Origin: Gammaproteobacteria bacterium | Lineage (GTDB): Bacteria > Pseudomonadota > Gammaproteobacteria > Steroidobacterales > Foliamicaceae | Direction of reading: 5' to 3' | Assembly (NCBI GenBank): GCA_011523505.1 | Contig: WTGP01000018.1 | Location: 431,777-495,776 of the forward strand | Length of the DNA: 64,000 bases | In this document: positions 1-64,000 of the stretch, in pieces | How positions within the stretch are numbered: position 1 is the stretch's first letter | How the letters are laid out: every line of letters starts with the position of its first letter | The notes under the pieces: generated by a model | The model's input: only the letters and a program-made list of their open reading frames with translations | Told to the model about the DNA's origin: nothing | The model's database searches: none | Position numbers and translations under genes: made by a program

Positions 1-175
1 CCACCAGCACGAGCTGGGACTCGTCCGTATGGCGCACGCCGGTGATCGCATGCCGGGTGGTTTGCGGCTTGCGCGTTTCGATGCTGACCTTTTCCTTCAG
101 CAGGCGATTCAGCAGCGTGGACTTGCCCACATTGGGCCGGCCGAGAATGGGCGCCAGCCCGGCGCGGAAACTCAT
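1..175 (-). CDS. era: GTPase Era, N-terminal fragment (cut by window edge)
   Basis: This is the first 58 or so codons of the ribosome-assembly GTPase Era, which binds 16S rRNA and helps mature the 30S subunit. The visible protein opens with a G1/Walker A loop (GRPNVGKST) and continues to the switch I region ([11 protein letters not shown]), both characteristic of Era. The rest, including the KH domain, lies outside the window. Its ATG overlaps the rnc stop codon by four bases (ATGA), so it is probably translationally coupled to RNase III. The order lepB-rnc-era is conserved in proteobacteria and supports the call. Confidence 0.93.
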
Positions 176-855
176 GGCGATTCGCCGACGGCGGCCAGCA
201 CGCACGCCGCCGCCTCGACTTCCGACGCCTGTATCGTGCGTCCCTCGCCTTCGGCGCTCAGGGACAGTTCCGGCACCTTGCACACGGAGCGGAAGGACGG
301 CGCCTGGGGATCGTCGCGGGAACCGGCCAGCCGGTATACCGGCGGATTGAATCCCCGCCCCTGCAGATACTCCTGGAGCAGGCTCTTGGCGTCGCGCGGC
401 AAGTCCGCGACGGACTTCAGCCGCTGGGCAAACAGCTTCTCGAAAACGGCCGTCGCCGGCTCGATGCCCCCGTCCAGCCAGACCGCCGCGAACACCGCCT
501 CCAGCGCATCGGCAATCATCGCTTCATGCGCCGGTCCGTCCGGCGCCAGGTCCGCGCCCTTGTAGCGCAGGTGCTTTGCGAGGTTCACTTCCGCGGCGAC
601 GGAAGCCAGCGTGGCCCTCTGCACCAGGCGCTGGCGCAATTGGGTCAGTCCGCCCTCCAGGGCTTTCTCGTGGCGCTTGTAGAGGTAATCCGAAGCGACC
701 AGTTCCAGCACGGCGTCGCCGAGATATTCAAGGCGGCGGTTGTTATGTTCGTCGGCGCTGGGATGGGTCAGCGCCTGCTTCAGTAATTCGGGACGGGCAA
801 AGTCATGCCCTAGCGCACGGCCGGCCCACCGGGAGAGCTGCCGGCCGCCGGTCAA
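172..855 (-). CDS. rnc: Ribonuclease III
   Basis: RNase III cleaves double-stranded RNA in rRNA precursors and structured mRNAs. The 227-residue protein has the signature [11 protein letters not shown] at residues 40-50, supplying acidic residues E43 and D47. The second acidic pair is D116 and E119, and a C-terminal double-stranded RNA-binding domain spans roughly residues 154-224. Length matches the E. coli enzyme. The start is a TTG overlapping the lepB stop (TTGA). It is preferred because the protein then begins about ten residues before the conserved helix leading to QALTHPS, as in homologues. Neighbours lepB upstream and era downstream are the standard operon partners. Confidence 0.95.
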
Positions 856-1622
856 TTAATCGCGTCGCCGATACGGCCCCATTCGGGCATGCTGCCAATC
901 TCCCAATTGAACCAGATGCGCTCAGCGCGGCCTACAAGGCGATCCTCCGGAATAAAGCCGACTGCCGGGTAACGGCTGTCCCTGCTGTTGTCCCGGTTGT
1001 CCCCCATAACGAAATATTGCCCCTCGGGAACCGTGAACGTGCCTTCCTTACTGATCCGCCCGGGCATGAAATGGACGTCATGGCTGGCCTGACCCAGAAC
1101 CTCCACCGCCTTATGCACCGGGTACGGCGATGCCGAGTTCACCGGAACAGGCTCGCTCAGCTCGACGGGCTCGCCGTTGATGCTAAGCCGCTTGCCCCGA
1201 TACTCGACGACATCGCCCGGCAGACCGACCATGCGCTTGATGAAGTTGGCCCGCGGGTCGGAGGGCAGCTTGAACACCACCACGTCTCCGCGTTCCGGCG
1301 TTCCCAACTCGACGACGGTGGTGTTGGTGACAGGCAAACGAAGGCCGTACGCGAACTTGTTGACGAAAATGAAATCGCCGATTTCCAGGGTCGGTTGCAT
1401 CGAGCCCGAGGGAATGCGGTAGGGCTCGTACAGGAAAGAGCGAATGCAGAGCACCACCAGGAGTACCGGGAGAAAGGCCGCGGCGTATTCGAAAATCTTC
1501 GACCTGGGCGCCAGTTCTCCGCCTTCCCCGGCAGCGCGCCTGGCGCGCGGCGTCAGGATGAAGCGGTCGAGCGCCCACAACACCAGCGCCAGGCCCGTAA
1601 TTCCAACCAGCCAGATTTCCAT
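852..1622 (-). CDS. lepB: Signal peptidase I
   Basis: LepB is the inner-membrane serine protease that removes signal peptides from exported proteins. The 256-residue protein has two N-terminal membrane segments (about residues 3-22 and 45-63). Next comes the box IPSGSMQPTL with catalytic Ser74, then FIKRMVGLPGD with general-base Lys129, and the conserved GDNRDNSRDSR region near the C-terminus. Length is shorter than E. coli LepB (324) but normal for many gammaproteobacteria. It overlaps rnc by four bases and lies 37 bases downstream of ygfX. Confidence 0.95.
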   Translation of the reverse strand: MEIWLVGITGLALVLWALDRFILTPRARRAAGEGGELAPRSKIFEYAAAFLPVLLVVLCIRSFLYEPYRIPSGSMQPTLEIGDFIFVNKFAYGLRLPVTNTTVVELGTPERGDVVVFKLPSDPRANFIKRMVGLPGDVVEYRGKRLSINGEPVELSEPVPVNSASPYPVHKAVEVLGQASHDVHFMPGRISKEGTFTVPEGQYFVMGDNRDNSRDSRYPAVGFIPEDRLVGRAERIWFNWEIGSMPEWGRIGDAIN

Positions 1623-1659
1623 AGGCCCGCGATTTTACCCGTGGCGCGAGCGATAAGCG

Positions 1660-2106
1660 CTATGGATTTCGCAGACGAACCTGCAACAGACGCCAGTCCC
1701 GTTCGCCGAGCATTGCGGGAGTCAGCCATACCCGCACCGTTGAATTCCGGCGCCGCCCGGCAGCGACGCGGCGCAACGTAAGCCCGACCAGGCGGCGCGA
1801 AACGAAACCACGCCGATGCAGCAATTCGGCCTTTTCCATTTCGCCGGTATCCAGCACCAGTCGCCAGTCGCCCGCCGGGGTTAGCCAGACGGCTTCGATT
1901 CCGGGCGCAATCGCTCCTCGCCGGGCGCGACGCCATTCAAGTGCGGCTCCCGCGCAGACGCTCAAGGCCACGACAATACGCAGCCAGAACGGCAGGTCCG
2001 CGATCAGCACCGCGACAAGGGCAAGCAAAAGTCCGGTTGCGAGCGCCGGGACGGCCCAGGCCGGCCGGGCCGAGCGAATCTCAACCGTGGCGTCGAATCC
2101 GCTCAA
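1660..2106 (-). CDS. ygfX: YgfX-like inner-membrane protein
   Basis: A 148-residue protein with two adjacent hydrophobic segments (about residues 17-36 and 40-56) followed by a soluble, arginine-rich C-terminal half. This is the layout of YgfX (CptA, DUF1434), a small membrane protein encoded with SdhE in gammaproteobacteria. Sequence similarity in this family is low, so the call leans on topology, size and its position directly after sdhE, which it overlaps by 26 bases. YgfX has been described both as a membrane partner of SdhE and as a toxin acting on FtsZ and MreB. The sequence cannot say which role applies here. Confidence 0.75.
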   Translation of the reverse strand: MSGFDATVEIRSARPAWAVPALATGLLLALVAVLIADLPFWLRIVVALSVCAGAALEWRRARRGAIAPGIEAVWLTPAGDWRLVLDTGEMEKAELLHRRGFVSRRLVGLTLRRVAAGRRRNSTVRVWLTPAMLGERDWRLLQVRLRNP

Positions 2107-2317
2107 TCACGCGCGCCTGCTGCGGCGACTCGGGCGCCAACCGCCCGGTCAGCAGGTCCTCCAGTTCCGGATCGCTGCGCTCAAGCAGCGCTTCGAAGCC
2201 CGCCCGCTCCGCGGCGCCGGATTGCTCGTAGCGATCGTCCAGGTAGCGCTCAAGAAGCAGGTCCAGTTCCCGCCGCCCGCGGCGGCAACGCCATCGCAGT
2301 CTGGCCGCGCGGCTCAT
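2081..2317 (-). CDS. sdhE: Succinate dehydrogenase flavinylation factor SdhE
   Basis: SdhE (YgfY, CptB) promotes covalent attachment of FAD to SdhA. The 78-residue protein carries the family RGxxE motif (RGRRE, residues 13-17) followed by the helical stretch ELDLLLERYLDDRY, and has the normal family length. It lies 10 bases downstream of sdhB and overlaps ygfX, so it is probably co-transcribed with the iron-sulfur subunit of the enzyme it helps assemble. That association is reassuring because the flavoprotein gene sdhA is about 7 kb away. Confidence 0.9.
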   Translation of the reverse strand: MSRAARLRWRCRRGRRELDLLLERYLDDRYEQSGAAERAGFEALLERSDPELEDLLTGRLAPESPQQARVIERIRRHG

Positions 2318-2327
2318 GAGCGGTCCG

Positions 2328-3125
2328 TCAGGCGCGGCGCTCCAGCAGCCTTTTCTTGGTCTCCGCGATGGCCCGCGCCGGGTTGAGGTCCTTGGGGCAG
2401 GCCTCGGTGCAATTCATGATCGTGTGGCAGCGGTACAGCCGGAACGGGTCTTCGAGCTGGTCCAGACGCTCGCCGGCGGCCTCGTCACGGCTGTCCTCCA
2501 GCCACCTGTAAGCGGCGAGAAGCGCGGCGGGACCCAGGTAACGGTCGCCGTTCCACCAATAGCTGGGGCAGCTGGTCGAACAGCAGGCGCAAAGGATGCA
2601 GGCGGCGGGCGTGTTGATCTTCTCCTGGTCGTCGCGCGATTGCAGCCGCTCGCGGTCCGGCGGCGGAGGAGTTTTGGTCTTCAGCCACGGCTCGACCGAT
2701 GCGTACTGGGCGTAGAAATGGGTCAGATCGGGCACCAGGTCCTTGACCACCGGCAGGTGCGGCAGCGGATAGACCGCCACGTCCCCCTTGAGATCGCTGA
2801 CCGCCTGGGTGCAAGCAAGGGTGTTGATTCCATTGATGTTCATGGCGCAGGAACCGCAGATGCCCTCGCGGCAGGAGCGGCGGAAAGTCAGCGTGGAATC
2901 GACCTCGTCCTTGATGTGAATCAACGCGTCCAGCACCATCGGGGCGCAGTTGTTCATGTCCACGTCGTAGCTGTCCACCCTCGGATTCCCGCCCGAATCC
3001 GGATCGTAGCGGTAGACCTTGAAGCGGCGCATACGGCGCTCGCCGTTGGCCGCGGAGTTCTCGGGCATTGCGTAATGCCGTCCGCGCCTTACCCGGGAGT
3101 TCTTGGGCAGCAGGAATTGCGCCAT
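2328..3125 (-). CDS. sdhB: Succinate dehydrogenase iron-sulfur subunit
   Basis: SdhB carries electrons from the flavoprotein to quinone through three iron-sulfur clusters. All cluster ligands are present: CREGICGSC plus a further Cys (C85, C90, C93, C105) for the [2Fe-2S] cluster, [12 protein letters not shown] (C176-C186) for the [4Fe-4S] cluster, and [12 protein letters not shown] (C233, C239, C243) for the [3Fe-4S] cluster. At 265 residues it is slightly longer than E. coli SdhB because of an N-terminal extension of about 30 residues. It heads the sdhB-sdhE-ygfX-lepB-rnc-era run and is separated from sdhCDA, which is unusual. Confidence 0.96.
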
Positions 3126-3216
3126 ACGGGGAATCCTGTGTGGTTCAGTCAGCCGGCAGGGCCGGGATCGGGAAATGTTAGCAAAATACGCCGGCGGATG
3201 CCTTGAATGGTACTGC

Positions 3217-3222
3217 TACACT
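3217..3222 (+). promoter_or_regulatory. Possible extended -10 promoter element
   Basis: The intergenic region 3126-3280 between divergent sdhB and the lipoprotein gene holds TGCTACACT, an extended -10 (TGn plus TACACT), about 58 bases before the ATG at 3281. No good -35 hexamer lies at the expected distance, so this is a weak prediction. I see no other structure in this gap. Confidence 0.25.
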
Positions 3223-3280
3223 CGTTCGACCAGCCGCGAGCGCGGAACAGTTCCGCGCATTCGATACCGGGAGGTTTCCC

Positions 3281-4879
3281 ATGCTTACCTTCGAAAGATT
3301 GCCCTCACGCCCGGGATCCCTGGCCGCACTTACGCTTGCGTTCGGGATTGCCCTGGCCGCGTGCCAGCCGGATTCCGAAGCGCCTGCCGCCGAAGCGGTC
3401 GAGGCCGATGTGGACGCGTACCTGGCCATCGACTGGTACGAAGGCACCGTGGAGGAGGCTTTCGCCGAAGCCGAGCGTTCGGCCAAACCGCTATTTCTCT
3501 ATTGGGGCGCGGTCTGGTGCCCGCCCTGCAACCTGATGAAAAGCACCCTGTTCCAGCAGCCGGAATTCATTGCCAGGACGCGCGACTTCGTGCCCGTTTA
3601 CCTGGACGGCGACACGCAGCGCGCGCAAGTCTGGGGCGAGAAGCACGATGCGGTGGGCTATCCCACATTGATCGTGTTCGATTCCCAGGGGAAACAGTTG
3701 ACCCGGCTGCCCGGTACCTTGACCGCCGAATCCTTCATGGCGGCGCTGGACGACGCCCGGTCCGACCTGGCGCCGGTGACCGAGCTCGTGCAGGTCGCGC
3801 TGAACAGCGACCGGGCCCTGACCGACGCCGAATACCGCAGGCTCGCTTACCACTCCTGGTATCAGGACAAGCGAACGCTGGCGCCGGAGCAATACCTGGC
3901 GCTGTTCGAACGGCTCGCCGGCCAGGCGCCGCAGGACGACCCCGTGCTGGCGCGCCGCGTGCATTCGCTGCGACTGTCCGAAGCAGTCGGTTCCGGGGAT
4001 GCCGCAATGGGCGCTGAACGCTATTCCGAACTCATGTTCGTGCTGGGTGCGGAAGAACACGATCTGGACAACCTGATGATGTTCTCCGGCAAGCTTGCCG
4101 GCGCCTTCGACGCGCTGGCGGCGGATTCCGCGCAGCAGGAGGAACTGAGCCAGGCGTTCAGCAGCGCCATAGAGACGCTGCTCGCCAGTCCCACGGGCAA
4201 CAAGTCCGCGCCGATTTTCTCCCTGGGAATGCTGCTGGAACTGGAGCGGCTCGATAACGCCGAAGCCCCGCCCTCGCCACAATTGCTCGAGAAGATTGTG
4301 GCGGCGGCCCGGCAGGCCGATATGGCCGCCGAAAGCCAGCAGGAGCGCCAGAGCCTGATCTATTACACCTATGGCCTGCTCAGCAACGCCGGCGAATACG
4401 AACGCGCGCGCATCCTGCTCGAAAAGGAACTGGAGATTTCCGAGGAGCCGTATTACTTCATGTATCCGCTGGCCACGCTCAGTCACAAGGCCGGCGATAT
4501 CGAAGGCGCGGTGCGCTGGATGGAGCGTTACTACCGCGAGTCATACGGCCCCGCCACGCGCCTGCAGCACGGCGTGAATTACGTTCGGCGCATGATGGAA
4601 TGGATGCCCGAGGACTCGGAAACCATACTGAGCGTGTCGCAAGAGGTGCTGGCCGAAATGCACGGCCAACCGGACGCGCTCGCGAACCGCAACCTGCGCT
4701 CGTTCGGCTGGCTGGTCGATGCACTGGAGGCGTGGCGCGCCGAACACCACGCCGGCCTGTCGCTGGCCGCTCTGGATGGCGGAATCGCCACGATCTGCGC
4801 GGAGCACGCGGCAGAGGACTCCGTCGGCGCCTGCGTCGCCATGCAGCAACGCCTGAACGGCTCCACGCCGGGAATGTAG
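3281..4879 (+). CDS. Thioredoxin-fold lipoprotein with helical C-terminal domain
   Basis: The chosen ATG has a strong ribosome binding site (GGGAGGT) and gives a lipoprotein signal peptide ending in LAAC with Cys28 as lipidation site. The longer in-frame extension lacks both. Residues of about 50-165 form a thioredoxin-like domain with the redox pair in WCPPC (Cys80, Cys83) and a cis-proline candidate at Pro128 in VGYPT. The remaining 350 residues look all-helical, with TPR-like pairing (for example AGEYERARILLEKELE). The 532-residue protein is probably periplasmic and membrane-anchored. It may be a disulfide reductase or a thiol-dependent quality-control factor, but the substrate is unknown. 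Confidence 0.75.
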   Translation: MLTFERLPSRPGSLAALTLAFGIALAACQPDSEAPAAEAVEADVDAYLAIDWYEGTVEEAFAEAERSAKPLFLYWGAVWCPPCNLMKSTLFQQPEFIARTRDFVPVYLDGDTQRAQVWGEKHDAVGYPTLIVFDSQGKQLTRLPGTLTAESFMAALDDARSDLAPVTELVQVALNSDRALTDAEYRRLAYHSWYQDKRTLAPEQYLALFERLAGQAPQDDPVLARRVHSLRLSEAVGSGDAAMGAERYSELMFVLGAEEHDLDNLMMFSGKLAGAFDALAADSAQQEELSQAFSSAIETLLASPTGNKSAPIFSLGMLLELERLDNAEAPPSPQLLEKIVAAARQADMAAESQQERQSLIYYTYGLLSNAGEYERARILLEKELEISEEPYYFMYPLATLSHKAGDIEGAVRWMERYYRESYGPATRLQHGVNYVRRMMEWMPEDSETILSVSQEVLAEMHGQPDALANRNLRSFGWLVDALEAWRAEHHAGLSLAALDGGIATICAEHAAEDSVGACVAMQQRLNGSTPGM

Positions 4880-4883
4880 CTGC

Positions 4884-5717
4884 CTAGCCGCCTGATTCGG
4901 ATTCGGACAGCAAGCCCCGTGGCCGGGGAGCGTCATCCGACGCTTTCGTATCCGGCGTGTCCCGGCGCTCGATGTCCTGAACGGTGATGCTCCGGATCGT
5001 GCCGGTGGCGGGATCGAGTCGAACTTCGCCGGTTATGAGTACATCCTTCAGCATATTGGCCAGGACCGCTTCCTTGCGCTCCTCGTCCACCAGGCATTCG
5101 ATCGGCTCGCCGTCAACGGGATGGATCCGGCACCGGGCCTCCCTGCCGGTGAAATCGACCATGAGCAGGCGGCCCTCGATCTTGCGGATATTGACGTTGG
5201 GCCGCGTCAGGCGCTCGCGGATGCGCTCCAGCACGTCCGGGTCCAGCGCCGATCGGACCGGTCCCGAAATGTCGTTCAATGTAAATTCGATGGTCTCGAC
5301 ACCCTGACCCAGCAGCACGCCGGCATCCCGCCAGGCCCTGAGCACGCCGGGATCGAGTCCGTTCGGCAAGGCCTCGGCGGGATCGCTGCTTCCGATCTCG
5401 CGCAGGCCGCCGATCGCGCTTTGCATTACCTTGAGACCGAAATCCATTTCCGGGAAGGACGTATTTTCAAGGCGGCGCTCAAGCCCGAGGCTTGCCGAAT
5501 CGCCTTCACCGTCAAACGTCACCAGTTCGAACTCCAGTTCCGATCTGAGGTCCTGAGGCGGCTGACCCGGCCGGACGCTTCTCGCCTCCCCGCGCAACAC
5601 CCGCCCGGTCCGCTGCACCACCTTGCGCCAACTGTCCAGGAAACTCGCAAGGTGGGCCACCGGCAACCTGCCACGCTCTATCGCCGGACCCCGAAAGCGT
5701 ATTTCCAGCAGCCGCAT
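4884..5717 (-). CDS. Hypothetical protein, 277 aa
   Basis: I do not recognise this family. The start was placed at the ATG at 5717 (protein begins MRLLEIRFRGPAIERG) because the upstream in-frame extension overlaps the start of the divergent Rossmann-protein gene and has shadow-like composition. The protein is soluble, without signal peptide or membrane segments. It contains a beta-rich C-terminal part (IRKIEGRLLMVDFTGREARC, then EVRLDPATGTIRSITVQDIE) and a charged, low-complexity tail. It lies alone on the minus strand, converging with the thioredoxin lipoprotein gene with a four-base gap. Confidence 0.6.
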   Translation of the reverse strand: MRLLEIRFRGPAIERGRLPVAHLASFLDSWRKVVQRTGRVLRGEARSVRPGQPPQDLRSELEFELVTFDGEGDSASLGLERRLENTSFPEMDFGLKVMQSAIGGLREIGSSDPAEALPNGLDPGVLRAWRDAGVLLGQGVETIEFTLNDISGPVRSALDPDVLERIRERLTRPNVNIRKIEGRLLMVDFTGREARCRIHPVDGEPIECLVDEERKEAVLANMLKDVLITGEVRLDPATGTIRSITVQDIERRDTPDTKASDDAPRPRGLLSESESGG

Positions 5718-5760
5718 GAGGCTAGTATAGGGTGGTATCGCCCAAGTGCCGGAGGAACGC

Positions 5761-6618
5761 ATGCAACGAAGAACATTCGTCAAGGGAACGCTGGCGCTGA
5801 CCGCGTTGAACACCGTGCCCTGGCGCCTGCGCGCCGCCGAAAGCGGGGAAAAACCGGTGATCGCCCTGTTTGGCGCCACGGCCCGTTCCGGGCGCGAGAT
5901 CATTCGCCAGGGCTTGGAGCGGGGCCACACCATCAAGGGATTCGCGCGCACGCCCTCCAAGCTCGGCGTCGAGCATGAGAACCTGACGCTGTACAAGGGC
6001 GATATCTACGAGCGCGACACCATTGATCCCGTGCTGGAAGGACACGAAGTGGTGGTGTCCATGATCGGCGTGCCCGCCCCCGAGGATCCCGCCGCCGAGA
6101 TCGGGCCCGTCGACATCTACACGGTGATGGGCGAGCACCTGATCTCGGCCATGCAGGAGAAAGGCAACACCCGGCTCATCATGGCCAGCTCGACCGGCGT
6201 CGAGCACCGCATGGACGTGGACGCACCCCGGCCGCCGCCGGGCGACCTGTCCCAGAGGTGGAAGTGGCTTGCCCGCCATCTCTACGACGACATGTGGAAG
6301 ATGGAGGAAATGATCGCGAGCAGCGGCCTGGACTACATGCTGTTGCGGCCCGGCTTCATGGTGGAGGAACCGGCGCGCCAAGATATGAAGTTCAACACCA
6401 CCGGCGATACGCCCGGTGCGCGCGTGATTACCTATGAGGACTTCGCCACCTTCATCCTCGACAACCTGGATGGCGGCGAATACTGGAACATGGCCCTGGG
6501 CATGTATTCGGACACCATCATGGACCCCGCGGCGGAGATCGAAAAGCACCTCGCCAGGCAGAAGGCCGAACAGGAGGCCGCTCAGGCAAAGGGAGGCAAC
6601 AATGAGAACGAAGACTAA
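5761..6618 (+). CDS. Tat-exported NAD(P)-binding Rossmann-fold protein (NmrA/atypical SDR-like)
   Basis: The 285-residue protein starts with a twin-arginine motif (RRTFVK, residues 3-8) and a hydrophobic stretch, so export as a folded, cofactor-bound protein is predicted. It then has a Rossmann nucleotide-binding loop (GATARSG, residues 38-44), the pattern of NmrA-like and atypical short-chain dehydrogenases. An ASSTG segment lies at the usual position after the fourth strand, but a standard YxxxK catalytic pair is not evident. The ATG at 5761 is preferred over an upstream GTG because GGAGGA sits at good spacing. The next gene starts inside its 3' end, implying coupled expression. Function unknown; it could be a sensor or an oxidoreductase. 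Confidence 0.7.
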   Translation: MQRRTFVKGTLALTALNTVPWRLRAAESGEKPVIALFGATARSGREIIRQGLERGHTIKGFARTPSKLGVEHENLTLYKGDIYERDTIDPVLEGHEVVVSMIGVPAPEDPAAEIGPVDIYTVMGEHLISAMQEKGNTRLIMASSTGVEHRMDVDAPRPPPGDLSQRWKWLARHLYDDMWKMEEMIASSGLDYMLLRPGFMVEEPARQDMKFNTTGDTPGARVITYEDFATFILDNLDGGEYWNMALGMYSDTIMDPAAEIEKHLARQKAEQEAAQAKGGNNENED

Positions 6619-7093
6619 ATTGGCAGCTTTACTGATTGGAGCAACCGCGCTGGTCGCGTTGGTCAGCGAAAGCACCAGTAACGAAGGCGAGGAGTTCGAA
6701 AAGCTCTACGGCCAGTTCTATGAGCACGACAACGCCTACGCCGAAGTGATCGCGCGCTCGGAGGAACACTTCGAGAACATGAACGTGGAGGGCGCCATCC
6801 TCAGCCTGGACGACGATTTCACGATGTACGAGATCAACGACGAGGGCGCCGAGGAGATGGTGCGCGGCATCGAACAGGTGCGCGCGGCCTTGAGCGGCGT
6901 GTTCGGCTCCGGAACCTGGCTCGGCGCCAATGTCTACAAGTGGGGGCTCACCGACAACACACTGGTGCAGATCGAGGAAGACTTCTACCGCACGGAAGAC
7001 GGCGGCACGCGTTCCGTCAAGTCCCTGGTGGTGGTCGAGTACCGCGACGGCAGGCGCTGGCGCGAATGGCGCTTCAAGCCTGAGGACCGTTAA
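6602..7093 (+). CDS. Secreted SnoaL/NTF2-like protein
   Basis: A 163-residue protein starting with a short positively charged, hydrophobic leader (MRTKTKLAALLIGATALVALV). The body has the alpha-beta cone pattern of SnoaL/NTF2-like proteins: an N-terminal helical region, then VEGAILSLDDDFTMYEI, a helix, and several strands ending in YRDGRRWREWRF. Such domains bind or isomerise small hydrophobic ligands, or serve as dimer modules. The start codon lies 17 bases inside the preceding Rossmann-protein gene, so the two are probably coupled and may act on the same compound. The leader could be a signal peptide or a membrane anchor. Confidence 0.65.
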   Translation: MRTKTKLAALLIGATALVALVSESTSNEGEEFEKLYGQFYEHDNAYAEVIARSEEHFENMNVEGAILSLDDDFTMYEINDEGAEEMVRGIEQVRAALSGVFGSGTWLGANVYKWGLTDNTLVQIEEDFYRTEDGGTRSVKSLVVVEYRDGRRWREWRFKPEDR

Positions 7094-7159
7094 TCTTCCC
7101 CGTCAGACCCTTCCTACTCCGGCAACATAGATCGAGCATGTAGGGGATGACGTGACAGC

Positions 7160-7384
7160 ATGAAGAAGAATGCCTGGAATTGGGTGACGACCATCGTCCT
7201 CGTGTTCGCCGGAGCAACGATTGCCAATGCCGGCTACGTGCTATGGCAAGAAGGAAATCTGGAACGAGGCGATTGGGGATGGTTCTTGGCGGGTCAGGTC
7301 GGCATGATCATAGTCAATCTCAGAAAAATATGGGATGACGCCAGCCGCGGCAGAAGGCCGCCAAGATTCCCGGACTCACAATAG
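7160..7384 (+). CDS. Small membrane protein, 74 aa
   Basis: A short gene encoding two hydrophobic segments (about residues 8-28 and 40-53) separated by a charged, tryptophan-rich turn, with a basic C-terminus ([11 protein letters not shown]). No family recognised. The ribosome binding site is weak (GGGGATGA further upstream than ideal), so the gene is plausible rather than certain. It overlaps the 3' end of trpG by nine bases in convergent orientation. Confidence 0.45.
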
Positions 7385-7957
7385 GCCAAGGCCCGCGATG
7401 CGAAGAAAATTGGCCAGCACGGCGTGGCCCTGCTCGGAGGCGATGCTTTCGGGGTGGAACTGGACGCCGAAGATCGGCCAATCACGGTGCGCCAGACCCA
7501 TGATGACGCCGTCATCCGTTTCCGCGTGCACTTCCAGACTTTGAGGCAGCGATTCGCGCTCGACCACCAATGAGTGGTAGCGGGTGGCCTCAAACCCCCG
7601 CGGCAGGCCATCGAAGAGGCCGGCACCGTCATGGCGAACGGCGCTGAGCTTGCCGTGCATGAGCTTCGGCGCGCGCACGATTTGCCCGCCGAAGGCCTGC
7701 CCTATGGCCTGGTGACCCAGGCAAACGCCCAGCAAGGGGACGGCGCCGGCCGCATGCTTCACCAGATCCAGGCAGATTCCCGCGCCTTGCGGGTAGCCCG
7801 GTCCCGGCGACAGGACAATGCCCTGCGGCCGCAGCGCCATCACCTCTTCCACGGCGATCGCGTCGTTGCGGAACACGCGGCAATCCGCGCCCAGCTCGCC
7901 GAGGTAGTGGACGAGGTTGTAGGTGAAGCTGTCGTAGTTGTCGATGATGACCAGCAT
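7376..7957 (-). CDS. trpG: Anthranilate/aminodeoxychorismate synthase glutaminase subunit
   Basis: A class I glutamine amidotransferase that supplies ammonia to its chorismate-using partner. The nucleophile is Cys79 in GVCLGHQ, and His168 and Glu170 in QFHPES complete the triad. The oxyanion-region SPGPG is also present. At 193 residues it is a stand-alone glutaminase. It begins one base after the end of trpE, so the two are surely co-translated. It may also serve folate synthesis as PabA, because many gammaproteobacteria use one glutaminase for both. No trpD or trpC follows. Confidence 0.93.
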
Positions 7958-7958
7958 T

Positions 7959-9467
7959 TCAGGAGTCCAGTGCGGCGAATCGCACCGCCTCCTCGGCGGC
8001 GCGGATCAGGGCGTTGGCTTTGTTGCGGCTTTCCTCGTATTCGGCCGCCGGGTCGCTGTCGGCCACGATGCCGCTTCCCGCCTGCACGTACATGGTTCCG
8101 TCCTTGACGATCGCTGTGCGCAAGGCGATGCAGGTGTCCATGCTGCCGTTGGCGGAAAAGTAGCCGATTGCACCCGCATAGACGCCCCGCTTCTCCGGTT
8201 CGAGTTCGTCGATGATCTCCATGGCGCGGACTTTGGGCGCGCCGCTTACGGTGCCGGCCGGAAAAGCCCCGCACAGCGCGTCCATCGCGCCGTAGCGATC
8301 GTCGATTTCGCCTTGCACGTTGGAGACGATGTGCATCACGTGCGAGTAGTGCTCGATGACCATTTGCTCGGTCACCTTCACGGAACCGATCCTGGCCACC
8401 CGTCCCACGTCGTTGCGCCCGAGATCGAGCAGCATGAGGTGCTCGGCGCGCTCCTTGGGATCGGCCAGGAGTTCGCGCGCCAGCGCCGCGTCCTCGGCCC
8501 GGTTCGCGCCCCGCCTGCGGGTTCCGGCAATCGGCCTCACCGTAACCGTACCGTCCCGCAATCGCACCAGAATCTCCGGACTCGACCCCACGATCGCAAA
8601 CCCATCGAAGTTGAGGAAGTACATGAACGGCGAGGGATTGGTCCGCCGCAGCGCACGGTACAGGGCGAACGGCGGCAGTCCGAAGGGCAGGCTGAACCGT
8701 TGCGAAAGCACCACCTGGAAGATGTCGCCGGCAGCAATGTAGTCCTTGGCCTTGTCGACCATCCCGCAAAAGGCCTCGCGGCTCAGATTGGACGAGGGCT
8801 CCGACGGCCCCGGCCCGGCCCCTTGCCGGCCCTGCGCGCGGTATTGCCCCTGCTCGACGCCCGCCACCGCATCCGACAGCGTGTGCATAGCGTTCCCGTA
8901 GGCGGTTTGCGCGTCCACCCCCTCGGCCGGACGCACGGGCGTAACGAGCGTGACCAGGTCCTTCACGGAGTCGAAGATCGCCATCACCGTCGGGCGAACG
9001 AACACGCCGTCGGGAAGTCTCAGTACGTCCGGATTCGGTCGCGGCAGTCGCTCCATCAGCCGAACGGTGTCGTACGACATGTAACCAACGAGGCCGGCGG
9101 CCATCGGCGGCAGCGATTCGGGCAGTTCGATGCGCGAGTCGTCGATCAGCCCGCGCAATTCGCTCAGCGCATCGCCGCTGCAGGACTCAAAGGCGTCGGC
9201 GCGCGTCAGCGCGCTGCGGTTGATCTCGGCGCGGTTCCCGCGGCAGCGCCAGATGAGGTCGGGCTTCATTCCGATGATCGAGTAGCGCCCGCGAACCTCG
9301 CCGCCCTCCACCGACTCCAGCAGGAAGCTGTTCGGCGAATCCCCGGCCAGTTTCAGCAACACCGAAACCGGCGTATCGAGATCGGCCACCAGCGTCGTCC
9401 ACATGACCTGGCTTTGGCCGGCCTCGTAGCGCTCGGCGAATTCTTCGGGGTTCGGCAAGAGTTTCAT
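7959..9467 (-). CDS. trpE: Anthranilate synthase component I
   Basis: TrpE converts chorismate and ammonia to anthranilate, the first step of tryptophan synthesis. The 502-residue protein has the N-terminal feedback motif LLES (residues 49-52) used by TrpE to bind tryptophan, which favours TrpE over PabB. It also has the chorismate-binding motifs PIAGTRRRG and [13 protein letters not shown] in the C-terminal half. It is followed immediately by its glutaminase subunit. The pair lies between sdhA and the Rossmann/SnoaL genes, without other trp genes. Confidence 0.94.
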
Positions 9468-9539
9468 CGCGCAAGAGCTTAGTGATCGGATTCACCGAGG
9501 GCGGGACGCCGCGAGGAACGCGCCCTCACCCCCCGGAGG

Positions 9540-11315
9540 TCAGTAGACGCGCTGCTTGAGGGGTATGGTTTCCACCTCGTCGGTCATGGTCTCAAGCTTC
9601 ACCGGCCGATAGTCCAGGCGCGCCCGGCCTCTCCCGTCGACCCACGAAAGCGTGTGCTTGAGCCAGTTGTCGTCATCGCGGTCCGGAAAATCCTCGCGGG
9701 CGTGCGCGCCGCGGCTTTCCTCGCGGGCGGCAGCGGATGCGAGAGTCGCCATCGCCTGGCCCAGCAGGTTCTCGAGCTCCAGCGTCTCGACCAGGTCGGT
9801 GTTCCAGATCAGCGAGCGGTCGGCGATCTTCACGTCCGAAAAGCTCTGCAATGTATCGCGCAGCCAGGCCACGCCTTCTTCCAGCACTTCGCCGGTGCGG
9901 AAAACGGCCGCGTGGTCCTGCATCAGTCGCTGCATCTCCACGCGGATCTCCGCGGTGGGCCGCGACCCGTCGGCGTGGCGGATCCGGTCCACGTGCGCGA
10001 TCGACTCGTCGCCGGCGCCGGCCGGCAGCGGCGGCGGCGGACCCTCGCCGCGCAGCGTGTCGGCGCAGCGGCGTGCGGCGGCGCGCCCGAACACCACCAG
10101 GTCGAGCAGCGAGTTGGAGCCCAGGCGATTGGCGCCGTGCACCGATACGCAGGCGGCTTCGCCCACCGCCAGCAGTCCGGGCGCGATGTTGTCCCTGTCC
10201 TTCAGGGCCTCACCGTGATAGTTGGTGGGTATGCCGCCCATGTTGTAGTGCACCGTCGGCACCACCGGCATGGGTTCCCTGGTCACGTCCACGTCGGCGA
10301 ACACCCTCGCGGTTTCGGCGATACCGGGCAGCCGCTCGGCGATCACCTCCGGATCGAGGTGCATGATGTTCAGGTGCACGTGGTCCTTGCGCGGGCCCAG
10401 CCCCCTGCCCTCTCGCAATTCGATGGTGATGGCGCGGCTGACCACGTCGCGTGAAGCGAGGTCCTTCGCCGACGGCGCGTAGCGCTCCATGAAGCGTTCG
10501 TCCTCGGAGTTGGTCAGGTAGCCGCCCTCGCCGCGCACGCCCTCCGAGATCAGGCAGCCGGCGCCCAGGATCCCGGTGGGATGGAATTGCACGAACTCCA
10601 TGTCCATCAACGGCAACCCGGCGCGCAGCACCATGCCATTGCCGTCGCCGGTGCAGGTGTGCGCCGAAGTGCAGGAGTAATAGGCCCGGCCGTAACCGCC
10701 GGTTGCGAGGATCACGCGGTGGGCGTTGAATCGGTGGAGATGGCCGGTCTCCAGGTCGATCGCGACTACGCCCCGGCACACGCCGTCGACCATGATGAGA
10801 TCGACGGCGAAATACTCGATGAAGAACTGCGCTTCGTGCCGCAGCGATTGCTGATAGAGCGTGTGCAGCATCGCGTGGCCGGTGCGGTCGGCGGCCGCGC
10901 AGGTGCGCACCGCCTGGCCCTCGCCGTAATGCGTGGTCATCCCGCCGAAAGCGCGCTGGTAGATGCGCCCGTCCTCGGTACGCGAGAACGGCAGTCCGTA
11001 GTGCTCCAGCTCGATCACGGCGCGCGCCGCTTCCTTGCACATGTATTCGATCGCGTCCTGGTCGCCCAGCCAGTCCGACCCCTTTACGGTGTCGTACATA
11101 TGCCAGCGCCAGTCGTCCTCGCCCATGTTGCCCAGCGCCGCGCTGATGCCGCCCTGGGCCGCAACGGTATGGCTGCGGGTCGGAAAGACCTTGGTGATGC
11201 AAGCCGTGTCCAGCCCGGCTTCGGCCAGCCCGAAAGTGGCGCGCAAACCGGCGCCGCCGGCGCCGACAACGACCACGTCGAAAGTGTGATCGACTACGGT
11301 GTAATCGCCCGGCAT
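9540..11315 (-). CDS. sdhA: Succinate dehydrogenase flavoprotein subunit
   Basis: SdhA oxidises succinate to fumarate with covalent FAD. The protein has the dinucleotide-binding loop [10 protein letters not shown] near residue 15, the flavin-attachment motif [10 protein letters not shown] with His49 as the FAD-linked residue, and the active-site region HPTGI. The end FEC-type sequence [23 protein letters not shown] is typical of proteobacterial SdhA. Length (591) is standard. It lies 19 bases after sdhD in the order sdhC-sdhD-sdhA, but sdhB is not next to it. Confidence 0.97.
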
Positions 11316-11334
11316 TGCTGCGCGTCCTCGCCGT

Positions 11335-11712
11335 TCAGACCTGGGTCACGATGCGGGCGATCGCCAGCAGACCGGCCAGCGCCAGGACGATATGCGCCAG
11401 CCTGGAAACGATCAGTCCGGCCACGCGCAATCCGCCACCGACATAATCCTCGAGCACCACGCGAATGCCGAGTTCGGAGTGATAAAGAAGCGCCAGCAGG
11501 AAGGCGGTCAGCAGGGTGGCGTCGCCCAGTCCCTGGAAACAATGCAGGAGGTCTTCGTACATCAGCGTCGGCAGCGATGCCAGCCGCCAAAGGAACCAGG
11601 GCGCCAGCGGAACAAGCGCCACCGCGCTGATCCTTTGCGCCCACCAGTGTCCGACGCCGTGACCGGCTGAGCCGAGTCCTTCCGCGTGGCCCAGGGGCGT
11701 GCGCAGGCTCAC
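11335..11712 (-). CDS. sdhD: Succinate dehydrogenase membrane anchor subunit SdhD
   Basis: A 125-residue membrane anchor with three transmembrane helices. The start is a GTG overlapping the sdhC stop (GTGA), giving the typical SdhD opening [18 protein letters not shown] and then [15 protein letters not shown]. His78 in [14 protein letters not shown] aligns with the axial heme ligand, and Asp89-Tyr90 match the conserved quinone-site residues. SdhD with SdhC binds heme b and ubiquinone in the inner membrane. Confidence 0.92.
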
Positions 11713-12107
11713 AGTATCTGCCCCGCGAAGGGCCCCCACCACCAGTACGCTCCGGTGGCGGCCAGCGAGGCCAGGAAAACGAACCAGCCGGAAAGCTGAG
11801 CATGCCTGGGCTCGAATCCCCGGCCGATGTCCCACAAAAGGTGCCGCACACCGTTGGCGAAGTGATAGAAGAGGCAGTACGTCCAGCCCAGCGCCGCCAG
11901 GCGCACGATCCAAAAGCTGAAGAGGCCTTCCAGCCTGGCTCCCCACTGCGGCCCCGACGCGAGCGCGAGAAGGCATCCCACCAGTGCGACCGAGCCGATG
12001 GAGAGCACAACGCCGGTGAAGCGGTGCAAAATGGAAAGAGCCATGGTGTACTGCCAGCGATATACCGACAGGTGCGGAGAAAGCGGCCGGTTGGCTGCGG
12101 AAGGCAT
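11709..12107 (-). CDS. sdhC: Succinate dehydrogenase cytochrome b556 subunit
   Basis: The 132-residue protein has the family N-terminus RPLSPHLSVYRW followed by ALSILHRFTGVVL. It has three membrane helices and the heme-binding motif HFANGVRH, in which His82 is the likely axial ligand. It is first in the sdhC-sdhD-sdhA operon. Its start codon is only 20 bases from that of the divergent ygfZ gene, so at least one promoter must lie inside the neighbouring coding region. Confidence 0.93.
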   Translation of the reverse strand: MPSAANRPLSPHLSVYRWQYTMALSILHRFTGVVLSIGSVALVGCLLALASGPQWGARLEGLFSFWIVRLAALGWTYCLFYHFANGVRHLLWDIGRGFEPRHAQLSGWFVFLASLAATGAYWWWGPFAGQIL

Positions 12108-12127
12108 CTGTTGAATCTTGGGGGAGG

Positions 12128-12997
12128 ATGGTTTTGAGGGTGAGCAATTGTAGCCCGCATCCGGCCGGGCTGTTGCGCCTGGAGGACTTTGCCGCGTTGC
12201 GGGTCGGCGGCGAGGACCGCGTGGATTTTCTGCAGGGGCAGCTCAGCCAGGACATGGCCAGGGTCACGCCTTCGCAGGCCGCTCCGGCGGCCTGGTGCAA
12301 CCGCCAGGGACGAGTGCTGTGCCTGATGGTGGCTGTCGATTGGCAGGACGCGATCTTCCTGATACTGCCGGCCGGGATGGCCGAAACATGCGCCGAGGGC
12401 CTCGGCCGCTACATTCTGCGCGCCAGGGTTCGAATCGAAGTGGTCCCGGAGCCGGTATTCGGCTGCGCACTACCGGCAGGTGAGCATTTCCCCGCTACTG
12501 GAAAAGGCGAGACGCCCTCTTTTCCGGGAGAGGCCTGGCGGTGCTCCGGTGCGCCGGAGTTCTGCGCCGTGCGATTGCCCGGCCGCTATTCGCGGGCGCT
12601 GGTGCTCGGCGAACCGCCCGCCGAACTGGCCGGCGACGGCGACTCCGGTTGGACGGTGGAGCGCTGGAGACTTGCCGACATCGAGGCCGAAATCCCGTGG
12701 GTGGACTCCGTAACGAGCGGCAAGTTCCTGGCCCATTCGCTGAACCTCGATCTTTCCGGTGCGGTCAGTTTCACCAAGGGCTGTTACGTCGGACAGGAGA
12801 TCATCGCGCGCATGGAGCACCGGGGCAGGCCCAAGCGGCGCATGCGCCGTCTGCGATTGCCGCCCGGAGTCGACATTCGCACGGGCGCGAGGGCGGAACA
12901 CCCGGAACTGGGAGCGGTTACTGTGATCGGCGCCGCGCTTGCGGGAGATGAGACTGAAGTCCTGGCCGAAGTGCGGCTGGCGCAAGACCCCGGATAA
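12128..12997 (+). CDS. ygfZ: Folate-binding iron-sulfur/tRNA-modification protein YgfZ
   Basis: YgfZ is a GcvT-related, folate-binding protein that supports certain iron-sulfur enzymes, among them the tRNA methylthiolase MiaB. The family motif KGCYVGQE is at residues 217-224, with the functionally important Cys219. The start is uncertain: a strong GGAGG abuts the ATG at 12128 with no spacing, so translation may begin at TTG 12134 or GTG 12140. Its adjacency to succinate dehydrogenase genes is common in gammaproteobacteria and fits a role in iron-sulfur enzyme upkeep. Confidence 0.9.
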   Translation: MVLRVSNCSPHPAGLLRLEDFAALRVGGEDRVDFLQGQLSQDMARVTPSQAAPAAWCNRQGRVLCLMVAVDWQDAIFLILPAGMAETCAEGLGRYILRARVRIEVVPEPVFGCALPAGEHFPATGKGETPSFPGEAWRCSGAPEFCAVRLPGRYSRALVLGEPPAELAGDGDSGWTVERWRLADIEAEIPWVDSVTSGKFLAHSLNLDLSGAVSFTKGCYVGQEIIARMEHRGRPKRRMRRLRLPPGVDIRTGARAEHPELGAVTVIGAALAGDETEVLAEVRLAQDPG

Positions 12998-13010
12998 ACC
13001 CCAAACAGCA

Positions 13011-14312
13011 ATGAAATCGGTCCAGGACCAGATCGACAACACGCCGATGAGCGGCTTCCAGGTGCTGGCGGTCGCCGTGTGCCTGGCGATCAACATGCTG
13101 GACGGCTACGACGTGCTGGTCATGTCCTTTACGGCGCCCTTCGTGGCGGATGAGTGGGCGCTCTCCCAGACCGTCACGGGGTGGCTGTTGTCGGCCAGTC
13201 TCATCGGCATGGCGCTCGGCTCCCTGTTCCTGGCGCCGTTGGCCGACCTCTACGGACGGCGCCGCATGACGCTTCTTTCGCTGGCTGCGGTTACGGCAGG
13301 AATGCTGGCCTCGGCGGCAGCGGCGAACTACCCGCAGCTGATCGCACTTCGTTTTTTCACGGGACTCGGTATCGGTGCGATGCTCGCGAGCCTCACGGTC
13401 GTGGTCTCCGAATACTCCTCCGATCGCCGGCGCACGCTGGCGTTGATCATCCTGCAGGCCGGCTTTCCGGCCGGTGCGATGGTCTGGGGCATGGTCGCCG
13501 CCCCGATCATTCTCGGCTACGGCTGGCGCTGGGCCTTTGTCTTCGGAGGAGTACTTTCGGGACTGATGATTCCCGTGGCGATGGCGTTTCTGCCTGAATC
13601 GCTGGATTATCTGCTGAGCAGCAGGCCGCCGAATACCCTGGAAAAGGTGAACCGCACGCTGAAGCGAATGGGCAAGACCATGGTCCGGGAGCTGGGCGCC
13701 GTTACACAGGCAAAGCCCGCCAGGGCCAAATTGAACAGCCTTTTCCGGCACGGGCGGGCGCGCAACACACTGCTGATCTGGGTCTGTTTCTTCTGCACGC
13801 TTCTGGCGTTCTATTTCTTCATGTCGTGGACGCCCAAGCTATTGATCGATGCGGGCCTTTCCGAAGGCGCCGGCCTTTCCGGCGGCATCCTCCTCAACGG
13901 GGGCGCGATCCTGGGCGGAATTGCGCTCGGACTCATGGCTTCGCGAATCCCGCTCAACTGGCTGCAATCAGGCTACGCCCTGATCGGCGGCCTGTTCATG
14001 ATCGCATTCGGTGCCCTCGCGGGAGAACTCTTTACCGCCCTCGCGCTCGCCTTTCTGGTAGGGCTTTTCGGAACCGGCTGCATCATGGGAGCGTATGCCG
14101 CGGTACCGCAAATGTATCCCCCTGAAGTGCGAACCACCGGCACCGGAGTGGCGATAGGTGTGGGAAGATGGGGCGGCGTGGCCGCACCCACGGTAGCGGG
14201 CGTGCTGCTCGACACCGGTTGGACAGGCCCCGACCTCTACTTTATATTCGCCATTCCCCTCTTCGCAGCTGCCGCCGCCGCCCTATTCCTCCGAATCAAT
14301 AGGCCCCATTAA
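13011..14312 (+). CDS. MFS transporter, aromatic acid:H+ symporter-like
   Basis: A 433-residue major facilitator protein with twelve predicted membrane helices. The first loop contains DGYDVLVMSFTAPFVADEW, close to the DGxD signature of the AAHS family (BenK, PcaK). The MFS loop motif is LADLYGRRR between helices 2 and 3. AAHS members import aromatic or small carboxylic acids with protons. It lies 13 bases after ygfZ, and the following PLP enzyme starts directly after its stop. The permease may therefore import, or export the product of, that decarboxylase. Confidence 0.8.
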   Translation: MKSVQDQIDNTPMSGFQVLAVAVCLAINMLDGYDVLVMSFTAPFVADEWALSQTVTGWLLSASLIGMALGSLFLAPLADLYGRRRMTLLSLAAVTAGMLASAAAANYPQLIALRFFTGLGIGAMLASLTVVVSEYSSDRRRTLALIILQAGFPAGAMVWGMVAAPIILGYGWRWAFVFGGVLSGLMIPVAMAFLPESLDYLLSSRPPNTLEKVNRTLKRMGKTMVRELGAVTQAKPARAKLNSLFRHGRARNTLLIWVCFFCTLLAFYFFMSWTPKLLIDAGLSEGAGLSGGILLNGGAILGGIALGLMASRIPLNWLQSGYALIGGLFMIAFGALAGELFTALALAFLVGLFGTGCIMGAYAAVPQMYPPEVRTTGTGVAIGVGRWGGVAAPTVAGVLLDTGWTGPDLYFIFAIPLFAAAAAALFLRINRPH

Positions 14313-15755
14313 TTGTCAGAACGTCCCGGTAATGGCTTGCAGATGGCACCCGAGGCCATGCTGGATCTCGCGCGCCAGGCCGCGGAGTTGCTCGTCAACA
14401 GGATTCACAAGCTGCCTGGCGAGGGCGCCTGGGACGGAGAGTTCCGCGAAGGGCTGCTGGCAACCCTCATGGAGGAGCCGCCTGAACAGGGCCGGCCGGG
14501 CGATGAGGTGATCGAGCGCGCGGCCCGCGAGATCCTTCCGTACACCTTGAGGCTCGATCACCCGCGCTCCTTCGGATTCGTATCCTCGGCCACTACCTGG
14601 CCCGGCGTGCTGGCCGACTTCATCGCCGCGGGCTACAACATCAACGCCTGCACCTGGCTGGTAGCCAGTGGCCCCAGCCAGCTTGAGCTGGTGGTGATCG
14701 AATGGTTCCGGCGCTGGCTGGGCTATCCCGAGGGCGCGGGAGGCTTGTTTACCAGCGGCGGCTCGGCCGCCAGCCTGGACGCGTTCGTGGCGGCGCGCGA
14801 AGCCGCGGACCATCCGGAACGCGCGACCGTCTATATGAGCGATCAAAGCCACACGGCGTTCTATCGTGCAGCGATCATCGCCGGTATCCGGCGCGAATGC
14901 GTGCGCGTTGTTCCCAGCGATGACCGATTCCGCCTCGACATGCAGGCGCTGGCAAGCCGGGTGGCCGAGGACCGGGCGGCCGGTTACGTGCCGGTTGCGA
15001 TATGCGCCAATGCCGGCGCTTCCAGCACCGGCGCCATCGATCCGTTGCCGGAAATGGCCGACTATTGCGAAGCCGAGGATATCTGGCTGCACGTGGACGC
15101 GGCGTACGGCGGATTCGCGGTCTTGTGCGATGAGGGCAAGGCCGCGCTGCGCGGTATCGAGCGCGCCGACTCGGTAGGGCTGGACGCGCACAAGTGGCTG
15201 TTTCAGCCGTACGAGGCCGGCTGCCTGCTGGTCAGGGACCCCGCGACGCTCGAGAAGGCATTCGAAGTGCACCACGACGTGCTGCAGGACACCGTCTGGG
15301 GCGCGAACCACCCCAATTTTTCCGATCGCGGACTACAACTGAGCCGCTCCTTTCGCGCTCTCAAGGTCTGGATGTCGATTCAGACCTTCGGGATGGCGGC
15401 GTTCCGGGATGCAGTCGCAAACGGGATGCGGCTCGCGCGCCGGACGGAGGAGTACGTGGAGGCCAGTTCAAAACTGGAACTGGTCAGTCCCGCGTCACTG
15501 GGTGTGGTGTGTTTCCGCGTCAACCCGCAGGATGCGGACATGGATGAAGAATCCCGGGAACGAATCAACAGGCAAGTGCTGGCCCGAATGTTCTGGGACG
15601 ACCGCGCGTTCATCTCGTCGGCGTCTCCTCACGGAATATTCTCGCTTCGTCTTTGCATCATCAACCACAACACAACCTGGACGGACGTCCGCGAGACCCT
15701 GCAGGCAGTCGAGCGGTTCGGAATGCAAGGCGTCGCCAATCAGCAGAATCGCTAG
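14313..15755 (+). CDS. PLP-dependent group II decarboxylase (aromatic amino acid decarboxylase-like)
   Basis: The 480-residue protein belongs to the group II decarboxylases (tyrosine/DOPA, glutamate and related). The cofactor lysine is Lys294 in LDAHKWLFQPY, and the TSGGSAAS segment fits the cofactor phosphate site. HVDAAYGG provides the conserved Asp that contacts the pyridine nitrogen. The start is a TTG immediately following the MFS stop. An ATG at 14343 is an alternative, and neither has a clear ribosome binding site. Substrate is unknown, with an aromatic or small acidic amino acid as the best guess. Its 3' end abuts the convergent TonB receptor gene with no gap. Confidence 0.82.
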   Translation: MSERPGNGLQMAPEAMLDLARQAAELLVNRIHKLPGEGAWDGEFREGLLATLMEEPPEQGRPGDEVIERAAREILPYTLRLDHPRSFGFVSSATTWPGVLADFIAAGYNINACTWLVASGPSQLELVVIEWFRRWLGYPEGAGGLFTSGGSAASLDAFVAAREAADHPERATVYMSDQSHTAFYRAAIIAGIRRECVRVVPSDDRFRLDMQALASRVAEDRAAGYVPVAICANAGASSTGAIDPLPEMADYCEAEDIWLHVDAAYGGFAVLCDEGKAALRGIERADSVGLDAHKWLFQPYEAGCLLVRDPATLEKAFEVHHDVLQDTVWGANHPNFSDRGLQLSRSFRALKVWMSIQTFGMAAFRDAVANGMRLARRTEEYVEASSKLELVSPASLGVVCFRVNPQDADMDEESRERINRQVLARMFWDDRAFISSASPHGIFSLRLCIINHNTTWTDVRETLQAVERFGMQGVANQQNR

Positions 15756-18515
15756 TCAGAACGACTGGCGGTAGCTCGCATAGAGGACGCGGCCGTCGAG
15801 GCCGTAAAGGTTGTACGCCTGCGGCAGCGGAGTGCGGAACGAGCCGAGCTCCGGGTCTTCGTCGGTGAGGTTCTTCACGCCCACGGTGACGAGTCCGTCC
15901 CAGGGTGCGGACCATTGATAGAACAGGTCGAACTCGGTGTGCGGCGATATCGAGAACTCGGCCTCCGGCAGACCGAAACCGCCCACATAGTGGATGTAGC
16001 TGGACACGGTGTGATTGCCGTAGCGCCAGATGATCGCCACCGAACTGCGGTCCGAGGGCCGGGCGCCGGCGGCCGCTGCGGCTCCGGAAATGGCGCCCAG
16101 GCCCGAACTCCATCCCACGGCGATGCGGGAGCGGGTCCGGAGCCGGAGGATGGTCCCCGCGTGGGCCCGAAACTGGAAGTCGCCCAGACGCGCTGTCGGC
16201 AGCTCGTAGATCAGTTGCAGGTCAACGCCGCGGAACTGCGCGCGGTAGGTGTTGTCCCAGAACACGTCGGCCTCCAGCAAGGTTCCGGTGGCCGGGTCGC
16301 GCTTGAGAAAGCTGCCGCTGCCGCACCGGACGATCTCCGCCGGGGTCGCCGAGTAGCGCGTGTTTTCGATGCGCCCGGTATCGAGGCACTGTCCCTCGAA
16401 CTCCAGGCCAATCAGCCCCTGCAGGGGTGGCAGCCCAATACCGTTCTCAAGGTCCACGTTCCAGTAATCCGCGCGGGCGATGAGCGAGTTCCAGGCCAGC
16501 ACCACGCCGAGGTTGTAGCTTTCGGACAGCTCGGGCCTGAGCGTCGGGTTGCCTCCCGTGTAGGTGGGGATCTCACCTTCGATGCAATCCGACAGGGCAA
16601 CGCCGTCGCGGCGGCATTTCACCAGGTCGAAACCCGTCTGCAGCCAGAGTAAAGCGCCGTCGTAGAGGTTGTTCATGCTGCCGGCGCGGAAGCCCTCGCC
16701 CCAGGAAGCGCGGAGCAACAGCCATCCGCTGGGCTGGTAGCGCACCGAAAGGTAGGAACTCAGTTCACTTCCGGCCGAATCGTCGTACTGGTCCCAGCGC
16801 AACGCAGCACTCAACTCCAGGTTGGGCAGCAGGGGCGCCAGAGTTTCGCCGAACAGCGCCCGGATACGGCGCTCGCCCCGGCCGCTGACGCCGGCGCGGC
16901 CGAGCAGGTCGCCGCCCGCGCTCAAGGGATCGTAGATATCGTGGTACTGCTCGTCGAAGTAATCGAACCCGAAAGCCCAGCCCAGGCTTCCGCCGGGCGC
17001 CCGAAACAAATCGAAACTCACGTTGCCGCTCCAGGAGCGGAAATCGGCGCGGGATTCCCGGGTGGAATTGGCGGCAATCGCGGCCAGGGCGCCGGCGTTG
17101 CCGGGATGCAGGGGATCGAACGGGTTGTAGAGGCCCTGCGAGACGTACTCCAGGGTCGTGAACGCCTTGGGAAAGCAGCAACTGTCCTCGCGGCCATCGT
17201 AACGGGTGTGCCGGGCTTCCAGTTCGTAACTGAAGATGCCCGCGCCGCCGTACGCCAGCAGTGCGGTCTCGGACAGCGTGAGCAAAGCCTCGAAATCGCG
17301 GTTGCCCATGCCGGCAAAGCGATGCCGGAGCGTGTAGGGAAGCAGCTCGGGATACGGAACGTCGAAGCCGAATCCCCGCTTGAGCCCGGCAGCCGCGGCC
17401 TCGTCAATCGGGATGTCGCCCGGCGGCGGCGCAAAGCGGCCATGCACGTCCTGAGTGCTGAACAGCGACTGCAGGCGCAGCGCAAGAACCGGCGTCAGTT
17501 CGTAATCGGCATGCAGAAAGACGCTCGCCCGATTGAGGTCGGTCGTTTCCCAGGCCGAACGCGCGTAGTGGAATCCGCAATACTCTTCGCCGCCGGCGGC
17601 AATGTAGGGGCCGGCCAGCAGCCGCTGTCCATTGGCCGGATCCACGACCTGTTCGCAATTGGGCGCGGCGAGATAATGGGGCCAGAGGGTGTTGCCCCAG
17701 GAACTCACGTTGTCGGCGTTCTCCCAGGCGTACCAGCTGGCCGGAAACGGCGCGTTCGGATACGCGGCCGCACCGGCCTCGTAGCCCGTGGTTCCGAGCG
17801 TGTAGAACCTGTCCACCGAGGCAATGTGCCGCTTGTTGCGAAAATCGGCGCTGAACAGAAAACGCCCGCGATCGGTTGCGCCGCCCAGCGTCAGCACCCC
17901 CGATTCCGCGTCGGCGCCCTCGCGCGTGGGCCGGTCGGTCGAAGCCTGGATCTCCATGCCTTCGTAGTCCTTGCGCAGGATGATGTTCACAACGCCCCCG
18001 ATCGCGTCGGATCCGTAGATGGCCGAGGCGCTGTCGGTGAGAATTTCGACGCGTTCCACGGCCGCCAGGGGAATGATGTTGAGGTCAACGGCCTGATTGG
18101 CCGTGACCGGCGACCGCGGCATACGGCGGCCATCCAGCAGCACCAGCGTCCGGTTGGCGCCTATGCCGTGAATGCTGACCGTGGCCTGGCCGATCCAGGC
18201 GTTGCCCGAACGCTCGCGCGACGATCCCAGGGTGTTGACCGGGTTGTTTCTGAGCACGTCGGCCACCGATTCCCGCCCGCTCAACTCGATGTCCTCGCGC
18301 GTAATCACGACCACCGGACGGGCCTCCTCCACGTCGATCCGCCGGATCCTCGAACCGGTAACCACCTGGCGCCCCAGCTCCAGCACGTCCTTCTCTTCGG
18401 GATCCTGATCTTCCTGCTGGGCCGCGGCTGCGGAAACCACGCAAAGTGCGCCGACCAAAGCCGCGCAAAGCCCTGCAACATGCGCCGGTTTCCGCATGCA
18501 CGGCCGGGAAGTCAT
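15756..18515 (-). CDS. TonB-dependent outer-membrane receptor
   Basis: A 919-residue receptor with an N-terminal signal peptide (hydrophobic core about residues 12-32). A plug domain begins at VVTGSRIRR and contains VVVITREDIE and the IYGSDAIGGVVNIIL segment. A large beta-barrel ends in a C-terminal phenylalanine (SYRQSF), as outer-membrane barrel assembly requires. The ATG at 18515 has an AGGA at suitable spacing. Such receptors import siderophores, vitamins, glycans or peptides using the proton motive force. The substrate cannot be read from sequence. It is divergent from the threonine-dehydratase-like gene, 50 bases away. Confidence 0.9.
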   Translation of the reverse strand: MTSRPCMRKPAHVAGLCAALVGALCVVSAAAAQQEDQDPEEKDVLELGRQVVTGSRIRRIDVEEARPVVVITREDIELSGRESVADVLRNNPVNTLGSSRERSGNAWIGQATVSIHGIGANRTLVLLDGRRMPRSPVTANQAVDLNIIPLAAVERVEILTDSASAIYGSDAIGGVVNIILRKDYEGMEIQASTDRPTREGADAESGVLTLGGATDRGRFLFSADFRNKRHIASVDRFYTLGTTGYEAGAAAYPNAPFPASWYAWENADNVSSWGNTLWPHYLAAPNCEQVVDPANGQRLLAGPYIAAGGEEYCGFHYARSAWETTDLNRASVFLHADYELTPVLALRLQSLFSTQDVHGRFAPPPGDIPIDEAAAAGLKRGFGFDVPYPELLPYTLRHRFAGMGNRDFEALLTLSETALLAYGGAGIFSYELEARHTRYDGREDSCCFPKAFTTLEYVSQGLYNPFDPLHPGNAGALAAIAANSTRESRADFRSWSGNVSFDLFRAPGGSLGWAFGFDYFDEQYHDIYDPLSAGGDLLGRAGVSGRGERRIRALFGETLAPLLPNLELSAALRWDQYDDSAGSELSSYLSVRYQPSGWLLLRASWGEGFRAGSMNNLYDGALLWLQTGFDLVKCRRDGVALSDCIEGEIPTYTGGNPTLRPELSESYNLGVVLAWNSLIARADYWNVDLENGIGLPPLQGLIGLEFEGQCLDTGRIENTRYSATPAEIVRCGSGSFLKRDPATGTLLEADVFWDNTYRAQFRGVDLQLIYELPTARLGDFQFRAHAGTILRLRTRSRIAVGWSSGLGAISGAAAAAGARPSDRSSVAIIWRYGNHTVSSYIHYVGGFGLPEAEFSISPHTEFDLFYQWSAPWDGLVTVGVKNLTDEDPELGSFRTPLPQAYNLYGLDGRVLYASYRQSF

Positions 18516-18565
18516 CGATTCCTGCCTCTCATCGTTCTGATATATTGCGCCGGCGCGGCCAAACC

Positions 18566-19534
18566 ATGTTTGACTCTAACGGAATTGAACAGGCCCGGCG
18601 CATAGTCGCCCGGGTCATGCCTCCCACGCCGCAGTACCGGTGGCCCGGCTTGCGGCGCCACGCCGGCTGCGAGGTGTGGGTCAAGCACGAGAACCACACG
18701 CCCACCGGCGCATTCAAGGTGCGCGGCGGCCTGGTGTTGCTGGATGAACTCAAGCGCGCCGGTGACTTGCCGAAGAAAATCATTACTGCAACGCGCGGCA
18801 ACCACGGCCAGAGCATCCCGTTCGCAGCCGTCCCGCACGGCGTTTCGGTGACGGTCCTGGCGCCGAAGGGCAACAGCGCCGAGAAGAACGCCGCGATGGT
18901 CGGCTGGGGCGCGGAACTGATCGAATTCGGAAACGACTACGAAGAGGCGCGCCAGGAAGCGGCGCGCCGGGTCGAAGCCGAGGGCGCCCTGTACCTGCCG
19001 CCGTTTCATCCCGCCCTGGCGCGGGGCGTGGCAACCTATGCGGCGGAACTGTTCGAGGCGGTCGCCGATCTCGACGCGGTCTATGTGCCGATCGGCATGG
19101 GCTCCGGCATTTGCGGACTCATCCGCACGCGGGACCTGCTGCGGCTGAAGACCGATATCGTCGGTGTGGTGGCGGAGCGCGCTCCCGCAATGGCCCGCAG
19201 CTTCGAGGCCGGCGAAATCGTAGCGACCGACTCCGCCGATACCTTTGCCGACGGCATGGCCTGCCGGGTGCCGATGTCCGAGCCGCTTGAAATCGTGCGC
19301 CGCGGCGCTGCCCGGGTTGTCGAAGTCAGCGAAGAAGACATCGCGGAGGCCATGCGCATCCTGTACCGCAATACACACAACGTGGCCGAAGGGGCGGGCG
19401 CCGCCGCCTTCGCCGCGCTGATGCGGGAACGGGAGCGGATGAAGGGCAGGCGTGTCGCCGTGATCCTGTCCGGCGGCAACGTCGATGCCGATGTGTTTCG
19501 CGAAGTGCTCGCCGGCGGCTTGCCTCAGCCGTAG
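18566..19534 (+). CDS. Threonine/serine dehydratase-like PLP enzyme
   Basis: A 322-residue fold-type II PLP enzyme of the threonine dehydratase/serine racemase group. The cofactor lysine is Lys51 in PTGAFKVRGG. The phosphate-binding loop GMGSGICG is a variant of the usual glycine-rich GGGGL, and the C-terminal SGGNVD provides the residue contacting the pyridine nitrogen. There is no C-terminal ACT domain, so it is not the feedback-regulated biosynthetic IlvA. A catabolic dehydratase or a beta-hydroxyaspartate-type dehydratase is more likely. The start ATG at 18566 was chosen because upstream in-frame sequence belongs to the divergent receptor gene. Confidence 0.82.
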   Translation: MFDSNGIEQARRIVARVMPPTPQYRWPGLRRHAGCEVWVKHENHTPTGAFKVRGGLVLLDELKRAGDLPKKIITATRGNHGQSIPFAAVPHGVSVTVLAPKGNSAEKNAAMVGWGAELIEFGNDYEEARQEAARRVEAEGALYLPPFHPALARGVATYAAELFEAVADLDAVYVPIGMGSGICGLIRTRDLLRLKTDIVGVVAERAPAMARSFEAGEIVATDSADTFADGMACRVPMSEPLEIVRRGAARVVEVSEEDIAEAMRILYRNTHNVAEGAGAAAFAALMRERERMKGRRVAVILSGGNVDADVFREVLAGGLPQP

Positions 19535-20343
19535 GTCCGCCTGCGACGAAGGTAATCCCGAATCGCCGGAGCGACCGTCTCGTTGAGGTAGCGTGTCCGC
19601 GGGGTCGTTCCCCACCATCCGGAGTGACCGCCCGCCGAGGGATGGGTGAAGGTCAGCAGATCCACCGGCCTTCCGGCGATCTCCGCGACCTCGGCGGTTT
19701 CTCCTTTCGGCGGATGCGGCAAGGCATTGGCCATCCAGCGCCGCAGTCCCAGTCCGTGCACCACGATCACCGTCGGCTCCAGGATTTCCATGGTCCGCAG
19801 GAAATGCGGGGCGCAGTTGCGTTGCATCGCAAGACTTGAGTTGCCCCGCCCTCCCCCGTGCGCGTCCCTGCTTCGGGGTTTTTCCAGCGCCGTGCAGTGC
19901 AGATAGTTCACCTGCGCACAGCCATCGAAGACATGCCCGTCGAGGAGGCGCTCGCCTTCTTCGTCTTCGCCCGGTTCGCGCCCAAGGAGCAATCGCATCG
20001 TGGAGGTCACGCCCTTCATGTGCGGATTGCGTCCTCGAAAACCTGCTTTCGCCGATAAGTCGAGCATTTCCGAACGCCCTGCGAGATTCACGCATTCGCG
20101 GGCCTGTCCATATTCCTGGCCCAGCACCACGATGCGCATCGCACTTCCGTTGACTTCCAGGTCGTAGTGCCGGCCGACATGATTCATCTGGCCCTTGTGG
20201 AAAGGCAACCCCGCCCGACTCGCCCGGCATTGCGCGTAACTGCCGCAGATGAACGAACCGTCCTCTGCGAGCAGATTCGCCCTCACGTAGTCTTCAAGCA
20301 ATCGGACCCGTTTGCGGGTCCGCTCCGGGTGAGAAGAGATCAC
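19525..20343 (-). CDS. Hypothetical protein, possible uracil-DNA glycosylase fold
   Basis: A 272-residue soluble protein without signal peptide. Two features recall the uracil-DNA glycosylase superfamily: a central strand ending in a Gly-rich turn (MRIVVLGQEYG) and a late THPSAGG segment resembling the HPS motif after the last strand. Between them lies a Cys-containing region (FDGCAQVNYLHC). The resemblance is too weak to assign activity, and iron-sulfur ligands are not arranged as in known family 4 or 5 enzymes. The proposed start is GTG. It overlaps the convergent dehydratase gene by ten bases. A perfect 8-bp inverted repeat lies in its first codons. Confidence 0.55.
   Translation of the reverse strand: MISSHPERTRKRVRLLEDYVRANLLAEDGSFICGSYAQCRASRAGLPFHKGQMNHVGRHYDLEVNGSAMRIVVLGQEYGQARECVNLAGRSEMLDLSAKAGFRGRNPHMKGVTSTMRLLLGREPGEDEEGERLLDGHVFDGCAQVNYLHCTALEKPRSRDAHGGGRGNSSLAMQRNCAPHFLRTMEILEPTVIVVHGLGLRRWMANALPHPPKGETAEVAEIAGRPVDLLTFTHPSAGGHSGWWGTTPRTRYLNETVAPAIRDYLRRRRTYG
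20303..20322. repeat. Perfect 8-bp inverted repeat with 4-base loop
   Basis: CGGACCCG and CGGGTCCG flank TTTG. The hairpin falls within the first 15 codons of the possible UDG-fold gene (read on the minus strand). If that gene starts further downstream, the hairpin would be in its leader. No U-run follows on either strand, so it is not an intrinsic terminator. Confidence 0.5.
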
Positions 20344-20398
20344 TATTCCAGTCTGGCGCCCGGGAGATTCGAACCCTAGTACATTCGGGTCAAGCGCA

Positions 20399-21322
20399 TC
20401 AATGTTTGGCCCTGGCGTATTGCTCTCCGGCTTCGAGGGCTACCGGCAGGCGATTGCGCCGCTGGGGCAGCGGGCAGGTCGCAAAGTCGGTGAAGGCGCA
20501 GGGCGGGTTTATGGCCTTGTTGAAATCCAGTGTCACGGTTCCATCGGCGCGGCGGGGAGCGAAGGCGTACAGGTATCGGCCCGCGGGATAGGTCGTCTTC
20601 CCTGTGGTCAGGTCGGCGAAAATCAGCAGGAATCCGGGTCCGGCGGCATAGGCCTCCAGTGAAAGCGGCTCGCCGCCAAGCTCGAATGACAGTATCCCCG
20701 GGGCCGTGGGCTTCCAGCCCAGCCCTTCCACCACCGTATTCAGGATGCGCTCCTCGGGCTGTGCGTAGGGCTCGAATCGCGCCTCCACGCGCCAGGCGGG
20801 GTCCGTGGGATAGGCGGGTATTCCGGAGAAAGCGCTCACCGCCGGGTGGTTCAGGTCGCGCAGGCGCACGCCCATACGGTCCAGGCGGCCGATCGCATGC
20901 CAGGAAAGCGAACCGTGCGTCAGGATCGTGGGATCGCCTTCCTCGTCGTGCACCAGGCGCAACTGCGTGACCCGTTCGCCGTTGCTGAAGACTTCCGCGC
21001 CCGGGTCCGCCCGGAACTCAACAATCCCGTTCTCCCACACAAAGGCGCCAAGGTTAGGAGCAGCCGGCAAGTCCGCCAGCACGATATCGTTGTCGGGCGC
21101 CGCCCCCATCCGCGTGGCGCCCGGTTCGAGCCAGTAGAGCCCCGCCAGGTTCAACCAGCCGTCCGGCCCTTTCAGTTCCTCCTCCCGCTCTGCACGCCAT
21201 TCGGCGATAGACCGGGGGTAGTCGGAAGCTCCTGATGACTCAGCCGGGCCGGCCGCAGCGCCGGCCGTCAGAAGCCAGGCCGAAAAGAGCAGCGTGCCCA
21301 GGGAGTATCGCGTCAGTACCAC
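20399..21322 (-). CDS. DUF1684 family secreted protein
   Basis: A 307-residue protein with a signal peptide (about residues 1-24) and the conserved features of DUF1684. These are an N-terminal WRAEREEELKGPDGWLNLAGLYWL block, an FHA-like beta-rich middle, and the C-terminal signature DFNKAINPPCAFTDFATCP with its two cysteines. Function of the family is not established. It stands alone on the minus strand between the possible UDG-fold gene and the toxin-antitoxin pair. Confidence 0.85.
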   Translation of the reverse strand: MVLTRYSLGTLLFSAWLLTAGAAAGPAESSGASDYPRSIAEWRAEREEELKGPDGWLNLAGLYWLEPGATRMGAAPDNDIVLADLPAAPNLGAFVWENGIVEFRADPGAEVFSNGERVTQLRLVHDEEGDPTILTHGSLSWHAIGRLDRMGVRLRDLNHPAVSAFSGIPAYPTDPAWRVEARFEPYAQPEERILNTVVEGLGWKPTAPGILSFELGGEPLSLEAYAAGPGFLLIFADLTTGKTTYPAGRYLYAFAPRRADGTVTLDFNKAINPPCAFTDFATCPLPQRRNRLPVALEAGEQYARAKH

Positions 21323-21331
21323 GTGAGCATT

Positions 21332-21754
21332 CTACGATCGCCGTGCCACCGGTCGGCCTGAGGCAGGCGTAATGACCTCGCAGACCGGCCCGGTGGCGCG
21401 GCCCAGCCTCCGATCCAGAGTCGCCAACGGGCACTCGAAAGCTTCGGCCATGGCCACGTACCAGGCGTCATAGCTGCTCAGGTTGCTTCGCAGCTCCCAG
21501 ACGCGTCCCGCAAAGGGCGCGAAGGGAAACAACTGGACGTCGAGCCGAAGCAGATCCCGGTGTGCGCTGTTCGCCTCAAGCCCGGAAATCCTGTCGGCCC
21601 GCTCCAACCGTCGCAGGATGTTGCTGCACTCCGCCATGGCAAGTTCCGGAGCGGTAAGCGAGCCCTGGGCAATAAGGAATTCCGCCCATTGCCCTTCGCG
21701 TCCCGAGTCAACCAGCGCCGCGACGATTGCGGACGCATCCAGGACCAGCGTCAC
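21332..21754 (-). CDS. PIN-domain ribonuclease toxin (VapC-like)
   Basis: A 140-residue PIN domain with the four acidic metal ligands expected of VapC: Asp6 (LVLDASA), Glu42 (AMAECSN), Asp96 (SSYDAWYVA) and Asp114 (ATLDRRL). VapC toxins usually cleave specific tRNAs or rRNA when freed from the antitoxin. Its start overlaps the antitoxin stop by four bases, the standard coupled arrangement. All catalytic residues are intact, so an active toxin is expected. Confidence 0.88.
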   Translation of the reverse strand: MTLVLDASAIVAALVDSGREGQWAEFLIAQGSLTAPELAMAECSNILRRLERADRISGLEANSAHRDLLRLDVQLFPFAPFAGRVWELRSNLSSYDAWYVAMAEAFECPLATLDRRLGRATGPVCEVITPASGRPVARRS

Positions 21755-21987
21755 TCTCGATCCGCATCGCGCGCGCGCACAATGCTGTAGGGTGTGACGC
21801 GCGTCCCTGCGGCCTCCTTTCGGTCACGAACCGCGTTCAGCCATTGCTCGGGTGACGGACGAGCCGCAATCCGCTCCAGTTCGCCACGCAAAAATTCCTG
21901 CATGGACTGGCGCTGCAGCGCGGCGCGCGAGGCAAGTTCGTCCCGCACCTTCTCGGGCACGCCCCTAATGGTCAATTGCACGGACAT
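21751..21987 (-). CDS. Antitoxin, FitA/VapB ribbon-helix-helix type
   Basis: A 78-residue protein with an N-terminal ribbon-helix-helix DNA-binding domain (SVQLTIRGVPEKVRDELASR) and a C-terminal toxin-binding tail, as in FitA-type antitoxins. It precedes and overlaps the VapC-like toxin by four bases. Antitoxins of this type repress their own operon, and direct repeats immediately upstream are candidate operators. Confidence 0.87.
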   Translation of the reverse strand: MSVQLTIRGVPEKVRDELASRAALQRQSMQEFLRGELERIAARPSPEQWLNAVRDRKEAAGTRVTPYSIVRARDADRE

Positions 21988-22033
21988 GAACGCATTATGC
22001 CATTGCTGCCTGCATTATGAACGCAGTAATGCG
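21986..22033 (-). promoter_or_regulatory. Candidate operator/promoter of the toxin-antitoxin operon
   Basis: Directly upstream of, and touching, the antitoxin start are two near-identical direct repeats on the plus strand: ATGAACGCATTATGC at 21986-22000 and ATGAACGCAGTAATGC at 22017-22032. GCATTA/TAATGC inverted arms are embedded in them. On the minus strand the second repeat contains CATAAT, a possible -10. Direct repeats about 31 bases apart suit binding of ribbon-helix-helix antitoxin dimers and autoregulation. The repeats are seen directly; the regulatory role is inferred. Confidence 0.5.
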
Positions 22034-22073
22034 CGATTGAGGGAGGAGGCGCCGGTGCACGACCCTGCGGGAA

Positions 22074-23465
22074 CTATCTTGCGATTTCAGCTCGCGCATC
22101 CGACGGCAAGGAGCCGGTGCCGGCGGGCTGCTGGGCTGGATCGCGGCGCGTTTGCGCACGGCCCAGCGCCACGGAAAGCGCGCTCCATACGGCGGCGAAG
22201 GGCGTGACAGCCGCAACCATGACCCCCAGGCTGCCCAGCGCACTGAGCAGGGCATGGATGCCGGCACCTGCCAGGTCGCCGCCCCGGTAGAGGAAAACGT
22301 CGATCAACGGCTTGGCCTTGTATCGCTCCGAAGGCGGCACGACGATGAATAGAGTCTCGCGGGCGGGGCGCGACAAAGCGTAGCGGGTAGTGCGATGCAC
22401 GGCCTGGAATATGGCCATCACGCCGAAAAGCGGCCAGATGGCCAGAATTGCGAAACCCGCCAGCGTTACCAGAGGCAGAATCGCCAGCGTCCAGCCGACG
22501 CCCAGACGCCGGATCACTCGGGTCGCGATGAAGACCTGAGTGAGAAGTGTCAGCGACTGGGCGAGCGCGTCGAAGAGAGCGAACGCACCCACCAGTCCGC
22601 TAAACGTATCGTTTGCAACATAGATGAAGTTGGCCTGGGTGAAATAGATCAGCGTGTTGGAAACGGCCATAAACACAATGAACAGCGCGATCCCCACCAG
22701 GTATGGCGACGTTCCCACCGCCTTCAAACCGTCGAAGAACCCGCCGCCTATGCGTTGCACCGGCATCGCTACCGGCGTCCTTCCCGGCTCGCCAAGACTC
22801 GAATGGCTGGACTGAACGGCCGTCTCATCCAGCCTCAACATTACGACGATAGCCACCACGAACAACGCCGCCCCGGTCAGCATCAGTCCCACCGGCAAGT
22901 AAGCTGACTCGGTCATATTGCTGATCAGGTTGGTAGTCCAGCCGCCCACCGCGGCTCCCAGCGTCCCTCCGACCGTGATGAAGGGAAAAATGCGCTTACC
23001 CTGATCGACAATAAATATGTCGGCCATGAATGCCCAGAACAAGCTGGTGCTGAACAGGTTGATCGTGCTGAGCCACACGTAGAACGTGTATCCGACTCCG
23101 CGCGCCAGCGGCGTCTCCGTATCGCTGCCGATCAATCCGCCGCCAGCCTGGGCGTTCGCGAACAGCAGCGCCGCGAATCCCAGAAGACACACGACGACGA
23201 ACCCGTAGCCGGCCGGAATGAACCGGCGCCGGTTCATGCGAGCGACCACGCCGGCAAAAAGCAGGACAAGGATCAGGGAAGAAACGGACGTAACCGCGAA
23301 CAGCCAGCGGAGTTCGTCCATGCCCCGCGCCACGCCCATTGCGTCGCGGACCGGGCGCAGGAAGAAATAGCCGCACAACACGCAAAAATGAAATAGCGCA
23401 GCGAGCAAGGCCAGGCGCAACTCGCCCCGCTTGAAATTCAATACGCGCGCAGCCCAATCCGTCAT
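22074..23465 (-). CDS. MFS-fold transporter related to NTP/NDP (NTT) carriers
   Basis: A 463-residue integral membrane protein with about twelve helices. The N-terminus (FKRGELRLALLAALFHFCVLCGYFFLRPVRD) resembles the Npt1/Npt2 nucleotide-transporter family, in which helix 1 is followed by LRPVRD. Free-living bacteria carry shorter homologues of unknown substrate, so ATP/ADP exchange should not be assumed. It lies 23 bases after the BCCT transporter gene on the same strand. Confidence 0.75.
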   Translation of the reverse strand: MTDWAARVLNFKRGELRLALLAALFHFCVLCGYFFLRPVRDAMGVARGMDELRWLFAVTSVSSLILVLLFAGVVARMNRRRFIPAGYGFVVVCLLGFAALLFANAQAGGGLIGSDTETPLARGVGYTFYVWLSTINLFSTSLFWAFMADIFIVDQGKRIFPFITVGGTLGAAVGGWTTNLISNMTESAYLPVGLMLTGAALFVVAIVVMLRLDETAVQSSHSSLGEPGRTPVAMPVQRIGGGFFDGLKAVGTSPYLVGIALFIVFMAVSNTLIYFTQANFIYVANDTFSGLVGAFALFDALAQSLTLLTQVFIATRVIRRLGVGWTLAILPLVTLAGFAILAIWPLFGVMAIFQAVHRTTRYALSRPARETLFIVVPPSERYKAKPLIDVFLYRGGDLAGAGIHALLSALGSLGVMVAAVTPFAAVWSALSVALGRAQTRRDPAQQPAGTGSLPSDARAEIAR

Positions 23466-23488
23466 GTTTTTCTCCCTCGCCCCTTCCC

Positions 23489-25063
23489 TCAGGAGCCTTT
23501 CGACGACGACGCGCCGTTTACGTCCAGGTCCGCCCGGTCTTCGCGAAGAAGCCGGAACAGCGAGACCGTCATTGCTACGCCGATGACCAGCAAAGGCAGA
23601 GATACTACCAGCGATGCCGACTTCGCGGCCTGTAATCCGCCCACGAAAATCAATCCGATGGGCAGGACCACGATCGCCAGGGCCCAGAACACGCGATGCC
23701 AGCGGTGCGGATTCAGCCCCGCTGTCAGCCCCCTGGTGGCTGAAGCCGCGATCGCGTACGAGGCGGAATCATAGGTGGTCGCGATGAATATGAAGGTAAG
23801 CGCCACATAGGACAGCAGCGGCAGGGGAAAGGGCTTGAGGGCGGAAAGAAACCCGGCAATGGCGGTTTCCGGCCCGTCCGCGGCGAGAATCTCGCGAACG
23901 GCCAGCTCTCCGCTGGTGTCCATCCATTGCGCCGTGTTGCCGATACAAACAAAGAAGAGGGCGCAGCCCAGCGTGCCGTAGAGCAGCATCCCGCCAATCA
24001 CTTGCCGCAGGGAGCGGCCGCGTGAAATCCGGGTAACGAACAGGCCCACAAAGGGCGCATACGCCAGCCACCAGGCCCAATAGAAGATCGTCCAGTCCTC
24101 GATGAAATTCGAAGACAGGATCGGGTCGGTCCAGGTGCTCATTCGGACGAATTCCTGGATCATCAGTCCGAAGCTGCTGGTCCCCAGTTTGAGCGCGAAT
24201 CCCGTGGGGCCGGTCAGGAGAACGTAGATCGCGAAGATGATCGCGGCAATGGCGTTGATCTCGCTGAATCGCTTGATGCCTTTGTCGATGCCCAGGTACA
24301 CGCTGGTGGCGAAAAGGGCAACGGAAATCGCGATCACACCCACGTCGATGGCGAACGTCTCGCCGATCCCGAACAGCGCGCTGATGCAGGCGCCGACCAT
24401 CGGGGTCGCGAGGCTCAAAGAGGTGGCCGTTCCGCCCACCATCGCGACGACAAAAATGAAGTCCACCACCCTGCCGAAGGGCCGGCTGGACACATCGTGG
24501 CCCATCAGTCCGACCAGCGATGTGGAGAGCCGCAGGTAGGCAACTTTTCTCTGGTAATACGGATAGGCAATCGCCACCGTTGCCAGGGCGTAAAGCGCCC
24601 AGGCCGATACGCCCCAGTGAAAGAACGCGTAGGCCGGCGCAACCTCCAGCGCTTCCGCCGAACCGGGCTCCAGGCCGAATGGCGGCGTATCAGCGTAATA
24701 CACCCACTCGATCGGCGCCCAGTACAACAGGCCGCCACCGATCCCGGTGCAGAACAGCATTGCCACCCAGGAAAACGTGGAGTAGGCAGGCCGGGCGGCC
24801 TTTCCGCCCAAACGATAGCGTCCGTAGCGGCCCAGGGCGATTACGGCCAGCACTATGGTCGCCGCCGCGACGGCCCATTGGTATACGACGCCCACTTCGC
24901 CGGCAATCCAGCTATATGTCCTGTCGACGGCCTTGCCGGCGAATTCGGGAAAGCCCAGCAGAAAGGTCCCCCACGCGACGATCACGGCGACCATCGCCCA
25001 GAACAGAACGCGGTCAACCTGCACCGCAGGCGCGCTCGCCCTGGCTTCGGAATCGCTTGTCAA
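23489..25063 (-). CDS. BCCT family betaine/carnitine/choline-type transporter
   Basis: A 524-residue transporter with twelve membrane segments and the BCCT signatures GIGGGLLYWAPIEWVYY and WTIFYWAWWLAYAPFVGLF. The second supplies the tryptophan-rich box that forms the quaternary-amine site in BetP and CaiT. It lacks the long charged C-terminal osmosensing domain of BetP, so it may be constitutive or an exchanger. It begins 12 bases before the end of lysS, with the NTT-like gene downstream. The substrate is probably a trimethylammonium or similar zwitterion. Confidence 0.88.
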   Translation of the reverse strand: MTSDSEARASAPAVQVDRVLFWAMVAVIVAWGTFLLGFPEFAGKAVDRTYSWIAGEVGVVYQWAVAAATIVLAVIALGRYGRYRLGGKAARPAYSTFSWVAMLFCTGIGGGLLYWAPIEWVYYADTPPFGLEPGSAEALEVAPAYAFFHWGVSAWALYALATVAIAYPYYQRKVAYLRLSTSLVGLMGHDVSSRPFGRVVDFIFVVAMVGGTATSLSLATPMVGACISALFGIGETFAIDVGVIAISVALFATSVYLGIDKGIKRFSEINAIAAIIFAIYVLLTGPTGFALKLGTSSFGLMIQEFVRMSTWTDPILSSNFIEDWTIFYWAWWLAYAPFVGLFVTRISRGRSLRQVIGGMLLYGTLGCALFFVCIGNTAQWMDTSGELAVREILAADGPETAIAGFLSALKPFPLPLLSYVALTFIFIATTYDSASYAIAASATRGLTAGLNPHRWHRVFWALAIVVLPIGLIFVGGLQAAKSASLVVSLPLLVIGVAMTVSLFRLLREDRADLDVNGASSSKGS

Positions 25064-25075
25064 CTCGTGTTCGTG

Positions 25076-26590
25076 TCAGCCGCGCAACTGGGGGAACAGC
25101 AGTACATCGCGAATGGCCGGCTGGTCGGTGAGAAACATGACGAGGCGGTCCACGCCCAGGCCCAGGCCGGCGGTCGGCGGCAGGCCGTATTCCAGCGCCG
25201 TCACGAAGTCCTCGTCGTACAGCATGGCCTCGTCGTCGCCGCTCTCGCGCAGGCGGACCTGCTCGCGGAAGCGGCGGGCCTGGTCTTCGGCGTCGTTCAG
25301 TTCCGAGAAGCCGTTCACCAGTTCCCGCCCGGCGATATACAGTTCGTAACGGTCGGTGATCTCGGGATCGTCGTCGCTGGCGCGCGACAGCGGCGAAACC
25401 TCGGCCGGGTGGCCGGTAATGAACACCGGCCCGGCAAGCCGGTCCTCCACCGTGCGGTCGAACAGCTCGGCCAGGAGCTTGCCCCAGCCCGCGTTTGCAG
25501 GCGGGTCGCTCTCGAGACCCAGGCGCGCGCGGCATTCGAGGAGGTATTCCGCATCGCGCAGCCGCGCCGCGTCCAGGCCCGGAATATGCTCAACCACCGC
25601 CTGCTCCATGCTCAAGCGCGGCCAGTCGCCGCCCAGTTCATAGTCCTCCCCCTGGTAGGTCACCCGGGTCCCGCCGACTACCGCTTCGGCCGCCGCACGG
25701 ATCATCTCCTGCGTCATCCGCATGAAGTCGTTGTAGTCGGCGTAGGCCTGGTAAACCTCCAGCATCGTGAATTCGGGGTTGTGCTGGGTCGAAAGACCTT
25801 CGTTGCGGAAACAGCGGTTCATCTCGAAGACGCGCTCCATGCCGCCCACCACCAGCCGCTTGAGATGCAGTTCCAGGGCCACGCGCAGATACAGGTCCCG
25901 ATCCAGCGCGTGATGCCGCGTGGCAAAGGGTCGCGCGGCTGCGCCGCCGGCTATGGACTGCATTACGGGCGTTTCCACCTCCATGAACCCGCGGCCGGCC
26001 AGAAACTCCCTCAGCGCCGAAATCATGCGCGCGCGGCGCTCGAATACCTTGCGCGAGTCGCGGTTCACGATCAAGTCCAGGTAGCGGCGCCGATAGCGCT
26101 GTTCGCGGTCGGTCAGCCCGTGGAATTTCTCCGGCAACGGGCGCAGGGCCTTCGTAAGCAGCTCGGTCTCGCTGACTTCGACGCTCAACTCGCCGGTACG
26201 CGTGCGCACCACGACGCCCCGCGCCCAGACGATATCGCCCAGGTCCATGCCCCCGGTTTGCGCGTATGCGTCCTCGCCCATCGCGTCGCGCGACAGCATC
26301 AGCTGGATCCGCCCGCTGCCGTCCTGGATCGAAACGAAACTCAGACGCCCCATCCGGCGTTGCGACACCAGGCGCCCCGCCACCCTGACCTCGCGCCCGA
26401 GTTCCTTCAGCGCTGCCGCATCCGTTTCGGCGTATTCCCGCTGCAATTCCGCGGCCCCGGCGTCGGGCCGGTAGTGGTTGGGGAAGGACCAGCCGGCTTC
26501 CCGCAGCGCCTTGAGCTTGCGCCGGCGCTCGGCGATCAGGCGGTGTTCCGGGACGGTGTCGGACGACCGTTCGTTGGGCGGCGCGGGCAT
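25076..26590 (-). CDS. lysS: Lysyl-tRNA synthetase, class II
   Basis: A 504-residue class II synthetase, the same length as E. coli LysS. The N-terminal OB-fold anticodon-binding domain runs about residues 60-150 (VAGRLVSQRRMGRLSFVSIQD). Next are motif 2 (FEMNRCFRNEGLSTQHNPEF) and motif 3 (GLGLGVDRLVM) near the C-terminus. The ATG at 26590 was chosen because upstream in-frame residues run through the intergenic region toward the divergent purU. In many gammaproteobacteria lysS directly follows prfB. Here prfB has the same orientation but is about 18.8 kb upstream. Confidence 0.95.
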   Translation of the reverse strand: MPAPPNERSSDTVPEHRLIAERRRKLKALREAGWSFPNHYRPDAGAAELQREYAETDAAALKELGREVRVAGRLVSQRRMGRLSFVSIQDGSGRIQLMLSRDAMGEDAYAQTGGMDLGDIVWARGVVVRTRTGELSVEVSETELLTKALRPLPEKFHGLTDREQRYRRRYLDLIVNRDSRKVFERRARMISALREFLAGRGFMEVETPVMQSIAGGAAARPFATRHHALDRDLYLRVALELHLKRLVVGGMERVFEMNRCFRNEGLSTQHNPEFTMLEVYQAYADYNDFMRMTQEMIRAAAEAVVGGTRVTYQGEDYELGGDWPRLSMEQAVVEHIPGLDAARLRDAEYLLECRARLGLESDPPANAGWGKLLAELFDRTVEDRLAGPVFITGHPAEVSPLSRASDDDPEITDRYELYIAGRELVNGFSELNDAEDQARRFREQVRLRESGDDEAMLYDEDFVTALEYGLPPTAGLGLGVDRLVMFLTDQPAIRDVLLFPQLRG

Positions 26591-26670
26591 GGACCGGATT
26601 GTACGGCGTGATGCGGGATGCACGGGGATGAGCGCATAATACGCACGGCTGAACTGGCGCGGGAACACGC

Positions 26671-27513
26671 TTGACCGAATACCTGCTTGTGCTGTCCTGC
26701 CCGGACCGGACCGGGCTGATCTACGCCGTCACGCGCTGGCTGCTCGAAAACGGCTGCAACGTGCTGGACAGCGACACCTACAAGGACCCCTTCCGGGAGC
26801 GCTTCTTCATGCGCGTTCATTTCTCCGGCGATGTCGCGCTCGATGAGCTGCGCGAGTCGTTCGAGCCCAGGGCGCGAGAGCTTCAGATGCGCTGGGAGCT
26901 GGTGCTGGCCGATGCCCGTCCGCGCGTACTGATCATGGTCTCCAAACACCTGCATTGCCTGCTTGACCTGCTCAACCGGGTCCGGCTCGGCCAACTGGCG
27001 ATCGACATTCCGCTCATCGTCTCCAACCACCCCGACGCGGAATGGCTGGCGAAAGCCGCCGACATCGAATACCTCCATCTGCCGGTGACGCCGGCCAACA
27101 AGGCCGACCAGGAACAGCGGATTGTCCGGGAAATCGAGAAGCACGACGTAGACTTCGTCGTGCTGGCGCGCTACATGCAGATCATTTCGCCGACCCTGTG
27201 CGAGCGGCTGCCGGGACGGATGATCAATATTCATCATTCCTTCCTGCCGGGTTTCAAGGGCGCCAAGCCCTATCACCAGGCTTACAGGCGCGGCGTCAAG
27301 CTGATTGGCGCCACGGCACACTACGTCACCGCGCAGCTCGACGACGGCCCGATCATTGCGCAGGACGTGCAACCGGTGGGTCATCGCATGACGCCCGACG
27401 ATCTGGCCGCCGTGGGCAAGGACATCGAACGCGTCGTGCTGGCCCGCGCGGTGCAGTACCACGCGCAAAAGCGCGTGCTCATCAACGGACGCCGCACCGT
27501 CGTGTTCCGTTGA
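26671..27513 (+). CDS. purU: Formyltetrahydrofolate deformylase
   Basis: PurU hydrolyses 10-formyl-THF to THF and formate, balancing one-carbon pools. The 280-residue protein has an N-terminal ACT domain (about residues 3-80, starting LVLSCPDRTGLI) and a C-terminal formyltransferase-fold domain. Catalytic residues are Asn186 and His188 in INIHHSFLPGF and Asp224 in QLDDGPII. The start is TTG, with no ATG before the conserved first strand. It is divergent from lysS with an 80-base gap and marks the left edge of the region separating lysS from prfB. Confidence 0.94.
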   Translation: MTEYLLVLSCPDRTGLIYAVTRWLLENGCNVLDSDTYKDPFRERFFMRVHFSGDVALDELRESFEPRARELQMRWELVLADARPRVLIMVSKHLHCLLDLLNRVRLGQLAIDIPLIVSNHPDAEWLAKAADIEYLHLPVTPANKADQEQRIVREIEKHDVDFVVLARYMQIISPTLCERLPGRMINIHHSFLPGFKGAKPYHQAYRRGVKLIGATAHYVTAQLDDGPIIAQDVQPVGHRMTPDDLAAVGKDIERVVLARAVQYHAQKRVLINGRRTVVFR

Positions 27514-27553
27514 GGTTCAATTCATCGCCGGCAATACGCAAACGGGGGCGTAT

Positions 27554-28792
27554 ATGACTGATGACTCCAACCTCAAATCCGGTTCTGCAGGCATAACGCG
27601 ACGGTCCACGCTTCTGGCCGGAGTCGGGTTGGCCGCCGCAGGCACTTTTCTGGATTCGTTCGGATCAAGGGCCGGGGCGCAAGACACGTCCCCGTTCTAC
27701 CCGCCGGTCACGCCGGGCATAGAACCGCGGGGCGCGAAAGTTCAGCCCTACCCGGCTGCCTGCGTGCAATCCGGCGTTGTCCGCACGTTTGATTCATCGG
27801 GAAATTTCCTGCCCGACGCCCTCAAGCACAACGTAGACGCCATGTGCGAACTGATCAGGCGGGGAGCGGACGAACATGGAGCGCGCCTGATGTCGTTTCC
27901 GGAGTTCGGGCTGCAGGTCCCCAGCACGCCGATGACACCGGCCCAGTGGTGGCCGGGAACCATCCGCGCCGACGGGCCTGAGATCGAGCGCATCGGCAAG
28001 GCCGCGCAGGATGCCGGCGCGTACGTCGCCTTCAATCCCATGGAAGGCATCGACGAATTTCCGGGCCGGTACTTTCTCTCGGGCATGATCGTGGGACCCA
28101 GCGGCGATGTGATACTCAACTACAGGAAGCTCACGGGGCTCACCGGCAAGACCCGCCCGGGCGACCTCCTGTCCGCCTGGCTGGACCATTTCGGCGCGGA
28201 CAGCCTGTTTCCGGTTGCCGACACGCCGATCGGCCGGCTCGCCTGCGTGGTGGCCGGTGACATGAACTATCCGGAAATAACGCGGGGCATGGTCCTGAAA
28301 GGGGCGGAAGTGATCCTGAGCCCCACGGCGTCGGCCACCTATCCCACGGATCACAGTTTCGAAATTCCCGTGAACACCACCATGACGCGGCGGGTGCGCG
28401 CCTACGAGAACATGGCGTACGTGCTGTTGTCCGACCTCGGCCCGGTGGGCGCCGATGCCCGGCCGCCCTTCCGCCGGCGCCAGCCGTCGCAAATCATCGA
28501 TTTCAAGGGCAACAAGCTGGCCGGCACGCAATCCGGCGGCGTGGAGTATGCGGTGGCGACGATCGACATAGACGCATTGCGTCGCGAGCGCACGTCCCTG
28601 GGCGGCTCGAATCTGCTGACGCACCTGCAGATGCCACTGCACCGGGACATGTACGCCGCCACGGACTTCGCCCCCGTCAATACTCACCTTGATGCACCGC
28701 TGGCTTCGATGGATGAGCACCGCGCGGCACAACGTGAAACGGTAAGCCGCCTTGTCGAGGAAGGAATCCTGGTGCCGCCCGGAATCGGGTAA
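27554..28792 (+). CDS. Tat-exported nitrilase-superfamily protein lacking the canonical Cys
   Basis: A 412-residue carbon-nitrogen hydrolase fold with a twin-arginine signal (TRRSTLLAGVG, residues 15-25). The catalytic Glu and Lys are present: Glu117 in FPEFGLQ and Lys192 in YRKLTG. The third motif reads VVAGDMNYPE. Aligned with the usual CxDxxYPE of amidases and nitrilases, the nucleophile Cys is Ala234. The nearest Cys is 231, three residues earlier. The protein may be non-catalytic, use a displaced Cys, or catalyse something else. It resembles aliphatic amidases more than nitrilases at this motif. Confidence 0.78.
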   Translation: MTDDSNLKSGSAGITRRSTLLAGVGLAAAGTFLDSFGSRAGAQDTSPFYPPVTPGIEPRGAKVQPYPAACVQSGVVRTFDSSGNFLPDALKHNVDAMCELIRRGADEHGARLMSFPEFGLQVPSTPMTPAQWWPGTIRADGPEIERIGKAAQDAGAYVAFNPMEGIDEFPGRYFLSGMIVGPSGDVILNYRKLTGLTGKTRPGDLLSAWLDHFGADSLFPVADTPIGRLACVVAGDMNYPEITRGMVLKGAEVILSPTASATYPTDHSFEIPVNTTMTRRVRAYENMAYVLLSDLGPVGADARPPFRRRQPSQIIDFKGNKLAGTQSGGVEYAVATIDIDALRRERTSLGGSNLLTHLQMPLHRDMYAATDFAPVNTHLDAPLASMDEHRAAQRETVSRLVEEGILVPPGIG

Positions 28793-28821
28793 CTTTTCGA
28801 TCTGTAATTGGGAGAATGCGA

Positions 28822-29526
28822 ATGAACGCGAGACGGTCAACTGAAATCGCATGTTTCGTGGTGGTCCTGGCCTGCCTGGGATCCATGCCGGCCAGGGCCG
28901 AAAGCCCTCTGGAACAGGACCTCGAACAAATCATGGCGTGGTGGCCGGGAACCTACAACAACGACCGGCAGGTCGCCGAAGTCGAAGCGCGAATGGGCGA
29001 GGAGAATTTCACCGGCGAGGTCTGGCGTCTCGATGGAAGCGGCATGGGGGGCTATCTCAACGTGACGTCGCACTACCTGCGGCTGGATGCACCGGCAATC
29101 GGCGACAACGTGCTGTACGTCGAGGAGTACCGCGACGGTCAACCGGCCGAGACCTACCGCCAGCGCGTTTACACGCTGTCCGTCGACGAGGAGGAGCAGG
29201 TCATTCGGGTAAATCTCGCCAACTTCAAGGACCGCGAGAAATACATCGGGGCGTACCGGGACCTTTCCGTGCTCGACGGCATAACCCGGGACGATATCGC
29301 GCCGTTCCCGGGGATTTGCGACCTGATCGTCGAACAGCGCGGCAACCGCTATCACATGCGCATGCGCACCAATGCCTGCGCCTTCGGCGGCCAGGCGTTC
29401 AGTTACGAAGCCGTGATCACCGGGGACGCCTTCTGGTTCCGCGACAAGATCGTGCGCCTTGAAGACGACACGGTCGTCATGACCATGGCGAATTTCAACT
29501 TTCACAAGTCGGACCGGGTGGATTGA
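28822..29526 (+). CDS. CpeT/CpcT-like secreted protein
   Basis: A 234-residue protein with a signal peptide (core about residues 8-22). Its body matches the CpeT/CpcT family: MAWWPGTYNN near the start, then LYVEEYRDGQPAETYRQRVYTL, and a late WFRDKIVR. In cyanobacteria these lyases attach bilins to phycobiliproteins. Nothing else here suggests bilins, so another lipocalin-like ligand-binding role is likely. The second ATG (28822) is chosen because GGGAG lies seven bases before it, while an ATG at 28816 is too close. The gene follows the nitrilase-fold gene by 29 bases, so co-expression is likely. Confidence 0.72.
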   Translation: MNARRSTEIACFVVVLACLGSMPARAESPLEQDLEQIMAWWPGTYNNDRQVAEVEARMGEENFTGEVWRLDGSGMGGYLNVTSHYLRLDAPAIGDNVLYVEEYRDGQPAETYRQRVYTLSVDEEEQVIRVNLANFKDREKYIGAYRDLSVLDGITRDDIAPFPGICDLIVEQRGNRYHMRMRTNACAFGGQAFSYEAVITGDAFWFRDKIVRLEDDTVVMTMANFNFHKSDRVD

Positions 29527-29566
29527 CCGGCCGACTGCGGACAACGGAGACAGGAACCGCAAGATC

Positions 29567-31297
29567 GTGAGTCCGCGAGTCGCGATACGCTACGAGCCCG
29601 ACGAGCGGCCACCGCCGGCGCTCACGCTGGGCCTCGGTCTGCAGCTTGCACTGCTCCTCGTAGCCATCCCGATATTGATCCCGACCGCAGTGATGCGCGC
29701 GGCCGGTGTGACGGACGCCTACCTCAACTGGGCGGTCTATGCCTCGGTCGCGGTTTGCGGTGCGACCACGGTGCTGCAGGCGATCCGCTACAGGCGCATA
29801 GGGTCGGGCCACGTGCTGGTCATGAGCAGCGCCGCAGCCTTCATCTGGCTGTGCGTGGAGGCGCTCCAGCGGGGCGGTCCGGAGCTGCTGGCGACCCTGG
29901 TGGCGGTCTCGGCGCTGTTCCAGTTCGTGTTGTCCGCGCGAATCGCGCTATTCAGGCGGATTCTCACGCCGGCCGTTTCTGGAGCCGTGCTCATGCTCGT
30001 GCCCGTTACGGCCATGCCGGTCGTGTTCGGAATGCTGACGACCGGGACCGACGGCGGCGCGGCGGCGGGCGCCACGGCAAGCGCGGCCGTCACGGTCGTG
30101 ATCATCGTGGCCATCGCGCTCAAGGCCACGGGAGCGATGCGCCTCTGGGCGCCCGTCATCGGGGTCGCCGCGGGTTCGCTGGTCGGCGCGTTTTTCGGTC
30201 TCTACGACATCGATCGCGTTGCCGGAGCTCCCTGGGTCGGTCTGCCGGCATTCGAGTGGCCGGGATTCGACCTGGGATTCGGTCCGGACTTCTGGTCGAT
30301 GATTCCGGCCTTTCTGCTGGTGTCGCTGATCGTGACGCTGCGCACGATCAGCAGTTGCGTCGCCATTCAGAGCGTTTCGTGGCGGCGGGAACGCGCGGTG
30401 GATTTCCGGTCCGTGCAAGGCACGATCAATGCCGAGGGCGTCAGCAACCTGCTGTGCGGTCTGACCGGGACCGTGCCGAACACAACCTATTCCATAAGCG
30501 CTTCGCTGACCGAACTCACAGGCGTCGCGGCCCGCGGTATCGGCATTGCCACCGGCGTGATATTCCTGCTTGTAGCGCTCCTGCCCAAGGCGCTCGCGGT
30601 GGTCCTGGCGATACCGGGCCCGGTCGTCGGCGGCTACCTCGGCGTGCTGATGGCAATGCTCTTTCTGGTCGGCATCAAGGTCATGCTGCAGGACGGGCTG
30701 GACTATCGAAAGGGGCTGATCGTCTGCATCGCGTTCTGGGTCGGGATCGGGTTCCAGAACGGCATGATATTCCCCGAACTCGTGTCGGAATTTGCCGGTG
30801 GAATGTTCGCCAATGCGATGACGACCGGCGGACTGGCGGCGATCTTCATGACCGCGTTCGTGGAGATGTTCGACTCCCGGCGCAGCCGGATGGAAGCGGG
30901 GCCGGATCGTTCATCGCTGCCGAAAATTCGCGAGTTCCTCCGTGCATTCGCAACCCGAAGCGGTTGGGACGCCGCCATGGCCGACCGACTTGAGGCAGTC
31001 GGCGAGGAAGCACTGCTCAGCCTCGTCGGACCCGGCGCCGACGATGCGGGTCCAGGCCGCCGACTGCGGCTCGTGGCGTACCGCAGAAACGGCAACGCGG
31101 TGCTGGAATTTGCGGTCGCTCCAGTAGGAGAGAACATTCAGGACCGCCTGGCTCTGATGAGAAACGCGGCTGACGAGCCTTCGCTGGAGCAGGAGGCCTC
31201 CCTCCGGCTTCTGCGCAACCTGGCGTCGTCGGTACGCCACCAGCAATACCACGACGTGGACATCGTGACCGTGCAGGTGAAGGCGCCCGCACAATAG
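29567..31297 (+). CDS. SLC23 (nucleobase/ascorbate-type) permease with C-terminal ATPase-like domain
   Basis: The first 430 or so residues form a UraA/XanQ-type permease with about fourteen membrane spans, including the conserved TGTVPNTTYS segment near residue 300. After residue 440 a soluble tail of about 135 residues follows. It begins KIREFLRAFATRSGWDAAMADRLEAVGEEAL, recalling the N-box helix of HATPase/anti-sigma kinase domains, and ends in an alpha-beta pattern. Ordinary SLC23 transporters lack this tail. The start is a GTG with AGGA upstream. Substrate unknown; a nucleobase or related heterocycle would suit the family. Confidence 0.75.
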   Translation: MSPRVAIRYEPDERPPPALTLGLGLQLALLLVAIPILIPTAVMRAAGVTDAYLNWAVYASVAVCGATTVLQAIRYRRIGSGHVLVMSSAAAFIWLCVEALQRGGPELLATLVAVSALFQFVLSARIALFRRILTPAVSGAVLMLVPVTAMPVVFGMLTTGTDGGAAAGATASAAVTVVIIVAIALKATGAMRLWAPVIGVAAGSLVGAFFGLYDIDRVAGAPWVGLPAFEWPGFDLGFGPDFWSMIPAFLLVSLIVTLRTISSCVAIQSVSWRRERAVDFRSVQGTINAEGVSNLLCGLTGTVPNTTYSISASLTELTGVAARGIGIATGVIFLLVALLPKALAVVLAIPGPVVGGYLGVLMAMLFLVGIKVMLQDGLDYRKGLIVCIAFWVGIGFQNGMIFPELVSEFAGGMFANAMTTGGLAAIFMTAFVEMFDSRRSRMEAGPDRSSLPKIREFLRAFATRSGWDAAMADRLEAVGEEALLSLVGPGADDAGPGRRLRLVAYRRNGNAVLEFAVAPVGENIQDRLALMRNAADEPSLEQEASLRLLRNLASSVRHQQYHDVDIVTVQVKAPAQ

Positions 31298-31378
31298 AAA
31301 GAATGGACCCTTCTTTGGGTATCGACGCTGCGCTTGCGCCATAATCGTGGCGGGAGAAGATTCGAGGAGCCCAGGGTG

Positions 31379-31942
31379 ATGAAGACGGTAGGCGGCGCGT
31401 TTCTTGCGGTGGGCGCTTTGCTGGTGGGAACGGCTTTTGCGGATGACGTGCGAAACGAATTGCTGCGTTGCGCGCAACTCCAGGACGCGCAGGTGCGTCT
31501 GGCCTGCTATGACGCGCTGGCTTCGGTGAGCGCCACGGCCGCAACCGCTCCGTCCGGGGCGAGCGGCAGCATGACCGACGACGGCTCCGAGGCCGTCGCT
31601 GCCGATGCGCCCGACGCGACCCGCGTTCCCGCAGCCGCCGACCAGGCTGCACCCGAAGCGGAATCCGGACAGTCGCTGACGGACCGGCTGTTCGGCATGC
31701 TTCCCGGCAGGGACGAGGGCGACAACCTGCTCGAATCGCGGGTGGTCGGAGAAATCCGGAACCCGCGCGAGGGCACGCGCTTTACGCTGGAAAACGGCCA
31801 GGTATGGCAGCAGACAGACCGAACCCGGCGCAATTACCGCGCAACCAATCCCAAGGTGGAGATCAAAGAAGGCTTCATGAACAGCTACCGGATGCGCCTG
31901 GAGGGCCTCAACGGACGCATCCGCGTACGCCGCGTGAAATAG
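31379..31942 (+). CDS. Secreted protein with RLACYD motif
   Basis: The ATG at 31379 (GAGGAG upstream) gives a 187-residue protein with a signal peptide (MKTVGGAFLAVGALLVGTAFA). Following this are LLRCAQLQDAQVRLACYDALA, a motif shared by many small periplasmic proteins, a long Ala/Pro/Asp-rich linker (about residues 45-95), and a C-terminal beta-rich domain (RNPREGTRFTLENGQVWQQTD). The latter looks like a small OB- or SH3-like module. No defined function. It converges with the last gene of the catabolic cluster with a three-base gap. Confidence 0.65.
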   Translation: MKTVGGAFLAVGALLVGTAFADDVRNELLRCAQLQDAQVRLACYDALASVSATAATAPSGASGSMTDDGSEAVAADAPDATRVPAAADQAAPEAESGQSLTDRLFGMLPGRDEGDNLLESRVVGEIRNPREGTRFTLENGQVWQQTDRTRRNYRATNPKVEIKEGFMNSYRMRLEGLNGRIRVRRVK

Positions 31943-31945
31943 TCC

Positions 31946-32350
31946 CTATTTCAGGCGGTCGAGCATGGTTTGGTGGGCGGCGTAGGCTTCGTCGAGGCGG
32001 CGGCGGGCTTCGCCGGCTGAGGGGAAGCCGGCTTCGAGACCGGCCAGCATGATGACCGCTTCCATCTCCTCGCGCGTTATGCCGTGGTGGATGCCGGCGC
32101 GCACGAAGTAGCCCACGTCGTGGCGGGCGGCCGTGACGATCCCGATGGCGCACAGGATCATGGTCTTGAGATCGACCACCTCCTGGTCCCAGACCTCGGG
32201 TGCGATGCGCGTCATCAGTTGCCGGTTGAAGTCGTTCTGCTCCAGTTGTTCGCACAACTCCGCACCGTAGTCCGGTCCGAAGATGCGCAGGAACATGGCG
32301 CGGCCGCGCTCAAGCTCGGCCTCGGAGAAGGGTTTGTAGGCGCTGCCCAT
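31946..32350 (-). CDS. Carboxymuconolactone decarboxylase (CMD) family protein
   Basis: A 134-residue all-helical protein of the CMD/AhpD fold. The core helices read LCAIGIVTAARHDVGYFVRAGIHHG followed by ITREEMEAVIMLAGLEAG, the standard CMD order. The CxxC redox pair of AhpD is absent, so a peroxidase-type activity is unlikely and a lactone-decarboxylase or isomerase role fits better. It is the last gene of the eight-gene minus-strand operon, nine bases after the M24 gene. It is paralogous to the CMD protein at 37013-37402. Confidence 0.82.
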   Translation of the reverse strand: MGSAYKPFSEAELERGRAMFLRIFGPDYGAELCEQLEQNDFNRQLMTRIAPEVWDQEVVDLKTMILCAIGIVTAARHDVGYFVRAGIHHGITREEMEAVIMLAGLEAGFPSAGEARRRLDEAYAAHQTMLDRLK

Positions 32351-32359
32351 TCCGGCCGG

Positions 32360-33565
32360 CTAAACGCGGATCAGGTCGCGTTCGAGGTTGTAGAGGCGCT
32401 CGGACCCGTTGGCGGTGATGCGAACGGACTCTTCGAAGAACATCCCGCCCCAGCCGATTTCGTGCAGTTCCATGTCGATGTTCAGGACCATGTTTTCCTC
32501 GATCCGGAAGTCGCCGAGGTTGCCGCCGGCGATGAACGGCACCTCGATGTGGTCCAGGCCGATTCCGTGGGTGAAGGCCAGCTCGAAACTGGGCAATCCG
32601 GCGGCGCGAACAGCCTGGATGACCCGATTGCGCAATTCGCCGGTCTGTATGCCGGGCCGCAGGTTGGAATAAGCCTCGTCGATTCCCGCCATGTACGCCT
32701 TCCAGTAGCGTTCCAGCTTCGGTGAAGCCTCGCCCAGGACCGCGGTGCGCTGCGCGTCGCCCATGTAGCGGCGCCACTTCATCATGCTGTCGAAGCACAC
32801 CTGGTCGCCGGGGCGGATCACGTAGTCCCGCTCGGGCCGCCCGGCGCCGGCGCTCATCGGACCCGCGCCGTTGAAAGTGGCGAACGGGCGGGCGCCCTGC
32901 TCCACCACCCGCACCTCGTAGGCGGTATACACGTCGTTCCAGGTGGCCCCATCGCTGATCGCGGCCAGCGCTGTGCGCAGCGCCGCCTCGTTCTTGACCG
33001 CCGCTTCCTTGAGAATCGCGATTTCATCGGGCGACTTGACCATCCGTATCTCGATCAGCAGATTTCCGGCATCGACGATTTCGGCATGCTCCACGGTGTC
33101 GCCCAGAAGCCCGGCGAACCGGATGTCGTCAAACCCCAGCCTGCCCTTGTCCAGCCCGGTCTCGCTGAGCATGGCGCAGACGGCGCCGTTGATTCCGGCG
33201 TACGGCTCGTCCTCCAGCTCCGCGACCATGCGCCGGATGGCCAGGTCCTCGCCCTTGAGCTCGGTATCCTCGGCAAAGGTATGCACTTTCAGCACGCCGC
33301 CGTACACGCCGAAGTAATACAGGCGCTGGTCCGGCATCCACGTGGGCCGCTGAATCAGTACGGCCGCCTCGATCTCGGTGACCACCAGGCAGGGTGGAAT
33401 GTCGGGATCTCGCGGCAGGATGGCGCAGGCCACCCAGGGGACGTCGTAGAGGAAATCGGTGTCGAAATCGCTCAGGTACAGTACGTTGTTGGGCGTGACC
33501 GCGATCAGCGCGTCGAGCCCGTCGCGCTCCATCAACTCCATCGCCCTCTCGCGATTCAGCAACAC
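32360..33565 (-). CDS. M24 family (pita-bread) metallohydrolase, creatinase/prolidase-like
   Basis: A 401-residue protein with an N-terminal creatinase-type domain (residues 1-165) and a C-terminal pita-bread domain. Metal-ligand candidates are the Asp pair in CFDSMMKWRRYMGD (D-x10-D), His in HGIGLDHIE and Glu in FFEESVRI. The other usual Glu position (VEP in aminopeptidase P) reads NIDME, so Asp replaces it or the following Glu shifts in. Relatives include prolidases, ectoine hydrolase and the DMSP lyase DddP, so the reaction is not predictable. It is paralogous to the M24 protein at 42528-43727. Confidence 0.85.
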   Translation of the reverse strand: MLLNRERAMELMERDGLDALIAVTPNNVLYLSDFDTDFLYDVPWVACAILPRDPDIPPCLVVTEIEAAVLIQRPTWMPDQRLYYFGVYGGVLKVHTFAEDTELKGEDLAIRRMVAELEDEPYAGINGAVCAMLSETGLDKGRLGFDDIRFAGLLGDTVEHAEIVDAGNLLIEIRMVKSPDEIAILKEAAVKNEAALRTALAAISDGATWNDVYTAYEVRVVEQGARPFATFNGAGPMSAGAGRPERDYVIRPGDQVCFDSMMKWRRYMGDAQRTAVLGEASPKLERYWKAYMAGIDEAYSNLRPGIQTGELRNRVIQAVRAAGLPSFELAFTHGIGLDHIEVPFIAGGNLGDFRIEENMVLNIDMELHEIGWGGMFFEESVRITANGSERLYNLERDLIRV

Positions 33566-33580
33566 GCCGAATTCCCCGAA

Positions 33581-34444
33581 TCAGCGGAAGGAGGCGCTGG
33601 CGAAGTAGCTGTTGACGCGATCCTCCCAGTCGTCCACCTTGCCGAAAATACCGGTGTAGTAATCGGCCAGGTAGATGAGCCAGAACGCGCCGCTGATGCT
33701 GCACACCGGACCGTGGCGCACGCCGGGCGGCCGGCCGATGTAATGGTCTTTGGTCAGCACGAGGTCTTCCTTCACGTCCTCGCGCTTGTGGTCGAATGTG
33801 TAGCCGATGTAGCAATCGCCGGCGATCAGGTACAGGCATTCGTTGTGCGGATGGTGTTCGGTGCCCGGATCTATGAAGCCCGGCGCCAGCGCGGTCAGCG
33901 CAATCACCTCTTTGGTGCCATCGTCCTTGCGCAGCCCCTTGGTCAGCACGCCGGGAGGCCGGGCCTCCTGGCCGGTGTTCGGGTCCTTCCAGGTGGAGCG
34001 CTTGACGATGTCCGCCATCGGATCGACCCACGGCAGGTGCCAGGTGTTGGTGCGGGCGATATGCCGGTCGACGTGCGCATCCGTCAGCGAGTCGCCCGCC
34101 TCTTCGAAGGCCAGCGGCCGGCTGGTGAACAGCAGGAGCCTGCAACCGCCGGACGTGCTCGTCGGCCCCCAGGCCATGCCGGCCGGGAAATAGCCGTAAC
34201 AGCCCTGCATCCAGGTTTCGCCGCCGATGTCCAGGGAACCTTCCAGCACGTAGAGGTCGATGTCGGCCTCGTTCCGGCCGCGCGGCAGGGACCAGCCGTG
34301 CGGCAGTTCCATGACCAGGTGTTCGCCGCCGGTCTTGCTCTCGGTGCTCAGGTTGCGGGCCACGGCGCCCGGCGTGTACCCGGAATTGACCGGCCGCGGT
34401 TCTACGGCACTTACGTCCAGGCAGTCCTCCCTTCGCATCGGCAT
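33581..34444 (-). CDS. Bicupin protein (cluster copy 1)
   Basis: A 287-residue protein with two cupin domains, about residues 40-120 and 180-270. The second keeps likely metal ligands in EHHPHNECLYLIAGD and PPGVRHGP. The first (LYVLEGSLDIGGETWMQGCYGYFPAGMAWGP) lacks the usual histidines. It shares the pattern xxLxGDxxxG...RPPGxxHGP with the bicupins at 36144 and 41695, so the three are paralogues. Bicupins can be ring-cleaving dioxygenases, isomerases or lyases. It sits 15 bases upstream of the M24 gene. Confidence 0.8.
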   Translation of the reverse strand: MPMRREDCLDVSAVEPRPVNSGYTPGAVARNLSTESKTGGEHLVMELPHGWSLPRGRNEADIDLYVLEGSLDIGGETWMQGCYGYFPAGMAWGPTSTSGGCRLLLFTSRPLAFEEAGDSLTDAHVDRHIARTNTWHLPWVDPMADIVKRSTWKDPNTGQEARPPGVLTKGLRKDDGTKEVIALTALAPGFIDPGTEHHPHNECLYLIAGDCYIGYTFDHKREDVKEDLVLTKDHYIGRPPGVRHGPVCSISGAFWLIYLADYYTGIFGKVDDWEDRVNSYFASASFR

Positions 34445-34466
34445 CGCGTTGCTCCTTCGTTTTCAG

Positions 34467-35300
34467 TCAGTCCTCAAGCCCCGCCAGCCAGTCCACCACG
34501 GCCTCGCAGCACTCCCTGGGCTTGGTAATCATGCAATAGGTCGATCCCGCGCCGGCGATCTCCGCCTTGTCCACGTCGGACTTGATGGCCAGAAACTCGC
34601 GCATCAGCGTGTCGTGGCTGGCCGAGTCCATGCGCTCGTTCTCGTTGAGCGCACTGTCATCTCCCATCAGCAGGAGCGTCGGGCACTCGATATTGCGGAT
34701 ATCGGCGGTCAGGTCCACGTTGGTATAGGCGTCAAGCACGGACTTCAGCGTGGCCATGTTCACGTTGGCGGCGTATTGCTTCTTGGCCCAGCGCTCGTAC
34801 TTGATGCCCTCTTCGGAATACAGCACGTCGGGCGGAAGCACCACACCCGCATACAGGCGCGAAAGCTGCTCGATGCCGAACACCCTGCCCACCCACCAGG
34901 ATGCCTCGTAGATGTTGCGCCAGGTGTCGTCGACGCGGATGAACGGATAGGCGATCAGCGAGTGCATGCGTTCGGGGTACTTGGCCGCGAAGCGCAGGCC
35001 GATCGACGAACCCGTCGAGGTGCACCATAGCGCCGTGCGTTCGATCCCCGCAGCGTCCAGGATCGCGGCCAGGTCGTCCACCCATCGTTCCACCGAGTAC
35101 GGCTCCGACTGGGTCCAGTCGGACTTGCCCACCCCGCGGTAGTGCCATTGCAGGATCCGGTGATGCGGGGTGAGGTACGGCTCGCAGAACTCGAACTGCT
35201 TGTCCACCAGCGCAAAACCGCCAATCAGCGTGAGCGGCGGATCGCCCTCGCCGCGAACCTCGTACCACAGATTGGCGCCGTCCACGCGTACTTTCGACAT
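34467..35300 (-). CDS. Alpha/beta hydrolase-fold protein
   Basis: A 277-residue single-domain alpha/beta hydrolase. The oxyanion-hole segment is LIGGFALVDKQFE, the nucleophile elbow is CTSTGSSIG with the middle Ser as candidate nucleophile, and the acid is in LLLMGDDSALNE. The usual catalytic His position near the C-terminus, normally GxGH, reads GAGSTYCM, so His appears replaced by Ser. Homology is clear from the family N-terminus and the HYRGVGKSD turn. The protein may be a non-hydrolytic member or use another His. It is the fifth gene of the minus-strand operon. Confidence 0.82.
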   Translation of the reverse strand: MSKVRVDGANLWYEVRGEGDPPLTLIGGFALVDKQFEFCEPYLTPHHRILQWHYRGVGKSDWTQSEPYSVERWVDDLAAILDAAGIERTALWCTSTGSSIGLRFAAKYPERMHSLIAYPFIRVDDTWRNIYEASWWVGRVFGIEQLSRLYAGVVLPPDVLYSEEGIKYERWAKKQYAANVNMATLKSVLDAYTNVDLTADIRNIECPTLLLMGDDSALNENERMDSASHDTLMREFLAIKSDVDKAEIAGAGSTYCMITKPRECCEAVVDWLAGLED

Positions 35301-35316
35301 GCAGTCTCCCCAGCGC

Positions 35317-36141
35317 CTATTGCGGAGAGATTGCCGCGTCGTACTGGTGCACGATCCGCACCCCGTCCAGCATGAACCCCATCGGCATCCAGTATGCGCC
35401 CAGGACTTCCGTCGGCGCCAGCGGCATCAGCTCCTCGTTGTCGGCCCGGCAGAACTCCAGCGACCCCTCGCCGGCCAGCGTCTCGCCCTGCTCAAGCCCG
35501 CTCATCACCATCTGCGTGAGGTCGTGCACCAGGGGTTTGCCCAACGGCGGCACATGGCAGTCGGGAACGTGGCGCATGCAGGTGAGAGGCAGGTTGCGCG
35601 TGTAGAACTCCAGTTCCGCGACGTCTATCACGCGCTGCGGCAAGAACTCCATGCGCATCACGGCCTCGCCGTTGCGGCTGACGACGCGCTTGAGCCGCGT
35701 GCCCACGCCGCCGTCCTGGCTCATGCCGGGCAGCAGCGGATGCAGGCCGCTGGTTTCGATCTCCGCCAGCTTGGAGCAGGCGCCCAGAAACCAGCTCAGC
35801 AGAACCAGCCAGTCGCGGTTGCACCACTGGAAGGTGGAGAACATCGTGCGTTCGCCGTGCAGCCTGCAGGGCAGTCCGATCACCGCAACGTCGTAATGAC
35901 TGCGCGCCGCCGGCCAGTCCGCGGGCTCCACGCCCTCGGGGTAGCACTTGAGGTGCGGGCTCCACACATAGGCCTCGTCGGGCGGATCGGATGGCGTAAG
36001 CGGCTCCGGCAGGTACGCGGCGATCGCATCCGGATCGGTCCGGAAGTGAAACAGCAGAAGGTTGCCGGCAAAGCGCCACGGCAGCGGCTCCAGCATGGAG
36101 GCCGCGCCGTTCGGCGTGAAGGGACGCGTGTATCCGGCCAT
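35317..36141 (-). CDS. Acetoacetate decarboxylase-fold protein
   Basis: A 274-residue protein matching the acetoacetate decarboxylase superfamily, with the core sequence SWFLGACSKLAEIE. In classical ADC this segment is GYPKKLA, where the first Lys forms the Schiff base and the second lowers its pKa. Here the first position is Ser and only the second Lys is kept. Several ADC-fold proteins catalyse aldolase-dehydratase or lyase reactions, so decarboxylation is not assured. The ATG at 36141 lies two bases after the bicupin stop and has a GGAGG before it; the longer in-frame ORF is a shadow. Confidence 0.78.
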   Translation of the reverse strand: MAGYTRPFTPNGAASMLEPLPWRFAGNLLLFHFRTDPDAIAAYLPEPLTPSDPPDEAYVWSPHLKCYPEGVEPADWPAARSHYDVAVIGLPCRLHGERTMFSTFQWCNRDWLVLLSWFLGACSKLAEIETSGLHPLLPGMSQDGGVGTRLKRVVSRNGEAVMRMEFLPQRVIDVAELEFYTRNLPLTCMRHVPDCHVPPLGKPLVHDLTQMVMSGLEQGETLAGEGSLEFCRADNEELMPLAPTEVLGAYWMPMGFMLDGVRIVHQYDAAISPQ

Positions 36142-36143
36142 GG

Positions 36144-36986
36144 CTACCTCCAGTTTCCCCAGAGTTGCGGTTGCGGATCCGGCGCGGCCTGTGCCAGGTA
36201 CTCGCGGCAGCGCGGCGCGCTCCAGTCCGGCTCGGTGAACCGGAAGTCGATTTCCTTCTCGCCGCGGCAGAACCACACGCAGCCGCCGCGCGTGGCCTGC
36301 GGCCCGTGCGGTTTCTCGCCCGGACGGAAGATATAGGAACCCGAAGTGATCATGCCGGTCTCTCCCATAAGGTAATCGCCCTGCAGCAGCACCAGTTCCT
36401 CCCAGGTTTCGTGCGCCTCCAGCCTGGGATCGCACCATCCCGGCGCCTGACGCGTCATCAGCGTGTAGGCGCCGGTGTCCGGATCGCTGCGCAGCCTGCG
36501 CACCTTCAGGCCGGCCCCCGCCTCTTCGCTCGTTCGGCCGGGAAAATCCGGCACAGGCTGCCATGCCATGGTGTTGACGTCCAGCGGCCCGGCCAATCGT
36601 TCTTCCCGATACGCGGCCGCGGGTCCGGAGCCCTGCGAGAGTCCGGCACTGCCTTCGCCCATCCACAGCGCCGCGAACCCGCCGCGGGTCTCGGCGCCGG
36701 CAACGGCAAGCCCCCGGGGGAGGAATGCGTAACTTCCGCGCGCGAATTCGCATTCGCCCAGCCTGAGGTCGCCTTCCAGAAGGAGAATTTCGAGATCGTT
36801 TTCCAACACGCCGCTGTCGTGAGAGCACCAATAGGGTTCGCCTTTCACGAAGAGGCTATTGGCTCCCGAGTCGCCTGGCTGGGCACTGAGAATGGCCGCC
36901 CGCAATCCATGCCCGAATGCAGGCGCCGCCGCCGGCGTCAGCGCCACGCCGTCCAGACGCAGAAATTCAACCCGCGGACGCGACAT
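36144..36986 (-). CDS. Bicupin protein (cluster copy 2)
   Basis: A 280-residue bicupin. The N-terminal cupin (about residues 25-110) includes DLEILLLEGDLRLGECEFARGSY. The C-terminal cupin has RLEAHETWEELVLLQGD and FRPGEKPHGPQ, giving His, Glu and His ligand candidates. Start at ATG 36986, because the upstream extension overlaps the CMD gene. It is the third gene of the operon, 26 bases after the CMD gene and two before the ADC-fold gene. Confidence 0.8.
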   Translation of the reverse strand: MSRPRVEFLRLDGVALTPAAAPAFGHGLRAAILSAQPGDSGANSLFVKGEPYWCSHDSGVLENDLEILLLEGDLRLGECEFARGSYAFLPRGLAVAGAETRGGFAALWMGEGSAGLSQGSGPAAAYREERLAGPLDVNTMAWQPVPDFPGRTSEEAGAGLKVRRLRSDPDTGAYTLMTRQAPGWCDPRLEAHETWEELVLLQGDYLMGETGMITSGSYIFRPGEKPHGPQATRGGCVWFCRGEKEIDFRFTEPDWSAPRCREYLAQAAPDPQPQLWGNWR

Positions 36987-37012
36987 CGATGCCTGGTGGG
37001 GTTGCTCGTCCG

Positions 37013-37402
37013 TCAGCCCGCGCCGAAACGGGCTTCGTGCTCGGAATACACGCGGGTCAGGATGTCGATGGCCATTTCTGCGGCAGGAAAACCGAACTCC
37101 AGACCCGCCAGTAACAGGATTTCCTCTACTTCTTCCCGGGGAATTCCGTGATGGGCCGCCATCTTCATGAAGAATTCCACTTCCTGTTTGTGCGTGGCCG
37201 TGAACATGGCGATGCTGCACAGGATCTTGGTGCGCAGGTCCACCCGGTCCATCTCCCAGATCGGCACCATGACCTCACGCAACTTGGCATGAAACGCCGG
37301 AGGGCGGCTGGTAACGATCCACTGATAGATTTCCTCGCCCTGTTCGTCGCCCCACAGCTTGTGGGTAATCGCCTGAAACCGGCGTTCGAGGTCGTCACTC
37401 AC
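37013..37402 (-). CDS. Carboxymuconolactone decarboxylase (CMD) family protein, second copy
   Basis: A 129-residue CMD-fold protein. The start is a GTG overlapping the methyltransferase stop (GTGA). The core is KILCSIAMFTATHKQEVEFFMKMAAHHG then IPREEVEEILLLAGLEFG, closely similar to the copy at 31946-32350. The CxxC motif is missing here too. The two copies end the first and last parts of one operon, so they may form a hetero-oligomer or act at two steps. Confidence 0.8.
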   Translation of the reverse strand: MSDDLERRFQAITHKLWGDEQGEEIYQWIVTSRPPAFHAKLREVMVPIWEMDRVDLRTKILCSIAMFTATHKQEVEFFMKMAAHHGIPREEVEEILLLAGLEFGFPAAEMAIDILTRVYSEHEARFGAG

Positions 37403-38487
37403 GGCCGCACTCCGATCGTGGCCCACCAGGGATAGGCGCCGAAAAAGTACTCGCCGCCGAAACCCCAGCCGGTCAGCTCGTTGGGCAGCGGCACGTCGCG
37501 AACATCGCAGAAACCGCCTTGCTCGAACATGCTCACGCGGTCTTCGGCCAGGAATCCCGGCAGGAAGGGGTCTTCCATGCGCCGCCCGGTGGAGTCCAGC
37601 AGAAACGCCGAAAGCGGGCTGTATTCCTCCTGCAGCACCTTGAACGGAGGCGATTCCATGATCGCGAAGACCCCGCCGGGGCGCAGCAGCCGGAAGGCCT
37701 CGCGAACGACGGCCGCGCGCACCTTGCCCGGCAGTTCGTGAAACAGCCACACCGCGCTGACCACGTCGAAACTCGCGTCCGGATAGCCGGTGTCCTCGGC
37801 CAGCCGCTGGGTGAAACGGACCTTGTGGCCGCGCGACTCGGCCAGCTTGTGGCCGTACTTGAGCATGGAGGCGGAGTAGTCCAAACCCACCACTTCTGCA
37901 TCCGGGTAGAGCTCGCAATAGGGGAAGGTGCTCTTGCCCACCCCGCAACCCAGATCGAGGATTCGCCGGTAGTCGCCCTTGGGCACCGCGCGGGCGAGGT
38001 TCCAGCCCATTTCGTCGCCGTCGTCGCGGCCCACCAGGAACGGGCTGATCATCCAGTGATAGAGGAATCCGGCGAACTCAGCGTGGTAATTGCCCGGCTG
38101 CGTATGGATTTCGATCTTGCGGTAATAGCGGGGCGTTTCCAGTTCCGGGTCCAGCTCCAGGCTTCCCAGCGCGCCCGGGCGATTGCATTCATCCAGCCAG
38201 GTCCGAACCTCATCGCCCTGGCGTTCGAGTATGTCCAGGATGGCGCGGAACATCTGCGCGTGGTTGTGGCGCTCGAAGAACGCGCCGAAACGGTAGGCGG
38301 CGCCCTGCTCCATCAGCGCGCCCACCTCGCGGATGTCCGTCGGATCGTCCAGCCGGGTCTCGTTTTCGCGATAGTGGGCGCCCATCGCGGGTCCGAAACC
38401 GGTCGAATTGAAGGCCATCAGGCCCCCAACAAAATCAAGCCGCGCCTGCTGCGCGCGGCTGCGCTGAATATCCGGAGTAGCTGTCAT
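37399..38487 (-). CDS. Class I SAM-dependent methyltransferase
   Basis: A 362-residue protein. The C-terminal two thirds form a class I methyltransferase with motif I ILDLGCGVGKS (about residues 196-206), motif II AEVVGLDYS and the post-II region FDVVSAVWLFHELP. The N-terminal 150 residues are helical and probably shape the substrate site. It is first in the minus-strand operon. GGGAG precedes the ATG, and TATAAT on the minus strand lies 27 bases upstream. The target could be the imported compound or an intermediate. Confidence 0.85.
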   Translation of the reverse strand: MTATPDIQRSRAQQARLDFVGGLMAFNSTGFGPAMGAHYRENETRLDDPTDIREVGALMEQGAAYRFGAFFERHNHAQMFRAILDILERQGDEVRTWLDECNRPGALGSLELDPELETPRYYRKIEIHTQPGNYHAEFAGFLYHWMISPFLVGRDDGDEMGWNLARAVPKGDYRRILDLGCGVGKSTFPYCELYPDAEVVGLDYSASMLKYGHKLAESRGHKVRFTQRLAEDTGYPDASFDVVSAVWLFHELPGKVRAAVVREAFRLLRPGGVFAIMESPPFKVLQEEYSPLSAFLLDSTGRRMEDPFLPGFLAEDRVSMFEQGGFCDVRDVPLPNELTGWGFGGEYFFGAYPWWATIGVRP

Positions 38488-38606
38488 CGATGCTCCCAGG
38501 GGAGTTGGACTATATTATAGGGAGGCGTGTTTCGCACGCTGGCTTGATCGGCGCATTGAGGGTGCGCCGTTTTTCTGGGCCGGGACTACAGCATTGAGGG
38601 GACCCT
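38488..38606. promoter_or_regulatory. Divergent control region of the 14-gene cluster
   Basis: This gap separates the two operons. It holds TATAAT on the minus strand at 38514-38519, inside the AT-rich TATATTATAG and about 27 bases from the methyltransferase ATG. A small inverted repeat GCGTG-TTTCG-CACGC at 38525-38539 is a possible operator, and a terminator-like hairpin lies in the plus-strand leader. No -35 matching consensus is seen for either direction, which suggests activator dependence. No regulator gene lies in the cluster. Confidence 0.5.
38549..38574 (+). terminator. Intrinsic-terminator-like hairpin in the TonB receptor leader
   Basis: Plus strand: stem CGGCGCA pairs with TGCGCCG (7 bp, perfect) around the loop TTGAGGG, followed directly by TTTTT. 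It ends 32 bases before the receptor ATG at 38607. Because both flanking operons diverge from this gap, the only plus-strand transcript it could stop is the receptor operon itself, making it an attenuator candidate. It could also block a spurious transcript arising on the plus strand. Confidence 0.5.
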
Positions 38607-41114
38607 ATGAACCTGATTCGCACTACCACCTGCGGCGCCGTCGCGTCATTTCTGATTATCCCGCTGGCCGGCTTCGTCGCGCCGACGGCCTCGGCCCAGA
38701 TGGCCGCGCTCGAGGAAATCGTGGTGACGGCCCGAAAGCGCGAGGAAAGCATCCAGGACGTGCCGCTTTCCATCACGGCGTTCACCGGAGCGGAACTGGA
38801 ACGCGGAGGCTACGTGGACCTGGAGGACATTTCGTTCCGGACCGCCGGCATGCAGTTCAACAACGAGCTGGCCGGAACGCGGCCGGGACGGCTGTTCAGC
38901 AATATCCGCTTTCGCGGCGTCGAGGGCAGCGAGTATTCCACGCTGCAGACCGCGTCGCTGTTCGTGGACGGCGTTTTTGCCCTCCAGGGCGCCCAGACTC
39001 TCGCGCTGAGCGACCTGGAGCGGGTGGAGGTCATCAAGGGGCCGCAATCCGCGGCTTTCGGAAGAAACTCATTCGCCGGCGCCATCAACTACATCACGCG
39101 CGCGCCGGACATGGAGGAATTCTCGGGCAGGATCAAGGTCGATGCCGGGGAGTACGATCAGCATGAGCTGGACGTGAGCGCGGACATTCCCATCGCTCCC
39201 GGAGTGCTTGCCCTGCGTGTCGGAGGGCGCTACTTCAACAAGGGCGCCATGTACCACAACGAAGGGGGCGTCGGCGTGGGCAAGCAGCGCTCGGAGTCGA
39301 TGTTCGCCACGCTTTTCTGGCAGCCTTCGGACAACGCCAGCGTCAAGCTGCGCTACTACCGGCAGGACGACAGCGACGGTCCGGCAGGCGTGACCTTTTA
39401 CCAGGCCCGGCTGCATGACAGTTGCACGGGCAAGACGATGCCCGGGCTGACCACCGACGGACAGCCCACCACGCTGGAGCCGAAGGAGTTCATCTGCGGG
39501 ACCATCCCGGGGCCGGGCACGATCGGCACTCCAAACCCCAGTCTTTCCCTCAACCCGTCCAGCTTTCCCGCCGGTTTCCAGAACTTTATCCGCGAATCAT
39601 TCGTTGAGTCGCCCTCCCAGGTTGAAGGCGTGCCCTACATCGACCACTTCGGAATCGAGCGCGAAATCACCCGCATCAGCCTTGTGGTGGACTACGAGTT
39701 CGCGAACGGCATGTCGCTGGTGGCCACCGCCGCGACCAACGAAAACGCCGCCGCCAATCTGCGCGACTGGGACATGACGCCGGACGAGGCCTGGTACGTG
39801 TCCAATCCGCAGGCCGGCGAGGACGAGAGCATCGACATCCGCCTGTCTTCGGCGCCGGATGCCCGGCTGCGCTGGCTGGGCGGGTTCAATTACTACACTC
39901 AGGAGTTCCTGACCAGTTCCAACGGCGGCGTGTTCGTGGTGGCCTGCGGCAATCTGGGCGCTTTCGGAACGCCCGCGCAGTGCGCCAATCCCGCGCGCAT
40001 ACCGGTTGGCGTGGACGGCGGCGATTTCGTGGACGTGCAAGCCTTCTACGGGTCCGTGTCCTACGACATTACCGAACAGTTCACCGTGGATCTGGAAGCG
40101 CGCTGGCAGGACGACACGCGCAGCGACGGCATTGCCGATTTCGAGATCAATTTCAAGGATTTCCTGCCCCGGATCTCGCTCAGATATCGCATCACCGAAG
40201 ACATGACGGCCTACGTTACGGTTTCGCGCGGCATTCTTCCGGGCGTCATCAACTCCAACATCATCAACTGCAACCCCACGACCTTCAGTGCGCCGTTTAT
40301 CGATCCGCGCACCGGTCAGCCGAGCACCTCTTCGATGTGCCAGCAGTACGTCGATGCGTTGGGCGCCGACGCGGTGGACGTGACGCCGGTGCAGGAGCTC
40401 GACGCCTATGAGATCGGCGTGAAGTCCACCTGGATGGACGGACGGCTGGTCGCCAACGTGGCGGCCTACTGGCAGGAATGGGGGAACGCGCCCTTCCCGA
40501 CCTTCGTGACCGTTTACCGCGACGACGACGGCGACGGGGTCCCCAACACCAACCCCAACTTCTTCCCGGTCAGTACGCCGGGCAGTTCGGAATATTCCGG
40601 CGTGGAGCTGGAAGTGGATTTCCTGATCTCCGAAGACTGGGACGTCAGTTTCAACTGGTCGTTCAACGACAACGAGTTCACCGAGTTCCTCATCCCCCTG
40701 GCGTCCGCCGAGTACGCGCTGGGCACCCGCAACGTCAAGGGGCATCGCTCCAGCCGCTTCCCGAAGTGGTCCGGCAGTGTTTCCTCCACCTATGGCGGAA
40801 CCTTCCAGAATGGCTGGGACTGGTCGCTTCGCGGCGATCTCACCTACATGGGCGAGACCTTCCCGGGCCTGACCAACCTGGCGACGCTGGAGAGCTACTC
40901 GCTGCTCAACCTCCGGTTCGCGGTCGAGCGGAACAACCTGAGGCTGGAGGCATACCTGAAAAACGCGCTGGACGAAGATTACTGGCGCACCGGCCAGGAA
41001 TACACGGACTTCTCGCGCGTGCTGAGCGTCGGTTTCAACTTCAACAGGCTCGGCCTGACGCTGGTGCCGCAGGACAAGCCCACCTTCGGATTGCGCGCCG
41101 CGATCGAGTTCTAG
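38607..41114 (+). CDS. TonB-dependent outer-membrane receptor (cluster)
   Basis: An 835-residue receptor with a signal peptide ending in ASAQ. A TonB-box-like segment (EEIVVTARKREES) comes next, then a plug domain with VPLSITAFTG and VEVIKGPQSAAFGRNSFAGAINYIT. The 22-strand-type barrel ends in a C-terminal Phe (RAAIEF). This is the layout of receptors often called iron-siderophore or pesticin type, but such sequences also import plant or algal metabolites. As first gene of the plus-strand operon it probably brings the cluster's substrate across the outer membrane. Confidence 0.9.
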   Translation: MNLIRTTTCGAVASFLIIPLAGFVAPTASAQMAALEEIVVTARKREESIQDVPLSITAFTGAELERGGYVDLEDISFRTAGMQFNNELAGTRPGRLFSNIRFRGVEGSEYSTLQTASLFVDGVFALQGAQTLALSDLERVEVIKGPQSAAFGRNSFAGAINYITRAPDMEEFSGRIKVDAGEYDQHELDVSADIPIAPGVLALRVGGRYFNKGAMYHNEGGVGVGKQRSESMFATLFWQPSDNASVKLRYYRQDDSDGPAGVTFYQARLHDSCTGKTMPGLTTDGQPTTLEPKEFICGTIPGPGTIGTPNPSLSLNPSSFPAGFQNFIRESFVESPSQVEGVPYIDHFGIEREITRISLVVDYEFANGMSLVATAATNENAAANLRDWDMTPDEAWYVSNPQAGEDESIDIRLSSAPDARLRWLGGFNYYTQEFLTSSNGGVFVVACGNLGAFGTPAQCANPARIPVGVDGGDFVDVQAFYGSVSYDITEQFTVDLEARWQDDTRSDGIADFEINFKDFLPRISLRYRITEDMTAYVTVSRGILPGVINSNIINCNPTTFSAPFIDPRTGQPSTSSMCQQYVDALGADAVDVTPVQELDAYEIGVKSTWMDGRLVANVAAYWQEWGNAPFPTFVTVYRDDDGDGVPNTNPNFFPVSTPGSSEYSGVELEVDFLISEDWDVSFNWSFNDNEFTEFLIPLASAEYALGTRNVKGHRSSRFPKWSGSVSSTYGGTFQNGWDWSLRGDLTYMGETFPGLTNLATLESYSLLNLRFAVERNNLRLEAYLKNALDEDYWRTGQEYTDFSRVLSVGFNFNRLGLTLVPQDKPTFGLRAAIEF

Positions 41115-41150
41115 CGCGGCGCTGACGCTACAACCGTGCAGGAACAGCTT

Positions 41151-41723
41151 ATGGAAACCCGCGACGTACCGCTGGTGGAAGCCACGCCCGAGGCCCTGGC
41201 CGCGTGCGGAGAAATGCTGGGCCGCCATCCCGGCGCGAAGGCCTTGCCGATCCGGTTCTACGAGGGTTCGGTGCAGACCTACCGCCCGGTGGATTTCCAA
41301 TCGGACGAGCAGACCGAGCTCAGCCTCGCACACGTGCGGCGGCGCCCCTTCGAGGTGCACTGGATCGAGCGCCATTTCAAGCACACACAGACCTTCATTC
41401 CGCTGGGCGGCGCGCCTTTTATCGCGGTAATGGCGCCGCCCACGAACGGGGACCTGCCGGACCTCGACCAGGTCCGCGCCTATCGCTTCGACGGCTCGGC
41501 CGGCTTCACGATGAAGCTGGGCACCTGGCACGAGTTCCCGTTCGCGGTGGAGGAAGAAGCCGATATCGTGGTGGTGCTGAGACGCGAGGCGACGCAGAGC
41601 CTGCTCGACACAGACCCCGCCACGGGCGAGGTGCGCGGTCCGGACATACAGAAGCAGGACCTGATAAAGCAGCACGGCGTACGCCTGCGATTCGATGTCC
41701 AGGGAACACGTCGAGAACCTTGA
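41151..41723 (+). CDS. Ureidoglycolate lyase (AllA)-like protein
   Basis: A 190-residue protein whose central region matches AllA. ERHFKHTQTFIPLGGAPFIAVMAPP corresponds to the family's ERHxxGTQAFIP block, and FTMKLGTWHEFPF corresponds to YHxxxWHHPL, with one His replaced by Glu. AllA releases urea from ureidoglycolate in purine catabolism. The altered motif and absence of other allantoin genes suggest a related but different substrate. The ATG at 41151 is preferred over GTG 41136 because AGGA precedes it. The following bicupin gene overlaps it by 29 bases. Confidence 0.75.
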   Translation: METRDVPLVEATPEALAACGEMLGRHPGAKALPIRFYEGSVQTYRPVDFQSDEQTELSLAHVRRRPFEVHWIERHFKHTQTFIPLGGAPFIAVMAPPTNGDLPDLDQVRAYRFDGSAGFTMKLGTWHEFPFAVEEEADIVVVLRREATQSLLDTDPATGEVRGPDIQKQDLIKQHGVRLRFDVQGTRREP

Positions 41724-42504
41724 CTCATCGGCTGTTGCGCCCGTTCCCTGGAATCCTCCGGGACTGACGCGCGGCGCGCAACTGCGCCCGCTCGCCCGGG
41801 ACCCCGCCAGCGGCGGCTTTACCGGACTCGTGGATCTGCCGGCCGGCTTCGACAGCGCCAGCGGCCTGAGTTGTACCGTGGAGATGCGCCTGTTCGTCAT
41901 CGAAGGGGAATTGCAGTTGGGCGAGAACCGTCTCGGACCCGGCGGTTTCTGCTACCACCCGGCCGGCTCCGGACAAGGCCGCTGGCGATCGCCGAAGGGC
42001 GCACGCGCATTCGTCGTTTACCTGGAAAGCCCTGAGTTTCGACCCGATCGAGGCTCCCCCGCACCCGATGCGATACCGTCACTGGACTCCTTCGCCATGG
42101 ACTGGCACAACCCGCTGGACGCCAGCGATCCGTCCCAGGCCTTTCGCCCCGGCATCTTCGTGAAGGTCCTGCACGTGGATCCGGAAACGAGGGCGAGCAC
42201 GCACCTGGCCGGCCTGATGCCCGGCTGGTACGCGGAAGGCATGGAATCGCACCCCGTGTACGAGGAAAACTACTGCCTGCAGGGCGACGTGCTGATCGGG
42301 GAAGTGGGCGATGAAGCGGGCTACACGATGGTGGTGGGCAGCTACCTGTGCCGGCCCCCCGGCATCATTCACGGGCCGCTGGCCAGCAAGAACGGCAACG
42401 TCAACCTCTGCTTCACCCATGGCCTGCTCGGCATCGACTACAGCGAAAACCCACGGTCCATGGAGCTCATCCGCAAGCACCTCCGAAACCACCCCTGGAC
42501 CTGA
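41695..42504 (+). CDS. Bicupin protein (cluster copy 3)
   Basis: A 269-residue bicupin. N-terminal cupin: EMRLFVIEGELQLGENRLGPGGFCYHPAG. C-terminal cupin: ESHPVYEENYCLQGDVLIGE and CRPPGIIHGPL, with His, Glu and His candidates in the same places as copies 1 and 2. It overlaps the AllA-like gene by 29 bases and precedes the M24 gene by 23 bases. This repeats the bicupin-then-M24 pairing seen in the minus-strand operon. Confidence 0.8.
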   Translation: MSREHVENLDSSAVAPVPWNPPGLTRGAQLRPLARDPASGGFTGLVDLPAGFDSASGLSCTVEMRLFVIEGELQLGENRLGPGGFCYHPAGSGQGRWRSPKGARAFVVYLESPEFRPDRGSPAPDAIPSLDSFAMDWHNPLDASDPSQAFRPGIFVKVLHVDPETRASTHLAGLMPGWYAEGMESHPVYEENYCLQGDVLIGEVGDEAGYTMVVGSYLCRPPGIIHGPLASKNGNVNLCFTHGLLGIDYSENPRSMELIRKHLRNHPWT

Positions 42505-42527
42505 CGCCAGACTGCACTCCACATCGC

Positions 42528-43727
42528 ATGCTGGTTAATCTCGAACGCGCGCGCGCCAGGATGGAGGAAGCGGGCCTGGAAGCGATGGTGTGCGTACAGC
42601 CCGTCAACGTCTACTACGCCAGCGGCTACGAGTCCGACTGGCTGTTCGACTACCAGTGGGCCGGTTGCGCGATCCTGCCGCTGTCCGAGGACCGCCCCGC
42701 CACGCTCATCGTTCACGATGTCGAGCTGACCAACCTGGCCGAGCACCCGAGCTGGATGCCGGAATTGCGGGTCTATGAGACGCAGGTGGGCGACGACATT
42801 TTCAGCCACTACACGGTGGATGAGGAAGCCGAACTGGAGGAATCAGACCGCAAGACGCTGGCGCTGATGGAAGAGACCCGCGCCACGGCCAGCACGGGCG
42901 TGGTGGAGGCGATCCTGAAGGCGCTTGGCGACGGCGGCTACCGCAGGCTCGGCTTCGACGACGCGCGCCTGGCCGCGCTTTGCGCCGAACGGCTGTCCGG
43001 CGTCGAGTGCTTCGACCGCCCCGAACTGATGACGATGATCCGGGCGGTCAAGACGCCCGCGGAACTGAAACTGATGCGCGAGGCGGGCCGGCGCAATCAG
43101 CAGGCCTTGAGCGTTGCCATCGATGCGGCGGGCGTGGGCGTGAAATGGTCGGACATTCGCCGGGCCTGGCACCTCTCGGTGGCCGAGCAGGACTGCATGC
43201 CCTGGTGCATCTACGTCGGCGCGGGCCACAAGAGCATGGGCCTGTGGCACGACCACGATTACCCGATTCGCGAGGGCGACCAGCTCTGCTTCGACTCCAT
43301 GCTCACATGGCAACGCTACTTCGGCGACATGCAGCGGACCTGCGTCATGGGCGCGCCCGGCGCCAAGCTGCAGCGCTACTGGAATGCCGCCTACGCCGCC
43401 GCGGAAGCCGTATTCGACGCCATGCGCCCGGGCGTGAACACGGTGGAATTGCGCAAGCTGGCGCTGGAGGTCGGCAAGCGCGGCGGGATCAAGGGATTCC
43501 GGCATGCCTTCATGCACGGACTGGGACTGGAGCACCTGGAACTGCCCAGCGCTTCTCCGGGCCTGAGCGGGTTCGACCTGGAGGAAGGCATGGTCGTGAA
43601 CATGGACATGGAGGTGTGCGAGATCGGTTTCGGCGGCATTTACTATGAGAACACCCTGCTGATCGGGCGTAACGGCCCCGAATACCTCTGCGATATGCCG
43701 CGCGAACTGATACACCTGCCCTGCTGA
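42528..43727 (+). CDS. M24 family (pita-bread) metallohydrolase, second copy
   Basis: A 399-residue paralogue of the M24 protein at 32360. The candidate metal ligands recur: D-x10-D in CFDSMLTWQRYFGD, His in HGLGLEHLEL and Glu in YYENTLLIG. The variant NMDME again sits where aminopeptidases have VEP. The N-terminal domain (NVYYASGYESDWLFDYQWAGC) aligns with NVLYLSDFDTDFLYDVPWVAC of the other copy. The size matches creatinase and ectoine hydrolase (about 400 residues). The ATG at 42528 gives a start co-linear with the first copy. Confidence 0.85.
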   Translation: MLVNLERARARMEEAGLEAMVCVQPVNVYYASGYESDWLFDYQWAGCAILPLSEDRPATLIVHDVELTNLAEHPSWMPELRVYETQVGDDIFSHYTVDEEAELEESDRKTLALMEETRATASTGVVEAILKALGDGGYRRLGFDDARLAALCAERLSGVECFDRPELMTMIRAVKTPAELKLMREAGRRNQQALSVAIDAAGVGVKWSDIRRAWHLSVAEQDCMPWCIYVGAGHKSMGLWHDHDYPIREGDQLCFDSMLTWQRYFGDMQRTCVMGAPGAKLQRYWNAAYAAAEAVFDAMRPGVNTVELRKLALEVGKRGGIKGFRHAFMHGLGLEHLELPSASPGLSGFDLEEGMVVNMDMEVCEIGFGGIYYENTLLIGRNGPEYLCDMPRELIHLPC

Positions 43728-43741
43728 GCGAACAGAGTCTC

Positions 43742-44020
43742 ATGGCGAAACGTAACGACTGGCTGGGCGACGAGATGCTGGACCGCATGATGAACGTCAT
43801 CATGGGTCTTGCCGAGGAGCTGTACGTGACGCGCGACCGCCTGCAGGTGATGGAGCGCGTGCTGGAAAGCCGCGGCGCGCTGGATCGCGATGAGCTGGAC
43901 CGCTGGAAGCCCGACGAAGGCCAGCAGGATGAAATCCTGCGCGACCGCGACGCCTTCATCCAGGCCATTCTTTCGCGTGCGCTCGACAAGCCTCCCGGGG
44001 ACCCCGGCGCCGACGCCTGA
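43742..44020 (+). CDS. Small helical protein of the cluster, 92 aa
   Basis: I do not recognise this family. The protein is charged and almost entirely helical, with a probable coiled-coil from residue 10 to 45 (EMLDRMMNVIMGLAEELYVT then RDRLQVMERVLESR) and no membrane segment or signal peptide. It lies 14 bases after the M24 gene and 11 before the permease, so it is part of the operon. It may be a small subunit or scaffold of one of the neighbouring enzymes. Confidence 0.65.
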   Translation: MAKRNDWLGDEMLDRMMNVIMGLAEELYVTRDRLQVMERVLESRGALDRDELDRWKPDEGQQDEILRDRDAFIQAILSRALDKPPGDPGADA

Positions 44021-44031
44021 AACCCGTCCAC

Positions 44032-45408
44032 ATGCAAGCTGCACCGACTCGCTTTGCGCGCGTGTTGAAGACGCGCGACGTACTGATGCTCTCATTCGGA
44101 GCGATGATCGGCTGGAGCTGGATATTGATGACCGGCTACTGGGTCGGCAACGCCGGAAGTCTCGGAACATTGATCGCGTTCGCCGCCGGCGGCCTGGTGA
44201 TCGGGTTCATCGCGCTCACCTATGCCGAGCTGGCCTCCGCGATGCCGCGGGCCGGCGGCGAGCACGTCTACACCCACGCCGGGCTGGGGGCCGGCTGGTC
44301 GTTCGTCTGCACCTGGGCGCTGCTGATGGCCTACGTGACCGTATGCGTGTTCGAGTCCGTGGCGCTGCCCACAGCGGTGGAATACCTGATACCCGCGATC
44401 CGTATGGGCGCGCTCTGGCACGTCGCCGGCGCCCCCGTCGACGCGGGGTTCATCCTCGTGGGTCTGGCGGGCGCCGTCGTGATGACCTGGATCAACGTCG
44501 TCGGCATCCGGACCGCGGCGATCGTCCAGGGCATCGTCACCGTCGCAATCTTCGTTTCCGGCGTGGTGCTGTTCGCCGGGGCGGCCGGTTTCGGCCTGCC
44601 CGAACTGGCGGAACCGAAAATCGCCGTTCCGGCCACCGGCATTCTCACCGTCCTGATCATGGTCCCCGCCCTGCTGGTCGGATTCGACGTGCTTCCGCAG
44701 TCGGCGGAGGAAATCGACCTTCCGCCGAAGCGCATCGGGCGATTGCTGATCGTCTCCCTGGTCATGGCCGTGGCCTGGTACGGCGCGATCGCCTGGTCGG
44801 TGGCGGTGGCGCTCACCCCGGAGGAGCTGGCCGGCGACGGGCTGATTACGGCGGATGCGGCGAAGAAGCTCTGGTCCCTGGCCGCGGGCGGCTCCTGGGC
44901 CGGCGTGGCGCTCACGATCGGCGGTATCGGCGGCGTGCTCACAAGCTGGAACGCCTTCATTATCGGCGGCAGCCGCGTGGTCTTCGCCCTGGCCAAATCA
45001 GGCAGCCTGCCCGCCGTGTTCGGGCGGCTTCATCCGCGCTACAAGACGCCCTATGTTGCCGTGCTCGCGATCGGACTGCTGAGCTGCATTTCGCCATTGT
45101 TCGGGCGGACGATACTGGTGTGGCTGATCAACTGCGGCAGTTTTGCCGTTGTGGCCGCCTACCTGTTCGTGCCGATCGCTTTCCTGGCCCTTCGCCGAAG
45201 CCAACCCGACCTGCCCCGGCCCTACAAATTGCGCTATCCGCGGTTCGTAGGCATATCGGCCATCGTGCTGGCCCTCGGCCTGCTCTGCCTGTTCATGCCC
45301 TTCAGCCCGTCCAGCCTGGTCTGGCCACAGGAATGGGGCATCGTGCTGGGCTGGGGCGCTGCTGGCCTCCTGGTCTGGTTCACCCGCCGGACTAAACCCC
45401 CTGCTTGA
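44032..45408 (+). CDS. APC superfamily amino acid/amine permease
   Basis: A 458-residue permease with twelve membrane helices. The first helix motif is [11 protein letters not shown], a variant of the APC GxG unwound substrate site, and [21 protein letters not shown] in helix 3 is diagnostic of the superfamily. It is the last gene of the plus-strand operon and overlaps the 3' end of prfB by 17 bases in convergent orientation. It most likely carries the cluster's substrate, probably an amino acid or other amine, across the inner membrane. Confidence 0.88.
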
Positions 45409-46487
45409 GGCCCGCTTCGATAAACGGGCCCAGGGCGCCGTTCAGGACTGCCGTCGGGTTGCCGGACTCCACGCCGGTGCGCAGGTCCTTGACCCGCGAC
45501 TGATCGAGCACGTACGAGCGGATCTGGTTCCCCCAGCCGATTTCGGCCTTGCTGTCTTCCAGGGCCTGCTGCTCCGCCCGCCGCTCGCGTTCGGCCAGCT
45601 CGAATAGCTTGGCCCGCAGTTGCTTCATGGCCGTGGCCCGGTTCTTGTGCTGCGAGCGCTCGTTCTGGCACTGCACGACGATGCCCGTTGGCTGGTGGGT
45701 AATGCGAACCGCGGATTCGGTGCGGTTGACGTGCTGGCCCCCGGCGCCGCTGGCGCGGTAAACGTCGATTCGCAGATCGCCGGGATCCACTTCCACCTCG
45801 GCCTCCTCCTCGATCTCCGGCGAGACGAAAACGCTGGCGAACGACGTGTGCCGGCGGGCCCCTGAATCGAACGGCGACTTTCGCACCAGGCGGTGCACGC
45901 CGGTCTCGGTGCGCAGCCAGCCGTAGGCGTGATCGCCGCGCACGTGAACGGTGGCGCTCTTTACTCCGGCGACCTCGCCGTCGGAAGCCTCGATCAGTTG
46001 CGCATCGAACCTGTTGGCCTCGCAGAACTTGAGGTACATGCGCAACAGCATTTCGGCGAAATCCTGCGCATCGTGCCCGCCGGATCCGGCCGTGACTTCA
46101 AGAAACGCGTTGGAGCCGTCCCTGGCGCCGCCGAACATGCGGCGGAACTCGAGCTTTTCCACTTCGTCCGCAAGCTTCCCGATTCCGTCGCCCACGTCCT
46201 TCAGCGTGGCTTCGTCCTTCTCTTCCAGGGCGAGTTCAAGCAACTCATCCAGTTCGCTGACATCGGCCGCCAGGCGGTCGAGGGTCTGCGTAACCGATTG
46301 CAGGGACGCCCTTTCGCGTCCCAGCGCGCCGGCGGTTTGCGTATCGGACCAGACGGAAGGGTCGGCGAGTTCGGTTTCGACTTCGCTTAAGCGCCGGGCC
46401 TTGCCGGCGTAATCAAAGGTACCCCCTAAGCGCCTCGAGTCGGGCGCCCAGATCGGCAAGCAGCGGCGTAAGCTGAGTCGTTTCCAT
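45392..46487 (-). CDS. prfB: Peptide chain release factor 2 (with programmed +1 frameshift)
   Basis: RF2 recognises UAA and UGA stop codons. The gene is read in two parts: 46487-46416 (24 codons from ATG) and, after a +1 shift skipping T46415, 46414-45392 (340 codons), giving 364 residues against 365 in E. coli. The first part ends in the in-frame UGA used for autoregulation. The second part begins [13 protein letters not shown] and contains the peptidyl-hydrolysis motif [10 protein letters not shown]. The stop-recognition region is in the second domain. Normally lysS follows, but here lysS is about 18.8 kb away on the same strand. Confidence 0.96.
46412..46427 (-). promoter_or_regulatory. 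prfB: RF2 programmed +1 frameshift site
   Basis: On the minus strand the sequence reads CTT AGG GGG TAC CTT TGA T. An internal Shine-Dalgarno-like AGGGGG lies three bases before the slippery CTT codon, which is followed by in-frame TGA. This matches the E. coli prfB shift signal. Low RF2 stalls termination at UGA and lets the ribosome slip forward into the RF2 reading frame, so RF2 controls its own level. Confidence 0.95.
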
Positions 46488-46591
46488 GGCGGCGAAGCGT
46501 ACGGCACTCCCCCGCGCAACGCAACCGCAACGCCGCACTTTCGGAGTGAGCACAACCGGCCTTTTGCAGCAATCGAAAAACACGTGCGACT

Positions 46592-46597
46592 TATAAT
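46592..46597 (+). promoter_or_regulatory. -10 element of the third TonB receptor
   Basis: A perfect TATAAT lies about 50 bases before the receptor ATG (46648). TTGCAG at 46564-46569 is a possible -35, but the spacing is 22 bases, longer than ideal. The rest of the gap 46488-46647 between divergent prfB and the receptor has no structure I can name. Confidence 0.4.
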
Positions 46598-46647
46598 TTG
46601 GAATCAGTCGCGTGAGAATTTTCCTGCATCAGCTGAGGTAAGGCGCA

Positions 46648-49173
<2,526 letters not shown>

Positions 49174-49183
49174 CGGCCCTCCC

Positions 49184-49549
49184 TTAGCGGACGCGCAGGG
49201 CGGCGGCGACGGCGCGGCCTTCGGACGCCAGCACGTTGTAGGTGCGGCAGGCCGCGCCCGTGTCCATGACCTCGAGTCCTATGCCTCTGACCAGCAGCTT
49301 TCCGCCGATGTCGTGATCGGGAAAACGCTGCACCTCGCCGGTACCCAGGATAATGACGTCGGGCTGTTCCTCGATCAGCGGCGCGAGGTGCTCCAGGACT
49401 ACGGGTTCATCGTCCTTCACTGGCCAGGGCCGGACTTCCTCGGGGCTCAGCAGGACCGGCTCGCGCCAGACGTCCTTGCCGATACGCAATTCACCCGGAC
49501 GCCACCACCGCACGGTGAGCGCGCCCCCGGCTTCCAGCTGAAGCTTCAC
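49184..49549 (-). CDS. Mth938/NDUFAF3-like (DUF498) protein
   Basis: A 121-residue protein of the Mth938 fold, with the family core DVIILGTGEVQRFPD followed by LLVRGIGLEVMDTGAACRTYNVLASEGRAVAAAL. Related human NDUFAF3 assists complex I assembly; bacterial functions are unclear. The start is a GTG overlapping the acyl-CoA ligase stop (GTGA). It converges with the receptor gene with a 10-base gap. Confidence 0.85.
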   Translation of the reverse strand: MKLQLEAGGALTVRWWRPGELRIGKDVWREPVLLSPEEVRPWPVKDDEPVVLEHLAPLIEEQPDVIILGTGEVQRFPDHDIGGKLLVRGIGLEVMDTGAACRTYNVLASEGRAVAAALRVR

Positions 49550-51159
49550 GCCGCCGCGGCGAACTGTTCGCGCAGCTTGAGCTTGCTGACCTTGCCGGTG
49601 GCGGTGTGCGGCAATTCGTCGGTGAATTCCACCGCATCCGGGATCCACCACTTGGCGACCCTGCCCTCGAACCAGGCCAGCAGGGCGTCGGCATCGACCG
49701 CCGCATCCTCCTTGAGGCAGACGATCAACAGCGGCCGTTCCGACCATTTCGCATGCGGCATCGCGATCACCGCCGCCTCGGCCACGGCGGGATGCGCCAT
49801 GGCCACGTCCTCCAGTTCGATCGAACTGATCCACTCGCCGCCGGACTTGATCAGGTCCTTGGTGCGGTCGGTAATGCGCATGAAGCCTTCCGGATCGATG
49901 CTGGCGACGTCTCCGGTGTCGAACCAGCCGTCCTCCAGCGCCGATTCCTCCGCGCGGTAGTACCGGTTCGCGACCCATGGTCCACGAACCTGCAGGCGCC
50001 CCACGGCCTTGCCGTCTCGCGGCAATTCCTTGCCGTCGTCGTCGACCAGGCGCATCTCCACGCCGTACGGCGCGCGCCCCTGGCTCAGACGCTGGTGCAG
50101 TTTGGCCTCGGCATCCATGCCGGCGGTACTGGATGTAGGCGCGTTGACGCTGCCCAGGGGGCTCATTTCGGTCATGCCCCAGGCGTGGACCACATGAATC
50201 CCGTGCTTCTCGGCAAAATCCACCATCATCGAGCGCGGGCAGGCCGCGCCCCCCACCACCAGGTCCTGCACCGTTTCCAGGCGCTGGCCGGTGGCGTCCA
50301 GGTAGTTCAGCAAACCCAGCCAGACGGTCGGCACGCCCAGCGCCTTGGTGACACGCTCGCCGTTCATCATGACCGTAAGGGCCTCCGGATCGCCTGCCTT
50401 GGGGCCCGGAAGCACGAGCTTTGCGCCCACCATCGGAGCGCTGTAGACCACCCCCCAGGAGTTGGCGTGAAACATCGGCACAACCGGCAGTACGCTGTCG
50501 GTGCTGTTGATGCTGATCGCATCGGCCAGTGCGCTCGCGTAAGTGTGCAGGACGGTGGAGCGGTGCGAGAACAGCACACCCTTGGGATTTCCCGTCGTGC
50601 CCGACGTGTAACAGAGGGAACTGGCCAGGTTTTCGTCAAGATCGGGCCAGTCACAGGAATCGCTCTCGCCCTCGATCAGTTCCTCGTAGCTGATGAGGTT
50701 CGGCACCGAAGATTCGGGCATGGCCTCCTTCGAGCAAAGCAGGACATGGGCTTCCACGCTCGGAAAGGCGGGGTGCAGCTTCTCCAGCAACGGGAGCAGC
50801 AAGGGGTCGGAAAAAAGAAAACGGTCCTCGGCGTGGTTGACGATGTATTGAAGCTGCTCGGGAAACAGTCTCGGATTGATGGTGTGCAGAATGCCGCCCA
50901 TGCAGGAAATGCCGTAGTACAGCTCCATGTGCCGGTAATCGTTCCAGGCCATGGTCGCGACCCGGTCGCCCTGCTTCAGGTCCAGGCGCCTGAGCGCGTT
51001 GGCCAGTTTCGCGGCACGGCGGAAGATCCCGGCGTAGGTCGTTCGGTGCGCGGGGTTTTCAACCGTGAGCGAACAGACCTCCGAGCCGCCGTGCTGGGCT
51101 TCCACGTGGCGCATCAGGCTGGTCACCGTCAGGGGGTAATCCATCATCAGGCCTTTCAT
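49546..51159 (-). CDS. Long-chain fatty acyl-CoA ligase (AMP-forming)
   Basis: A 537-residue ANL-superfamily enzyme. Motif A3 is YTSGTTGNPKGVLFSH, motif A5 is HAWGMTEMSPLG, the hinge DRTKDLIKSGGEWIS follows GWFDTGDVA, and the C-terminal catalytic Lys is in TATGKVSKLKLRE. The SSIELEDVAMAHPAV segment is standard. It resembles medium- or long-chain fatty acid ligases (the FadD3/AlkK type) and probably activates fatty acids for oxidation. GGAGG precedes the ATG by ten bases. It follows nlpD, where many gammaproteobacteria have rpoS. Confidence 0.88.
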   Translation of the reverse strand: MKGLMMDYPLTVTSLMRHVEAQHGGSEVCSLTVENPAHRTTYAGIFRRAAKLANALRRLDLKQGDRVATMAWNDYRHMELYYGISCMGGILHTINPRLFPEQLQYIVNHAEDRFLFSDPLLLPLLEKLHPAFPSVEAHVLLCSKEAMPESSVPNLISYEELIEGESDSCDWPDLDENLASSLCYTSGTTGNPKGVLFSHRSTVLHTYASALADAISINSTDSVLPVVPMFHANSWGVVYSAPMVGAKLVLPGPKAGDPEALTVMMNGERVTKALGVPTVWLGLLNYLDATGQRLETVQDLVVGGAACPRSMMVDFAEKHGIHVVHAWGMTEMSPLGSVNAPTSSTAGMDAEAKLHQRLSQGRAPYGVEMRLVDDDGKELPRDGKAVGRLQVRGPWVANRYYRAEESALEDGWFDTGDVASIDPEGFMRITDRTKDLIKSGGEWISSIELEDVAMAHPAVAEAAVIAMPHAKWSERPLLIVCLKEDAAVDADALLAWFEGRVAKWWIPDAVEFTDELPHTATGKVSKLKLREQFAAAA

Positions 51160-51209
51160 GAATCAAGCACCTCCGCAAGTGTGCTTTCGAAGAGGAAAAG
51201 GTCGAGATT

Positions 51210-52073
51210 TCATCCGTCGCGCCGCGGCAGCAATCGAACGGGCTCGACCGGCTTGCCGTTGCGGCGAATCTCGAAGTGCAGCATGGCCGCATTGCCGGGC
51301 CCCACGCCCATCGTCGCGATCGGCTGGCCGGCGCGCACCTCGTCGCCTTCCTTGACGAGAATCCTCTCGTTGTGGCCGTAGGCGCTCAGCCACTCCGGGG
51401 AATGCTGCACGATCACCAGGAGTCCGTACGCCTTCAGTCCGTCTCCCGCATACATGATCTTGCCTCCGTCGGAGGCCATGATGTCCTGACCGCGCGTCCC
51501 CAAGATACGGATGCCGTAGTCGCCGTCCCGCGCCCGCGCGCCCTCGACATCCACGCTCCCCGCTGTGGGCCACTCCCATCCGGTCGCGCCCGATGCCGGC
51601 CGGGAAGGCGGAGATGACGGGGCCGGCGAGCCCTGCGGCGACGAACCCCGATCGCTGGCGGCCCCGCCGGCTGCGGAGACCCGGGTCCCCGGAGATGAGA
51701 CCGGAGCGGCGGCAACGGAACCCGAAGCAGCATAGCCCGGTGGGGGCGTGAGCCTGATTCGCTGCCCTACCAGGATCAGGCTGCCGTCACCCAGTTCATT
51801 CCAGGCCGCCAGGTCGCTCACCGAATGGCGGAATCGCCAGGCGATGGAGAATAGCGTGTCGCCCGCCTCCACCGTGTACCAGTCGTTGGCGCCGGCCGCG
51901 CTCCGCCGGGGCGACTCCGACGGAGTGGCGGCGGAGGGAATGGCTTCGGGCGGGGCCTGGCCGGCGGGGGCCGGGTCTTCCGGAATCCAGTTCCAGCATG
52001 CGGACAACAGCAACACGCCGGCCGTCAACAGGCACATGCGGCCCGCGCTGCGAATTCGAGGGACCATGCTCAT
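51210..52073 (-). CDS. nlpD: NlpD-like lipoprotein (LysM plus degenerate LytM domain)
   Basis: The ATG at 52073 overlaps the yqaA stop (ATGA) and gives a 287-residue lipoprotein with lipobox LLSAC near residue 27. A LysM domain runs about residues 63-107 (YTVEAGDTLFSIAWRF), then a Ser/Pro/Gly-rich linker, then a LytM domain from about residue 165. In the LytM domain the first His of HLHFE is replaced (MLHFE), so zinc hydrolysis is lost. That is as expected of NlpD, which activates the amidase AmiC during cell separation instead of cutting peptidoglycan. The pcm-yqaA-nlpD order supports it. Confidence 0.9.
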   Translation of the reverse strand: MSMVPRIRSAGRMCLLTAGVLLLSACWNWIPEDPAPAGQAPPEAIPSAATPSESPRRSAAGANDWYTVEAGDTLFSIAWRFRHSVSDLAAWNELGDGSLILVGQRIRLTPPPGYAASGSVAAAPVSSPGTRVSAAGGAASDRGSSPQGSPAPSSPPSRPASGATGWEWPTAGSVDVEGARARDGDYGIRILGTRGQDIMASDGGKIMYAGDGLKAYGLLVIVQHSPEWLSAYGHNERILVKEGDEVRAGQPIATMGVGPGNAAMLHFEIRRNGKPVEPVRLLPRRDG

Positions 52074-52651
52074 AGATACCACCATAACCCAATTGCGACG
52101 ACAATCAGACCGATCAGCGCCCAAGCGGCCCGGTCCGAATAGCGAATGGCGCGGAGCGCCCTGGGGCCGAGCCAGGCAGCCAGCGAACCGACCAGGAAGA
52201 AACGCAATCCGCGGCCGAGGAACGAAGCCGTAACGAAGGCGCCCACGTCCATGCTCATGCCGCCGGCGGCAATGGCGAAGACCTTGTACGGGAGCGGGGT
52301 GAAGGCCGCCATGACCAGCGCCCAGTAGCCCCAGCGCTCATACCAGGACTGGACCTGCGAATACTGCTCGCCCCAGCCCCATTCCTGAATCAGGGGCAAC
52401 ACGGCGTCGATCGCAAGATAACCGAGCAGCAGACCGCACAGGCCGCCGGCCACCGAGAACACGAGGGTCAGTAAAACCAGCCGGACCGTCTTCTTCGGCT
52501 GCGCGGCGCACATCGGCACCAGCATCACGTCCACGGCGATCGGAAAGAAAATGGACTCTGCGAAGCTGACCGCGCACAGCACGGCCGGCGCCCCCGGCAG
52601 GCGGGCCCATGCCACTACGCGATCGACAAGCCGTGCCGGCGCCGTTTCCAT
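52070..52651 (-). CDS. yqaA: YqaA/DedA-family (VTT domain) membrane protein
   Basis: A 193-residue membrane protein of the VTT/DedA superfamily with about five hydrophobic segments and the FTPLPYKVFAIAAGGMSMD segment, characteristic of the YqaA subgroup (the ...TPxPxK... re-entrant region). DedA-type proteins are implicated in lipid scrambling or envelope homeostasis. It sits between pcm and nlpD, overlapping nlpD by four bases, a common gammaproteobacterial arrangement. Confidence 0.85.
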   Translation of the reverse strand: METAPARLVDRVVAWARLPGAPAVLCAVSFAESIFFPIAVDVMLVPMCAAQPKKTVRLVLLTLVFSVAGGLCGLLLGYLAIDAVLPLIQEWGWGEQYSQVQSWYERWGYWALVMAAFTPLPYKVFAIAAGGMSMDVGAFVTASFLGRGLRFFLVGSLAAWLGPRALRAIRYSDRAAWALIGLIVVAIGLWWYL

Positions 52652-52665
52652 CGTGTTGTCCTGCG

Positions 52666-53358
52666 TCAGCCCTGCCCCGGCAACAGCGGGACGAAGGCGA
52701 CTTGAGCCAGGCTCTCGCGCACGTCACCGCTCTCGCCGCGCTCGATGCGCACGAGTTCCTGGCGGGAATGGTCGCCCAGGGGAATGACGATGCGCCCGCC
52801 CGGCGCCAGCTGGTCCAGCAGCGCCTGCGGCACGGCCGCAGACGCCGCGGCGACGAGGATCCCGTCGAAAGGCGCCTGTCCCGGCCAGCCGAGCATTCCG
52901 TCGCCGTGCCGGAAGCGCACGTTGTTGCAGCCCAGTTCCGCCAGCAGCGGCCGGGCTTCGGCGAGCAGCGAGCCGATCCGCTCGATGCTGTACACGGACC
53001 GCACCAGCGGGGCCAGAATCGCGGTCTGGTATCCGGAACCGCATCCGACCTCAAGCACCTTGGCGGGCCGCCGCATCCGGCCGTCCTCCTCCATCAGCAA
53101 CGCCTGCGTCATCAGGGCCACGACGTAAGGCTGCGAAATGGTCTGCCCGGACCCGATCGGCAGCGCATTGTCGTTGTAGGCGTAGCGTTCCAGCGCTTCT
53201 TCGATGAACAGGTGGCGCGGCGTGCGGCGTATCTGCTCCAGGACCTCCGCGCTGCGGATTCCGCGATCGCGCAGCGAATCCGCCAGGCGGTCGCGGACTC
53301 GTGCGGACGTCAGGCCAATCCCGCTACGCCGGCGTTGTCCCGGGCGCGACGGGTTCAT
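52666..53358 (-). CDS. pcm: Protein-L-isoaspartate O-methyltransferase
   Basis: Pcm methylates isoaspartyl residues to start repair of aged proteins. The 230-residue protein has the family N-terminal segment ARVRDRLADSLRDRGI, then GSGQTISQPYVVALM and motif I LEVGCGSGYQTAILA. The ATG at 53358 overlaps the surE stop (ATGA). An upstream in-frame extension overlapping surE is rejected. surE-pcm is a conserved stationary-phase pair. Confidence 0.94.
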   Translation of the reverse strand: MNPSRPGQRRRSGIGLTSARVRDRLADSLRDRGIRSAEVLEQIRRTPRHLFIEEALERYAYNDNALPIGSGQTISQPYVVALMTQALLMEEDGRMRRPAKVLEVGCGSGYQTAILAPLVRSVYSIERIGSLLAEARPLLAELGCNNVRFRHGDGMLGWPGQAPFDGILVAAASAAVPQALLDQLAPGGRIVIPLGDHSRQELVRIERGESGDVRESLAQVAFVPLLPGQG

Positions 53359-54098
53359 AGCTGCAGCCAGTCGCGGGTCGCTTCGAGACGGTTGTGATCG
53401 GTCAGGTCGCACTGAAGCGGCGTCACCGAAATCCATCCGTCCTGCACGGCAAAGAAATCGGTGCCCGGCCCGGCGTCCAGCCCGTGGCCGGGAAGACCCA
53501 TCCAGTACAGCTTGCCGCCGTAGGGATCGCCCGACACCTTGACGCGGGCGGCCTTGTGGCGGTGTCCCAGCCGTGTCAGCTTGAAGCCGCGGATGTCGTC
53601 CCAGGGCAGATCGGGCACGTTCACGTTCAGCAGCATGTTGCCCGGCGGCTGGTTCCTGTTCAGTCGCTCGAACAATTCGCTTACCGCGCGCTGCGCGGCG
53701 TCGAAGTTTTTGGGCGGGTAGCCGGCGACCGATATCGCGACCGCCGGCACGTCCAGGACCCTGGCCTCCATCGCCGCCGCCACGGTGCCGGAATACAGCA
53801 CGTCGTCGCCCAGGTTGGGGCCGTGGTTGATGCCGGAAAACACCATGTCGGGGTCCTCCGGCAACAGCCCCGTAATGGCGATGTGCACGCAGTCGGTGGG
53901 CGTGCCGGAACAGTACCAGCGGTTCGTTCCCAGCTTCGTGACCCGGAGCGGCTCGAACAGCGTGAGCGAATTGCTGGCGCCGCTGTGGTTCCGCTCGGGC
54001 GCAACGAGCATGATTTCGGCCAGCCCGAGCAGCGCGCGCTCCAGGGCCTGCAGGCCCTCGGCGCGGTAGCCGTCGTCGTTGGAAAGCAGGACCCGCAC
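53355..54098 (-). CDS. surE: 5'/3'-nucleotidase SurE
   Basis: SurE is a metal-dependent nucleotidase that dephosphorylates nucleoside monophosphates. The 247-residue protein begins MRVLLSNDDGYRAEGL, supplying the metal-binding NDDG pair. It also has the conserved APERNHSGASNSLT, CVHIAITG and SGINHGPNLGDDVLYSGTV segments. It lies 7 bases after ftsB and overlaps pcm. The usual ispD, ispF and truD genes between ftsB and surE are absent. Confidence 0.95.
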   Translation of the reverse strand: MRVLLSNDDGYRAEGLQALERALLGLAEIMLVAPERNHSGASNSLTLFEPLRVTKLGTNRWYCSGTPTDCVHIAITGLLPEDPDMVFSGINHGPNLGDDVLYSGTVAAAMEARVLDVPAVAISVAGYPPKNFDAAQRAVSELFERLNRNQPPGNMLLNVNVPDLPWDDIRGFKLTRLGHRHKAARVKVSGDPYGGKLYWMGLPGHGLDAGPGTDFFAVQDGWISVTPLQCDLTDHNRLEATRDWLQL

Positions 54099-54105
54099 GG
54101 GTGAT

Positions 54106-54438
54106 TTACTCGCTCGGGTCTCCGGGCTGATCGGACTGATCGGGGTCTTCGGTTGGCGCCTCTTCCTCGACCAGCAGGTAGATCTTCTCGTCGGGCCCGA
54201 TCATGCCCAGTTCGGAGCGCGCCAGCCGCTCGATCTCCTCGTCGCCCTCCTTGAGGCTCTGGACCTCGGCGCCCAGGCGGCGGTTGCGCTCCCTGAGCGC
54301 GGCGTTTTCCTGTTCCTGTTCGGACAGTTCCTGGTTGGCGCACAGGCCCAGGAGGCCGTCGTCGGCGAACCACAGCGGGTATTGCAGGCCCGCCAGCGCC
54401 AGGCCGGCCAACACGATTCCTGCAGTCTTAGGCTTCAT
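54106..54438 (-). CDS. ftsB: Cell division protein FtsB
   Basis: A 110-residue bitopic protein with one N-terminal membrane helix (about residues 6-24), the family sequence [10 protein letters not shown], a coiled coil of about residues 36-75, and the conserved [15 protein letters not shown] at its end. It has a longer acidic tail than E. coli FtsB (103). FtsB works with FtsL and FtsQ at the divisome. Its start overlaps the enolase stop by four bases. Confidence 0.92.
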
Positions 54439-55742
54439 TGCCGTTCCGGGCGGAAGCCATTAGCCACGGAGGTGGGGAAGGCGCTGAGGCCGGCGTAGGG
54501 CGCGTCGGCGCCGAGCTCTTCGGCAATGCGGAGCAGCCGGTTGTATTTCTCGGTGCGATCGGAGCGGCACGGGGCGCCGGTCTTGATCTGGGTTGCCGCC
54601 GACCCCACCGCCAGGTCGGCGATGAAGGTGTCGGCCGTTTCGCCCGAGCGGTGCGAGATGACGGCCGCGTAGCCCGCAGCAACGGCCGCATCGATGGCCG
54701 CGCGCGTTTCGGTAAGCGTGCCCACCTGGTTCGGCTTGATCAGGATGGCGTTGCCGATGTTGCGCTCGATGCCCTCGGCCAGAATCGCCGTCTGCGTCAC
54801 GAAAAGGTCGTCGCCGACGAGTTGCACCCTATCGCCCAGCGCGAGGGACAGGGCTTCCCAGCCGTCCCAGTCGTCCTCGGCCATGCCGTCCTCGATGCTC
54901 ACGACCGGGTAGCGGTCGGCAAGTTCCGCGAACCAGCCGGCGAAGTCGGCCGGGTCGAAGGTGCGGTCTTCGGATTCCAGGCGGTACAGGCCTTCGGAAT
55001 ACAGTTCGCTGGCGGCCACGTCCAGACCCAGGAGGAAGTCCCCGGGCACGCTGAAGCCGGCCTGCTGAATCGCTTCGATCAGCGCCTCCAGCGCCGCCTC
55101 ATTGGAAGGAAGATCGGGCGCGAATCCGCCTTCGTCGCCCACCGCCGTCGACCGGCCGGACTTCCGCAGGACGCCCTTCAGTACGTGGTAGACCTCGACT
55201 CCCCAGCGCAGCGCTTCGGTAAAGTCGCCGGCGCCCACCGGCAGGACCATGAATTCCTGAACGTCCAGGCGATTGTCGGCATGTGCGCCGCCGTTGAGGA
55301 TGTTCATCATCGGCGTGGGCATCGCGGGCGTCCCGGCGCCCAGGCCGCGGTAAAGCGGTTCGCCCTGCGCGGCCGCGGCGGCCCTGGCGGCGGCCAGGGA
55401 AACGGCCAGGATCGCGTTCGCCCCGAGTCGCGACCGGTTGGCGGTGCCGTCCAGCGCAACCATTCGGGCATCCAGCTCGTCCTGGCGCTCGCCGTCGGCG
55501 CCAAGCAGGGCCTTGCAGATCTCGCCGTTGACATGGCGCACGGCCGACTGGACGCCGCGCCCGCCAAAGCGGCCGGAATCACCGTCGCGCAACTCGACCG
55601 CTTCGCGCGCGCCGGTGGAGGCCCCCGAGGGCACCGCCGCCCTGCCCCGGGCTCCGCAGCTCAGCGCCACCTCGGCCTCCAGCGTGGGGTTGCCGCGCGA
55701 ATCGAGAATCTCGCGCGCGTGTATGTGGGCTATTGCAGACAC
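54435..55742 (-). CDS. eno: Enolase
   Basis: Enolase interconverts 2-phosphoglycerate and phosphoenolpyruvate and may also be part of the RNA degradosome. The 435-residue protein has N-terminal ILDSRGNPT, substrate-loop VPSGASTG, metal ligands in [19 protein letters not shown] and LVGDDLFVT, catalytic Lys in [10 protein letters not shown], and SHRSGETAD. The start is GTG and overlaps the kdsA 3' end by 13 bases. The pyrG-kdsA-eno-ftsB order is standard. Confidence 0.96.
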
Positions 55743-56596
55743 GATCCTTCGGCCAGCGGACGGGACTTCACGAGGCGGTCCAGTTCCAGCAGGGACTCCA
55801 TGAGCTCGCGGACGCGATGAAGGGGCCAGGCGTTCGGACCGTCGCTCAGCGCTTCATCCGGACGCGGATGGGTTTCCATGAACAGTCCCGCCACCCCGGC
55901 GCCCACCGCCGCGCGGGCGAGCACCGGCACAAACTCCCGCTGCCCGCCGGAGGACGTGCCCTTGCCGCCCGGCAGCTGCACGGAGTGGGTGCAGTCGAAC
56001 ACGACGGGGCAGCCGGTGTCCCTCAGCACGGCCAGGGAACGCATGTCCACCACCAGGTTGTTGTAGCCGAAGGAAAAGCCCCGCTCGCAGACCAGGATGT
56101 CGGAGTTGCCGGTCGAGCGCGCCTTGTCCACGACGTTGGACATTTCCGCCGGAGAAAGAAACTGGCCCTTCTTGATGTTCAGCGGCCGGCCCGCGGCGGC
56201 GGCCCGCAATATGAAGTCCGTCTGCCGGCAGAGCAGCGCCGGCGTCTGCAGCACGTCGGCCACGGCGGCCACTTCGTCCATCGGCGTGTTCTCATGCACG
56301 TCGGTGAGCACGGGCGCGCCGACCTGGCGCTTGACCTCCTCGAGAATCTTGAGGCCCTGCTCCATGCCGTGACCGCGGAAACTGCCAAGCGACGAGCGGT
56401 TGGCCTTGTCGAAGGAGGACTTGTAGATGAGGGAAAAGCCAAGTTCCCGGCCGGTTTCGGCCAGCATCCCCGCGGTTTCCAGGGCCGATTCCCGCGATTC
56501 GACCACGCAGGTGCCGGCGATCAGAAACAGCGGCTGGTCCAGGCCGGCGGTGAAGCCCGCCACCTGCGCCCTGCCGGGGCCGGATTGCGCCGTCAC
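55730..56596 (-). CDS. kdsA: 2-dehydro-3-deoxyphosphooctonate aldolase (KDO-8-P synthase)
   Basis: KdsA joins arabinose-5-phosphate and PEP to make KDO-8-phosphate for lipopolysaccharide. The 288-residue TIM-barrel protein has family motifs [21 protein letters not shown], [14 protein letters not shown] [26 protein letters not shown] and DCTHSVQ. Its presence confirms a Gram-negative envelope. The start is GTG, six bases after pyrG. Confidence 0.95.
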
Positions 56597-56602
56597 GGCG
56601 CG

Positions 56603-59298
<2,696 letters not shown>

Positions 59299-59317
59299 GA
59301 TCGGCCGCCGCTGGACC

Positions 59318-60217
59318 CTATGCGGCTTCTCCCGCCAGGACCCCGCGCGGGTCTTCGATCAGGTCGGGATGATGGAGCTTGACCAGCCGGAGCAGCTCGA
59401 CCGGCAACCCTTCGGGAGATTCCGCCTTGCCTCCACGCCCGTTCTGTACCGTGTGACCCGGGGCATCGCCCATTTGCATCCAGGGCCGGAACGCTGTATT
59501 GGCAATGTAGGCCACGTCGACGGGCACCGAAATTGTCGACGGATCGGAAAGCGCCTTCCAGCTGCCCTGGTTGATCGTCCACTCGCGGTAGAAAAAGTCC
59601 GGATTCGGCTCACCGGCCGGGAACACCCGCGCGCTGATGTCCTGGCGGATGTAGAAGTCGTCGCCGCGCCGCTGCGGCAGACTGATGAAGCGCTCGCTTT
59701 CGACCTGGCCCGTGGCAAAAAAGGACTCGCCATCGACCGTTTCCTGCTGCATCGTGAACTCGTTGGTGTCCTCGGCGCGAACCGTCATGTCCATGTGCGA
59801 CGGGCCGGCACGGTACAGGGGCACATCGACCACGTTGCCGGTAACCGGCATGGTCAGCTTGTCCAGCAGCTCCCCCGTCTCGATGTCCATGTACATCGCG
59901 ACTTCCAGCGAGACGCTCTTGTAGAGGCTGTCGTTGACCTTACGCATCTGGCGAATCGTGGTCGACAGCAGCCGGTACATCGGGTAGGTCACGCCGTCGA
60001 TAAACGCATAGTTGACCGCGTCCACCCAGCCCATCGTCACCCGGTCGTCGAGGCTGCTGCGCAGCTTGACGAAGTAGTGCAGCATTTCATCGTCGGTGAG
60101 ATCGAGATCGGTAAGTCCCGAATACTCTTCTGCTTGCGCCCCGGGGGCCAGCCCGGCCAGAAACGGAACGCCAAGCGCACCCGCCAATACCGAACGGCGA
60201 TTCAAGTTGGTGTTCAT
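59318..60217 (-). CDS. Tat-exported DUF1838 family protein
   Basis: A 299-residue protein with a twin-arginine signal peptide (NRRSVLAGALG near residue 6, cleavage near residue 30). The body is beta-rich with the DUF1838 pattern, including YMDIETGELLDKLTMPVTG. Function of the family is not known. The ATG at 60217 has a strong GGAGG just upstream. It sits between accA and tilS, genes that are usually adjacent, and so looks like a lineage-specific insertion. Confidence 0.75.
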   Translation of the reverse strand: MNTNLNRRSVLAGALGVPFLAGLAPGAQAEEYSGLTDLDLTDDEMLHYFVKLRSSLDDRVTMGWVDAVNYAFIDGVTYPMYRLLSTTIRQMRKVNDSLYKSVSLEVAMYMDIETGELLDKLTMPVTGNVVDVPLYRAGPSHMDMTVRAEDTNEFTMQQETVDGESFFATGQVESERFISLPQRRGDDFYIRQDISARVFPAGEPNPDFFYREWTINQGSWKALSDPSTISVPVDVAYIANTAFRPWMQMGDAPGHTVQNGRGGKAESPEGLPVELLRLVKLHHPDLIEDPRGVLAGEAA

Positions 60218-60237
60218 ATTTCCTCCCAATACATGGA

Positions 60238-61194
60238 TCAGGCTTCGCGGTAGACACCGTAGTTGAGCAATCGCTGATGGCGGCGCTCCAGCAGTTCGGC
60301 GGGTTCCAGGCGGGTCAGCTTGAGCAGGTGCTTGCCGATCGCCTTCTTGAGGCTCGCGATCGCGGCGGTCGGGTCGCGGTGGGCGCCGCCCACGGGTTCG
60401 TCCAGAACTTCATCGACGAGCTTGAGCTTCAGCAGCCGCCTGGCCGTGATGCCCATGGCCTGGGCGGCCTCGGTGGCGTGGTCGGCGCTCTTCCATAGAA
60501 TGCTCGCGCAGCCTTCCGGAGAAATGACCGAGTAGATGCTGTATTGCATCATGATCACCACGTCCGCCACGCCAATGGCCAGCGCCCCGCCGGAGCCTCC
60601 CTCGCCGATGATCGCACTGATGATGGGAGTCTTCAGTCCCACCATGCAGCTCAGGCTGGAGGCGATGGCCTCGCTCTGGCCCCGTTCCTCCGCTCCGATT
60701 CCCGGATAGGCGCCGGGCGTATCGATCAGCGTGACCACCGGCAGCGAGAACTTCTCGGCAAGCTGCATGAGCCGTTGCGCCTTGCGGTAGCCCTCCGGGC
60801 GGGTCATGCCGTAGTTGCGGCGCACCCTCGAGGCCGTATCCCGCCCTTTCTGGTGGCCGATCAGCATCACCGGAGTTCCCTCGATGCGGGCCAGTCCGCC
60901 GACGAGCGCGTAATCGTCCGCGTACATGCGATCGCCGTGCAACTCCTGGAATTCCCCGGTCATGCCGGCAATGTAGTCCAGCGAGTAGGGCCGCTTCGGA
61001 TGGCGCGCCACCTGCGCGGTTTGCCACGGCGTGAGCTTGCGGTAGATGTTGCGGGTCAGCGATTCGCTGCTGCGCTGCAGCCGCTGAATCTCGCCCGCCA
61101 CGTCCACGCCGGAATCGTTGTCGAGAAACCTCAGTTGCTCGATCTTGCTTTCCAGCTCCGCGATGGGCTGTTCGAAGTCAAGAAATGATTCCAT
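60238..61194 (-). CDS. accA: Acetyl-CoA carboxylase carboxyltransferase subunit alpha
   Basis: AccA with AccD transfers the carboxyl group from biotin to acetyl-CoA, the first committed step of fatty acid synthesis. The 318-residue protein begins [20 protein letters not shown]. It carries the crotonase-fold core [23 protein letters not shown] and [12 protein letters not shown], which form the oxyanion hole. Length matches E. coli AccA (319). It lies 62 bases after dnaE. Confidence 0.96.
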
Positions 61195-61256
61195 GCGCAG
61201 TGCGTCCGACCAGGCCGGGCCTGCGATTGTAAGCCCTTATCGGTGCGAGCGCCGTG

Positions 61257-64000
61257 TCAGGCGTAGCGAATATTGAACTCGCTGATTACCGGCGATTCGC
61301 CCAGGGCATGCCGCAGGCCGCCGGTTGCGCGCACGTTCCAGTGACTGCCCAGGCGTAGGCTGCCGGCGGCGGCCGGGCCGGAATAACGCACGACAACCTG
61401 CGTTCCGCCGGGCACGTGCGGGCGCAGCAGATCCTTGAGCTGCGTGAAGGTCTCGGCCGGCGTTTCGGCCGCGCGACAGTCGAGCAAGAGCAGCCGGGCG
61501 CGCTCTTCCATCACGTCGTCCAGCGGCTCCACCGAGTCCGCAAACAGCATGAGCGAACCCCGCTGCAGGCGCGACAGGCGGCCCTTCACCAACACGAGGG
61601 AATGGGGCGTGATCAGTCGGCCGGGCGGCGCGCCAGCGTCCCACCGCGGCAAACGCACCGGCAGCCGGGTGGCGCCGTCGTCCAGGTCGAAGTAGTTGGC
61701 GCCGGACCTTCGCCATTTGCGCAACACGCTGCCGGCCACCGTAACGTCCGGCGCGTCGCGTTCATCCCGCGGGCCCGGCTGCGATCGATCCAGTATCTCG
61801 CGCAGCGCGCCGCCCGTGAGAACGTGCGCCTCGTCCCGGCATTCGTCGAACGGGTGGCCGCTCAGGCAAAACCCCAGGCTCCGGCGCTCTCCGTCCAGCA
61901 GTTCCCGAAGACCCCATTCCGGTACGTCGGGAATCTCGATTTGCATCGGCTGATCGCCGCCGCCGTCGAACAGGCCTTCCTGCCCGCTTTCCGCGTCGCG
62001 GGCCGCCTGCGCCGCGGCCGCGAGCGCCGCGGGCAACACCCGTATCAGCGCGGCCCGGTTGGCGCACAAGCTGTCCAGGGCGCCCGAGCGAACCAGCGTT
62101 TCGGCCTGCCGCTGGTGCAGCCCCGCGCCGCTGATACGCGAAAACAGGTCCGCTATGCCCGTATAGGGCCCGTTTGCTTCGCGTTCGGCCCGAATGGCCT
62201 GGGCCGCGGCCTGGCCCAGTCCGCGGATGGCGCCCAGCCCGCAGCGAACGGCCTGGTCGTCCACGGCGCTGAACCCCACATGCGAGCGGTTCACGTCCGG
62301 GCGCTCAACCGCGAGCCCCAGGGCGAGGCACTCCTGCGTCATCCAGTAGAGGCGGTCATGCGCGCTCATGTCGGTGGTCATCGTGGACGCCATGTACTGG
62401 GCCGGATAGTGCGCCTTCAGCCAGGCCGTCTGGTAGGCGACGATGGCATACGCCGTGGAGTGCGACTTGTTGAAACCGTAGCCGGCGAAGGTCTCCATCA
62501 GGTTGAAGATGTGCTCGGCCTTGCCCCGGGTCAGTCCGTGCTTCAGGGCGCCCTTTACGAACACCGAGCGCTGATCCGCCATCTCACCTTTAAGTTTCTT
62601 GCCCATCGCGCGCCGCAGCACGTCCGCCTGGGCAAAGCTGTAGCCGGCGATCAGGCGCGCGATCTCCATGACCTGCTCCTGGTAGAGGATCACGCCGTAG
62701 GTTTCGCCCAGGAGTTCGCGCAAGTCGTCGTGAAGGTAATCGACCGACTCCTGGCCGTGCTTGCGCTTGATATACGTATCCGCCATGCCGGTCTGCAGCG
62801 GACCGGGACGGAACAGCGCCACCAGCGCGATCATGTCGCTGAAGCGGTCCGGCCGCAGATCGCGGATCAGGTCGCGCATGCCGCGCGACTCGAGCTGGAA
62901 AACCGCGCGGGTGCGCAGGTTGCGCAGGAGTTCGTACACGCTCGAATCGTCCAGCGGCAGCCGGGCGATGTCGATAGGCGGCTCGTCCGCCGAGCGGCGG
63001 GCGCAATTGACTTCCTCCACGGTGCGGGTGATCGTGGTGAGGTCGTTCAGGGCCAGGAAATCGAACTTCACCAGGCCGACCGATTCGATGTCGTCCTTGT
63101 CGAACTGGGTGACCGTCGGCGCGTCGCTTTCCTGGCGGTAGAGCGGCGTGAACTGGATCAACTCCGAAGGAGCGATCACTACGCCGCCCGCGTGGGTGCT
63201 GGAATTGCGCGGCAGGCCCTCCAGTTGCAGCGCCAGATCGACGACCGCGCGCGCCTCGGTGTCGGTGTTGTACAAATGACTCAGTTCCCGGTCGTCCTTC
63301 ATCGCCTGCTCGATGGTCACGCCCACGGGCAGCGCGGGGATCAGACCGGCGATCTGTTCTCCCAGGCCCAGCGGATGACCAAGGACCCGGGTCGCGTCCT
63401 TGATCGCGGCGCGCGCCGCCAGGCGGTTGAACGTGATGATTTGCGCCACCCGGTCCCGCCCGTACTCCTCGGCCACGTGCTCAAGGACCCGTTCGCGCTG
63501 TTCGGCGCAGAAATCGATATCGATGTCCGGCATGGAAATCCGCTCCGGGTTCAGGAAGCGCTCGAAGATCAAACCGTAGCGCAGCGGATCGATGGCGGTA
63601 ATGCCCAGCGCGTAACTGATCAGCGAACCTGCCGCCGATCCCCTGCCCGGACCCACCGGCACCTCGTTATCGCGCGCCCAGCGCACGATGTCGGCGACGA
63701 TCAGGAAGTAGCCGGGGAAGTCCATGCGCCGCACAACCTCCAGCTCGGCGCGCAAGCGGTCGGTGTAACGCTGGGGCAGCTCCGCATCCGCGCCTCCCCC
63801 TGCGCCGACGCCGAGCTGGCGTTTCAGGCCGGTCAGCGCCTCTTGTTCGAGAAATTCCCATTCGCTCAGGCCCGCGGGCGCGCGCGCCTTTGGAAGCCTT
63901 GATTCGCCGAGGTCCAGTTCCACCGTACAGGCGCGGGCGATGGCCACGGTGTTGCTCAGGGCCTCCGGCAGGTCGGCGAACAACTCGGCCATCTCCGCCG
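61257..64000 (-). CDS. dnaE: DNA polymerase III subunit alpha, C-terminal part (cut by window edge)
   Basis: About 914 of roughly 1,160 residues of the replicative polymerase are visible; the PHP domain lies beyond the window. The palm has the catalytic acidic motif PDIDIDFCAEQRERV, and the fingers include AHDRLYWMTQECLALGL. The helix-hairpin-helix region (SRISGAGLHQRQAETLV) and an OB-fold precede the C-terminal tau-binding part. The dnaE-accA order is conserved in gammaproteobacteria. The reading frame is open to the window edge. Confidence 0.95.
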   Translation of the reverse strand, partial: AEMAELFADLPEALSNTVAIARACTVELDLGESRLPKARAPAGLSEWEFLEQEALTGLKRQLGVGAGGGADAELPQRYTDRLRAELEVVRRMDFPGYFLIVADIVRWARDNEVPVGPGRGSAAGSLISYALGITAIDPLRYGLIFERFLNPERISMPDIDIDFCAEQRERVLEHVAEEYGRDRVAQIITFNRLAARAAIKDATRVLGHPLGLGEQIAGLIPALPVGVTIEQAMKDDRELSHLYNTDTEARAVVDLALQLEGLPRNSSTHAGGVVIAPSELIQFTPLYRQESDAPTVTQFDKDDIESVGLVKFDFLALNDLTTITRTVEEVNCARRSADEPPIDIARLPLDDSSVYELLRNLRTRAVFQLESRGMRDLIRDLRPDRFSDMIALVALFRPGPLQTGMADTYIKRKHGQESVDYLHDDLRELLGETYGVILYQEQVMEIARLIAGYSFAQADVLRRAMGKKLKGEMADQRSVFVKGALKHGLTRGKAEHIFNLMETFAGYGFNKSHSTAYAIVAYQTAWLKAHYPAQYMASTMTTDMSAHDRLYWMTQECLALGLAVERPDVNRSHVGFSAVDDQAVRCGLGAIRGLGQAAAQAIRAEREANGPYTGIADLFSRISGAGLHQRQAETLVRSGALDSLCANRAALIRVLPAALAAAAQAARDAESGQEGLFDGGGDQPMQIEIPDVPEWGLRELLDGERRSLGFCLSGHPFDECRDEAHVLTGGALREILDRSQPGPRDERDAPDVTVAGSVLRKWRRSGANYFDLDDGATRLPVRLPRWDAGAPPGRLITPHSLVLVKGRLSRLQRGSLMLFADSVEPLDDVMEERARLLLLDCRAAETPAETFTQLKDLLRPHVPGGTQVVVRYSGPAAAGSLRLGSHWNVRATGGLRHALGESPVISEFNIRYA

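Follow-up and report, generated by a model that had tools for sequence, protein, structure and literature searches.

A divergent cluster of fourteen genes at positions 31946-45408 of the window (the whole 64,000-nucleotide stretch of DNA analysed here) raises the question of whether its two arms form one system and, if so, what that system does. All 14 open reading frames are present, as two tight operons which diverge from a gap of 119 bases (38488-38606). An earlier reading of the DNA letters alone (the sequence-only reading) had given the same genes in the same order, the same gap and the same minus-arm spacings of -4 to 26; its plus-arm range of -29 to 36 was right at the lower limit, whereas the upper limit is 23. 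The gap contains CTATATTATAG at 38510-38520, found in four of five aligned sequences, and a hairpin with a T-run on the plus strand at 38549-38569. Comparison with two congeners gave dN/dS values of 0.03-0.21 for all 14 genes, indicative of purifying selection, and the reading frames are therefore not chance ones.

Moving away from the gap, the minus strand encodes a class I SAM-dependent methyltransferase with an N-terminal domain of its own (MT, 37399-38487; Methyltransf_25, 2.3e-22, residues 176-272), a carboxymuconolactone-decarboxylase-fold protein with a GTG start and a 4-base overlap with MT (CMD1, 37013-37402; PF02627, 3.4e-6), a DUF4437 bicupin with its own tree clade (BIC1, 36144-36986; PF14499, 1.8e-16), a member of the acetoacetate decarboxylase (ADC) superfamily (35317-36141; PF06314, 2.1e-27), an alpha/beta-hydrolase-fold protein without the catalytic His (ABH, 34467-35300; PF00561, 3e-10), a second DUF4437 bicupin (BIC2, 33581-34444; PF14499, 2.7e-11) adjoining an M24 (pita-bread) metalloenzyme with a GTG start (M24a, 32360-33565; PF00557, 4.2e-30), and a second carboxymuconolactone-decarboxylase-fold protein (CMD2, 31946-32350; PF02627, 7e-5). 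The plus strand encodes a TonB-dependent outer-membrane receptor (38607-41114; PF00593, 2.9e-26, and PF07715, 3.8e-15), an AllA-like protein of the ureidoglycolate lyase superfamily (41136-41723; PF04115, 1.4e-18), a third DUF4437 bicupin (BIC3, 41695-42504; PF14499, 2e-16) adjoining a second M24 metalloenzyme (M24b, 42528-43727; PF00557, 4.2e-31), a small protein (43742-44020) and an APC-type inner-membrane permease (44032-45408; PF13520, 2.4e-35). Every family name proposed from the letters is backed by Pfam, that of CMD2 barely (23.2 bits, the gathering score being 23). No Pfam match above the gathering score was obtained for the small protein, a partner of the MT family. In an NCBIfam scan of ten cluster proteins every score among the matches listed fell under its cut-off, including that of the permease (TIGR00909, 174.1 bits against 556.8); these scores, and the absence of a characterised orthologue for any step, count against our reading of the cluster.

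The cluster is real, conserved and apparently undescribed. Of the nine same-genus genomes listed, eight have both M24 genes, as does one genome of another family of the same order, and matches of any kind were found in 10 of 296 genomes surveyed. Both arms recur, their gene order unchanged, in G010/L046 (a gammaproteobacterium from a different family) and in L040 (UBA964), while a core of methyltransferase, CMD, M24, small-protein and cupin genes occurs in eight MAGs titled Alphaproteobacteria, with the genes of the two arms intermixed. MT and CMD1 share a run with M24a in 11 of the 12 loci outside the genus, the twelfth being a 4.8-kb contig; the MT-CMD1 pair lies directly beside M24a in eight of these runs and is separated from it by BIC1-ADC-ABH-BIC2 in three. 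Identity in these loci is 60-68% for MT, which is split over frames in L049, and 62-77% for CMD1 (11 of 12 loci). In all eight alpha loci the small-protein gene is opposite MT, beside or near it, and four of the eight have BIC3 orthologues. Because the core recurs in Alphaproteobacteria-titled MAGs with genes of both arms mixed, comparison of these loci supports the view, already put forward in the sequence-only reading, that the two arms make up one conserved system; the same genes are linked in distant lineages, and the cluster is no local peculiarity. All 17 named carrier records are titled MAG and no cultured carrier was found among them; an MT search of a phylum-wide sample matched this genome only (1 of 398), and plasmid searches with M24a (at 1e-40) and with BIC2 (at 1e-10) were negative. 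Two neighbouring genes were not retained as pathway members: a Xan_ur permease gene (29567-31297) has no match in the G050 and G080 stretches or in the 20-kb G010 stretch, and a nitrilase-family gene (27554-28792) has a match in the G050 and G080 stretches and none in the 20-kb G010 stretch.

Conservation is uneven between the parts. M24b, BIC1, BIC2 and BIC3 each form a supported clade which holds the window genus, G010 and UBA964, and thus each has been kept as its own copy (one cupin, L045 11196-12170, was left out of the bicupin tree). The M24a copies were not resolved as a single clade, a long-branched outsider sharing the same open fork, which counts against our reading of the cluster; this tree was built from rows of more than 330 residues, excluding the split L049 pieces, and the M24a genes of L047 and L050 and the M24b gene of L035 run off their contigs or loci. 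The receptor and the carrier are the least conserved parts. The receptors of the G010 and UBA964 clusters align with that of the window only piecewise (21-36%), and in these two other full clusters the APC permease is swapped for MFS carriers, so that the ligand may differ between lineages. Receptor homologues of 54-57% identity occur in seven of 11 genomes, in six of them at most 5 kb from another M24 gene.

What the enzymes may do is best approached through their active sites. M24a and M24b are 41% identical, and their five metal ligands (D259, D270, H333, E366 and E378) are invariant in the four sequences from the window and G010. The ligands are thus those of Xaa-Pro dipeptidases and aminopeptidases (M24B), but we rejected that identity: the second His-Glu pair of HGxGLexHE is absent, the alignment giving HGIGLDHIE and HGLGLEHLE against HGVGLEVHE and HGVGLEIHE in the prolidases 1wy2 and 1pv9, and model scores fall far short (PepQ_Arch, 75.8 and 79.6 bits; cut-off 630). 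The top NCBIfam model for M24a, the 'putative endopeptidase' PRK14576, reaches 106.2 against 487. Creatinase, the ectoine hydrolase DoeA and the DMSP lyase DddP resemble M24a and M24b in family and offer examples of non-peptidase catabolic use on a small molecule. Model scores and motif checks led us to reject these three identities too. Creatinase has lost the M24 metal ligands, which are kept here, and the match to 1chm is only 6.7e-8; DoeA scores 69.5 and 47.4 bits against 575, and DddP 25.9 and 29.8 against 600. DddP binds two metal ions at the M24 ligand positions (PMC4108388). Its extra ligand Asp297 is replaced here by Met261, and its proposed base Asp377, six residues after the metal His, by His339, both placed by spacing and not by direct alignment (DddP ligands from PMC4108388).

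The three bicupins are firmly DUF4437 proteins (PF14499; 60.5, 43.6 and 60.4 bits, gathering score 24), and E184, H186, E190 and H226 are invariant in 25/25 and 24/24 bicupins of two overlapping sets. Their nearest solved relative is 2qdr (E 7.2e-24), an uncharacterised DUF4437 protein which is also the best PDB match of the predicted BIC3 model (pLDDT 94; TM 0.76/0.72); of the four Glu-His-Glu-His positions, all kept in the cluster bicupins, 2qdr has just one in the alignment. The ADC protein is closest among solved structures to 6eej, 5upb, 4zbo and 4jm3, and where 6eej and 5upb have PKK, the motif that holds the Schiff-base Lys of acetoacetate decarboxylase, all seven cluster copies have CSK, one Lys being kept and one lost. 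ABH retains the nucleophile (CTST), while the His is replaced (GAGSTYCMI) in 13/13 cluster copies, so that the Ser-His-acid triad of serine alpha/beta hydrolases is incomplete; a non-cluster paralogue in L039 has the His.

We place at roughly 55% the probability that the cluster is one conserved system for importing and degrading a small organic compound. Judging from gene families and neighbouring genes, it is probably catabolic, and the mechanism is one that we largely infer. The compound would be imported by the TonB receptor and then by the APC permease (an MFS carrier in relatives). M24a and M24b, which do not resemble ordinary peptidases, would carry out two-metal bond cleavage in two successive steps, the likeliest target being C-N or another C-heteroatom bond, and each would be paired with its adjoining bicupin (BIC2-M24a and BIC3-M24b), the bicupins acting on the matching intermediate at the Glu-His-Glu-His metal site. 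The ADC-fold protein, the hydrolase-fold protein without its usual His and the two CMD-fold proteins may then finish a keto-acid-like skeleton through retro-aldol, decarboxylation or tautomer steps, while MT and the small protein would represent a recruited two-gene methyltransferase module which is not pathway-specific. Catabolic operons seldom include a methyltransferase, which counts against a catabolic role. The compound that would fit best is cyclic or N-linked and gives a beta-keto-acid-like product. The sequence-only reading had suggested import and breakdown of an amine- or ureide-like compound: import followed by breakdown is indeed likeliest, since the receptor and the permease or MFS carrier are accompanied in relatives by oxygenase, FAH-family and CoA-ligase-like neighbours, but a ureide or amine substrate is unsupported. 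Narrow open-access literature searches found no described pathway with this gene set, as that reading had supposed, and nothing on mycosporine-like amino acids as substrate.

Several likenesses speak for a ureide route. Nitrogen scavenging in which a cyclic ureide or a guanidino compound is broken down by AllA-like, AllE-like (bicupin) and creatinase-like M24 enzymes to give urea, glyoxylate or ammonia would be in keeping with the AllA superfamily match (about 100 residues aligned through PF04115), with the bicupin architecture that BIC1-3 have in common with (S)-ureidoglycine aminohydrolase (AllE/YlbA), with the likeness of the BIC3 model to 1sfn, 1sef and 1sq4 (TM 0.60-0.70), which we take to be the ureidoglycine-aminohydrolase group, with MppR as nearest NCBIfam model of the ADC protein (76.3 bits against 380) and with the nitrilase-family gene upstream of the cluster. 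Nevertheless, the AllA-like protein lies far below every AllA equivalog cut-off (best 59.9 bits against 212), and its gene was seen in the window genus and one alpha locus (L045, 38%), being absent from both other full clusters. TIGR03214 gives BIC3 16 bits against 200 and has no match in BIC1 or BIC2; the metal ligands of the plant ureidoglycine aminohydrolase are Glu, His, His and Gln, unlike those of the cluster bicupins, and M24a and M24b differ from creatinase in their ligands as described above. Neither urease alpha nor urea carboxylase over the cut-off was found in the eight cluster genomes, several of which are incomplete MAGs; a control found urease alpha in three of 14 named genomes, and the shared biotin-carboxylase part of urea carboxylase was matched in 8/8 cluster genomes and 14/14 controls. 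These absences, with the twice missing AllA-like gene and the switch of permease to MFS carriers, weaken a urea-releasing route. A metagenomic study infers creatine use by sponge symbionts (PMC6742649), which counts in favour of nitrogen scavenging; overall we regard such scavenging as quite improbable here. Annotating these genes as 'creatinase', 'peptidase' or 'ureidoglycolate lyase' would lead ecological models astray.

Neighbouring genes in relatives direct attention to ring compounds. In L042 an HsaA-like (HsaA/HpaH-type) monooxygenase gene lies beside the core (7.7e-81; 271.8 bits, cut-off 450), and this phenol monooxygenase homologue in an Alphaproteobacteria-titled relative speaks for a phenolic or cyclic carbon skeleton no less than for an amine. 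BVMO-like, FAH-family and P450 genes neighbour the G010 cluster, BKACE and Mo-hydroxylase genes that of L045, and an FAD oxidase is also among the catabolic neighbours in relatives. By eye, a homologue of the HsaA-like gene was seen at the same place in L045, and CoA-ligase-like genes beside the cluster in relatives. Catabolism of an aromatic or alicyclic (phenolic, steroid- or terpenoid-like) ring is thus a tentative possibility, in which a phenol hydroxylase of the relatives would yield a catechol-like ring for the cupins to open; the remaining steps would fall to the hydrolase-, CMD- and ADC-fold proteins, and the M24 enzymes would remove side chains. CMD-fold and PcaD-like hydrolase-fold genes stand together here as PcaC and PcaD do in the beta-ketoadipate pathway, and PcaD is the nearest model to ABH (64.7 bits, cut-off 255.85); however, oxygenases of these kinds are absent from the window cluster itself, the sequence match of the bicupins to quercetin dioxygenases is only marginal (0.0067 and weaker), and the catalytic His of meta-cleavage hydrolases is missing from ABH. 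Ring catabolism differs from the uptake-and-breakdown system preferred above mainly in substrate. Synthesis or tailoring of a compound destined for export or for a host, in which the receptor would bring in a metal or a precursor, appears improbable. A SAM methyltransferase with an MppR-like ADC protein is typical of tailoring, and the best PDB matches of the MT model, which is too weak to name a substrate class (pLDDT 73.8; TM 0.46/0.49 to the top match), are methyltransferases of biosynthesis, DsyB and SgvM among them, but none of the 14 genes is an assembly-line or exporter gene, importers for both membranes are present, the relatives' neighbour genes are largely oxidative and hydrolytic, and MT is part of a module located beside many different genes. 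That two unrelated operons became adjacent by chance would agree with the variable receptor and carrier, yet it is hardly credible and already disfavoured by the conserved synteny, the arms being side by side in G010/L046 and L040 and intermixed in the alpha loci.

Most routes by which sponge symbionts and free-living marine bacteria feed on dissolved organic matter are unknown, and a cluster intact in two proteobacterial classes, with several non-textbook active sites, offers a concrete handle on one of them. A wider conjecture, which we consider rather unlikely, is that uncultured Gamma- and Alphaproteobacteria, probably marine ones, have in common an undescribed attack on hard-to-degrade dissolved organics through the MT-small-protein module, present in a dozen to perhaps dozens of copies per genome beside many breakdown genes. 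The 14-gene cluster would be the most elaborate island seen here, in which two non-peptidase M24 enzymes with their own Glu-His-Glu-His bicupins and a His-less hydrolase-fold enzyme would use new chemistry to dismantle an N-linked or cyclic substrate. As a multi-copy element beside varied genes, the module is a testable marker for such a strategy. It is further expanded in some Alphaproteobacteria, where the first per-genome MT numbers are candidates, 10 being scored per genome. MT and the small protein are a multi-copy two-gene module in this genome as well: the MT family, whose N-terminal domain of about 165 residues carries the motif EIHTQPGNYH in the family alignment, has 12 matches, and all 11 outside the cluster adjoin a small partner, a protein of roughly 100 residues.

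All 14 genes described by the sequence-only reading are present as two divergent operons at 31946-45408 of the window (G000:C13:431777-495776; source genome 3.1 Mb, 95% complete), separated by 119 bases. The minus-strand operon contains eight genes with spacings of -4 to 26 bases, encoding a methyltransferase (MT), two proteins of the carboxymuconolactone decarboxylase fold (CMD1 and CMD2), two bicupins of family DUF4437 (BIC1 and BIC2), an acetoacetate-decarboxylase-superfamily protein (ADC), an alpha/beta-hydrolase-fold protein (ABH) and the enzyme M24a. The plus-strand operon contains six genes with spacings of -29 to 23 bases, for a TonB-dependent receptor, an AllA-like protein, BIC3, M24b, a small protein and an APC permease. 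Thirteen of the 14 genes scored above the Pfam gathering score; the small protein had no such match in the Pfam scan. Convergent genes bound the cluster at both ends, one at 31379-31942 without a Pfam match above gathering, and prfB at 45392-46555. We think the cluster is best read as a conserved uptake-and-breakdown system with non-standard enzymes, not previously described. Receptor-linked catabolic clusters are already known as a kind, and it is the chemistry of the present one that may prove new.

A second TonB-dependent receptor lies just past prfB (46648-49173) and is only 36% identical to the receptor at the same place in sampled genomes G050 and G080, so that this position is variable. 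Upstream, at 27554-31297, are a nitrilase-family gene (formamidase/carbamoylputrescine amidase-like, below cut-off) and a xanthine/uracil-type permease, the latter without a match in the G050 and G080 stretches.

An M24b match of 1e-60 or better was found in 10 of 296 sampled genomes of the order, own genome included. Both M24 genes occurred in eight of the nine same-genus genomes listed from this sample and, 8-9 kb apart, in G010, which belongs to another family; G002 had one M24 gene. The 14 genes were seen in the fetched stretches of G050, G068 and G080, the last on two contigs whose ends cut off BIC1 and ADC. G010 has 12 of the 14 in the same order; it lacks the AllA-like gene, its APC permease is replaced by an MFS carrier, and its receptor shows only distant similarity to that of the window.

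Scanning 84,980 species genomes with two peptide patterns, a strict search that will have missed distant members, gave 17 loci; identity was 91-99% in five and 62-70% in the other 12. Among named records, the closest are MAGs that bear the title Gammaproteobacteria and isolate codes (COS2, RHO1, SB0673) that we take to denote sponge samples. Both arms are present in L046 (the G010 contig) and L040 (UBA964), and locus L050 has the minus arm as far as its contig end. In L039, L041-L045, L047 and L049, MT, CMD1 and M24a adjoin and the small protein is encoded on the other strand, and the 4.8-kb contig L048 holds M24a, a cupin, an MFS gene and the small protein. Of the 12 non-genus loci, 11 thus have MT, CMD1 and M24a in a single run. 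The small protein, a plus-arm gene in the window, lies opposite the minus-arm MT in all eight loci from MAGs titled Alphaproteobacteria, four of which have BIC3 orthologues within about 7 kb. Homologues in relatives are therefore linked and not scattered singly, as would have refuted the sequence-only reading, and the earlier claim of a single system is supported, as both arms occur together in L046 and L040 and their genes are mixed in the alphaproteobacterial loci. The system is rare: the only one of 398 genomes to match in a phylum-wide sample was the window's own, and 3 of 248 matched in the order of sampled genome G701, one being a distant relative.

In L049 (8493-11207) both MT and M24a are broken across reading frames, either by sequencing or assembly error or in a decaying copy. 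The 4,787-base contig of L048/L029, titled Rhodospirillales bacterium Ww578, appears from its equal length and match to be the G002 contig, listed in the window's order, which would be a label conflict or a contaminant contig.

All 14 genes had dN/dS of 0.03-0.21 (against G050 and G068). Trees gave supported clades for M24b, BIC1, BIC2 and BIC3, each containing the window genus, G010 and UBA964, which indicates that these copies diverged before the lineages did and were retained. M24a copies did not resolve as their own clade; an open fork unites them with the M24b clade and a single outsider on a long branch. In full clusters each M24 gene has a bicupin gene next to it, BIC2 for M24a and BIC3 for M24b.

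Both M24 enzymes retain all five metal ligands. However, the second His-Glu pair of prolidases (HGVGLEVHE) is shifted in the window (HGIGLDHIE and HGLGLEHLE), and the DddP ligand Asp297 and proposed base Asp377, as given in PMC4108388, correspond by spacing to Met261 and His339. In the C-terminal half of the bicupins, the residues numbered E184, H186, E190 and H226 in BIC3 were invariant in 25/25 and 24/24 sequences of two overlapping alignment sets. The confident AlphaFold model of BIC3 (pLDDT 94) was structurally nearest to the uncharacterised 2qdr, which nevertheless lacks three of these four residues, followed by ChrR, oxalate decarboxylase and 1sfn/1sef/1sq4. ABH retains its nucleophile motif and has lost the catalytic His in 13/13 cluster copies (GAGSTYCMI), whereas a non-cluster paralogue in L039 retains it, and ADC has CSK in 7/7 cluster copies where 6eej and 5upb have PKK. 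Judged from their sequences, these departures argue that the cluster enzymes would act on new substrates or by new reactions, in preference to textbook functions.

The best external clue to the substrate is the receptor. Homologues of 54-57% were found in 7 of 11 genomes searched, with a different, more distant M24 gene within 5 kb in six; in the seventh the homologue lies near a contig start. In genome G704 about 11.5 kb separates the receptor from the M24a cluster on a single contig. Neighbouring genes, for which every match was below the NCBIfam cut-off, include an HsaA/HpaH-like flavin monooxygenase, an SDR and an FAD-linked oxidase flanking the L042 core; similar genes (by eye), a molybdenum hydroxylase, a beta-keto acid cleavage enzyme and an AllA-like gene (38%) in L045; and a Baeyer-Villiger-type monooxygenase, an FAH-family hydrolase, a P450 and, by eye, an apparent cyclase and AMP ligase in G010. 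These neighbours are catabolic in kind and point towards a substrate that is cyclic or yields a keto acid. The ureide or amine proposed earlier is possible, but release of urea is disfavoured, since urease alpha and urea carboxylase (over cut-off) were each found in 0/8 cluster genomes, some incomplete, against 3/14 and 1/14 controls. That receptor and inner-membrane carrier differ between lineages argues against a single fixed ligand.

Within the divergent gap, a hairpin followed by a T-run (38549-38569, plus strand) ends 37 bases ahead of the receptor start and resembles an attenuator. By eye, its stem is retained in the alignment in G050 and, with a paired change of A-T to G-C, in G080; it is not clearly readable in G068 and G694. 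The almost palindromic CTATATTATAG (38510-38520), present in four of five aligned gap sequences, is a possible shared promoter or operator.

The search for the METHYLTRANSFERASE module, MT plus small protein, used a profile of the MT N-terminal domain. It gave 12 matches in the window's genome and 8 to 14 in four congeners, among them G012, where the M24 pair was not found, against only 2 in G010 and 3 in UBA964. In G701's class 19 of 337 genomes matched; four had at least 50 first-look candidates each, with a maximum of 71 in G1288, and the 10 scored per genome all matched. A small-protein homologue adjoins each of the 11 non-cluster MT matches in the window's genome (10/10 stretches, one with two pairs) and lies inside the fetched flanks of 15 of 30 short alphaproteobacterial loci, not of the other 15; control stretches gave 0/8 and 0/12. 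Such pairs occur in multiple copies in the window's genome (L152-L161) and in others (L084-L113, L114-L130), beside receptors, flavoproteins, hydantoinase-like, Rieske-like and other oxidative genes and also household genes (mostly by eye), which suggests a general module recruited into the cluster. Narrow literature queries found no description of it. In L155, of the window's genome, a bicupin (28% to BIC3) and a receptor, listed at 982-1887 and 2405-4738, stand beside an MT-small protein pair, possibly as a second, smaller system. A flavoprotein with an AG(L/I/M)PxAI-type FAD motif recurs, by eye, beside the pairs in L152 (1901-3331), L156 (1437-2993), L159 (477-2033), L116 (4601-6166), L119 (6261-7907) and L121 (4482-6029).

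Follow-up and report, generated by a model that had tools for sequence, protein, structure and literature searches.

Can two adjacent genes be duplicated as one unit, both copies being kept, and what chemistry would such a pair then serve? This question is raised by a bacterial locus in which three paralogous bicupins lie within 9 kb, two of them next to a gene of the M24 family. The window analyzed here, a stretch of 64,000 nucleotides, corresponds to positions 431777-495776 of contig C13 in a 3.1-Mb MAG of 53 contigs. Its near relatives are gammaproteobacterial MAGs, including COS2_bin_9, RHO1_bin_71, SB0673_bin_2, and PNGco_C_bin10. Their isolate names point to an association with sponges, which makes the bacterium of the window a probable sponge symbiont.

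Organization of the Cluster

The genes are arranged in two runs (Table 1). The minus-strand run is transcribed in the order methyltransferase, CMDb, bicupin 2, ADC-like protein, alpha/beta-hydrolase-like protein, bicupin 1, M24a, and CMDa. The plus-strand run encodes a TonB receptor, a ureidoglycolate-lyase-like protein, bicupin 3, M24b, and an APC permease. The methyltransferase and CMDb genes overlap by 4 nt. CMDb, 36% identical to CMDa, is kept beside the methyltransferase in related loci.

Two of these related loci carry the full cluster and are used for comparison throughout, L033 from UBA964 and L039 from G018, a member of another family of the order. CMDa is syntenic in both. The ureidoglycolate-lyase-like protein, which scores under every NCBIfam equivalog cut-off, adjoins bicupin 3 in the genus of the window and is missing from L033 and L039. 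In these two loci, an MFS transporter occupies the place 3' of M24b that the APC permease holds in the window.

Table 1. Genes of the cluster, with positions in the window and profile matches.
Feature	Position	Strand	Context	Profile match or clade
CMDa, carboxymuconolactone-decarboxylase-like	31946..32350	-	3' of M24a	PF02627 E 7e-5, barely over cut-off
M24a, creatinase/prolidase-fold protein	32360..33565	-	15 nt downstream of bicupin 1	PF00557 E 4.2e-30
Bicupin 1 (DUF4437-like)	33581..34444	-		PF14499 E 2.7e-11; clade b1 100/100
Alpha/beta-hydrolase-fold protein	34467..35300	-		PF00561 E 3e-10
ADC-superfamily (MppR-like) protein	35317..36141	-		PF06314 E 2.1e-27; MppR 76 bits vs. cut-off 380
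Bicupin 2 (DUF4437-like)	36144..36986	-		PF14499 E 1.9e-16; clade b2 100/100
CMDb, carboxymuconolactone-decarboxylase-like	37013..37402	-		PF02627 E 3.4e-6
Class I SAM methyltransferase	37399..38487	-	first gene of minus-strand run	PF13649 E 2.3e-22
TonB-dependent receptor	38607..41114	+	divergent from methyltransferase	PF00593 E 2.9e-26, PF07715
Ureidoglycolate-lyase-like protein	41136..41723	+	overlaps bicupin 3	PF04115 E 1.4e-18
Bicupin 3 (DUF4437-like)	41695..42504	+		PF14499 E 2e-16; clade b3 99/94
M24b	42528..43727	+	23 nt downstream of bicupin 3	PF00557 E 4.2e-31
APC-type amino-acid permease	44032..45408	+	downstream of M24b	PF13520 E 2.4e-35

Beside the cluster, at 27554-31297 on the plus strand, genes for a Tat-signal-like nitrilase-superfamily protein, a CpeT/CpcT-like protein, and a xanthine/uracil permease are found. 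The first two are kept in this position in the genus. The role of a CpeT-like protein outside cyanobacteria is not obvious.

The Three Bicupins

The first-pass annotation had seen three paralogous bicupins here, and all three are open reading frames with a DUF4437 match. Indeed, bicupins 1, 2, and 3 score 43.6, 60.4, and 60.4 bits against PF14499, whose gathering score is 24 bits, and all of them also match Cupin_7. In the tree, however, a long distance separates them from the classical DUF4437 clade with its high scores. Any two of them are 26-30% identical (E 5e-17 to 5e-26). For bicupin 2, the likely start is at 36986 (MSRPRVEF) rather than at the mechanical start of the reading frame, 37220, which overlaps the CMD gene. 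Because three of only five DUF4437 proteins in the whole 3.1-Mb genome are found here, and because the arrangement is kept in distant genomes, the grouping is not a matter of chance.

A common set of second-domain motifs had also been described. The H/E ligand pattern is present as E-x-H-x3-E ... H in domain 2 of all three proteins (E196, H198, E202, and H244 in bicupin 1). It recurs in every row of clades b1, b2, and b3 in the alignment, and domain 1 has no such residues. One metal per bicupin, held in the C-terminal barrel, may thus be predicted from the sequences. The other two motifs are less uniform. Bicupins 2 and 3 have LQGD at the LxGD turn, where bicupin 1 has IAGD, and the PPGxxHGP-like end reads RPPGxxHGP in bicupins 1 and 3, with RPGEKPHGP in its place in bicupin 2.

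The AF2 model of bicupin 3 (pLDDT 96) matches 2qdr (Z 28.1), 1sfn (20.9), ChrR 3o14 (20.3), 4e2q (20.0), and quercetinase 1y3t (19.9). With this range of matches, the fold alone does not pick a reaction.

The M24 Proteins and Their Neighbors

The pairing of copies 1 and 3 with M24 genes holds: M24a and M24b each lie downstream of their bicupin, on its own strand, and just outside the interval 33581-42504 to which the first reading referred. The pairs had been described as lying on opposite strands. This is correct only in the sense that the second unit is inverted, since in both pairs the bicupin is upstream of its M24 gene and on the same strand.

M24a and M24b are 40% identical over their full length. 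They carry Creatinase_N and Peptidase_M24 domains and belong to the Peptidase M24 family with 105.5 and 108.8 bits, respectively, against PF00557. The AF2 model of M24a (pLDDT 91.7) has the prolidase/creatinase fold, with Foldseek matches to prolidases. Its metal-ligand positions are D259, D270, H333, D364, and E378. These positions are conserved in the subfamily alignment, except that the fourth has changed from Glu to Asp in the whole subfamily; Asp364 of M24a aligns with E313 of Pyrococcus furiosus prolidase, which we take to be the fourth metal-ligand Glu of that enzyme. Hence, both proteins have D-D-H-D-E instead of the five ligands D-D-H-E-E of prolidase and aminopeptidase P, and the prolidase motif EPG reads DME. 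They also fall far short of the NCBIfam equivalogs, reaching at most 69.5 vs. 575 bits for DoeA, 29.8 vs. 600 for DddP, and 79.6 vs. 630 for PepQ. A reading as DMSP lyases, with DddP as the M24 enzyme and cupin lyases as the bicupins, was rejected on the NCBIfam cut-offs.

Two further proteins of the cluster depart from their textbook relatives, as judged by eye on family alignments rather than on structures. The alpha/beta-hydrolase-fold protein keeps the Ser motif, and the position of the catalytic His reads GAGSTYCM in all six orthologues, so that the Ser-Asp/Glu-His triad of PcaD-like hydrolases is incomplete. The ADC-like protein has the Pfam domain of the acetoacetate decarboxylase superfamily, but across seven homologues no conserved Lys was seen in the stretch corresponding to the Schiff-base lysine. 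Given the missing ADC lysine, the missing hydrolase histidine, and the Glu-to-Asp change in M24, the family names are not to be read as reactions.

A Probable Duplication of the Bicupin-M24 Unit

Congruent branching of the bicupins and the M24 proteins had been proposed as the mark of a unit duplication, and the trees agree with it. In a bicupin tree of 64 rows, which includes the classical DUF4437 clade and the sphingomonad bicupin, b1, b2, and b3 each form one clade and together form one clade (96/80), within which b1 and b3 are sisters (98/91). M24a and M24b are likewise sisters, with support of 100/99 when near outgroups are used and 97/97 in a first tree. Near outgroups were preferred because distant ones gave long-branch trouble. 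Very remote outgroups place the root inside the set of M24a rows, which we read as such an artifact; a constraint keeping M24a and M24b together was not rejected (p 0.36).

Gene arrangement points the same way. In all full clusters, both units have the same gene order, lie each on one strand, and have short internal gaps. In addition, an MFS transporter is found 3' of both M24b and M24a-CMDa in two genomes (L033/L182 and L039/L047). The two MFS copies within each genome are 41% and 44% identical, close to the 40% of M24a and M24b. Since a homologous MFS gene ends both units in these genomes, the duplicated unit looks like bicupin-M24-(CMD)-MFS, with CMD present in one copy only. At the ends of the two units in the genus of the window, no MFS gene was seen.

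Could the bicupins and the M24 genes instead have been duplicated separately and been juxtaposed later? The AU test leaves room for this, as it rejects neither bicupin 1 with 2 (p 0.088) nor bicupin 2 with 3 (p 0.173). In Rhodospirillaceae, moreover, M24a has no bicupin 1 beside it and bicupin 3 has no M24b, and the clusters of L051 and L093 hold an M24 gene and bicupins that are not adjacent. Three things speak against such a history: the matching sister pair in both gene trees, the identical order, strand, and short gaps of the two units, and the third homologous gene, MFS, 3' of both. We regard it as unlikely. Thus, matching trees, gene order, strand, and the shared MFS gene uphold the proposed unit duplication, and the other bicupin pairings left by the AU test and the unstable M24 root weaken it. 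On balance, the sequence data support a bicupin-M24 unit that was duplicated and of which both copies were kept.

Distribution in Other Genomes

In the genus of the window, M24a and M24b are found in seven of the eight other genomes, G004 having neither. Outside the genus, synteny extends over bicupin3-M24b, the TonB receptor, and the run from the methyltransferase through CMDb, bicupin 2, ADC, alpha/beta-hydrolase, bicupin 1, and M24a to CMDa in the window, L033, and L039. In L042, from Rhodobiaceae, the part from the methyltransferase to M24a is syntenic and the contig ends there. The cluster enzymes are 43-70% identical across these four loci. The duplication is considered ancient because distant alpha- and gammaproteobacterial MAGs carry the cluster with unchanged gene order at this level of identity. 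The spread of the cluster across two classes also suggests horizontal transfer. In G018, the cluster is followed (L047 3567-10080) by genes for a Cyclase-family protein, an acyl-CoA ligase, a flavin monooxygenase, an FAA hydrolase, a TetR regulator, and a small cupin, perhaps another aromatic-type catabolic module.

Rhodospirillaceae harbor a reduced form, MTase-CMDb-M24a, with bicupin 3 nearby in several genomes and ADC homologues located elsewhere. Some of the surveyed genomes are fragmented, so that absences of genes weigh little. The whole set of b1, b2, b3, M24a, and M24b is found in G404 and in G410, from which L039 comes; G411 has b1, b2, b3, and M24a; G409 combines b1 and two b2-like genes with M24a. 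A crossed pair of b3 and M24a, with neither bicupin 1 nor M24b, occurs in G403, G405-G408, and G412. Most Rhodospirillaceae have only one bicupin of the b1-b3 clade and one M24 protein, usually bicupin 3 and M24a, and M24b was seen only where bicupin 3 is adjacent. The crossed pair may reflect either differential loss or interchangeable partners. Because a single crossed pair is usual in this family, the units do not necessarily work one after the other in every case. Eight Rhodospirillaceae genomes (G403, G405-G409, G411, and G412) and the same-order G010 show 9 to 18 bicupin-profile matches each, an unusual expansion for an uncharacterized family of enzymes.

A Possible Function of the Duplicated Pair

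We consider, with moderate confidence, that this is a widespread and probably catabolic cluster in which the two copies of the bicupin/M24 pair deal with two related compounds, whether intermediates or substrates. A small organic molecule would enter the cell, probably via the TonB-dependent receptor. Sequence, trees, and synteny support an ancestral unit, a DUF4437-like bicupin with an M24 metallohydrolase and, as in related genomes, an MFS transporter, that was duplicated before the cluster spread in alpha- and gammaproteobacteria. One copy (bicupin1-M24a-CMDa) stands at the end of the main operon and the other (bicupin3-M24b) is inverted behind the receptor, bicupin 2 being an older paralogue inside the operon. 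A bicupin may open, oxidize, or rearrange an intermediate, and its partner M24 protein, with its Asp-Asp-His-Asp-Glu site, may hydrolyze the product, most likely at an amide or amidine C-N bond. Because C-N bonds are what DoeA, creatinase, and similar small-molecule M24 enzymes cleave, an amide- or amidine-containing intermediate would be the likeliest M24 substrate. The two pairs would serve either a single route, at two similar intermediates, or two substrates related to each other. They may work on successive intermediates, as first suggested, but it would be just as consistent for them to work in parallel on a pair of related substrates.

Catabolism is favored because a TonB receptor is part of the cluster and because MFS transporters and TetR regulators surround related clusters. 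These same features tell against a biosynthetic cluster of natural-product tailoring enzymes, as do the acyl-CoA ligase and FAA hydrolase genes that follow in G018, and no core synthase was found among the genes examined. A methyltransferase is nevertheless unusual in a catabolic operon, and methyltransferases, cupins, CMD, and an MppR-like ADC protein are known from biosynthetic clusters. The nearest NCBIfam match of the ADC gene is the enduracididine protein MppR, and in L039 the cluster has a P450 nearby. Even so, we consider a biosynthetic role unlikely.

A variant of purine or ureide catabolism, in which the bicupins would be similar to (S)-ureidoglycine aminohydrolase and have a ureidoglycolate lyase next to them, is suggested by the adjacent lyase-like gene, the nearby xanthine/uracil permease, the metal pattern in the C-terminal domain of the bicupins, and the match of bicupin 3 to Arabidopsis UGlyAH (4e2q). 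But 4e2q does not stand out from quercetinase and ChrR, whose folds reach the same score, and against the TIGR03214 cut-off of 200 bits, bicupins 1 and 3 reach 12.5 and 16 bits and bicupin 2 has no match. In the genome, the only ureidoglycine aminohydrolase match is weak and below cut-off, and the lyase-like gene is not a constant partner, as L033 and L039 show. An allantoicase query matched nothing in the genome of the window, a weak negative, as it matched no control genome either. This variant is disfavored, and we consider it very unlikely.

Returning to degradation, we tentatively propose, at rather less than even confidence, that the three bicupins, the two non-peptidase D-D-H-D-E M24 hydrolases, the Lys-less ADC-like protein, and the His-less hydrolase-fold protein make up an undescribed route whose chemistry is not yet assigned to any of its families. 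Literature searches on DUF4437, on clusters of bicupins and M24, on strain JE1, and on combinations of sponge, TonB, cupin, and CMD retrieved nothing relevant. The locus offers a single operon that probable sponge symbionts share with other marine bacteria. Its enzymes are without assigned reactions, and its enzyme pair appears to have been copied as a unit and retained. The substrate, once found, would show what some members of both the DUF4437 and the M24 family do.

Relationships With Known Systems

The closest structure is that of Nostoc Npun_F5605 (2qdr, "putative dioxygenase," DUF4437/Cupin_7), which has the same two-barrel architecture as bicupin 3 along the full length (238 residues at 1.8 A) and matches the family profile with E 2e-27. 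In the sequence alignment, however, it lacks the E-x-H-x3-E ... H of domain 2 of the window bicupins, and it is itself without assigned function. (S)-ureidoglycine aminohydrolase (4e2q, DUF861 family) has the bicupin fold in common with bicupin 3. Its metal is presumably held only in the C-terminal barrel, where the window bicupins have their pattern, but its ligand pattern differs from theirs. M24a shares its fold with ectoine hydrolase DoeA/EutD, creatinase, DMSP lyase DddP, and prolidases.

Another recurrent cluster was observed in sphingomonad plasmids and marine gammaproteobacteria (L056, which is pJE1 8000-50000, L057, L058, L098, and L044). It combines a DUF4437 bicupin, a methyltransferase, and a TonB receptor with a LeuCD-like dehydratase, a CaiB-type CoA-transferase, and an HMG-CoA-lyase-like enzyme. 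Polysaccharide-deacetylase-like and isochorismatase genes are added in pJE1 and pTomTYG65b, and hydantoinase A/B in pJE1. Speculatively, this could be an imide/maleate-type degradation route. The genome of the window has a partial version of it on contig C6.

At the level of gene clusters, the plasmids pJE1, pTomTYG65b, and pSA1 of sphingomonads, which carry a methyltransferase, a DUF4437 bicupin, a VAO-type flavoprotein, and a TonB receptor, are comparable to the window. Their bicupin belongs to another clade, and no M24a/b-, ADC-, or CMD-like gene occurs in the stretches read. Nonetheless, they resemble the cluster of the window in uniting a related methyltransferase and a bicupin with MFS and TonB receptor genes.
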